A DNA stretch of 34,122 nucleotides, taken from Akkermansia muciniphila (lineage in GTDB: Bacteria > Verrucomicrobiota > Verrucomicrobiia > Chthoniobacterales > Chthoniobacteraceae). The first letter of the stretch is position 1. Each line of letters starts with the position of its first letter. Both the position numbers and the translations under genes were made by a program. Positions 1 through 34,122 of the stretch are shown here, piece by piece. The stretch spans positions 1-34,122 of the forward strand of contig CAMCIN010000009.1 in assembly GCA_945874745.1 (NCBI GenBank), in the 5' to 3' direction. The notes beneath the pieces are model-generated. The model was not told where the DNA came from and did no database searches. It saw only the letters and a list, made by a program, of their open reading frames with translations.

Positions 1-2
1 TG

Positions 3-3000
3 ACGGTCCCACAACTCGCGTCGCTTTCGACCGTCCAGATGACCGGTCTGACGACCGCGCAGGTGGAGGCCTTCACCACCGCTCAGGCGCGCGCTCTGGG
101 GTTGAGCCAGCTTGTGGCTTTGGGGAGTGCCCAGATTCGCGCGATGGAAGCAGTTGATTTGGCGGCTCTGCGAACAGCGCAGCTTGTCGCGTTGAAGACT
201 GCGCAGGTGGCGGCTCTGACCACGACCCAGCTCGGGGCACTCGTGACGGAGCAGATGGCTGCCCTCACAGGAGTCCAAGTGCGGGCGCTCACCACGGAGC
301 AGGTGGCTTCGATCTCGACTGTTGCGCTCTCTGTTTTGACGCTCGGCCAGCTTGCTGCACTGACCACCAATCAGTTGCAGGCGCTGTCCGCGGAGAGCGT
401 GCGGACGCTTTCAAGCGTGCAGGTGGGCGGTTTTGTCACCGCTCAGATTCCAGGCTTTACGACAGAGCAAATTGGAGCGCTGACCTCTGTGCAGATTCGG
501 GGCTTTAACAGCGCGCAGGTGGCGTCACTCAATTCCGGCCAGGTCCAGGCGCTGACCACCGTGACTGTAGGCGCGCTTTCGGTGGGGCAGGTGGCGGCGT
601 TGACTTCGGTTCAGGTGGCGGCCTTGACCACGGCTCAGAGTGGAGTCTTGAGCGCTGCGCAGGCGGCAGCGCTTTCTGTTGTCCAGGTGCGCTCGCTGAC
701 CAGCAGTCAGGTGGCCGTTCTCACCACTGCGGCCACAACTGCTTTGTCTGCGGACCAAATTAGGGTGCTGACGAGCACCCAGCTGCGTGCATTGACCACG
801 GAGGGAGTCGGGGCTTTTACGACGGACCGGATGGCGGCCCTTTCCAGTACGCAGTTTACGGCTCTGCGGGACGAACAGCTCGCGGCGCTGACAACGGTGC
901 AGGTGCGGGCTCTGAAAACCTCGCAGCTTTCTGCGCTCAATTCACGGCAGGTTGCCGCGCTCGAAACTGTGGACCTAGCCGTGCTGACGGCTTTGCAGGT
1001 GGGCGGGCTGACTACCGGGCAGGTGGCCGGCCTGACGACGTTGCACGCTGGGGCATTGACTTCGGCACAGGTGCCGGGACTGAGTCTCGCGCAGATCCGT
1101 TCGCTGACGAGCGCCCAGATCGCGGCGCTTGGCATCGCCACTTCGACCGCATTGCGTTCCGACCAGATTGCGATTCTCTCGAGCACTCAGGTGCGGGCTC
1201 TGACAACAACAGCGGTTGAGGCTCTCACAACGCGTCAAGTGGCTGCGCTGACCGCTGCGCAGGTCGGGGCGCTGACCGCTGCGCAAGTGGCTGCGTTCAA
1301 CACGGCTCAGGCGAGAATTTTGGCAGTCGCGCAACTGGCGGCAATGAGCTCCTCTCAGATTCAGGCTCTGGAAACAACAGACTTGGAGGTGTTGACTAGC
1401 GGCCAGATCCGGGCTTTCACAACGGCGCAGGTCCCGGTCTTCACCACCGACCAGCTTTCGGCGTTTGGCACGGCCCAGGTCGCTGCGCTGACCACGCAGC
1501 AGGTCAGGGCGTTGGCGACCCAACAGCTTGCGGCGTTTACGGAGGAGGACCTCGGGGCGCTCAGCGCCGCGCAGGTGCTGGCGCTTGGCACGGCCCAGTT
1601 GCGGGCGCTCGAGACTGAAGGTCTGGGAGCACTTTCCTCGGGCCAGCTTGCGGCACTTTCGTTGGTTCAGATCGCAGGGTTGAGCACGGATCAGGTTGGT
1701 GCGCTCAGTTCCACCCAGATACGGGGGCTGAGTGCCGGGCAGTTATCGGCCCTGAGCACCCGCCAAATTCAAGCACTTACCTCGAGCAACTTTGGCGCTC
1801 TCTCCACGGGCCAGTTGAGGGGCCTCAAAACACAACAGATCTCGGCGTTGACTACCGACCAACTGTCTGCTTTGCGCTCCGCACAGGCGGCTTCTCTGAG
1901 CAGTTCCCAGATTAGGGCGCTGACAAGCAGCCAGGTTGCCTCTCTTTCCACGCTGGCCACTACCGCCTTGACGACTGCGCACGTCGTCACCCTGACGACC
2001 GCTCAGGTGGGGGCGCTGGCGCCGGATAACATCGGCGCATTGAGCCTCACTCAGACGTCTAGGCTGTCCCAAGCGCATTTTAAGGCCTTCACGACGGCGC
2101 AACTTGTGGCGCTGACTACCGCGCAGGCGAGGGCGTTGACCTCTGTGCAGGCAGCGGCGTTCAACTCCGCTCAGGTGCAGGCGCTGGAGGCGGAGGATGT
2201 GGCGGCCCTGACTACTGGCCTTTTGCGGACCCTCTCAACGGCCCATATCTCAGCCTTTACGACGACTCAGGTTGGGTCGCTCAGTTCTGCGCATTTCCGC
2301 GCGCTCACAGTTGACCACGTTCGGGCCCTGACGTTGGAGCAGGTGGGGGCCCTTTCGGGCGCGAATTTGGTGGCGCTCACAACGACCCAGATTGGCTCTC
2401 TGCGCAGTGTGCAGTTGCAGGCGCTGAGCACCGATGCCCTTGTGTCGGTGAGTGCAGCCCAAGTGAAGGCATTGAACACGGCGCAGTTGCCTGGATTGAC
2501 CACGGACCAGATGGGGGCACTCTCCACCCTCCAAGTGCGTGCATTGAGTACGTTACAGGTTGCCGGACTGAGCACCGCACAGGTTCAGGGGCTTGGAACA
2601 GCAAACTTCGCGGCGCTTTCAAGTCTGCAGGTTGCGGGGTTCTCGACGGTTCAGGTGGGTGCCTTTACCACAGAGGCCGCGGCCGCGTTGACTGCGGGCC
2701 AGGCCGCTGCGTTGAGCCTGTCCCAGGTGAGGGCGCTCCGCAGTATTCAGGTTGCCGCGCTTTCTACCTCAGCAATGTTGGCTCTCACGAGTTCCCAAGT
2801 GGCGGTCCTTTCGACGGGCCAGCTACAGGCAATCCGTACGGAAGGGCTTGAATTGTTATCGTCTCGGCAGCTTGCTGCCCTTTCGAGTGTCCAAATGGGC
2901 AGCCTGACCACTGTTCAGATCGTGGCGCTTACGACATTGCAAGTGCCGGTGCTGACGACCGCGCAGGTCAGAGCACTGGGCGCTACCCAGTTGGCAGCCT

Positions 3001-3296
3001 TGGAGACACAGGATGTGGGTGCTCTCACAGGAGCCCAGCTTGGGGCCTTCAGGCTCAATACGGCCGAGGCGTTCGCGCTCTCGACAAGCCAGATTGTGGC
3101 TCTGACTACAGCGGCGGTTCGGGGCATGACCACGAGTCAGTTGCGCACGCTGAGCACGGAGCAGGTTGTGGCAATTGCCAGCACCCAAATGAGCGCGATG
3201 TCCACGACACAGCTTTGGGCGTTCACCTCCACTCAGGTGATGGCAATTACCTCATTGCAGCAGGCGCCGCTGACTCCTGCACAGCTCAATGCGCTC
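3..3296 (+). repeat. 24-bp tandem coding repeat (octads) with 408-bp higher-order period
   Basis: Each repeat unit is 24 bp, encoding eight residues. From 51 to 3050 there are 125 units with no indel. One 30-bp unit (3051-3080, ten residues) follows, then nine more 24-bp units. Position 4 of the octad is Gln in most units. Units 5, 12 and 15 of each block of 17 never carry Gln there, which gives a 7-7-3 spacing and a 136-residue (408-bp) superunit. The DNA of neighbouring units differs widely at synonymous sites, so the repeat is far clearer in protein than in nucleotide sequence. It is not a CRISPR array: there are no unique spacers and the frame stays open throughout. Confidence 0.92.
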
Positions 3297-3308
3297 TACC
3301 ACGCTTAG
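3..3308 (+). CDS. Giant octapeptide-repeat protein, 5'-truncated by window edge
   Basis: The reading frame is open from the first complete codon, so the ATG at 39 is an internal methionine and the true start lies upstream. About 1,101 residues are visible. They are almost entirely tandem octads of consensus [ST][TS]xQ[VLI]x[AG][LF]; I count 135 from position 51, plus two before it. The protein is rich in Ala, Thr, Ser, Leu, Val and Gln, poor in charge, and I saw no Cys. The frame ends in YHA right after the last octad, with no recognisable anchor, sorting signal or globular domain. The T-x-x-Q pattern resembles a helix N-capping box, so an array of short helical turns is possible, but a beta-solenoid cannot be excluded. 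Similar repeats occur, from memory, in large proteobacterial exoproteins. Function is unknown; a surface or secreted role is a guess. Confidence 0.85.
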   Translation, partial: TVPQLASLSTVQMTGLTTAQVEAFTTAQARALGLSQLVALGSAQIRAMEAVDLAALRTAQLVALKTAQVAALTTTQLGALVTEQMAALTGVQVRALTTEQVASISTVALSVLTLGQLAALTTNQLQALSAESVRTLSSVQVGGFVTAQIPGFTTEQIGALTSVQIRGFNSAQVASLNSGQVQALTTVTVGALSVGQVAALTSVQVAALTTAQSGVLSAAQAAALSVVQVRSLTSSQVAVLTTAATTALSADQIRVLTSTQLRALTTEGVGAFTTDRMAALSSTQFTALRDEQLAALTTVQVRALKTSQLSALNSRQVAALETVDLAVLTALQVGGLTTGQVAGLTTLHAGALTSAQVPGLSLAQIRSLTSAQIAALGIATSTALRSDQIAILSSTQVRALTTTAVEALTTRQVAALTAAQVGALTAAQVAAFNTAQARILAVAQLAAMSSSQIQALETTDLEVLTSGQIRAFTTAQVPVFTTDQLSAFGTAQVAALTTQQVRALATQQLAAFTEEDLGALSAAQVLALGTAQLRALETEGLGALSSGQLAALSLVQIAGLSTDQVGALSSTQIRGLSAGQLSALSTRQIQALTSSNFGALSTGQLRGLKTQQISALTTDQLSALRSAQAASLSSSQIRALTSSQVASLSTLATTALTTAHVVTLTTAQVGALAPDNIGALSLTQTSRLSQAHFKAFTTAQLVALTTAQARALTSVQAAAFNSAQVQALEAEDVAALTTGLLRTLSTAHISAFTTTQVGSLSSAHFRALTVDHVRALTLEQVGALSGANLVALTTTQIGSLRSVQLQALSTDALVSVSAAQVKALNTAQLPGLTTDQMGALSTLQVRALSTLQVAGLSTAQVQGLGTANFAALSSLQVAGFSTVQVGAFTTEAAAALTAGQAAALSLSQVRALRSIQVAALSTSAMLALTSSQVAVLSTGQLQAIRTEGLELLSSRQLAALSSVQMGSLTTVQIVALTTLQVPVLTTAQVRALGATQLAALETQDVGALTGAQLGAFRLNTAEAFALSTSQIVALTTAAVRGMTTSQLRTLSTEQVVAIASTQMSAMSTTQLWAFTSTQVMAITSLQQAPLTPAQLNALYHA

Positions 3309-3724
3309 TGGACTGTAACAGCTAAACTTTCGTGCAGCGAGCCGCCCCGATGGCGGTCCGGTTCGCCGTACTGGGAGACAACGGTTGGAGGGGGCGGCGG
3401 GGATTAACCTGCCGGCCCCTGGCTAGCAGCTTCCGGCCTATGCAGCTGAGGAGAAATCCTGTTTTTTGGGTGTCTTGGTCCTTCCTCAAGTCGTGCACAG
3501 ACGATGCTCCGCACATTGACCAAGCAGTGACGGGGCGAGTCACGCGGTGCTGGGCGCCAAGCGAGGGCAGAGGGCAAACCCCCCTCTTTTGTCAGCGATC
3601 TCCCAATACGGCAGCAGGTTTCGGGGTTGCTCGGCGGTGCAGAGGGCCGACGAGATTGTTTTGAGCGTCAGCTCTCCACCGAGTTCCAAGGGGCGCAGAG
3701 GGATGGCGTCTTTTTGCGGCTTGT
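3309..3724. other. 416-bp intergenic region, no convincing gene
   Basis: This stretch lies between the stop of the repeat gene and the stop of the minus-strand hypothetical gene, so the two genes converge on it. Short ORFs on both strands (for example 3332-3664) have no recognisable motif and arginine- and proline-rich, shadow-like composition. It contains a strong GC-rich inverted repeat at 3390-3419 and a shorter one near 3526-3542 (GTGAC, 7-nt loop, GTCAC). I looked for tRNA, tmRNA, SRP RNA and RNase P signatures and found none. Confidence 0.6.
3390..3419. terminator. GC-rich inverted repeat downstream of the repeat gene (possible terminator)
   Basis: The arms can pair for seven base pairs (one G-T) around the loop GATTAA, then one mismatch, then four more G-C pairs. 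It lies 82 bp after the stop of the repeat gene, in a convergent intergenic region. No T-tract follows on either strand, so it is not a textbook intrinsic terminator. It could still stop or protect the end of a transcript. Confidence 0.35.
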
Positions 3725-4252
3725 TTAGTGGACCGCGGCGGAGTGCTTTGCCGGGTCAAGTTGGAGTGTTGGATCTTCCTCAATCAGGGCGGCCAGTGTG
3801 TCCCAACCCTCGGAGTCGAGCGACTGGAACGTGTTGAGGTAGATGGCGAGCAAATGGGAATCGTAGCGGCTGCGCAGACCGGTGATGACCCGCAGCAGAT
3901 CCTCTTTCGAGGGCGCCTGCGGAAGCACTTCCACCGTGCCATTTTCGTCGTGGGCAATTCCAAAGCCGTCCAGGAAATCGCAGAGCAGGCCCTTGTGTGA
4001 GCCCACCAGCCAGGCCTGCAGCAGATGGGCTGCGATGGAGTCGTGCTGGCGGCGACGCGCTTTATCGGCCAGCCAGAGGTGCTGTTCCGCCCTGGATTTG
4101 CGCTCCACAAAGACTGGGCGGAGGTTGTGTGCCTTGGCGAGACTGTCGACCGCGGCCTTGTACAGAGGCTTCTGGACCTCGTGGAGGTCGGCAAAGATGC
4201 GCGCGGCGGTCTCGAGGGGCAGTTGGGCGAAGATTTCGTGGGGGTTAAGCAT
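3725..4252 (-). CDS. Conserved-looking hypothetical protein, 175 aa
   Basis: The frame begins MLNPHEIF and encodes a soluble, mainly helical-looking protein with no signal peptide, membrane segment or catalytic motif that I recognise. Stretches such as AAHLLQAWLVG and LLCDFLDGFGIAHDENG look like genuine globular sequence. Acidic and aliphatic residues are balanced, unlike the arginine-rich shadow frames opposite. From memory, similar short proteins are annotated as hypothetical in Verrucomicrobia, but I could not verify this. No clear Shine-Dalgarno sequence precedes the ATG. It is divergently arranged with rlmN across an 83-bp gap, so the two may share a control region. The overlapping minus-strand ORF 3784-4287 and the plus-strand ORFs here are judged to be shadows. 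No function is assigned. Confidence 0.7.
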   Translation of the reverse strand: MLNPHEIFAQLPLETAARIFADLHEVQKPLYKAAVDSLAKAHNLRPVFVERKSRAEQHLWLADKARRRQHDSIAAHLLQAWLVGSHKGLLCDFLDGFGIAHDENGTVEVLPQAPSKEDLLRVITGLRSRYDSHLLAIYLNTFQSLDSEGWDTLAALIEEDPTLQLDPAKHSAAVH

Positions 4253-4297
4253 ACGCGGAAGCCCGTGAGGGTAGAAGTCTGCGGCAAAAGCGGAAGT

Positions 4298-4327
4298 CGA
4301 AAGTCAGTTGCCGTGCCGCAACTTTCG
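4298..4327 (+). promoter_or_regulatory. Two-part hairpin abutting the rlmN ribosome binding site
   Basis: An outer stem CGAAA/TTTCG and an inner stem GTTGC/GCAAC, separated by a 4-nt left-hand bulge, enclose the loop CGTGCC. The right arm ends in the first G of the GGAGAGG sequence that serves as the rlmN Shine-Dalgarno. The element could limit ribosome access or mark the 5' end of the rlmN message. Its regulatory role is inferred from position only. Confidence 0.4.
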
Positions 4328-4335
4328 GAGAGGAT

Positions 4336-5427
4336 ATGGAGATGAGCGTAGCAGGGCAGAAAGAATCAATCTATGGCACCACGCTTTCGGGCTTGCGCGA
4401 GTGCATGCAGGAATGGAGACAGCCCGCCTACCGGGCTGCCCAGGTGCTGGAATGGCTCTATGCCAAGCGGGTGGAGGGTTTTGCGCAGATGAGCAGCCTG
4501 CCCGCCGCATTGAGGGCCGCACTGGAGGAGCGCTTTGAATTTGCAACGCTCGAACCGGTGCGGGTGCTTGGGTCCGAGGATACCACGCGCAAGTACCTCT
4601 TCCGGCTCGGGGACGGGGCGCTCATTGAGACGGTTTTGATCCCCGCTTCGCCCGCTCTTTATGGGGAAACCTCGGACCGCCGGACGCTTTGCGTCTCCAC
4701 GCAGGTCGGGTGCGCCTACGGGTGCAAGTTCTGCGCCAGCGGCCTGGACGGGTGGAGTCGCAACTTGAGCGCGGGCGAGATCGTGGGACAGATTGTGCGC
4801 GTGGAAAAACTCAGTGGTGAGCGGGTGAGCAACTTGGTTTTTATGGGAATGGGGGAGCCTCTGGCCAACTTCAAGAATCTGCAGCCGGCTCTTGAGATTC
4901 TCAACGCCCCGTGGGGCGTGGAGATTGGCGCGCGCCGGATCACGATTTCCACCAGTGGCCTTGCGCCGCAGATTCGCCTGCTGGCGGAGCTGCCAATGCA
5001 GGTGCGGCTTGCCGTTTCGTTGCACGGGGCGACGGACCTGGTGAGGGAGCAGATCATGCCGGTGAACAAAAAGTATCCTTTGGCCCAGTTGCTGGAGGCG
5101 TGCGAATATTTCGCGCAGAGGCGCAAGCAGCGGATCACCTTCGAGTACATCCTGATCCGCGGGGTGAACGACCGGGTGGAGGATGCAGCGGCGTTGGTGG
5201 AGGTGGCGCGTCGCGTGGAGGCAAAGGTCAACTGCATTCCCTACAACACCGTCGAGGGGTTGGAGTGGGAGCGGCCAGAGGAAGCTCAGCAGGATGCCTT
5301 TATGGCGGTACTTAAACGGGGCGGGACGGCTGCCACGCTGCGCCGGGAGAAGGGGCATGACATTGCTGCAGCCTGCGGGCAGCTGCGCCGCCAAACTCAG
5401 GTGGAGCGGGGCCAGGGCCCGGCCTGA
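4336..5427 (+). CDS. rlmN: 23S rRNA (adenine-2503-C2)/tRNA A37 methyltransferase RlmN
   Basis: This is a radical-SAM enzyme that methylates C2 of A2503 in 23S rRNA and A37 in some tRNAs, acting in the cytoplasm. The 363-aa protein has the family's usual length. The iron-sulfur motif CAYGCKFC lies near residues 130-137, preceded by the conserved LCVSTQVGC segment. The SAM-binding FMGMGEPL motif is at about residue 170. The C-terminal AAACGQL supplies the second catalytic cysteine that carries the methyl group. ISTSGLAPQI and LAVSLHGA are also typical. GGAGAGG lies 2 nt before the ATG at 4336 and 8 nt before the in-frame ATG at 4342, so the true start may be 4342 (MSVAGQ). It is transcribed divergently from the hypothetical gene on its left. 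Confidence 0.95.
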   Translation: MEMSVAGQKESIYGTTLSGLRECMQEWRQPAYRAAQVLEWLYAKRVEGFAQMSSLPAALRAALEERFEFATLEPVRVLGSEDTTRKYLFRLGDGALIETVLIPASPALYGETSDRRTLCVSTQVGCAYGCKFCASGLDGWSRNLSAGEIVGQIVRVEKLSGERVSNLVFMGMGEPLANFKNLQPALEILNAPWGVEIGARRITISTSGLAPQIRLLAELPMQVRLAVSLHGATDLVREQIMPVNKKYPLAQLLEACEYFAQRRKQRITFEYILIRGVNDRVEDAAALVEVARRVEAKVNCIPYNTVEGLEWERPEEAQQDAFMAVLKRGGTAATLRREKGHDIAAACGQLRRQTQVERGQGPA

Positions 5428-5538
5428 TGCCTGCTGGGCGGTTGGGCTGCAGGTAAGCGGTATGCGGGAAAACCGGACGGGAAATTCCCTGAAAGGACGG
5501 GGTGGAGAGAAAAAATCGGTTTACACGGTGGGGAGCCT

Positions 5539-6219
5539 GTGTTCAGAACAGCAGACATGGCCGACGAGCACGAGCAACCGGAGCGCGAGTGGGACGAATA
5601 CGAGTGGGAGCGTTTTCTTCAGAACCAGGATCTGAGGACCGAGCGGTATTTGGAGCTGCTTGAAAGGTACGTGGATCATCCGGAGCGGGATGTTCTCATC
5701 GCTAAGGAGATGGGCTGGTTTGATTTTGCGGCTGGGGAGGATGGCTGGGAGGCCTCCTGCGCCGGGGAAGAGGAGGAGTTGGAGCGGTTCGAGTGCGAGT
5801 TGGACGGGGAGGGGGAGGCGGATGCAGACGAGGAAGCTCTGGAGGAACACCCGTTGTACCGGATTGCGTTTGACCTGACGGTCTGGCTCGACAGCGCGCT
5901 GGAGGCGCGTGGCGAGCGGGTCACCGAGCATCCCGCAGCCATGGAACTGGCCAAGCAGACGTGCATTTTGGGAGGCAAAGTGGCGGCCGCCTTGAGCGGG
6001 CCGGAGGAATCGGAGCTTGGGATGACCATCGCCTACCTGAAGCGGGCGCTGCGTGCCGCAAATCTGGCGCTCAACGCCTATGCGGAGGTGCACCGGGAAC
6101 ACTTGTTGGGCCGGGTGCGCGACAAGCAACTGCGGTCGCGTCTGTTTCAAGTGCGCGACGCGGTGGTGGTGTTAATCGGGGAGACGCGGGCGGAGTGGAA
6201 GCGCAGGCTTGAGCGATAG
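5539..6219 (+). CDS. Acidic hypothetical protein, about 226 aa
   Basis: I do not recognise this family. The N-terminal half is very rich in Glu, Asp and Trp (EWDEYEWERF; EEEELERFECELDGEGEADADEEA). The C-terminal half, from about residue 105, looks like a helical bundle (HPLYRIAFDLTVWLDSALEARGE; AYLKRALRAANLALNAYAEVH). No signal peptide, membrane span or nucleotide-binding motif is visible. The frame opens at a GTG with GGAG only 3 nt upstream; an ATG at 5557 (MADEHEQ) is an equally reasonable start. It lies between rlmN and the dcw leader, 111 bp after rlmN, and may be cotranscribed with rlmN. The Glu codons and the length of the open frame support a real gene, but function cannot be given. 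The helical half might mediate protein interactions; this is speculation. Confidence 0.75.
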   Translation: MFRTADMADEHEQPEREWDEYEWERFLQNQDLRTERYLELLERYVDHPERDVLIAKEMGWFDFAAGEDGWEASCAGEEEELERFECELDGEGEADADEEALEEHPLYRIAFDLTVWLDSALEARGERVTEHPAAMELAKQTCILGGKVAAALSGPEESELGMTIAYLKRALRAANLALNAYAEVHREHLLGRVRDKQLRSRLFQVRDAVVVLIGETRAEWKRRLER

Positions 6220-6291
6220 CCAAGGCGCGGGGGTTGGAGCAGCGGCAGGGACCGGAGTGGGCGGTTGGGCGGTTTGCTGGGGTGTGGCTGA

Positions 6292-6318
6292 GGGAGAGGA
6301 GGGAGGAGGGAGGAGGGG
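6292..6318 (+). other. Putative G-quadruplex motif
   Basis: Four runs of three or more guanines (6292-6294, 6301-6303, 6308-6310, 6315-6318) are separated by loops of 6, 4 and 4 nt, which satisfies the canonical G3+N1-7 pattern. It lies on the non-template strand about 285 bp before mraZ. It may fold in DNA or in the leader transcript; alternatively it is a simple GGGAGGA purine repeat. Confidence 0.5.
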
Positions 6319-6494
6319 ACGGATTGAAATCCGGGGGTGGAAAGTGGCCATTGTGCCTTCAAAAGAGCCTTTGCAGGCACCTCTGGCAGTCCTGAGCGAC
6401 GAGTGCCGAGGAGGGGAATCGCGCGACGGGTGGGGGGTGGTTGTTTTTCAGAGAAAAAAAGAGTCAGAAAGCAGGTGCGGAGCATTGACCAAAA

Positions 6495-6539
6495 TGGGGG
6501 CGGGTGGCACAAAGTGGGGCGAAGTAGGGCATAGTGGTG
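6495..6539 (+). promoter_or_regulatory. MraZ operator: five TGGGN-type boxes with 10-bp spacing
   Basis: The boxes TGGGG (6495), TGGCA (6505), TGGGG (6515), TAGGG (6525) and TGGTG (6535) begin exactly 10 bp apart with 5-nt spacers, and the third box sits in an AAAGTGGGG context. Known MraZ operators consist of TGGGN or AAAGTG-type direct repeats at 10-bp spacing, read by the MraZ ring from one face of the DNA. Its position 65-109 bp before mraZ matches autoregulation of the dcw cluster. The possible -35 element TTGACC lies directly upstream. Confidence 0.8.
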
Positions 6540-6603
6540 CGGTTGCCCTTTCTCTTTACCCACGGCATCAACCCTTCCTGCTAAAACTTAAACTTCTCTA
6601 CAA

Positions 6604-7059
6604 ATGAACATTGCGCAGAATCCGCCCCCGATCTTCTCGGGCGAATTTTGCCATGCTCTCGACGCGAAGAACCGGGTGACCATTCCGTCCAAGTGGCGCG
6701 CCAGCGAGGCGGACGAGTTTTACGTGCGTGCGGACAGTTCGGGGCGTTTTTTGAGGGTGATGCCGCCGGAGCAGTTCCGTGCGGTGGGGGACAAGTTGAA
6801 TGCAAGTTCGTCGATTTCGCCCAAGGAACGGGCGGAGTTTCTGCGCCGGTTTTACTCCGGTTCGCAGCATGTGGTGGCGGACAAGCAGGGGCGCATGCTG
6901 GTGCCCGATGAGTTGGGCAGGGCGCTTGGGTTGGCTGGCGAGGTGGTTCTGGTCGGGGCTTTTGAGACTTTTGAGCTTTGGAATCCGGAAGCCTGGGTCT
7001 CCACGAAGCGGGCCGGTGAGGAAAACTACGAACGGGTGGCGGAACTGATCGGGCTATGA
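6604..7059 (+). CDS. mraZ: Transcriptional regulator MraZ
   Basis: MraZ is the DNA-binding autoregulator found first in many dcw clusters; it binds repeated boxes upstream of its own gene. The 151-aa protein has the usual length and two SpoVT/AbrB-like half-domains. The first carries DAKNRVTIP near residues 20-28, the second DKQGRMLVPDEL near residues 93-104. FSGEF near the N-terminus and ELWNPEAW near the C-terminus are also family-typical. No Shine-Dalgarno precedes the ATG; the upstream sequence is pyrimidine/adenine-rich (CTTCTCTACAA). The gene overlaps rsmH by 4 bp (ATGA), implying translational coupling. The five-box operator upstream gives independent support for the assignment. Confidence 0.96.
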   Translation: MNIAQNPPPIFSGEFCHALDAKNRVTIPSKWRASEADEFYVRADSSGRFLRVMPPEQFRAVGDKLNASSSISPKERAEFLRRFYSGSQHVVADKQGRMLVPDELGRALGLAGEVVLVGAFETFELWNPEAWVSTKRAGEENYERVAELIGL

Positions 7060-8054
7060 TTGCTGCGATGAAAATTTCAGAGCTAAAAAACAGCACTGCA
7101 GGTGGATACCACGCCCCCGTGCTGCCTGCGGAGGTTTTACAGGCGTTTGCGCCCGCGGCGGGGCGGCTGGTGGTGGATTGCACTCTTGGCGGGGGCGGGC
7201 ACGCGGAACTCCTGCTTGAGGCGGGCGCCGACGTCATTGGCGTCGACCAGGATCCTGAGGCGATCGCACACGCCTCAAAACGGCTTGCCCGTTTCGGGGG
7301 CAGGTTTAGGGCGGTGCGCGCCAACTTCGGGCAGGTCGGACAGGTGTTGGGCGGGCTTGGAGTGGGTTTGGTGGACGGTTTCTTGCTGGATCTAGGGGTG
7401 TCTTCCCACCAGCTGGACACTCCTGAACGGGGCTTTTCTTTCCGTTTTGACGGGCCGCTGGACATGCGGATGAACCCGGAGCTGCCTGTGACGGCGGCGG
7501 ACTGGGTGAACACGGCCAGTTCCGAGCAATTGGAGCGGATGTTCCGGGAATATGGAGAGGAGCCCCAAGCCAGGCGGATTGCGCAAAGGCTAGTCAAGGA
7601 CAGGGCGGTGCGGCCGTTTTTGACTACGCTGGAGCTTGCGGAGGGAGTGGAGCGGGTGGTGCCTCGGCGCGGGCGGACGCATCCGGCGACACAGGTTTTT
7701 CAGGCACTGCGGATCGCGGTCAACCGCGAGCTGGAGGTGCTGGAGCAGACTTTGGGGGCGCTCGGTGGACTGCTCTCGCCCGGTGGGAGGCTTGCGGTCA
7801 TCACCTTCCATTCGCTGGAGGACCGCATCGTCAAACAGCTCTTTCAGCGCTGTTCGGTGGCGACCCTCGACCGCCCCGAGTGGCCCGCTCCGCGCCGCAA
7901 TCCAGACTGCATCTACCGCAAGCTCACCGGAAAGCCCTCGATTGCGGGCGCCGAGGAGCAGCGGCAGAACTCTCGTTCGCGAAGCGCCAAGCTGCGGGTG
8001 GTCGAGCGGCTGCCCACGTTTGGAGCCGCGGCACTCACTGCTGGCAAGGCGTAG
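7056..8054 (+). CDS. rsmH: 16S rRNA (cytosine-1402-N4)-methyltransferase RsmH (MraW)
   Basis: RsmH methylates N4 of C1402 in 16S rRNA using S-adenosylmethionine. The 332-aa protein has a class I SAM fold, with motif I at CTLGGGGHAELLLEAGA followed by the acidic strand end VIGVDQDPEAI. Further family signatures are FLLDLGVSSHQLD, RGFSFRFDGPLDMRM, ALRIAVNREL and ITFHSLEDRIVK. The C-terminus has the usual basic stretch (SRSRSAKLRVVER). The start at 7056 overlaps the mraZ stop by 4 bp; an internal ATG at 7071 is an alternative. Its position directly after mraZ is the classic dcw arrangement. Confidence 0.97.
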   Translation: MIAAMKISELKNSTAGGYHAPVLPAEVLQAFAPAAGRLVVDCTLGGGGHAELLLEAGADVIGVDQDPEAIAHASKRLARFGGRFRAVRANFGQVGQVLGGLGVGLVDGFLLDLGVSSHQLDTPERGFSFRFDGPLDMRMNPELPVTAADWVNTASSEQLERMFREYGEEPQARRIAQRLVKDRAVRPFLTTLELAEGVERVVPRRGRTHPATQVFQALRIAVNRELEVLEQTLGALGGLLSPGGRLAVITFHSLEDRIVKQLFQRCSVATLDRPEWPAPRRNPDCIYRKLTGKPSIAGAEEQRQNSRSRSAKLRVVERLPTFGAAALTAGKA

Positions 8055-8093
8055 TTCTCAATCTCCTTTCTTTCCACCTTCACTCCTCCTCGT

Positions 8094-8471
8094 ATGTCGT
8101 CGAATCGCCGTAAAAACGCCAATCTGCTGCCGGTCGCAAAGATCCTGCTTGTGGCGATGGTGCTGCTCACCATTGGCGGTGGGGCGCTTTACTATGTGAA
8201 CGCCAAAAACGAGGTGCACCGGTACGGACAGCGCAAGAAGGAGCTGGAGCGGGAACTTTTGGCGGTGGCGACCAAGGACGAGGTCGTGACCTCGCGTATC
8301 TCCAAGCTTTGCTCCTATGAGGCGCTGCGCAAGCGGCAGTCACTTGAGCGCGAAGCTTTCGCCAAGTTGGTTCCCGTTGCGGACACTTTGGTGGTGCGCC
8401 TGCAGGACCGGTTTCTGTCTCCGGTGGAATCTCAGCTGCGTCACGTTTCCAATCCCCAACCGGCACGGTAA
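8094..8471 (+). CDS. ftsL: FtsL-like cell division membrane protein
   Basis: A small bitopic protein of 125 aa lies in the standard ftsL slot between rsmH and ftsI. A basic N-terminus (SSNRRKNAN) precedes one membrane span (about residues 15-34, KILLVAMVLLTIGGGALYYV). A charged, probably coiled-coil periplasmic stretch follows (YGQRKKELERELLAVATKDEV). FtsL proteins link FtsB and FtsQ and activate FtsWI at the septum. Sequence identity in this family is always low, so the name rests on topology, size and position. The upstream region is C/T-rich with no Shine-Dalgarno. The stop codon directly abuts the ftsI ATG. The C-terminal tail after residue 80 has no motif I recognise. Confidence 0.75.
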   Translation: MSSNRRKNANLLPVAKILLVAMVLLTIGGGALYYVNAKNEVHRYGQRKKELERELLAVATKDEVVTSRISKLCSYEALRKRQSLEREAFAKLVPVADTLVVRLQDRFLSPVESQLRHVSNPQPAR

Positions 8472-10265
8472 ATGGCTGTTTCCTCGAGAAGACGGGCGAT
8501 GTGGATGGGGGGCATTGTGGCCTCCGGCTTCACCGTGTTCTCGTTCCGACTGGTGGAGCTGCAAGTGGCGAAATCCGACCACTACAGAGCGCTCGCATTT
8601 GAGAAGCACTCCATCCGCCAGACAATCCATGCCAGGCGCGGGGGCATCGGGGACATCAACGGGATCCCCTTGGCCAGCAACGAACCGGTCAAGACCGTGG
8701 TGGTGGACGCGAGCGTGGTCAAAAACGCGGAGGTGCTGGCCGAGGCTCTGTCGTGGCATCTGGAACTGCCACTGGCGGCAGTGCGTGAGCGGCTTAACAA
8801 AAAAGTGGAGTCTGGCGACTCCGGCGAGAAAAAGCCCAGCCGCTACATTGTCATCAAGCACGAGGTGTCCGAAAACGTGGCGGAGGCCCTGGCTGCGGAA
8901 CTGGAAAAGAAGAAGGTCCGGGGGATGTTTTTCGAGCAGAACGCGGTGCGGGTCTATCCGAACGGGAGCATGCTCTCCCACGTGGTCGGCTATGTGAACC
9001 GCGAGAACAAGGGGATGGAGGGGGTGGAGCGCTCGATGGACGAGTGGCTCAAGGGGCGCGACGGTTTCCGTTATACGGAACGCAATAGGCGGGGGAGCGA
9101 GATGGTGGCTTTCCGTCGGATGGAGAGTCCCCCGCGTGATGGCGCCACCATCCGGCTGACCGTGGACATGGCGCTGCAGGACATCGTCGAAAGCGAGATG
9201 GATGCGGCGATGAAACAGTTCCGGCCGAAGATGGCCACCTGCATCCTTATGCGGCCCACGACGGGGGAAGTGCTGGCCATGGCGAACCGCCCGCATTACG
9301 ACCTCAACCAGCGGGATGGAGTGCCGGTGGAATCCCGCAAAAACCGCGCGATCATGGACATGATCGAGCCCGGGTCGACCTTCAAGATTGTCACCACCGC
9401 CGGCGCGCTGGAAAGCCGGTTGGTGCGTCCCGAAAGCGGGATTTATTGTGAGCACGGCCGCTTCACCTACGGCGGGACGATCCTGCACGACAGCCACCAC
9501 GGCTACGGCGAGTTGTCCGTCAACGATATCATCGTCAAGTCCAGTAACATCGGGGTGGCGAAGCTCGGGATCATGCTTGGGGAGCAGCGCCTCTACGAAT
9601 TCATCCGACGCTTTGGTTTTGGCGACCGCACCGGAGTCCAGCTTCCCGGGGAGATTGGTGGCATTATCCACCCGCCGAGCCGGTGGAGTAAAATTTCAAT
9701 CACCCACATTCCAATGGGCCACGAGGTTGGGGCGACACCGATGCAGGTGGTCAATGCCATGTGCACGATCGCCAACCGCGGCAAGCTCCTGACCCCCCAG
9801 ATCATTTCCTCCATCACCGATGCGGCTGGTAAGGTGATTGCTTCCTATCCGACGGCGGAGGTGCGGCAGGTCATCGCTCCCGAGGTGGCGGAGGCGCTGG
9901 TAAGCGCGCTCAAGGAAGTGGTAAGCAAAAAGGGGACTGCGGCGCTCGCCCACGTTCCCGGCTTCGAAGTGGCTGGAAAGACCGGCACCGCCCAGAAAAT
10001 CTCCGCGGGCGGGGGCTACGAGCACAGCAAGTACGTCGTGTCCTTCGCGGGTTTTTTGCCCGCGGACAAACCGGAACTCTGTTGTTTGGTTCTGCTCGAT
10101 GAACCTATTCCAGGCAGCACCCCTTACTACGGCGGGTATATTGCGGCGCCGATCTTTTCTAAAATTGCACAGAGGGCGGTCCGCCACCTCAACCTGCCTC
10201 CAAATCCTGATTTTTTGAAGTTGGCCGGCTCATTGGCGAAAAACGAAGACGGGGGGAAACGGTGA
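8472..10265 (+). CDS. ftsI: Septal peptidoglycan transpeptidase FtsI (class B PBP3)
   Basis: FtsI is the division-specific class B penicillin-binding protein that crosslinks septal peptidoglycan as partner of FtsW. The 597-aa protein has an N-terminal membrane anchor (about residues 10-30), a PBP dimerisation domain with the conserved RRGxIxDxNG-like segment (ARRGGIGDINGIPLA), and a C-terminal transpeptidase domain. The three active-site motifs are complete: STFK (nucleophile S302, K305), SSN (357-359) and KTGT (503-506). There are no PASTA domains. The ATG directly follows the ftsL stop, and the end overlaps murE by 4 bp (GTGA), so translation is probably coupled on both sides. A rodA/mrdA-type PBP2 is less likely given the dcw context. 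Confidence 0.95.
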   Translation: MAVSSRRRAMWMGGIVASGFTVFSFRLVELQVAKSDHYRALAFEKHSIRQTIHARRGGIGDINGIPLASNEPVKTVVVDASVVKNAEVLAEALSWHLELPLAAVRERLNKKVESGDSGEKKPSRYIVIKHEVSENVAEALAAELEKKKVRGMFFEQNAVRVYPNGSMLSHVVGYVNRENKGMEGVERSMDEWLKGRDGFRYTERNRRGSEMVAFRRMESPPRDGATIRLTVDMALQDIVESEMDAAMKQFRPKMATCILMRPTTGEVLAMANRPHYDLNQRDGVPVESRKNRAIMDMIEPGSTFKIVTTAGALESRLVRPESGIYCEHGRFTYGGTILHDSHHGYGELSVNDIIVKSSNIGVAKLGIMLGEQRLYEFIRRFGFGDRTGVQLPGEIGGIIHPPSRWSKISITHIPMGHEVGATPMQVVNAMCTIANRGKLLTPQIISSITDAAGKVIASYPTAEVRQVIAPEVAEALVSALKEVVSKKGTAALAHVPGFEVAGKTGTAQKISAGGGYEHSKYVVSFAGFLPADKPELCCLVLLDEPIPGSTPYYGGYIAAPIFSKIAQRAVRHLNLPPNPDFLKLAGSLAKNEDGGKR

Positions 10266-11755
10266 GACTGGATACGCTTTTAAGACAGACGACGGTACAC
10301 TCTGTGCACGGGAACCGGGAGAGCGAGATCTCAGGCGTGTGTGTCGATTCGCGGTTGGCCAAGCCAGGGTCGCTTTTTGTGGCGCTGTCGGGGACTCGCC
10401 TTAAGGGGGAAGATTTCATCCAGGAGGCGGTGGCTCGCGGGGCCTCCGTGGTTGTGGCGGAGCGGCCAGAGGCGCTTTCGGGAAAAAGCGGGGTGACTCT
10501 GGTGGTGGTGGCCGACGCACGGCGGGCGCTTGCCGAGTTGGCCGGCGCCTATTACGAACGGCCTTCTGAAAAGCTGCGCGTGGCCGGTGTCACCGGTACC
10601 AACGGAAAGACCACGACCACCTTCCTCCTCCAGCACATTTGCGACGCGGCCCTCCAGCGTTGCGGCCTGATTGGGACGGTACGCTACCAGGTGGGCGGGC
10701 GCACCTTGCCGGCGGCGCGCACCACGCCGGACGCGCTGGAATTGCAGGACCTCCTTGCCCAGATGCGCGATGCCGGCTGCAAAACGGTGGCCATGGAGGT
10801 CAGTTCCCACGCCATTGCACAGCAACGGGTGCGCGGCATCGAGTTCGACGCGGTGGTGTTTACCAACCTCACCCAGGACCATCTCGATTATCACGGCACG
10901 ATGGACGCCTATTTCGAGACCAAGGCGGGGCTGCTTCTCGGCCTGGGACTGCAGCGCTTCAAACCGGGTGTGGCCGTGATCAATGTGGACGACCGCTACG
11001 GGGCGTTGCTCTACGACCGCGCCCTGCAGGCAGGGGTGCCTGTGATCGCCTATGGGCAGGGCCAGAAAGCGGAGTTTCGCGCCAGCAATTGCCGCACGGA
11101 TGTACAGGGCAGCACCTTCCAACTCGATGCGGTGGGGCGCTCCTGGTTGGTGCGTCTGCCGCTCAGTGGCATGTTTAACATTTCCAACGCTCTCGGCGCT
11201 CTCGCTGCCGCCCACGCCCTGGGGGTGGACGTGCGTACCGCAGTGCTCGCGCTGGCTTCCGCGCCCCCGGTTCCCGGGCGGATGGAGCCGGTGGCAGCCA
11301 AGCGCGCCTTTCGCGTTTTTGTGGATTACGCCCACACCGAAGATGCCCTGCGCACCGTGCTGCGCACCCTTCGCGACCTCCAGCCCAGCCACCTGATCAC
11401 CGTCTTCGGCTGTGGTGGCGACCGGGACAAGGGCAAGCGCCCGCTCATGGGCGCCGCCGCCGAGGAATTTTCGGACTGGACGATTGTAACCTCGGACAAC
11501 CCCCGTTCCGAAAGCCCGGAACAAATCGCAGCCGAGATCACCTGCGGCATGTCCAGGGGCAAGCACGAGGTCGTGCTCGACCGCCGCGCCGCCATTCAAC
11601 GAGCTATCGAGATGGCCGGCCCGCGCGCCATCGTGCTCATTGCCGGCAAGGGGCACGAAACCACGCAGGAGACCGCAGGGAAAACCGAACCCTTCGACGA
11701 CGTGGCCATTGCGCGTTCCGCTCTGGAGAACCTCGAATCAGATTTCGGCCGCTAA
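10262..11755 (+). CDS. murE: UDP-MurNAc-tripeptide synthetase MurE (meso-DAP type)
   Basis: MurE adds the third amino acid to UDP-MurNAc-L-Ala-D-Glu with ATP hydrolysis in the cytoplasm. The 497-aa protein shows the three Mur ligase domains. An N-terminal UDP-binding domain (SGVCVDSRLAKPGSLFVAL) is followed by a central ATPase domain with P-loop VTGTNGKTTTTF near residue 109. The C-terminal domain carries DNPR (SDNPRSE) near residue 413. DNPR is the known signature for meso-diaminopimelate selection, where lysine-adding enzymes differ. TTPDALELQ and EVSSHAIAQQRV are also typical. The start is a GTG overlapping the ftsI stop (GTGA). murF follows after 14 bp. Confidence 0.96.
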   Translation: MRLDTLLRQTTVHSVHGNRESEISGVCVDSRLAKPGSLFVALSGTRLKGEDFIQEAVARGASVVVAERPEALSGKSGVTLVVVADARRALAELAGAYYERPSEKLRVAGVTGTNGKTTTTFLLQHICDAALQRCGLIGTVRYQVGGRTLPAARTTPDALELQDLLAQMRDAGCKTVAMEVSSHAIAQQRVRGIEFDAVVFTNLTQDHLDYHGTMDAYFETKAGLLLGLGLQRFKPGVAVINVDDRYGALLYDRALQAGVPVIAYGQGQKAEFRASNCRTDVQGSTFQLDAVGRSWLVRLPLSGMFNISNALGALAAAHALGVDVRTAVLALASAPPVPGRMEPVAAKRAFRVFVDYAHTEDALRTVLRTLRDLQPSHLITVFGCGGDRDKGKRPLMGAAAEEFSDWTIVTSDNPRSESPEQIAAEITCGMSRGKHEVVLDRRAAIQRAIEMAGPRAIVLIAGKGHETTQETAGKTEPFDDVAIARSALENLESDFGR

Positions 11756-11769
11756 GTGTTGCGAAGCTC

Positions 11770-13131
11770 ATGAACCCAACCACTCTCGAACAGATCGCAG
11801 CATGGGCAGGTGGCCGCCTTTCAGGCGCCCCCGGCGCATCGGTCTGTCGCGTGGTGACGGACTCCCGGGCAATTCAGCCGGGGGATTTGTTTGTGGCGCT
11901 GAAGGGGGAGCGTTTTGACGGGCACGATTTTATCGCTGCGGTGACGGCGCAGGGAGCCGCAGCATGCCTGGTTCAGGCGGGCCTTGGGGAACGGCCTCCG
12001 GGAGTGCATGCGGTGGAGGTGGAGGACACGCTTCTGGCGCTGCAACGCCTTGCCGCAGCCTGGAGGCAGACGCTTCCTGTCCGGGTGGTGGGTATTACCG
12101 GTTCCAGCGGGAAGACTTCCACCAAGGATTTTACACACGCCGTGCTCTCCAGTCGGCTCAAGGGCTGGTGCACCCAAGGCAATCTCAACAATCACATCGG
12201 TGTCCCACTCACCTTGCTTGCCGGCGGTGCGGGCGACGCTTTCGCCGTGGTGGAGATGGGAATGAATCACGCGGGGGAGATCGCCCCGCTGGCAGCGCTA
12301 GCTCGTCCGGAAGTGGGCATCATCACCAATATCGGGGTGGCGCACATCGAATACCTGGGCAACCGGGAAGCCATTGCGCGGGAAAAGGGCGCCCTTGTAG
12401 CGGCCTTGCCCGCGGTAGGCACGGCGGTGCTGCCGGCGGAGGAGGATTTTCTGCCTTTGCTGGAGACACTGGCCACCGGGCGGATTCTCACGGCAGGGCT
12501 CGGGCGCGGGGATGTGCAGGCGGTGGACGTCGCTGCGGTGCAGGGCGGGAGCCGCTTCGGACTGATCCATGAAGGGCAGAGGGTGGAGGTGGAACTGGGC
12601 GTGGCGGGCCTCCACATGGTGCGCAATGCCGCGCTCGCCGCCGCAGCAGCACTTGCTTTGGACCTGCCCCTGGAGGCGGCCGCAGAAGGTCTGCGTGGGA
12701 TGAAGCTCACAAAGGGGCGGATGGAGGCACGGGTGGTTCGAGGGATCGAGTTTCTCGACGATACTTACAACGCGAACCCGGATTCGATGAAGGCCGCGCT
12801 CGCCACGCTGGCACAATGGCCGGCCCGGGGCCGCCGAATCGCGGTGCTGGGACGCATGGGCGAGCTTGGGTCGCATGCACGCGAGGGGCACGCCTCCGTG
12901 GGGCGCGCGGCTGGCGCGGGCATCGACTGGCTGCTCACCGTGGGAGCCGAGGCGGAATGGATAGCGGCAGCGGCGCGCGAGGAAGGCTGTCCGGAGGTTG
13001 CTCACTTTGAGGACACGCAGGCGGCCGCACGCGCTCTTGTCGCGGCGTTGGAAGAGGGGGACGTTGTGTTGGTGAAGGGAAGCCGTTCGGCGCGGATGGA
13101 ACGCGTGATCGAGGAGGTGGCGCTGCTATGA
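11770..13131 (+). CDS. murF: UDP-MurNAc-tripeptide--D-alanyl-D-alanine ligase MurF
   Basis: MurF adds the D-Ala-D-Ala dipeptide made by Ddl to complete UDP-MurNAc-pentapeptide. The 453-aa protein has the usual length. DSRAIQPGDLFVALKG marks the N-terminal domain. GITGSSGKTSTKD (about residues 106-118) is the P-loop, in the MurF form with SS in place of TN. NLNNHIGVPLTLL and EMGMNHAGEIAPL are strong MurF signatures, and DDTYNANPDSM lies in the C-terminal half. No Shine-Dalgarno is obvious before the ATG. The gene overlaps mraY by 4 bp (ATGA). The substrate chain is consistent with MurE and Ddl in the same cluster. Confidence 0.96.
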   Translation: MNPTTLEQIAAWAGGRLSGAPGASVCRVVTDSRAIQPGDLFVALKGERFDGHDFIAAVTAQGAAACLVQAGLGERPPGVHAVEVEDTLLALQRLAAAWRQTLPVRVVGITGSSGKTSTKDFTHAVLSSRLKGWCTQGNLNNHIGVPLTLLAGGAGDAFAVVEMGMNHAGEIAPLAALARPEVGIITNIGVAHIEYLGNREAIAREKGALVAALPAVGTAVLPAEEDFLPLLETLATGRILTAGLGRGDVQAVDVAAVQGGSRFGLIHEGQRVEVELGVAGLHMVRNAALAAAAALALDLPLEAAAEGLRGMKLTKGRMEARVVRGIEFLDDTYNANPDSMKAALATLAQWPARGRRIAVLGRMGELGSHAREGHASVGRAAGAGIDWLLTVGAEAEWIAAAAREEGCPEVAHFEDTQAAARALVAALEEGDVVLVKGSRSARMERVIEEVALL

Positions 13132-14258
13132 TGTACTACCTGTACAAGCTGAGCGAAGGAGGCCCGGACTGGATGCACGGCTTCAACGTGCTGCAATACA
13201 TTTCCTTCCGCGCAGTGGCGGCGGCCGTTACAGCGTTCCTGCTGTGCATTCTGCTGGGAGACTGGGTCATCCGGAAGTTGATTTCCCTCAAGGTCGGCCA
13301 GCCGATCCGCACAGCGGAGGAGGTGCACAAGCTGTTTGAGCTGCACGGCAAAAAGGCGGGCACCCCCACCATGGGGGGCGTCTTGATTCACGGCGCCGTG
13401 ATTTGTTCCACGCTGATTTGGGCGCGTACGGACAATTCAGCGGTCTGGCTGCTGGTTTTTACCATCGTCGCTTGTGGGCTGCTCGGATTCTGGGACGACT
13501 GGCTCAAGGTGAGCAAAAAGAACTCCGGGGGCATCAGCGAGCGCACAAAGCTGCTGGGCCAGTTCGCTGTGGCAGCCGTGGTGGCCTGCTTTTTTCTGAC
13601 AAACCCCGCCACCGAGGTGCAGGCCAGAGCACTGTATGTGCCGTTTTACAAGGCGCCCGTCATTGAGAACCTGGGCTGGTGGTCCGTGGTGTTTTTCGCG
13701 CTCGTCATCGTGGGCACCTCCAACGCGGTAAACCTCACTGACGGCCTCGACGGCCTCGCCGCAGGCTGCACTGCGACCTCGGCCCTCGCCTACAGCGTGA
13801 TCGCCTATGCGGCTGGAAACGTCAAAATCGCGCAGTACCTCCAGATCCCGTACTATCCGTTCGCGGGGGAGCTGAGTATTGTTTGTCTGGCGCTTGCGGG
13901 TGCTTCGATCGGTTTTTTGTGGTTCAACGCGCATCCGGCGCGCGTCTTCATGGGAGACACTGGATCGCTCGCCATCGGCGGCCTGTTGGGGGTGGTGGCG
14001 ATCTGTTGCAAGCAGGAGCTGCTCCTGGTGCTGGTGGGAGGGATTTTTGTGATCGAGGCGACATCAGTGCTCATCCAGCGGGTTGTCTTCAAACTGACAA
14101 AACGCCTCTACGGAGAGGGGCGGCGCGTGTTCCGGATGTCCCCCATCCACCACCATTTTGAGCTTCAGGGCTGGCCGGAAAACGTGGTCATCGTCCGATT
14201 CTGGATCATGAGTATCCTCTTTGCGCTCCTTGGCCTCGCAACCCTCAAACTGAGATGA
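13128..14258 (+). CDS. mraY: Phospho-MurNAc-pentapeptide transferase MraY
   Basis: MraY transfers phospho-MurNAc-pentapeptide onto undecaprenyl phosphate to make lipid I at the inner face of the membrane. The 376-aa polytopic protein has about ten hydrophobic segments. Key residues are present: the aspartate pair in [23 protein letters not shown], the Mg-binding region [19 protein letters not shown], and the histidine motif [14 protein letters not shown] near the C-terminus. GTPTMGGV near residue 82 is also diagnostic. The start overlaps the murF stop (ATGATG), so initiation could be at either of two adjacent ATG codons. The end overlaps murD by 4 bp. Confidence 0.97.
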
Positions 14259-15625
14259 ACGCCGCCGAATTCAACGCTCTACCAGTTGCCGTTTTGGGCG
14301 CAGGCGAAAGCGGTGTAGCCGCTGCCTTGCTGCTTGCCGCCGAGGGCGTGCCGGTGAGCGTTTTCGATACAGCTTCCCGCGAAAAGCTGGGAGCGCGTGC
14401 GCACGAGCTTTCCGCAGCAGGAATTCCCCTGACCTGCGGTGCGGAAACGGTGGTCGTTCCCGAGCGGGCGAGGCTTGCGGTGTTGAGTCCAGGCATCGCA
14501 CCTGACAGCGAGCTGGTGCGGCGTTTCACTGCGGCGGGAGTGCCCTTGCAGGGAGAGTTGGAGTTTGCTTTCCAACGTTGCGAATGCCCCGTCGTGGCGA
14601 TCACCGGCACCAACGGCAAGACCACCACCACCCAATTGCTCGAGGTGCTGTTTAACGGAGCCGGCGCCCCGACCAAGGCTTGCGGCAACATCAGCCCCGC
14701 ATTCTCAAGCTGTGTCGACCAAAGCGCCTCCCTCGCGCTCATGACGGTTGAAGTGTCTTCGTTCCAGCTGGAAACCATTTCGACCTTCCGCCCCAAGATC
14801 GCCGTGTGGCTAAACTTTGCGCCTGATCACCTCGACCGTTACCGCTCGCTGGAGGAATACCGCGCGGCAAAGCTGAGGGTGTTTGAGAACCAACAGGGGT
14901 CGGATTGGGCTGTGGTGAACAAGCTCGACACTATTTCAGGCCTGCGAGCGAAAACGCTGACTTTCAGCGCCTATGAAAGGGGCGGTGATTTTGAGTTGTC
15001 GGAGGGTGCGATTCTCTTCCGGGGGACGCCGGTGCTGCGGATGGCTGACACACAACTTCGGGGGCTTCACAACGCGGAAAACCTGATGGCAGCGCTGGCA
15101 GCGGGCCACGCCTGGGGGCTCGACTGGGAGGCGATGCGGGCACCGCTTTGCGGGTACCGTAGTCTGCCACACCGCTGTGAGGTCGTCGGCTCGCTCGACG
15201 CGGTCGAGTACGTGAACGACTCCAAGGCGACCAATCTGGACGCTCTCGAAAAGGCACTTCAAAGCGAGGCGCGCCCAGTGGTTTTGATCGCCGGCGGCAA
15301 GGACAAGGGTTTCGAGTTTGACTCCCTGACCGAGCTGGTGGGCAAACGTTGCCGGAGCGCAGTGCTCATTGGAGAAATGGCCGCCCGAATCCAGTCCCAG
15401 TGGGAGCATGCCCTTCCGTGCCACCGAGCGGGCACCCTTTCCGAAGCGGTCTCCTGCGCGCGTTCCGCCGCACGGGCAGGGGACGTTGTTTTGTTCAGTC
15501 CCGGCACCTCTTCTTTTGACATGTTCCGCAGTTACGCCGACCGAGGAAACCAGTTCCGCGCACTTGTGCAGGGCCTTCCCAGTCGCAGCCAACCGCTGGA
15601 GCTGCCTGCCCTTTTGTCCCGCTAG
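14255..15625 (+). CDS. murD: UDP-MurNAc-L-alanine--D-glutamate ligase MurD
   Basis: MurD adds D-glutamate to UDP-MurNAc-L-Ala using ATP. The 456-aa protein begins with a Rossmann-like domain (VAVLGAGESGVAAALLLAAEG), unlike MurE and MurF. The ATPase P-loop ITGTNGKTTTTQLLE is near residue 115, followed by the MurD-typical GNISPAF and VEVSSFQLETI. NFAPDHLDRY and VNDSKATNLDA complete the family set. The C-terminus contains VVLIAGGKDKGFEF and LFSPGTSSFDMFRSYADRGNQF, both close to the classical MurD ending. It overlaps mraY by 4 bp. A 51-bp C-rich gap separates it from the LysM gene, so an internal promoter or processing site there is possible. Confidence 0.97.
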   Translation: MNAAEFNALPVAVLGAGESGVAAALLLAAEGVPVSVFDTASREKLGARAHELSAAGIPLTCGAETVVVPERARLAVLSPGIAPDSELVRRFTAAGVPLQGELEFAFQRCECPVVAITGTNGKTTTTQLLEVLFNGAGAPTKACGNISPAFSSCVDQSASLALMTVEVSSFQLETISTFRPKIAVWLNFAPDHLDRYRSLEEYRAAKLRVFENQQGSDWAVVNKLDTISGLRAKTLTFSAYERGGDFELSEGAILFRGTPVLRMADTQLRGLHNAENLMAALAAGHAWGLDWEAMRAPLCGYRSLPHRCEVVGSLDAVEYVNDSKATNLDALEKALQSEARPVVLIAGGKDKGFEFDSLTELVGKRCRSAVLIGEMAARIQSQWEHALPCHRAGTLSEAVSCARSAARAGDVVLFSPGTSSFDMFRSYADRGNQFRALVQGLPSRSQPLELPALLSR

Positions 15626-15676
15626 AAAGTCCCACACACTCCAAACGCCCCAACCATCGCCCCAGTCCGCCGCCCC

Positions 15677-16414
15677 ATGAAAAAGTTCAAACTGCTGAGC
15701 CTGAAATCTCTGGTTCCCCAGTCCAAAGTCGCCAATCAACGCAAGCCAGTCACCCGTCTGGCTGCGCGTCTCACGCAACCCGCCTACGACGATTACGAGG
15801 AAGAGCCCACCACGAAGCTCTCCACCGCATTTGTGGTGGTGCTGGTGTTGCACCTTGTTGCTGTCGGTGGAATCTACGCCTTCCACAGCATTAAGACCAA
15901 GCGCCGGGAGGCGGATGGCACAGCACTCACCGCGAGTGTAACCTCCCCAAAAGAGATGGCAGTCAAGGCCGAGACAGCGGCAAAGGCTCCGCCGCTCGCC
16001 CCCACGCACGCGCCGGCACCAGTCGCGCCAGCCGTTGCCTCGCCTGGGGCCGCGGTGGCCGCAAAGGGCGCCGCAGCGCAGCCCTTGGAAAAAGTACCGG
16101 CCGGTCCTTCTGCGGTAGTGCCGCAGCCTGCGAAGCCCGCACCAGCGGCTGGTGGCGCAGCGCAGGCGGGGGGGGCGGCAACGGCGAAGACCGCGAAGGC
16201 AGGGGTGGCTCCGGTGGCTGCTCCCGGTGCCTCTGGTGAAGCGACAGTCAAAACGTATACGGTCCAGAAGGGGGACAACCCGGTGGCGATCGCCAAGCGG
16301 ATGGGCGTGAATTACGACGATTTGCTCAAGATCAACGGGGTTGACGATCCCAAACGGCTTAAGATTGGGCAGGTCTTGAAATTGCCGGTACGCACCAAAC
16401 CCTCGGCAAACTAG
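15677..16414 (+). CDS. Membrane-anchored LysM-domain protein
   Basis: This 245-aa protein sits between murD and ftsW, where standard dcw clusters have no gene. A basic cytoplasmic N-terminus of about 50 residues precedes one membrane span (about 51-70, TAFVVVLVLHLVAVGGIYAF). A low-complexity Ala/Pro/Val linker of roughly 110 residues follows, then a C-terminal LysM module (YTVQKGDNPVAIAKRMGV...LLKINGVDDPKRLKIGQVLKLP, about residues 193-238). LysM domains bind N-acetylglucosamine-containing glycans, so the protein likely reaches peptidoglycan from the inner membrane. No catalytic domain is present. Context suggests a division or septal wall-binding factor, a role comparable to but not homologous with SPOR proteins; this is inference. 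The ATG lacks a Shine-Dalgarno. Confidence 0.88.
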   Translation: MKKFKLLSLKSLVPQSKVANQRKPVTRLAARLTQPAYDDYEEEPTTKLSTAFVVVLVLHLVAVGGIYAFHSIKTKRREADGTALTASVTSPKEMAVKAETAAKAPPLAPTHAPAPVAPAVASPGAAVAAKGAAAQPLEKVPAGPSAVVPQPAKPAPAAGGAAQAGGAATAKTAKAGVAPVAAPGASGEATVKTYTVQKGDNPVAIAKRMGVNYDDLLKINGVDDPKRLKIGQVLKLPVRTKPSAN

Positions 16415-16422
16415 GGTCTCAA

Positions 16423-16446
16423 GCGCGCCCGTTCACGCAGGCGCGC
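16423..16446 (+). other. GC-rich hairpin between the LysM gene and ftsW
   Basis: Perfect 7-bp arms GCGCGCC and GGCGCGC enclose a 10-nt loop, 9 bp after the LysM stop and 34 bp before the ftsW start. No T-tract follows, so it is unlikely to be a strong terminator. It could stabilise or partially attenuate the transcript between the murD-LysM and ftsW-murG parts of the cluster. Confidence 0.4.
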
Positions 16447-16480
16447 GCCCGACTCGAGATCCAAACCCAGGCAAACACCG

Positions 16481-17635
16481 ATGAATCGCCGGAGTGTTTT
16501 AGTGCTGTTACTGGCAGTGGGCGGTCTGCTGGCTGTGGGGATCGTCATGTTGGCCAGCACTGGTGAGTTCGCAGAGGACGCCCACGGGAGGCCGTACTTC
16601 TTCCTCTACCACCAGCTCGGTTGGCTAGCGGTTGGAAGCATTGTGTGTTGGTGTGTGTCCCGGGTGGACTACCACATCTGGATCAAAAATTGGCGCTGGA
16701 TTTACATCGCGGCGCTGGTGCTGCTCGTGTTGTGTTTTATTCCCCCAATCGGGGCGCGGATCAACGGCTCCTCGCGCTGGATCCGTCTCGGGATTGGAAC
16801 CTTCCAGCCCTCAGAACTGGCAAAGTTTGCGGCTGTGACCATGTTGGCGTGGTGGTTTTCCCGGGAGGAGCGAGTGGAGGAGCAAAAGCTCAAGGGGTTT
16901 GTGGTACCCCTCGGTCTGGTGAGCGCGCTCATGCTACTCATTGTGCTGGAGGTGGACGTGGGTTCCACTGCGCTCATTGGCGCCACCACGTTGGTGATCA
17001 TGATTGTGGCTGGTTCCCCGCTGAAGTTCATCCTCCCCGTCATCGGATTTGGAGTGAGTGTCATTGTCGGGGCGATCCTCATGATGCCTGAGCGCATGGG
17101 CCGGTTCCTCGCGTTTATGCACCCCGAACGCTACCCCAAGGATGCCTACCAGACTGAGCAGGGGCTCATCGCCCTTGGCAGTGGGGGGATTTCGGGGTTG
17201 GGGCTTGGCAACGGCCGGCAAAAGCTCCTCTACCTCCCGTTTGCGCACACCGACTTTATTTTCCCAGTCATCGGCGAGGAGCTTGGGCTGGCGGGAACCC
17301 TGGGCATCGTGCTGGCCTACATTCTCTTCATCCTCGGCGGAGTCACCATTGCGGTGAAGGCGCGCGACAGGGCGGGGCTGCTCTTTGGAATGGGGATCGT
17401 GATGATCATCGCTACTCAGGCCGCGGTGAACCTTGGCGTCACGACGCAGCTGCTGCCCAACAAAGGCTTGCCGCTCCCCTTCATCTCGTACGGCGGTTCC
17501 AACCTGCTTTTTTGTATGGCCTGTGTGGGCGTGCTCATCAACATCTACCGCCAGGGACTGACCGAGCAGGAGGAGGAGCAAATGGAGCAGCTCGAGCTGG
17601 TGCTGCAATCCGAGCGGAGGCCGGTCAGGCTTTAA
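16481..17635 (+). CDS. ftsW: Septal peptidoglycan polymerase FtsW (SEDS family)
   Basis: FtsW is the SEDS-family glycosyltransferase that polymerises lipid II at the septum with FtsI. The 384-aa protein has about ten membrane spans. NGSSRWIRLGIGTFQPSELAK near residues 92-112 is the SEDS signature. LPFAHTDFIFPVIGEELGL holds the essential aspartate, and LPLPFISYGGSN lies near the C-terminus. EQGLIALGSGGISGLGLGNG is also characteristic. A RodA assignment is possible by sequence alone, but position between murD and murG and beside ftsI makes FtsW much more likely. The cytoplasmic tail is Glu/Gln-rich. The ATG lacks a Shine-Dalgarno and follows a GC-rich hairpin; murG starts 1 nt after the stop. 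Confidence 0.94.
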   Translation: MNRRSVLVLLLAVGGLLAVGIVMLASTGEFAEDAHGRPYFFLYHQLGWLAVGSIVCWCVSRVDYHIWIKNWRWIYIAALVLLVLCFIPPIGARINGSSRWIRLGIGTFQPSELAKFAAVTMLAWWFSREERVEEQKLKGFVVPLGLVSALMLLIVLEVDVGSTALIGATTLVIMIVAGSPLKFILPVIGFGVSVIVGAILMMPERMGRFLAFMHPERYPKDAYQTEQGLIALGSGGISGLGLGNGRQKLLYLPFAHTDFIFPVIGEELGLAGTLGIVLAYILFILGGVTIAVKARDRAGLLFGMGIVMIIATQAAVNLGVTTQLLPNKGLPLPFISYGGSNLLFCMACVGVLINIYRQGLTEQEEEQMEQLELVLQSERRPVRL

Positions 17636-17636
17636 T

Positions 17637-18740
17637 ATGAAGCGCTTTGCCATCGCTGCAGGCGGGACAGGCGGCCACCTCTTTCCGGGGTTGGCTGTTG
17701 CTGAGGTATTGCATTCCTGGGGGCACCAAGTGTTGCTGCTGACATCCGAAAAACACATTGATGCAGTCGCAACCGAGGGGCGCTCCGAATTTCAAATTGC
17801 GCGTCTTCCGGGGATGGGGCTGCCTCGCGGGATCACCCTCCAAACAGTCAAGTTTCTCGCCCGATTTGCCCGTGGGATTCTGCACTGCCGCAGCCTTTTT
17901 GCCGAGTTCCAGCCCGCGGCAGTTTTGGGCATGGGCGGCTTTACCTCAATCGCGCCCATTCTGGCCGGCCGGTTGAGCGGGTTGCCCGTCTTCGTGCACG
18001 AATCCAACGCGATTCCCGGCAAGGCGAACCGGCTCAACGCCCGTCTCGCCGGCAGTTGGCTCACCGGCTTTGAGGAGTGCGCGCTTCAAATTCCCTCGGT
18101 GCCCTGCACCGTTACAGGCACCCCAGTGCGCAGCGCCTTTTTGCAGCACCCTTCCAAGACGGAAGCCCTCCGGAAATTCGGCCTCTCCCCAGACCGTAAG
18201 ACCGTCCTTGTCATGGGCGGCAGCCAGGGCGCCGCGGGCGTCAACATGGCTGTGATGCAGGCCGCTGTAAATCTGGCCTCCGCCGGTTATCAGTTTTTGC
18301 ACATCACCGGCGCGGCCGACGAGCAGGCGGTCGCCGCATTTTATCGGAACGCGGGGATTCCCGCCTGGACCGCGGCCTTCCACCACGCGATGCAGGACGC
18401 CTACAGCGCGGCTGACATTGCGGTTGCCCGTTCCGGCGCGGCGAGCCTCACAGAGCTCTCTTTCTTTGGGCTGCCTTCGATTCTGATTCCGTACCCTTTT
18501 GCCGCCGAGGATCACCAGACTTGTAACGCCAAGGTTTTCAGTAAAGTCGGCGCGGCGCTTTTGGTACAGGAGCGCGAGGCCACCGGCCCTTTTTTGGCGG
18601 CCGAGATCCAACGGATTTTGGAGGACCCCCAGGGGCTGGCCAAAATGAAGGAGGCCTGCCGGGCTCTTTACAAAGGCGACGCGGCGGAGCGGGTGGCCAA
18701 GGTTTTGGTGAACGCCGCAGAAGGGAGGTCGAGCAAATGA
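17637..18740 (+). CDS. murG: UDP-GlcNAc:lipid I N-acetylglucosaminyltransferase MurG
   Basis: MurG adds GlcNAc from UDP-GlcNAc to lipid I to form lipid II on the cytoplasmic face of the membrane. The 367-aa GT-B protein begins with the glycine-rich loop AAGGTGGHLFPGLAVAEVL. The MGGFTS and VHESNAIPGKANR segments are typical of the N-terminal domain. In the C-terminal domain MGGSQGAAGVN is the second glycine loop. RSGAASLTELSFFGLPSILIPYPFAAEDHQ is the UDP-GlcNAc-binding region, here with AEDHQ where many homologues have ADDHQ. The ATG is 1 nt after the ftsW stop and the end overlaps murC-murB by 4 bp. Confidence 0.96.
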   Translation: MKRFAIAAGGTGGHLFPGLAVAEVLHSWGHQVLLLTSEKHIDAVATEGRSEFQIARLPGMGLPRGITLQTVKFLARFARGILHCRSLFAEFQPAAVLGMGGFTSIAPILAGRLSGLPVFVHESNAIPGKANRLNARLAGSWLTGFEECALQIPSVPCTVTGTPVRSAFLQHPSKTEALRKFGLSPDRKTVLVMGGSQGAAGVNMAVMQAAVNLASAGYQFLHITGAADEQAVAAFYRNAGIPAWTAAFHHAMQDAYSAADIAVARSGAASLTELSFFGLPSILIPYPFAAEDHQTCNAKVFSKVGAALLVQEREATGPFLAAEIQRILEDPQGLAKMKEACRALYKGDAAERVAKVLVNAAEGRSSK

Positions 18741-21085
18741 GCACGTTCCCGACTGATCTCCAGCAAGGAGTATCCCAAGGAAAAACAACGGAGGCCGGAG
18801 AGCTGGGACGTTGGCTGGAGGGAGGGTCGCGGCGGATCCACCTCATCGGAGTGGCAGGCTCAGGGATGAGCGGAATCGCCGCACTGTTGCTGGAACTGGG
18901 ACACCACGTGAGCGGTTCCGACAAGGCAAGCACGGTGGAGGTTGAGCGGTTGCGCACTGCCGGGTTGGATTTTTATTCCCCCTCAAACGCAGCGGCGGCG
19001 GGGGCCGCAGAACTGGTGGTCTACTCGTCGGCGATTCGTGCGGAGCACCCGGATTTCGCGGCGGCAACCGGCTTGGCGGTGCGGTTGGTGCGCCGGGCCG
19101 AGGCGCTGGCGGCGATGCTGGGGACGCGCCGCGGGGTGGTGGTGGCGGGCATGCACGGGAAAACGACCACCTCGGCGATGGCTGCGCATGTGCTGCGGGC
19201 CGGGGGGCTGAATCCCTCCCACTATGTGGGTGCCGAGATCCCGGTTTTGGGCACCAACGCGCATTGGAACACGCAGGGAGAATGGTTTGTGGCCGAGGGT
19301 GATGAAAGCGACGGAACGCTGGCCTTGTATGAAACCGAGCACTCCATCGTGCTTAACGTCGAGGAAGAGCATCTGGACTACTACCAGGACATCGACGCGA
19401 TCGACGTGGTCTTTCGGCAACTCCTCGCCCACACCCGGGGAAAGGTTTTCTTTTGCGCCGATGACGCCCATGCCACGCGGCTTTGCGCGGGCCGCGAGGG
19501 GGCGATCTCCTACGGGGAGCGTTCCACGTCTTTCTATCGGTTTGATGATCTCCATCTCAAGCCGTTCCAAAGCCATTTCCGGGTGGTCCGCGACGGGCAG
19601 GCTCTCGGCGCAGTCACCTTGAATATTCCAGGGCGCCACAACGCGAGCAACGCAGTGAGCGTCGTTGCGCTTGCCACGGAATTGGGCGTGCCGTTTGCCG
19701 AGATCGCACGCGCGCTTGAGAGTTTCCGCGGGGCAAAACGGCGGTTTGAAATCAAGTACCGCTCTTCCAAGTACATGGTGGTGGACGACTACGGGCACCA
19801 TCCCACCGAGGTGCGCGCAACCCTTGCCGCGGCGCGCAACGCTGGCGCGGGGAGGTTGCTTGTGGTGTTTCAACCGCACCGCTACAGCCGGACCGTGGCC
19901 CTCAAGGAGGAGTTTGGCCGCGCCTTTTCGGATGCTGCAGAAGTCTGGGTGACGGCGATCTATGCCGCCAGCGAGCAGCCCTTGGAGGGGGTCAGTGGAG
20001 AGCTGTTGGTCGAGGAGATCCGGCGCGACGGCCATCCCGCCGTCAACTACCAGCCCGACCGTGCAAGCCTCCTACTTGAGGTTGGCAGAAGCCTCCGGCC
20101 TGGCGATTGCGTCCTGACTCTCGGCGCGGGGAACATCCACGAACAGGCGGCAAATCTCTCCCGCGACCTCTCGGTGCTGGAGGCGCTCCAGCAGGCTATG
20201 GGCCCGGGCGAGGCCCGCCTGTATGAGCCCCTTTCAAAGCACACCACCCTGCGCATCGGCGGGCCCGCCCAGTATTGGCTCGAGCCCGAAACGGAGGAGG
20301 GTTTTGCGCGGGTGGTTCGGTATTGCCATGCCGAGGGGGTGCCCCTTTTTGTGATTGGCCGTGGCTCCAATCTTCTGGTTCGAGACGGCGGCATCCGGGG
20401 CGTGGTCGTTTATTTGGGGCGTGGGGAGTTCAAGCATCTGGAGGTGCGAGGCTCCCAGATCACGGCGGGTGCCGGCGTGAGACAAAAGGAACTGGCGCTC
20501 GCCGCAAGGGATGCTGGGCTCGGTGGGTTTGAGTGGTTCGAAGGCATTCCGGGGAATGTCGGGGGAGCGCTTCGGATGAACGCGGGCGCCATGGGGGCGG
20601 AGGCCTTTGGGCAGGTGGTGAGCATGCGGTACGTCGACAGCGAGGGCGAATTCCACACGCGGACTCCCGCCGAGATCGAGGTGCACTACCGGAACGTGCC
20701 TTTTCTCAGGCAGAACTACGCGGTGTCCGCCACCTTCTTCGGGGAGGCGAGTGCTCCCGAACAGATCGAGGAGCGCTTGGAGGCGTCCATTCGAAAGCGG
20801 CGAAGCTCCCAGCCGCGCGAGTCCAGTGCGGGCTGTATTTTCAAAAACCCGGCGGAACTGCCTGCGGGGAGGCTCATCGAAGAGCTCGGACTCAAGGGAA
20901 GCCGCTCCGGCGGGGCGAAGGTTTCTGAGGTGCATGGAAACTTTTTGGTCAACGAGCGGGATGCGACCGCAGGCGAGATGCTGGCGTTGATCGCAAAGGT
21001 ACAGGAGACAGCGTTCTTAAAACGCGGAATCCAGCTGGAGACAGAAGTGCAAATCGTAGGAGAAGAGAAAGTTGCATATGCTTGA
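18737..21085 (+). CDS. murC-murB: MurC-MurB fusion: UDP-MurNAc--L-alanine ligase / UDP-GlcNAc-enolpyruvate reductase
   Basis: A single 782-aa frame carries two enzymes of adjacent steps: MurB makes UDP-MurNAc and MurC adds L-alanine. MurC occupies about residues 30-475, with HLIGVAGSGMSGIAALL, the P-loop GMHGKTTTSAMAAHVL (about 138), EEEHLDYYQDID and DDYGHHPTEV. After a short join, MurB runs from about 485 to the end: KHTTLRIGGPAQYW, GRGSNLLVRDGG (FAD binding), EGIPGNVGGALRMNAGA, VHYRNVPF and SAGCIFKNP. It lacks the tyrosine loop of E. coli-type MurB, so it looks like type II. The residue matching the catalytic serine is Cys700. I see no frameshift or stop at the join. A MurB/MurC fusion has been described, as I recall, in Verrucomicrobium spinosum, which supports the phylum call. 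Confidence 0.95.
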   Translation: MSTFPTDLQQGVSQGKTTEAGELGRWLEGGSRRIHLIGVAGSGMSGIAALLLELGHHVSGSDKASTVEVERLRTAGLDFYSPSNAAAAGAAELVVYSSAIRAEHPDFAAATGLAVRLVRRAEALAAMLGTRRGVVVAGMHGKTTTSAMAAHVLRAGGLNPSHYVGAEIPVLGTNAHWNTQGEWFVAEGDESDGTLALYETEHSIVLNVEEEHLDYYQDIDAIDVVFRQLLAHTRGKVFFCADDAHATRLCAGREGAISYGERSTSFYRFDDLHLKPFQSHFRVVRDGQALGAVTLNIPGRHNASNAVSVVALATELGVPFAEIARALESFRGAKRRFEIKYRSSKYMVVDDYGHHPTEVRATLAAARNAGAGRLLVVFQPHRYSRTVALKEEFGRAFSDAAEVWVTAIYAASEQPLEGVSGELLVEEIRRDGHPAVNYQPDRASLLLEVGRSLRPGDCVLTLGAGNIHEQAANLSRDLSVLEALQQAMGPGEARLYEPLSKHTTLRIGGPAQYWLEPETEEGFARVVRYCHAEGVPLFVIGRGSNLLVRDGGIRGVVVYLGRGEFKHLEVRGSQITAGAGVRQKELALAARDAGLGGFEWFEGIPGNVGGALRMNAGAMGAEAFGQVVSMRYVDSEGEFHTRTPAEIEVHYRNVPFLRQNYAVSATFFGEASAPEQIEERLEASIRKRRSSQPRESSAGCIFKNPAELPAGRLIEELGLKGSRSGGAKVSEVHGNFLVNERDATAGEMLALIAKVQETAFLKRGIQLETEVQIVGEEKVAYA

Positions 21086-22022
21086 GGTAGCCAAAAACGA
21101 TCAAGGCCTGCGTGGCAGGCGCATTGCGGTGCTCATGGGCGGCCCTGGGTCAGAGCGGCCCGTCTCGCTGGCCTCTGGGGCCGGGGTGGCTGCGGCTTTG
21201 CGCAGTCTTGGGGCGGAGGTTTGCGAGGTGGACGTGCGGGACGCCGGTTTTGTGGTGCCTGAGGGCGTCGAGCTGGCGTTCAACGTCATTCATGGGACCT
21301 TTGGGGAGGACGGGCAGGTGCAGCGGATTTTGGAGGCGCGGGGCATCGCGTACACCGGCGAAGGCGTGGCTGGCAGCGAGCTGGCGATTGATAAAATCGC
21401 GACCAAACAGCGCCTGCTTGAGCACGGGGTGCCCACGGCTGCCTTTGAGGTCTTGCTGCCCGGCGAACGGCCGACGCTCCCTCTGCCCTACGTGCTCAAG
21501 GCTCCCAAAGAGGGCTCCAGCGTGGGGGTCTACATTGTCCGGGAGGCTGCGGAGGTCGAGGCGCGCCTTGCCGAAGTGCGTGGTTACGCAGACGAGATCT
21601 TGGTGGAAGCGTTCGTGGCGGGCCGCGAACTGACGGTCGGAATTCTGGGGAACCGCCCGCTGCCGGTGGTGGAGATTTGCCCGAAGGAGGGCTTTTACGA
21701 TTTCCAAAACAAATACCCCTTCTTAAACCCGCAGGCCGCGGGCGCCGACCACTGGTGCCCTGCAGATCTGGAGGAGGCGGTCGCCCGTGAGGTGCAGCAG
21801 ATCGCGTTTGCCGCCAACCGGGCGCTGGGACTTGAGGTCTACTGCAGGGTCGACATCCTTTTGGATGCGCAGAACCGACCGGTCGTGCTTGAGATAAATA
21901 CAATTCCGGGTATGACGCAGGTCAGCCTTTTGCCCGAGGCCGCGGCCGCCGCAGGAATCTCTTACGCCGCTCTCTGCGCAGAAGTTATATCTCTTTCTGA
22001 ACGAAGACTTTCTCTCAAATGA
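21072..22022 (+). CDS. ddl: D-alanine--D-alanine ligase
   Basis: Ddl joins two D-alanines with ATP; MurF uses the product. The 316-aa ATP-grasp protein shows VLMGGPGSERPVSLASG at the N-terminus, FNVIHGTFGEDGQVQ, YTGEGVAGSELAIDKIATK, LKAPKEGSSVGVYIV, EAFVAGRELTVGILG, and the C-terminal metal-binding LEINTIPGMTQVSLLPEAA. All are characteristic. The ORF track opens at a TTG (21072) that lies 9 nt after AGGAG and overlaps murC-murB by 14 bp. An ATG at 21078 (MLEVAKN) is the alternative and gives an 8-bp overlap. This is one of the few genes here with a good Shine-Dalgarno. It overlaps ftsQ by 4 bp. Confidence 0.96.
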   Translation: MHMLEVAKNDQGLRGRRIAVLMGGPGSERPVSLASGAGVAAALRSLGAEVCEVDVRDAGFVVPEGVELAFNVIHGTFGEDGQVQRILEARGIAYTGEGVAGSELAIDKIATKQRLLEHGVPTAAFEVLLPGERPTLPLPYVLKAPKEGSSVGVYIVREAAEVEARLAEVRGYADEILVEAFVAGRELTVGILGNRPLPVVEICPKEGFYDFQNKYPFLNPQAAGADHWCPADLEEAVAREVQQIAFAANRALGLEVYCRVDILLDAQNRPVVLEINTIPGMTQVSLLPEAAAAAGISYAALCAEVISLSERRLSLK

Positions 22023-23485
22023 GCTTCTTCTCCACTCCCACCTCGAATCGCCGCATCAAACACGGCAGGGAAAAGCGCGCCGCCAACATGTTGGAGGTCA
22101 GCACGCGGCCAAACCGGGAGAACCGCCTGCAGATGCGGCGCAGCTTCTCCACGATTGTGAAGATCCTTCTGGTGGTCGGCCTGATTGCGGGCGTCGCACT
22201 GGGCGGGCGGGGCATGGTCAACCGGTTTGTTTGGGAGAATCCCGCCTACGCGCTGGCTGACATCCGCGTGTCTACGGACGGGCTGCTCACACGGGTCCAG
22301 GTGTTGGAATTGCTCGAAGTGTGGGAGGGGAAAAACATCTTTACCTTGGATATCTCCAAAATGAGGCGGGAACTCGACGCCCTGCCGCAGGTGGAGAAGG
22401 CCGACATCCGCCGGCAGCTGCCCGACCGCCTCGAGATCCGGATCTCCGAGCGGCAACCCGTGGCGTGGGTGGCTGCTTCCGCCGAGGCGGAACTTGGGGT
22501 GGGAGTCGCCTCTCTTTTGGTCGACACCCGCGGGTTTGTGATGCGCACCCGCAAGGTGCTGCCCGAGCATCTGGCTTTGCCGCGCATCATAGGCGTGGTG
22601 ATGGAAGACGTGGCACCCGGCCAGAAGCTCCCCACCGCGGAAGCGCTCTCAGCCCTTGAGCTCATCAAGCTGAGCGTGGAGGACCTGCGCTGGCAGCCCA
22701 GAGTCGTGGATGTCAGCAAGGGTTACTGCCTTCTGGTGACGGACGATCACCGGGCTCGGGTGACCTTTGGCTTCGACAACATCGAGGGCCAGCTGGGCCG
22801 GTTGCGCCAGCTTATGGATTATGTCGAACCCCAGAACCGCGAGTTGCAGTCGGTCAACCTGATGCTTGAGCGTAATATTCCTGTCGTGTTTGCCGCGCCG
22901 CCAACGCCGCCGACCCTCCCCGTCATTGATCCGAAAACCGGCAAGCCAAAGCTTGGAGTGAAGGGCGCGCCCGTCGCCCAGGCACTCCCTTTTTCAGGTG
23001 GCATTTCCGGCGGTGTCGTCCAGTCGGCTGCGTCTCCCCAGGCAACGCCCACCCGGAGCGAGCCAACGTCGGGAACGCTCCCCGCAGCCAAATCTGTTTC
23101 TGCTTCCACCGGGGCCTCCTCCACCCGTCCGCAGCCCAAGCGCATTCCAGAGCTTGAAGCTGCGCCCCCAAAAAAGGCTCAACCCGAATCTGAACGGATT
23201 TTGAAGATGGCCAAAGTGAGCGAGCCTGCCGCGCCTGTCCGCCAGAAAGAGGTGCCGGAAAAGCCTGCCCGCCGAAAAGTCGAGCGGGACGAGGAAGAGG
23301 AGGACGCGCCCAAGCGCCCGGTGAAGGCCGTGCGTCCAATCGAGCCGCCGCCAAAAGCCGCGCCCCGGGCCAAGCCGGTCTCCCCGAGCACTCCAGAGCC
23401 CCCGCCCCGGGCCGTTCCGTCCGCCGCACCTCCAAGCGTGTCGCCCAGTGAGTCATTAAGAAAACTTTTCAACCCCCATGGCTAG
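22019..23485 (+). CDS. ftsQ: Cell division protein FtsQ with long disordered C-terminal tail
   Basis: FtsQ is a bitopic division protein that recruits FtsL/FtsB. A basic cytoplasmic N-terminus is followed by one membrane span (about residues 46-63, TIVKILLVVGLIAGVALG). A POTRA domain comes next, beginning near YALADIRVSTDGLLTRVQVLELLEVWEGKNIFTLD (cut into several strands and helices). A FtsQ-type beta domain runs to about residue 285, including LPDRLEIRISERQPVAW. From about 290 to 488 the protein is Pro/Ala/Lys/Arg/Glu-rich and apparently disordered. The total of 488 aa is well above the usual 250-300. The tail has a basic-acidic patch (RRKVERDEEEEDAPKRP). ATGA overlap with ddl; 8-bp overlap with ftsA. 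Confidence 0.9.
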   Translation: MSFFSTPTSNRRIKHGREKRAANMLEVSTRPNRENRLQMRRSFSTIVKILLVVGLIAGVALGGRGMVNRFVWENPAYALADIRVSTDGLLTRVQVLELLEVWEGKNIFTLDISKMRRELDALPQVEKADIRRQLPDRLEIRISERQPVAWVAASAEAELGVGVASLLVDTRGFVMRTRKVLPEHLALPRIIGVVMEDVAPGQKLPTAEALSALELIKLSVEDLRWQPRVVDVSKGYCLLVTDDHRARVTFGFDNIEGQLGRLRQLMDYVEPQNRELQSVNLMLERNIPVVFAAPPTPPTLPVIDPKTGKPKLGVKGAPVAQALPFSGGISGGVVQSAASPQATPTRSEPTSGTLPAAKSVSASTGASSTRPQPKRIPELEAAPPKKAQPESERILKMAKVSEPAAPVRQKEVPEKPARRKVERDEEEEDAPKRPVKAVRPIEPPPKAAPRAKPVSPSTPEPPPRAVPSAAPPSVSPSESLRKLFNPHG

Positions 23486-24683
23486 AGAGCAGATCGTTGT
23501 CGGACTTGAAATCGGCACTTCCAAGATTGCCGCGGTAGTGGGCGATGTCCGGCCAGACCAGCCCCTGCGGATTTTGGGCGTAGGGCTCACTCCCTCGCGC
23601 GGGGTGCGCAAGGGGGAGATTGTCGATTTGGACACTGCTTCGCGGTGCGTACGCGACGCGCTTGCCGATGCCGAGACCGCCAGCGACGTGGACATCCGCT
23701 CTGTGTACCTAGGCGTTTCAGGGGCGCACATCCGCTCCTTTCAGAGCCGGGGTTCGGTGCTGATTCCCGAGGACCAGGGGGAGGTGTATATGGAACACAT
23801 CCACCAGGTGCAGGAGGATGCTCGCCACGTGCAGCTCCCCCCGGACCAGTGCTTTCTGCACACAATCTTGCAGCACTACTACGTCGACGGGCAGGATGAG
23901 GTGCTCAATCCTGTCGGCCTCCAGGGCGGACGGCTTGAGGCGGACTTCCAGATCGTCCATGGCGCCATCAAGCGGATCAGCAATTCCATCCGTTGCGTGC
24001 GTGAACTCGGAGTGGAGGTGACCCACCCGGTTTTCAATGGGGTGGCGGCTGCGCAGGTGGTGCTTAATGCCGACCAGAAAAACGCGGGCGCCGTCATGAT
24101 CGACATGGGCGGCGGCACCACCGATTACGTCGCTTATAACCACGGTGCGGTACGGGCCTGCGGCAGCATTGCCCTGGGTGGCGACCATATCACCAACGAC
24201 ATCTCGCTTGGGGTGCGCATTCCCATGGCTCGGGCCGAGTGGCTCAAGGTCAATGAGGGCGGCGTGCTGCTTTCGGGTGAACCTGCGGAGGGGCGGGTGG
24301 TTTTGAAGCCAGAGGCAGGGTTCGCTGGGTGCTCTATCGAGCGCAAGCTGCTCAATACGATCATCGCCTGCCGCGTGCGGGAGACCTTCGAACTGGTCAA
24401 ACGCGAACTGGATACGGCGCGCGCCTTCAAGTACCTAGGCGGCGGCATTCTGCTAACCGGTGGGTGTAGCCTGCTCGAGGGGATAGACGAGCTTGCCGGA
24501 GAGGTCTTCGGCGTGCCAGTGCGGCTCACCCATGCGCATGCCGTGTCCGGACCCGCCTCCGCCTTTGAGAACCCCCAGCTCTCGGCCGCCATCGGGCTCA
24601 TCAAGTACGCGCAAGCCATGCAGCCGGAGCCCAGCGTGAAGCCGTTGCGGAAGTTTTTCGGCCGTTTTCTCTCCGGCCGCTGA
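23478..24683 (+). CDS. ftsA: Cell division protein FtsA
   Basis: FtsA is an actin-like ATPase that tethers FtsZ filaments to the membrane. The 401-aa protein begins with the phosphate-1 loop VGLEIGTSKIAAVVGDV. The SHS2/1C insertion region includes VDIRSVYLGVSGAHIRSF. MIDMGGGTTDYVAYNHG (about 205-221) is the phosphate-2 motif, and YLGGGILLTGGCSLLEGIDELA is the adenosine motif. The C-terminus PLRKFFGRFLSGR can form an amphipathic helix with basic and aromatic faces, as expected for the membrane-targeting sequence. The start overlaps ftsQ by 8 bp. A 117-bp pyrimidine-rich gap before ftsZ may hold an extra promoter. Presence beside FtsZ with an intact C-terminal peptide fits a working FtsA-FtsZ pair. 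Confidence 0.95.
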   Translation: MAREQIVVGLEIGTSKIAAVVGDVRPDQPLRILGVGLTPSRGVRKGEIVDLDTASRCVRDALADAETASDVDIRSVYLGVSGAHIRSFQSRGSVLIPEDQGEVYMEHIHQVQEDARHVQLPPDQCFLHTILQHYYVDGQDEVLNPVGLQGGRLEADFQIVHGAIKRISNSIRCVRELGVEVTHPVFNGVAAAQVVLNADQKNAGAVMIDMGGGTTDYVAYNHGAVRACGSIALGGDHITNDISLGVRIPMARAEWLKVNEGGVLLSGEPAEGRVVLKPEAGFAGCSIERKLLNTIIACRVRETFELVKRELDTARAFKYLGGGILLTGGCSLLEGIDELAGEVFGVPVRLTHAHAVSGPASAFENPQLSAAIGLIKYAQAMQPEPSVKPLRKFFGRFLSGR

Positions 24684-24800
24684 GCGGAGCGCCTCCTTGA
24701 GCCGCTCCACCCACTGGCAAATATTTCTCGGTCCTCCCTTTCTTTTGCTGCTTTTAAGGCACTTTCCTTTCCTCAAGAGGCCACCCTTGCTTAGAACCCC
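24684..24800 (+). other. ftsA-ftsZ intergenic region, pyrimidine-rich leader
   Basis: At 117 bp this is the widest gap inside the dcw cluster. It begins with a hairpin (GGAGCG, 11-nt loop, CGCTCC) directly after the ftsA stop, followed by a C/T-rich stretch (CTCCCTTTCTTTTGC). No Shine-Dalgarno precedes the ftsZ ATG. A separate ftsZ promoter is plausible, but no -35/-10 pair is convincing. Confidence 0.4.
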
Positions 24801-26495
24801 ATGATTGAGCTTACGCGAACCCACGAACTCCACTCCGATTGGAAGGTCAAAGTCCTTGGCGTCGGCGGCGCGGGCACCCACGCCGTGGACCGACTCAACC
24901 GCGATGGACTCTCCGGTATTGAATTGCTCGTTGCCAACACGGATGCGCGCGCATTAAGCACCTCGTTTACGACCGAGCGGATCTCTTTGGGCCAGGCTCT
25001 CACCAGAGGGCTGGGCGCGGGCGGGGATCCGGAACTGGGACGGACGGCGGCCCTTGAATCCAGCTCCACGCTGGGTGAGCGCCTCGCGGGCGCCTCGCTG
25101 GTTGTGCTGCTGGTCGGACTAGGCGGAGGGACCGGCTCCGGCGCGGCTCCCTGTATCGCGCAGATTGCCAGGGCACAGGGTGCGCATGTTGCCGTCTTCG
25201 CCACCCTGCCCTTTTCCTTTGAAGGCCGCCGGCGCAGGGAGCAGGCCTTGGAGGCCCTCGACGCTCTGCGCCGGGAGGCAGACCTGGTCATTTGTTTTGA
25301 GAACGACCGCATGTCCACTGTGGCAGACCCTGCCAGTGGGATTGAGGACGCGTTCCAGAGCGTCGACTCTCTGCTTGCCCAGTCGGTGCGCGCTCTTGCC
25401 TCCATGACGCGCCGCAGGAATGTCCTCCACAGCGGCCTGGATGAAATTGCCGCGACTGTCGCCGGCCCCAGGTGCACCGCTTTGTTTGGCTACGGCGCAG
25501 CCGATGGCGAGGAGCGCGCGCGCGCTGCCGTGGTGCGAGCCTTTTCCAACCCCCTACTCAATTTTGACGGTGCAGTGGACTCCATTGCCAGTCTCTGGGT
25601 TTATGTCGCCGGCGGCTCGGATATGCGCTTTTCCGAAGTCCAAAACCTCATGCAGGAGGTGGCTGGACGCATTCCGCCGGACTTGCGCCTCTATTTTGGG
25701 GCTGCGGTGGACCCCCAGATGGAAGGCGCCATCTCCGTGACGCTCCTCGCTGGGATCCCCTGGGCGGACGCACCTGCCGCCATTCCGGCGGTCCGGTCGC
25801 TTGTGCAGACTCCCGTTTTTGTCCCGGCCATGGCGCCCTTGCCTGCCGGTCCGGTTGCGCACCCGCAGGTTTCCGTGCGCTCGGAGCCTGAGCCGCTTTT
25901 TGTACCCGAGCCGGAGCCCGCTGCCGAGGCGGTGTGGACCCCGGTGTCCTCCAGCGAGCCCGAGCCTCTCTTTGTGCCGCCGCCGTTTCAGTCTGCGGGG
26001 CTTCCGGAAGCGGCTCTTTTTGAGCCTGAACCCATGGTGCTGGAGGCATACGAGTCCGTGGTGGAGCCCGAGGCGGCCCCGGCCACGTTGCGCAACGTGC
26101 CGACTCCTCCTTTCGAGCTTTCGAAGGAGCGCAGGCGGGAGGCAGCCACCTCGCTGCCACTGGATCCTCTCCCACCTATCGCCGATTTTGTGCCTGAGGC
26201 AACGCCGGTGAAGCAGGCTGAGCCTTTGTGGGAACCCGTTCTGCCGTTAGAGGTGGAGGCGGCGCCCGCTGATCCTCTGCCAAGCGCTGCGCCGCTGCTC
26301 GAAACGAGGGCCGCCGAAGTGCAGGAATCTCCGCAGGAAGCGATTGCGCGCAAGGCGAAGGAGAACGTGCAGGAACAGATGCGCTTTGAGCCGGTCAACC
26401 GGGGCAGATTTGAAAAGACGGATCCCACCATCGTCGACGGTGAGGACCTCGACGTGCCGACCTTCATGCGGCAGGGGGTCCCACTCGAGCCCTAA
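24801..26495 (+). CDS. ftsZ: Cell division protein FtsZ, divergent, with long linker
   Basis: FtsZ is the tubulin-like GTPase that forms the division ring. The 564-aa protein has the nucleotide-binding set VLGVGGAGTHAVDRL, NTDARAL, the tubulin loop GLGGGTGSGAAP (GGGTGSG instead of GGGTGTG), LPFSFEGRRR and FENDRM. The T7 synergy loop, normally NxDxxD, reads VLHSGLDEIA, so by the left-anchored alignment the residues are H210, G212 and E215. A one-residue insertion follows. Residues from about 333 to 545 form a long Pro/Glu/Ala linker with repeated EPEPLFVP-like phrases. The last residues, LDVPTFMRQG, match the conserved FtsA-binding peptide (DIPxFLR). Complete architecture argues for function; the loop argues for unusual GTPase properties. 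It is the only ftsZ in the window. Confidence 0.93.
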   Translation: MIELTRTHELHSDWKVKVLGVGGAGTHAVDRLNRDGLSGIELLVANTDARALSTSFTTERISLGQALTRGLGAGGDPELGRTAALESSSTLGERLAGASLVVLLVGLGGGTGSGAAPCIAQIARAQGAHVAVFATLPFSFEGRRRREQALEALDALRREADLVICFENDRMSTVADPASGIEDAFQSVDSLLAQSVRALASMTRRRNVLHSGLDEIAATVAGPRCTALFGYGAADGEERARAAVVRAFSNPLLNFDGAVDSIASLWVYVAGGSDMRFSEVQNLMQEVAGRIPPDLRLYFGAAVDPQMEGAISVTLLAGIPWADAPAAIPAVRSLVQTPVFVPAMAPLPAGPVAHPQVSVRSEPEPLFVPEPEPAAEAVWTPVSSSEPEPLFVPPPFQSAGLPEAALFEPEPMVLEAYESVVEPEAAPATLRNVPTPPFELSKERRREAATSLPLDPLPPIADFVPEATPVKQAEPLWEPVLPLEVEAAPADPLPSAAPLLETRAAEVQESPQEAIARKAKENVQEQMRFEPVNRGRFEKTDPTIVDGEDLDVPTFMRQGVPLEP

Positions 26496-26504
26496 AACGA
26501 GACT

Positions 26505-27098
26505 ATGTTTACAGGCCTGGTCGAGGAATTGGGAGAGGTGGTTTCGCTGGAGCAGGCGTCCTCCGGTGGCGTCCGCCTGACTTTACGGGCCCCTACCATC
26601 GCGCAGGAGGCGCAGTTGGGCGAGAGCGTGGCTGTCAACGGGTGCTGTTTGACCGTGGCGGCCAGGCAGGACGGCCTGCTCCGGTTTGACCTGCTTCAGG
26701 AGACCCTTGCGCGGACCAGCCTTGGCGGGGTACAGCCCGGTGGGTGCGTCAACTTGGAGCGGGCGCTCCTGGCCGGAGGGCGCTTGGGCGGACACTTCGT
26801 TCAGGGGCACGTGGACTGCACCGCTGAAATTCTGGTGTTGGAACACAGGGGGGCAGACGTGCGGCTTGAGGTGGCGCTGCCCGAGGAGGGGGCCCGTTAT
26901 CTTGTGGAAAAAGGGTCCATCGCGGTGGACGGAATCAGCCTCACTGTAGCCGAACTTGGAAAGAAAAGTTTTGTGCTTTGGATCATTCCCCACACCCTCG
27001 CGGAGACCAACCTGGGCCGGCGCAGGGCGGGCGATAAGGTCAACTTGGAGTACGATCTGCTGGCTAAATACGTGGAGCGGATGCTGGCTCACCGCTAG
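26505..27098 (+). CDS. ribE: Riboflavin synthase, alpha subunit type
   Basis: This enzyme dismutates two molecules of 6,7-dimethyl-8-ribityllumazine to riboflavin and a pyrimidinedione in the cytoplasm. The 197-aa protein has the duplicated lumazine-binding architecture. The N-terminus MFTGLVEELGEV is the family hallmark. Barrel 1 has GESVAVNGCCLTV and RTSLGG; the join has GGRLGGHFVQGHVD; barrel 2 has KGSIAVDGISLTV and ETNLGRRRAGDKVNLE, mirroring barrel 1. Length is normal. It begins 9 bp after the ftsZ stop on the same strand, so it may be the last gene of the dcw transcript. No other riboflavin gene is present. The product is called RibE or RibC depending on the species convention. Confidence 0.96.
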   Translation: MFTGLVEELGEVVSLEQASSGGVRLTLRAPTIAQEAQLGESVAVNGCCLTVAARQDGLLRFDLLQETLARTSLGGVQPGGCVNLERALLAGGRLGGHFVQGHVDCTAEILVLEHRGADVRLEVALPEEGARYLVEKGSIAVDGISLTVAELGKKSFVLWIIPHTLAETNLGRRRAGDKVNLEYDLLAKYVERMLAHR

Positions 27099-27151
27099 CC
27101 CTACTCCGCGGAGCGCTCCCAGATTGGGGAGAAAGAAAATTCAGGAGACAC

Positions 27152-27175
27152 GTTGCGGAGGCAACGTTCCGCAAC
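27152..27175. terminator. Inverted repeat between convergent ribE and the DUF1552 gene
   Basis: GTTGCGGA and TCCGCAAC form a perfect 8-bp stem with an 8-nt loop; an overlapping alternative stem CGTTGC-GGAG-GCAACG is also possible. It lies in the 168-bp gap between two genes pointing at each other, where a shared terminator is expected. Neither strand has a clear T-tract after the stem, so intrinsic termination is uncertain. Confidence 0.4.
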
Positions 27176-27266
27176 TGTGCAGACGCCAGACTTCCCGAGT
27201 TCTGGTTCCGCAATTTATGAAGCTGCTCTGGGAAGGAGTCGGCGCATGGCGGAGGGGGCGCCCCGG

Positions 27267-28532
27267 TCAGGAAGGCCTTATCTCCGTGAGGGCCGCCGTG
27301 CTGCTGGCAAACTTGGAGGTTTCGATACCAAGGCCCTGGAGCATCGTCACAAACAGGTTTGCGAGCGGCGTGTTGTTCTGTGTGTCGAACGCCAGGTTCC
27401 CTCCGTGCTTGAACCCGCCCCCTGCAAGAATGAGCGGGAGATTTTGGTTGCTGTGGGAATTCGCGTTTCCGAGGCAACTGCCGTAAAGCACCTGTGTGTG
27501 GTCCAGGAGGCTGCCTCCGGTCTCACCGACTGCCTGGAGCGACTCCAGCAGCGAGCCAAAGGCGGCCACCTGCGCCTCTTCGATCTTGAAGAGTTCGGCT
27601 ACCTTGTCGGGTTCGTTGCCATGATGGGTGAGGCCATGGGTTTCGTTCTTCACACCGGGGACGTGTGGGACGACGGAAAAGGTGCTCAGGCTCAGCGTCA
27701 CCACGCGGGTGCTGTCGGTCTGCAAGGCGAGGCGCACTAGTTCGAACATGAGCTTTGACTTCGCAATCACTTCGTTCGCATCGGCAATGTCCTTCGGCTG
27801 GGGATAGTCAACAGCAGGTTTGGGCCGGTTTTCCCACTCGATGTTGCGCTGCAGTCGGCCCTCAAGCTCACGCACGCTCGTAAAGTACTGGTCCAGCCGG
27901 GCGCGGTCCTCGGATGCTGCATTTTTTTCGAGCCGCCCGGCCTTCTGGTGGATCAGGTCCAGCACGCTCCCTCCCGCCGCGATGCGCCGCATGGTGGCTG
28001 CTTTTTCCTCGGGAGTCCCTGCCACAAAAAGGCGCCGGTAAAGCCGCTCGACGCTGGTTTCCGTCGGCAACACGACCCCCGAACGGGAGACGGCAATCGA
28101 GTCGGCATAGTGCTCCCCTTTGCGCACGGAAACGGCCAGCGAGGGAAAGCGGGTGTCCAAAGCGATCCGCTCGGCGGCGTACTGGTCGAGCGAAATGCTG
28201 TTTCGAAAAGTCGGCTGGCCCGGATGCGGCGCGCCGGTCAGAAAGCACTGCCCCGCATGGTGGTTGCCATCGACCCCGGGATGCGACACGCCGCTGAAGG
28301 TCGTGAAATGTTGCCGGTGCTGCGCGAGCAGATCCAGGTACGGGCTGGAGGCCTCCCCAGTCTTTGGAAAGAAAAACTGGGGCATCATTCCCAGCGGCAC
28401 GTGGATGGCGAGAAGACGCTTTGCGGGCAGGTTCTCGGCCGCACGGCCCATGCAGGGCAGGGCGAGACAAGCGCCTGCAGCGCGCAAAAAGTGCCGGCGT
28501 GAGATTCCTGTTGGAGTGAGGGCTCGGATCAT
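27267..28532 (-). CDS. DUF1552 Tat-exported protein
   Basis: The protein is 421 aa if started at the ATG at 28532 (MIRALTPTGISRRHFLRAAG). That start gives a twin-arginine signal (SRRHFLRAAG...ALPCMGRAAE) and a 4-bp ATGA overlap with the sulfatase, so the longer ORF to 28787 is rejected. Family features include HVPLGMMPQFFFPK near the start of the mature part, FSGVSHPGVDGNHHAG, and ALQTDSTRVVTLSLS and GLTHHGN further on. DUF1552 proteins are widespread in Planctomycetes, Verrucomicrobia and myxobacteria. They usually accompany DUF1592/1588 haem-motif proteins, and their biochemical role is not established. The fold resembles the DUF1501/alkaline phosphatase-like group, which is inference. It is the last gene of the minus-strand operon. 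Confidence 0.88.
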   Translation of the reverse strand: MIRALTPTGISRRHFLRAAGACLALPCMGRAAENLPAKRLLAIHVPLGMMPQFFFPKTGEASSPYLDLLAQHRQHFTTFSGVSHPGVDGNHHAGQCFLTGAPHPGQPTFRNSISLDQYAAERIALDTRFPSLAVSVRKGEHYADSIAVSRSGVVLPTETSVERLYRRLFVAGTPEEKAATMRRIAAGGSVLDLIHQKAGRLEKNAASEDRARLDQYFTSVRELEGRLQRNIEWENRPKPAVDYPQPKDIADANEVIAKSKLMFELVRLALQTDSTRVVTLSLSTFSVVPHVPGVKNETHGLTHHGNEPDKVAELFKIEEAQVAAFGSLLESLQAVGETGGSLLDHTQVLYGSCLGNANSHSNQNLPLILAGGGFKHGGNLAFDTQNNTPLANLFVTMLQGLGIETSKFASSTAALTEIRPS

Positions 28533-29968
28533 TTTTCGGCTCCGTTGGTTGCTTTGTTGTTGGTTTTGCTGGCGGGTTTGCGCGGCGGTTGGGGGGAGTG
28601 CCGCTGCGGTCCAAACTCGGCGTCCAGCATTGCGTGCAAACCCGGCACGAGTGCAGCGTGCTCGGACTTGGCGATGACGTTGAAATACTCTCCCGGATCG
28701 TTGTGGTGGTCGTAGAGCTCGCGGGTCCCGTCGTTCCGTTCCGTCAAACGCCAGCGTTGCGTGCGGACGGTGCGACCGTTGCCCCATTGGCAGAAGGCGC
28801 CCTGCTTGCCCTCAGCTTTCGGGTCCTTCAGGAGGGGAGCAAAGCTCTTTCCGTCCAGCCCATCGGGCAGTGGCTGGCCTGCCGCTTCGCAAAAGGAAGG
28901 GAACAGATCCAGCAGCTCGACGATCCCATTGGCAACGGCGCCCTTAGCTCCCTGCGGATGGCTCACAATGAGCGGAACGCGCAGCACCTGCTCGTCGATG
29001 CTGTGCTTGCACCACTGTCCGCGCCAGCCGAGGTGGTAGCCGTGGTCGCTGGTGAAAACCACGATGGTATTCTCCAGCAATTTCTTGGCACGCAGCTGCT
29101 CCAGGAGTCGGCCCACCTGCTGGTCGAGCATCGTCACGGCTGCGTAGTAGGCGCGCTGCCCCTCGCGTTGGTGGGGCTCAGTCAACTCCATGCCCGGCTC
29201 CTGCAGCAGGGAGCCGGGGGGTAGGGGAGTGGTGCCGGGTGGAGCTGTCTCCAAGGTGAACCGTGCAGGGGTGTGCGCCTCATGAACGGTCTTTGTAAAA
29301 TCCCAAGGCACATGGGGCGCATGAAAGCCGATCGCAGCAAAGAAGGGTTTTGTGGCATCCCGCTCCTTTTCAAAAAACTCCAGCATGCGTTCTGTGCGCA
29401 CCCAGTCGTTAATCGCCTCCGGCACCTCCGCAATGCCAATGTTGGAAACCCGCTTGCGCATAAGTCCAAGGTCCTCGTCAAAGAACCTCCTTTGAATCGG
29501 CGCCTTGGCGGCCATGTCCTCGCGCTTTACCCGGATGTCCCAGGCTTTCGGGTCGACGTAGCTGTCCGTTGGATCGTCGTGGTCGATCTTTCCAATCGAG
29601 CAGGTCTGGTAGCCGCGCTCCCGGAACCAGCGCCCCATCGTCATGGTGTCCGGATTGCCCAGAAAGTGGCTGGCCTTCGCGTGGCGCGAATTGAGTCCGA
29701 GCATGAAGGAAGTGCGGCTGGCGGTGCAGACCGCCCCCTGACAATAGGCGCGGTTGAAGACGACCCCTTCGGCGGCCAGCCTGTCGAGGTTTGGCGTGAT
29801 CGCCGCCTTGTCCCCATAACAGCCAAGCCGCGCGGCAAGGTCGTCGGCGATGATGAACAGGATGTTGGGGCCTTTTGCCGCCCGGGGTGTCTCCGCCTGG
29901 GTCGTGGCAACCAAGGCAAGCAGGAGCGCAACAATCGCGCGGCGTGTGGGGAGTCTGGGGATCAGCAT
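28529..29968 (-). CDS. Sulfatase, iduronate-2-sulfatase-like (type I, formylglycine)
   Basis: The 479-aa exported protein begins with a signal peptide (RAIVALLLALVATTQAE). Metal ligands appear in FIIADDLAARLGCYG (DD at 42-43). The sulfatase signature is CTASR with C81, the cysteine converted to formylglycine by FGE-type maturation. FTSDHGYHLGWRGQW carries the second metal-binding DH pair. ELYDHHNDPGEYFNV near the C-terminus is typical of iduronate-2-sulfatase-like (S1_7-type) enzymes. It should hydrolyse a sulfate ester on a glycan in the periplasm or outside the cell; the substrate is unknown. The tail is Pro/Lys/Asn-rich. It lies between the haem-motif gene (39 bp upstream) and DUF1552 (4-bp overlap). 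No FGE gene is in the window. Confidence 0.93.
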   Translation of the reverse strand: MLIPRLPTRRAIVALLLALVATTQAETPRAAKGPNILFIIADDLAARLGCYGDKAAITPNLDRLAAEGVVFNRAYCQGAVCTASRTSFMLGLNSRHAKASHFLGNPDTMTMGRWFRERGYQTCSIGKIDHDDPTDSYVDPKAWDIRVKREDMAAKAPIQRRFFDEDLGLMRKRVSNIGIAEVPEAINDWVRTERMLEFFEKERDATKPFFAAIGFHAPHVPWDFTKTVHEAHTPARFTLETAPPGTTPLPPGSLLQEPGMELTEPHQREGQRAYYAAVTMLDQQVGRLLEQLRAKKLLENTIVVFTSDHGYHLGWRGQWCKHSIDEQVLRVPLIVSHPQGAKGAVANGIVELLDLFPSFCEAAGQPLPDGLDGKSFAPLLKDPKAEGKQGAFCQWGNGRTVRTQRWRLTERNDGTRELYDHHNDPGEYFNVIAKSEHAALVPGLHAMLDAEFGPQRHSPQPPRKPASKTNNKATNGAEK

Positions 29969-30007
29969 AGGTCTTCGGGTCTCAACGATTGCCTCGGAGC
30001 GAAGCCG

Positions 30008-32671
30008 TCACGGGCGCTCAGCCATTTCGGGTTGGATTAAGCGGCTGGTTCCAAGCGCGTGCACGAGGGCGCGCAGGCGGTAGCCGCCGGCTCCGGTGCT
30101 TTCAACAATGCGCCGGATCTCAGCCCGGTCCGCATAGCCGACGTCCGTGCCGGTAGCATAACGGGAGAGGTGGGCGACAAACGCCCCGGCGAGCCGCTCC
30201 GGGTCCCCGGCTAGCAGTCGGTTGAGGGCGCTGACATCTTGGAACGTCCGTCCGTCGGCCAACGCGCCGGTGGGGTCCACCTTCGGCCCAAGCTTGTACT
30301 GGACCCTCCAGGGGGTCTTGCCCTTCTCTGGCGGCTCCTCACCTGCCCCGTTGGAGCGGTAGCGTTCGCGCAGGCCTCCAATCGGATCGAAGGCTTCCAA
30401 GGCAAATCCGGCGGGGTCGATCTTGGCGTGGCAGGCGGCGCAATTCGCGTCGCTTCGGTGGCGGTCGAGCTGCTCCCTGACCGTGGTGGTGCCCCGGGTG
30501 TCGGGATCAATCAAACTGATTCCCGGCGGCGGCGGCGGGGCGGGTGCGTTGAGCAGGCGGTCCATGACCCAAACGCCGCGTTTGACCGGAGAGGTTGTCG
30601 TCCCGTTGGCCGTGAGTTTGTGGATGGCAGCCTGGCCCAGCAGCCCCCCACGCAGGCTGTCATTGTGCACCCAGAAAACCTTCCGGACCTTCACGCCGTG
30701 CACGCCCTCGATGCCGTAGTGCTCTGCCAGTCGCTGGGTCAGCATTGCAAAACCCGGCTCCAGCAGGGAGCGCACCGGAAGGTTCTCCGAAAGAAGCGTG
30801 CGCACAAAGGCACGCGTCTCGGCGGACATCCCCTCGTGGAGCAGAAACCGGTACTCCGGATACAGTTGCGGATCGGGGGTTGTTTCATCGAGGCGGCCGA
30901 GTTCAAGCCACTGGTCGGTGAAGTCTTCGATGAAACGGTCACTGCGGCCGTCGGCCAGCAGGCGGTCGATCTGCTCCCGGATTACTTCGGGGCGGTTCAA
31001 GGATTCATCGCGCGCCTTCGCCAGCAACTCTGCATCCGGCGGCCCGTTCCAAAGCCAATACGACAGCCTTGAGGCCAGCGTGTAGGAGCCCTTTTCTGAG
31101 AACAAGCCGCGGCCTTGTTTTGCATCCGCCGGATGAAACAGAAACTCCGGCGAAGTCAGCACGGCGACGTAGACCCGCCGCATCGCGTCCTCGAAACAGT
31201 CCTTTGCAAGGAGCCGGGATTGCAGGAGGGAAACATAGGGCTCGATCTCCGCGGGCGCGACCTCGCGCCGAAAGGCCCGGGGCAAAAAGGAGGCGAGCAG
31301 CCGCCGGGCGTCCTCCTCGGGATGGGCGGACTGCACCGTCTCCAAAGGGGGTTTTCTGTCCTGCGGCGGGATATCCTTGTGCAGTACCGGCACGTAGCCG
31401 CCGATGCTGCGAACGGCCTCCCGCCGGGGAGGAACGGTTTCGCCTCCCTCTGGGAAGCCCAGCAGCGGGAGGTCGCCAAACAGCCGCTTGTGGCTTTCCG
31501 GCGGCCAGCTCGCGTTGAGAGGGCCTTCGATTTCCAGCCAGTCGATCGCCACTCCCGGCCCGACATGTTTGGCGGCGCGTCCCGCGACCTGTCCGATGCG
31601 CAACCCCACCCAGGGGACGGACACCGGGTCGAAAACGAGGGACTCGTGCTCCTTGAGGAAGGCCGTGAACTCCACCTCGTTGGACTGCAGCGAGGGCGCC
31701 GTGAAGGTGCGCAGCAAGCGCCCCCCCTCCTGTTGTTTACCCTCCTCGTGCGCCCGCAGGACGGCCGCCTGCGGCGCGGCGCAGGCCACCGGCTTTCCTT
31801 GGTCCCACTGGAAGCCCCAGAGCGAAATCTTGAGCCGGTAGTCGCCCGCGTAAATCGGTGAAACGTTGAGCGCCGCTTCGTATCCCGACACATTCGGGTT
31901 GAGCAGCCCCACCGCGCTCAGGCTCTCCCTCACACCGGGGCCCTTGACGAGGTCGCGCCGCTCCTCGATGTCCGGGCCGTCAAATCCCACGTGGCCCGTC
32001 TTGTCCTCGAAACCGCCCCGTACGGGCAGTGCCGGGTCGGGCTGCCTGTCCTTGAGCAGCACAAACTGGCCGTGAATCAGGTTCCCTCCGAACTTGAACA
32101 ACCCCGCGGGATAGACGCGCTTCTTAAACACCGGGGGGGGCGTGCTGCGGGTGGCGATCGCCGCGTCCAACGCCTTTTCCGCCGCCTCCTGATAAGCCAC
32201 CAGATGTCCGGGTGAAAGGTCCAGCCCTCCCGCGATCTTGTCATAGCCGGCCACGCGGCCGTCCGCGGGCAGCAACCCGGTGACGTCGAGCCTCGGAAGA
32301 GCAAGCAGGTCGCAGAGCGTGTTTTCAAACTCCTTTCTGGTCATCCTGCGCAGCCGCACCCGGCCTGTCTCCTGCGTGTCGGTGGCCGCGGTAAGCTTGG
32401 CGTCCAGTTCGGCAAGAAACGCGCTCTTCGCCGCCTGTTCGGGCCTCGTTTTTTTCTTCGGTGGCATCTCTCCTTGCTCCACGACGTCATGGATTTTGAT
32501 CCAGACATCGGCGGTTTCGGGGGCGAAGCCCAGGGCGGTGAGGTCCAGGTTGCCCTTCTTCGAATCCGCGTCGTGGCAGTCGTGACAGTAACGCTCTAAG
32601 AAGCTCTGGGGCGCAGCCAAGGCCCGGACGGGAAGCACGGCGAGGAGGAGGAATAAAAGCGAGCAGCGCAT
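30008..32671 (-). CDS. Large exported haem-motif protein, PSCyt1-DUF1587-1595-1592-1588-1585 type
   Basis: The 887-aa protein starts with a signal peptide (MRCSLLFLLLAVLPVRALA). A planctomycete-type cytochrome c module with CHDCH at residues 29-33 follows, plus the GEMPPKKK segment near residue 70. RMTRKEFENTLCDLLAL marks DUF1587. The middle carries a carbohydrate-binding-like beta region. ARRLLASFLPRAFRREVAPAEIEPYVSL marks DUF1595, and LASRLSYWLWNGPPDAELL marks DUF1592. A second haem-type motif CAACHAKIDPAGFALEAFDPIGGLR lies in DUF1588 (near 740). DUF1585 is at the C-terminus. Such proteins are abundant in Planctomycetes and Verrucomicrobia and are presumed periplasmic redox enzymes, possibly acting on polysaccharides; no activity is established. 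Short gaps on both sides (23 and 39 bp) place it in the operon. Confidence 0.9.
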   Translation of the reverse strand: MRCSLLFLLLAVLPVRALAAPQSFLERYCHDCHDADSKKGNLDLTALGFAPETADVWIKIHDVVEQGEMPPKKKTRPEQAAKSAFLAELDAKLTAATDTQETGRVRLRRMTRKEFENTLCDLLALPRLDVTGLLPADGRVAGYDKIAGGLDLSPGHLVAYQEAAEKALDAAIATRSTPPPVFKKRVYPAGLFKFGGNLIHGQFVLLKDRQPDPALPVRGGFEDKTGHVGFDGPDIEERRDLVKGPGVRESLSAVGLLNPNVSGYEAALNVSPIYAGDYRLKISLWGFQWDQGKPVACAAPQAAVLRAHEEGKQQEGGRLLRTFTAPSLQSNEVEFTAFLKEHESLVFDPVSVPWVGLRIGQVAGRAAKHVGPGVAIDWLEIEGPLNASWPPESHKRLFGDLPLLGFPEGGETVPPRREAVRSIGGYVPVLHKDIPPQDRKPPLETVQSAHPEEDARRLLASFLPRAFRREVAPAEIEPYVSLLQSRLLAKDCFEDAMRRVYVAVLTSPEFLFHPADAKQGRGLFSEKGSYTLASRLSYWLWNGPPDAELLAKARDESLNRPEVIREQIDRLLADGRSDRFIEDFTDQWLELGRLDETTPDPQLYPEYRFLLHEGMSAETRAFVRTLLSENLPVRSLLEPGFAMLTQRLAEHYGIEGVHGVKVRKVFWVHNDSLRGGLLGQAAIHKLTANGTTTSPVKRGVWVMDRLLNAPAPPPPPGISLIDPDTRGTTTVREQLDRHRSDANCAACHAKIDPAGFALEAFDPIGGLRERYRSNGAGEEPPEKGKTPWRVQYKLGPKVDPTGALADGRTFQDVSALNRLLAGDPERLAGAFVAHLSRYATGTDVGYADRAEIRRIVESTGAGGYRLRALVHALGTSRLIQPEMAERP

Positions 32672-32694
32672 GGCGGGTAAAAACGAAGGGCGTC

Positions 32695-33672
32695 CTATTT
32701 CTGGAGCAGGCGGACGGGCAACTTGGGTTGGGTCTTGAGCATCAGGTTTACGTTGTCAGCAAATTGGCGGCCAAGCTCTGGAGCCGGCAGCGCCTTCCCG
32801 CGCGGCCGGCCGCAGGCAATCTGGACCACCGCAAAATCCGCGTTCGCGGGCAGAACGCAGCGTGCCGTGACCCGCCGCCCTTCCTGCACGTCGCCTCCGC
32901 CCTCTGAAATCCAGCCGGCCACGCCCGAGCCCAGCGCTTCGCGCAGTGGTGCAGGCCACGAGGAGTGGAGCGCCTCGGGGTTTCCTGAAAACAGGTACAG
33001 GTGGCAGCCGAAGCGCAGAGGGCCGCCCCCTTCGGACCGCGTATCGTGAAAATCTGAGGACAGCTCCAGCACCGCGTCTCCCAGCCCTTCGCCCTTGGAT
33101 CGAAGCGAGCGCAAATCCACAACCTGGAAGATATCGCAGGAGTCGGCAGGACTGTAAGGGACCGCGGCGTCCCCCTGCGCGCGCTGAAAGCAAAGAGCCT
33201 TCCCTCCTGCCTTCGTCCTCCCTGAGACAACGGCTGCCTCGTCTCCGCTCCAGACCCCGATCTCCGAGGGAAAGCCTGAGGGGATCCTGTCCGGTTGCCT
33301 TTCGAAGCCTCCATCCACGAGGGCGAGCAGTCGGGAGGCGGTGACGACGGCCTGAGGCGAGGCGTAGGCGAAGAGCAACGAAGCGCTGAAGAGTCCAAGG
33401 GCCAGGCCCGCCGCTGCCGCCATCAGGGGGCGCCAGAAGACGGGGCGGGCCGGGCGCGCTTCCAGGCTGAGAGGCTGCCCCGCGAGCATCTGGGCGATGG
33501 AGGCACTGGAGCTGGCATGGGCCTCGAGCGCGACATCGAGGTTCATGTAGCTCAAATATAATTCGGCTGCAGCCGGCTCTTCTTTAAGCGTGGCTTCGAG
33601 AAGCCGGGCGTCTGCATCCGTTAGGGTGCCGGCGATGTAGTGCTGGATGAGCTCGTGCCAGTCGGTTTTCAT
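32695..33672 (-). CDS. Membrane anti-sigma factor of the PVC ECF module
   Basis: The chosen ATG at 33672 (MKTDWHELIQHYIAGTLTDADARLLEATLKEEP) overlaps the sigma gene stop by 4 bp (ATGA) and gives 325 aa; the longer ORF start at 33708 lies inside sigma. The N-terminal 60 residues form a helical anti-sigma-like domain with the lineage-typical LYLSYMNLDVALEAHA. One membrane span follows (about residues 81-101, PLMAAAAGLALGLFSASLLFAYA). The extracytoplasmic part (about 110-325) starts DGGFERQPDRIPSGFPSEIGVWSGD and looks like a beta-rich sensor or ligand-binding domain found in Planctomycete/Verrucomicrobial proteins; I cannot name it precisely. It probably senses an external substrate and holds the sigma factor inactive. 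No FecR motif is clear. Confidence 0.75.
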   Translation of the reverse strand: MKTDWHELIQHYIAGTLTDADARLLEATLKEEPAAAELYLSYMNLDVALEAHASSSASIAQMLAGQPLSLEARPARPVFWRPLMAAAAGLALGLFSASLLFAYASPQAVVTASRLLALVDGGFERQPDRIPSGFPSEIGVWSGDEAAVVSGRTKAGGKALCFQRAQGDAAVPYSPADSCDIFQVVDLRSLRSKGEGLGDAVLELSSDFHDTRSEGGGPLRFGCHLYLFSGNPEALHSSWPAPLREALGSGVAGWISEGGGDVQEGRRVTARCVLPANADFAVVQIACGRPRGKALPAPELGRQFADNVNLMLKTQPKLPVRLLQK

Positions 33673-34122
33673 GCGGTCTCCCTTTTGCTCAGAGTGTGCT
33701 GCACGCATTCCTGCAGGGCCTGCCGGATGCGGTGGAGCAGTTTGTAAAGGGCCATCGGTGTCTGGCCGCGGAGGGCGGCCAGGGCGTTCATCGTACTGCC
33801 CTTCGTGTATGCGCGCAGGACCAGCTCCCGTTGCACGGCTGGTAGCTTTTGCAGGCAGCCTTCCAAGGCCTCGCGCTCGGCGAGGTGTTGCTGCTCCAGA
33901 AGAACGGCTCTGTCCGCGAGTTGGTTTACCAGTTCGTCGTCAAAAATGTGGCGGTCGCGTTTTCGAGTTTGCAGAAATTTGAGAACCTCCAACCGAGCCA
34001 CACCGAAGGCCCACTTCTTAAAGTCCTGTGCCGTGTCAAACTTCTGCCACAAAACCACGATGACGTTCTGCATCACCTCCGCTGCCTCCTCGCGGCCAGG
34101 CAGCATCGATCTGATAAAGGTG
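33669..34122 (-). CDS. ECF sigma factor, Rhodopirellula/Verrucomicrobium family, 5'-truncated
   Basis: The frame stays open to the right edge (TFIRSMLPGREEAAEVMQNV before and around the ORF-track methionine), so the true start lies outside the window. About 150 residues are visible. Sigma region 2 is seen at MLPGREEAAEVMQNVIVVLWQKF and DFKKWAFGVARLEVLKFLQTRKR. Region 4 is seen at CLQKLPAVQRELVLRAYTKGSTMNALAALRGQTPMALYKLLHRIRQALQECV (several helices including the HTH). The ALYKLLHRIRQAL ending is typical of the PVC-specific ECF group. It heads the operon and is translationally coupled to the anti-sigma gene (ATGA). It probably directs RNA polymerase to its own operon or to related polysaccharide genes; target promoters are not visible. 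Confidence 0.9.
   Translation of the reverse strand, partial: TFIRSMLPGREEAAEVMQNVIVVLWQKFDTAQDFKKWAFGVARLEVLKFLQTRKRDRHIFDDELVNQLADRAVLLEQQHLAEREALEGCLQKLPAVQRELVLRAYTKGSTMNALAALRGQTPMALYKLLHRIRQALQECVQHTLSKRETA

Follow-up and report, generated by a model that had tools for sequence, protein, structure and literature searches.

The FtsZ protein encoded in the window, the 34,122-nucleotide stretch of contig CAMCIN010000009.1 analyzed here, carries a glycine at the position of D210, a catalytic aspartate of the canonical T7 loop, and a glutamate at the position of the second T7 aspartate, D213. The gene is a single copy under purifying selection, and the replacement of D210 is common to all sampled members of a clade made up of Chthoniobacterales and Verrucomicrobiales. 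Judging from these residues and from their distribution, the gene probably encodes a working cell-division FtsZ with a one-acid, lineage-specific T7 half-site.

The ftsZ gene and its product

The ftsZ gene sits in an ordinary dcw cluster that runs from rsmH to ddl and adjoins ftsQ-ftsA (Table 1). Within this cluster, murC and murB are fused into one ORF of 782 aa (MurC at residues 33-474, MurB at 490-778), as reported in V. spinosum, a LysM-domain protein is encoded between murD and ftsW, and the ftsQ product has a long C-terminal extension rich in Pro, Lys and Glu. Elsewhere in the window, we observed an ORF of 1089 aa with 37 ALTTAQ repeat stretches, as well as a DUF1552 (HXXSHH) ORF and a sulfatase ORF whose listed coordinates share 259 bases; the DUF1552 ORF probably starts further in than listed.

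Table 1. Features of the window and codons of interest in ftsZ (residues of the window protein; equivalent positions in S. aureus/B. subtilis numbering).
Feature	Coordinates	Strand	Description
ORF with ALTTAQ repeats	39-3308	+
rsmH, ftsI-like PBP, murE, murF, mraY, murD, LysM ORF, ftsW, murG, murC-murB fusion, ddl	7056..22022	+	remaining dcw cluster
LysM-domain protein	15677-16414	+
murC-murB fusion	18737-21085	+
ftsQ	22019..23485	+	PF08478 POTRA_1
ftsA	23478..24683	+	PF14450, PF02491; immediately 5′ of ftsZ
ftsZ	24801..26495	+	ORF of 564 aa; single copy
R50 codon	24948..24950	+	position of the K+-locking Q48
R145 codon	25233..25235	+	R143 (arginine-finger-like), conserved
T7 loop and start of helix H8	25422..25448	+	V-L-H-S-G-L-D-E-I in place of NxDxxD
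H210 codon	25428-25430	+	CAC; position of N208
G212 codon	25434..25436	+	GGC; position of catalytic D210 (S. aureus numbering)
D214 codon	25440..25442	+	GAT; position 212 (A212 in B. subtilis)
E215 codon	25443..25445	+	GAA; acid at the position of D213
C-terminal conserved peptide region	26439..26477	+	GEDLDVPTFMRQG
DUF1552 ORF	27267-28787	-
Sulfatase ORF	28529-29968	-

The product comprises a GTPase domain (residues 15-175) and an FtsZ_C domain (residues 226-317), followed by an acidic and Pro-rich linker of about 240 aa. It scores above the cut-offs of both PF00091 (130.2 bits, cut-off 33) and PF12327 (58.1 bits, cut-off 27). Its score of 233.6 bits against TIGR00065, the ftsZ equivalog model, is under the cut-off of 295.2, a shortfall that we attribute to the divergence of the phylum because just 14 of the 145 genomes from the phylum reach that cut-off. 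The nucleotide-binding motifs GGGTGSG, GAGGDP, PFSFEGRRR and ENDR are present (tubulin signature GGGTG[ST]G; T1, T3, T5 and T6), the motifs of loops T1 and T3 to T6 are kept, D46 and R143 are also there, and the C-terminal FtsA-binding peptide reads DVPTFMR; the GTP-binding loops and the C-terminal peptide had been described as intact in the earlier note, made from the sequence of the window. The AF2 model (pLDDT 87) adopts an FtsZ fold and finds its best fold match in Staphylococcus aureus FtsZ (SaFtsZ; 7ohk, E 2.9e-35). A search for a second FtsZ, which the same note had proposed, detected none in the 94%-complete genome, where PF00091 gives one match only. Nearly all of the 57 relatives and 145 phylum genomes also have one FtsZ-family match; in the phylum search, G064, G096, G108, G125 and G136 gave very divergent FtsZ matches (E about 1e-12 to 1e-20) over the GTPase-domain part only. 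By its domains, motifs, fold, dcw location, single copy and FtsA-binding peptide, the protein is FtsZ.

The T7 loop lacks one acid in an unshifted register

In SaFtsZ filaments, D210 rotates and thereby places the catalytic water, which D213 and G72 hold, N208 touches both the Mg2+ shell and K+, Q48 locks K+ against the T7 loop, and R143 is arginine-finger-like (PMC8936486). The D210N, D213N and N208L substitutions stop assembly, Q48A and R143K proteins assemble with reduced GTPase activity, and the same study describes D210, D213 and N208 as conserved among species and as indispensable to the FtsZ proteins of S. aureus and E. coli (PMC8936486). Loss of D210 is hence a serious change on paper, given that SaFtsZ mutants at this residue fail to assemble.

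With canonical T7 numbering (N208/D210/D213) taken from B. subtilis and S. aureus, HMMER aligned NVLHSGLDEIA with AVINVDFADVR of Aquifex (2r6r) and GLINLDFADVK of B. subtilis (2vam), the motif being free of gaps. This alignment pairs N208, D210 and D213 with H210, G212 and E215, as the earlier note had proposed, and a larger MAFFT alignment gave the same columns. The window FtsZ accordingly departs from the canonical N208-x-D210-x-x-D213 motif and reads H-x-G-x-x-E; in addition to what had been noticed before, the equivalent of Q48 is R50. The view that the T7 motif is lost stands for D210, whose equivalent is Gly, and is too strong for D213, whose position is occupied by the acidic E215. Placement of D214 and E215 in the catalytic position, which had been considered as a counter-argument to that view, was found in part, E215 lying at D213 and D214 just before it.

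The register of the alignment is fixed by the Akkermansiaceae rows, which keep the Asn: they read GLINVGLDEL against the canonical GLINLDFADV, with Gly for D210 and Asp for A212. AF2 placed helix H8 alike in the window protein and in a canonical control (pLDDT 93): it begins one residue past position 210 and has the same last residue in both. These models, in which positions were mapped by residue offset, are monomers and silent on the filament interface. One extra residue after T7, already reported, is real; it is located in the H8-S7 loop, after helix H8, and is common to other Verrucomicrobiia. A right-anchored alignment of the T7 segment is ruled out by this location. A register shift that would bring D214 into the D210 slot is ruled out as well: the GLI(N/H/R) anchor is conserved, and H8 starts at equal positions in the two models. 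As aligned and modeled, the window FtsZ has lost only one catalytic acid, with E215 in the D213 slot and no shift of register.

Loss of D210 is common to a verrucomicrobial clade and probably ancestral

Our FtsZ survey covered 57 relatives, 145 phylum genomes and 80 named loci, and the tree was built from 222 rows without the T7 columns and positions 46-49. The window FtsZ, whose relatives are by name Chthoniobacteraceae/Spartobacteria (nearest named relative, MAG RH-23may17-999, with an FtsZ core identity of 91%), belongs to a clade of Chthoniobacterales and Verrucomicrobiales that contains 120 of these rows (FastTree support 99), the other 102 being outside; the corresponding 43-row clade has an SH-aLRT of 99 in a 66-row IQ-TREE C20 analysis. 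Counted in rows, which are sequences and not independent events, position 210 is Asp in 0/120 members of the clade (Gly in 105, Ser in 6, Thr in 6, Ala in 3), position 213 is Asp or Glu in 119/120 and R143 is kept in 119/119. The window FtsZ has the same combination of a missing D210, an acid at 213 and R143. What had been termed a degenerate T7 loop is thus a conserved trait and not the degeneration of one gene.

T7 states are lineage-specific across the sampled FtsZ rows. Only two changes, at the root of the clade and in L085, are needed to explain the presence of D210 on the 66-row tree. The Opitutae-like rows (L056-L067, L207-L214) are also one T7 acid short but in mirror image, with D210 kept and D213 replaced by Thr, Ala or Ser (NLDFATL, NVDFTAL). 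Neither acid is found in only 3/222 rows, L141 and L137 outside the clade and L034 inside it, and the named loci from other phyla keep both in 11/11 cases. L137 and L141 are fast-evolving, and L034 reads HAGFAQV. The loss of D210 across the clade points to an ancient and stable change in the division-ring engine, not to a broken gene.

Loss of D210 is tracked by an Asp at position 212, which is present in 99/120 clade rows versus 0/102 rows outside. The catalytic Asp could thus have moved by two positions, D214 (at 212) replacing D210 in a site with two acids and near-normal hydrolysis, a possibility that we consider unlikely. Against it, H8 of the AF2 model starts as in the control, with position 212 as its second residue and the 210 slot just before the helix. 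Asp at 212 is moreover missing in Verrucomicrobium-like rows (L194, L071, L193) and in several faster-evolving lineages; the T7 loop of Verrucomicrobium sp. BvORR034 (L194), the row nearest V. spinosum among the named loci, reads RMGIADL. A simple displacement of the aspartate is insufficient, part of the clade being without D212. Furthermore, the swap is essentially a single event, which renders independent-pair tests of 210 and 212 powerless; our correlated-evolution tests of 210 with 212, 213 and 48, with only three supported independent pairs, likewise had no power.

Position 48 is Arg in every sampled row of the window's genus. Arg at this position was also observed in Akkermansiaceae/Verrucomicrobiaceae rows (L150-L197), and Gln in most other Chthoniobacterales rows. 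At least one basic residue (H/R/K at 208 or R/K at 48) occurs in 97/120 clade rows versus 30/102 outside, and neither in 23/120. Such a distribution is only suggestive of a tethered cation, formed by the basic residues at 208 or 48, in place of K+. A further-reaching reading, in which the site of the clade would have been re-engineered around one T7 acid (D/E213), the neighbor's R143 and a tethered cation at 208/48 that replaces both K+ and D210, resulting in a K+-independent and differently paced FtsZ, strikes us as doubtful.

A proposed mechanism for the one-acid site

In the scenario that we favor, that of a working FtsZ with a single T7 acid, D210 would have been replaced in the ancestor that Chthoniobacterales and Verrucomicrobiales share, by Gly in most lineages. 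The acid at 213 (now Asp or Glu) and the R143, D46 and G72 of the neighboring subunit would have been retained, and an additional Asp at 212 usually gained. GTP binding and head-to-tail assembly would broadly follow the normal pattern. The incoming subunit would, through its T7 loop, still bring E215 beside the gamma-phosphate and the neighbor's R145, and E215, perhaps aided by D214, would orient the attacking water in the stead of D210. Where Q48 is Arg and N208 is His, as in the window's genus, these residues could supply a tethered positive charge that replaces the K+ of the T7 loop. We infer that the window FtsZ hydrolyzes GTP, most likely with E215 and the neighbor's R145 as the catalytic pair, and possibly more slowly or with an altered cation dependence. 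D214 may help catalysis in this protein, D212 not being a clade-wide feature.

Altered hydrolysis, as put forward in the earlier note, is a fair prediction since the residue equivalent to the water-placing D210 of SaFtsZ is Gly. The consequences could even go beyond slowing, as Gly at 210 could abolish dynamics altogether, given that D210N and N208L abolish assembly of SaFtsZ. It is therefore conceivable, albeit improbable in our opinion, that the clade assembles a slow or non-hydrolyzing polymer whose turnover and constriction depend on other factors, with GTP hydrolysis largely dispensable. This interpretation draws on the role of D210 as the swinging catalytic residue, the substitution of which by Asn suppresses SaFtsZ assembly (PMC8936486), and on the FtsZ of Ca. 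Thiosymbion oneisti, a natural low-GTPase protein (PMC8953583). The window FtsZ may share this low activity, but the catalytic T7 residues of the Ca. Thiosymbion oneisti protein are conserved (PMC8953583). On the contrary, retention across the clade of R143, D46, the T3 and T4 loops and the acid at 213 would be unexpected if hydrolysis mattered no longer, which speaks against a dispensable GTPase.

The motif HSG(L/I)DEI is also found in independently assembled relatives, the nearest of which (L144) is 91% identical, and is thus neither a chance occurrence nor an assembly error. Over 305 codons, the window and L144 differ with a dN of 0.048 and a dS of 0.668 (dN/dS about 0.07), a strong purifying selection that argues against decay, and the H, S, G, D and E codons of T7 show synonymous changes only in a comparison of six same-genus relatives. 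L033, which diverges most among the rows of this genus, has SGGIAEI. A pseudogene or assembly error is ruled out by the identical motif of the relatives together with purifying selection; more generally, a decaying gene, paralogue or assembly error confined to the window genome, which the TIGR00065 score beneath the equivalog cut-off might have suggested, is extremely improbable for a single-copy gene whose T7 motif recurs in nearly all same-genus relatives, in a phylum most of which is itself under that cut-off.

Comparison with known FtsZ proteins and significance

The window FtsZ shares with canonical FtsZ of S. aureus and B. subtilis (7ohk, 2vxy) its fold (TM 0.83-0.86), nucleotide-binding loops, D46, R143, the acid at 213 and the C-terminal peptide, and differs from it by Gly for D210, His for N208, Arg for Q48, the extra Asp at 212 and the additional residue in the H8-S7 loop. 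The FtsZ proteins of Verrucomicrobium, Prosthecobacter and Akkermansiaceae, from the same clade, have likewise lost D210, kept the acid at 213 and a long C-terminal linker, but carry R, K or N at 208 and may have Ala at 212 (L194). A related arrangement exists in alpha-tubulin, whose T7 loop places a catalytic glutamate, E254, at the position equivalent to D213, as an acid beside the neighboring nucleotide. Unlike the window FtsZ, alpha-tubulin retains Asp at the position equivalent to D210.

Divergence of verrucomicrobial FtsZ was already known (PMC1845146, PMC9871819, PMC2474590), and in V. spinosum, which belongs to the Verrucomicrobiales, ftsZ is an essential gene (PMC12283558). Yee 2007 called the V. 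spinosum FtsZ canonical, with divergence at eight otherwise conserved positions, and says nothing of the T7 loop, GTPase activity or catalytic residues (PMC1845146). We found neither a discussion of the T7 motif of verrucomicrobial FtsZ, which may nevertheless have been noticed earlier, nor a GTPase measurement of any such protein in the literature searched.

A whole clade, including Akkermansiaceae, Luteolibacter, Prosthecobacter and Verrucomicrobium, is without D210, and a sister group is without D213. Both lineages are natural experiments on the acid that FtsZ requires to hydrolyze GTP, assemble and treadmill. Genetic tools for putting this requirement to the test exist in V. spinosum.
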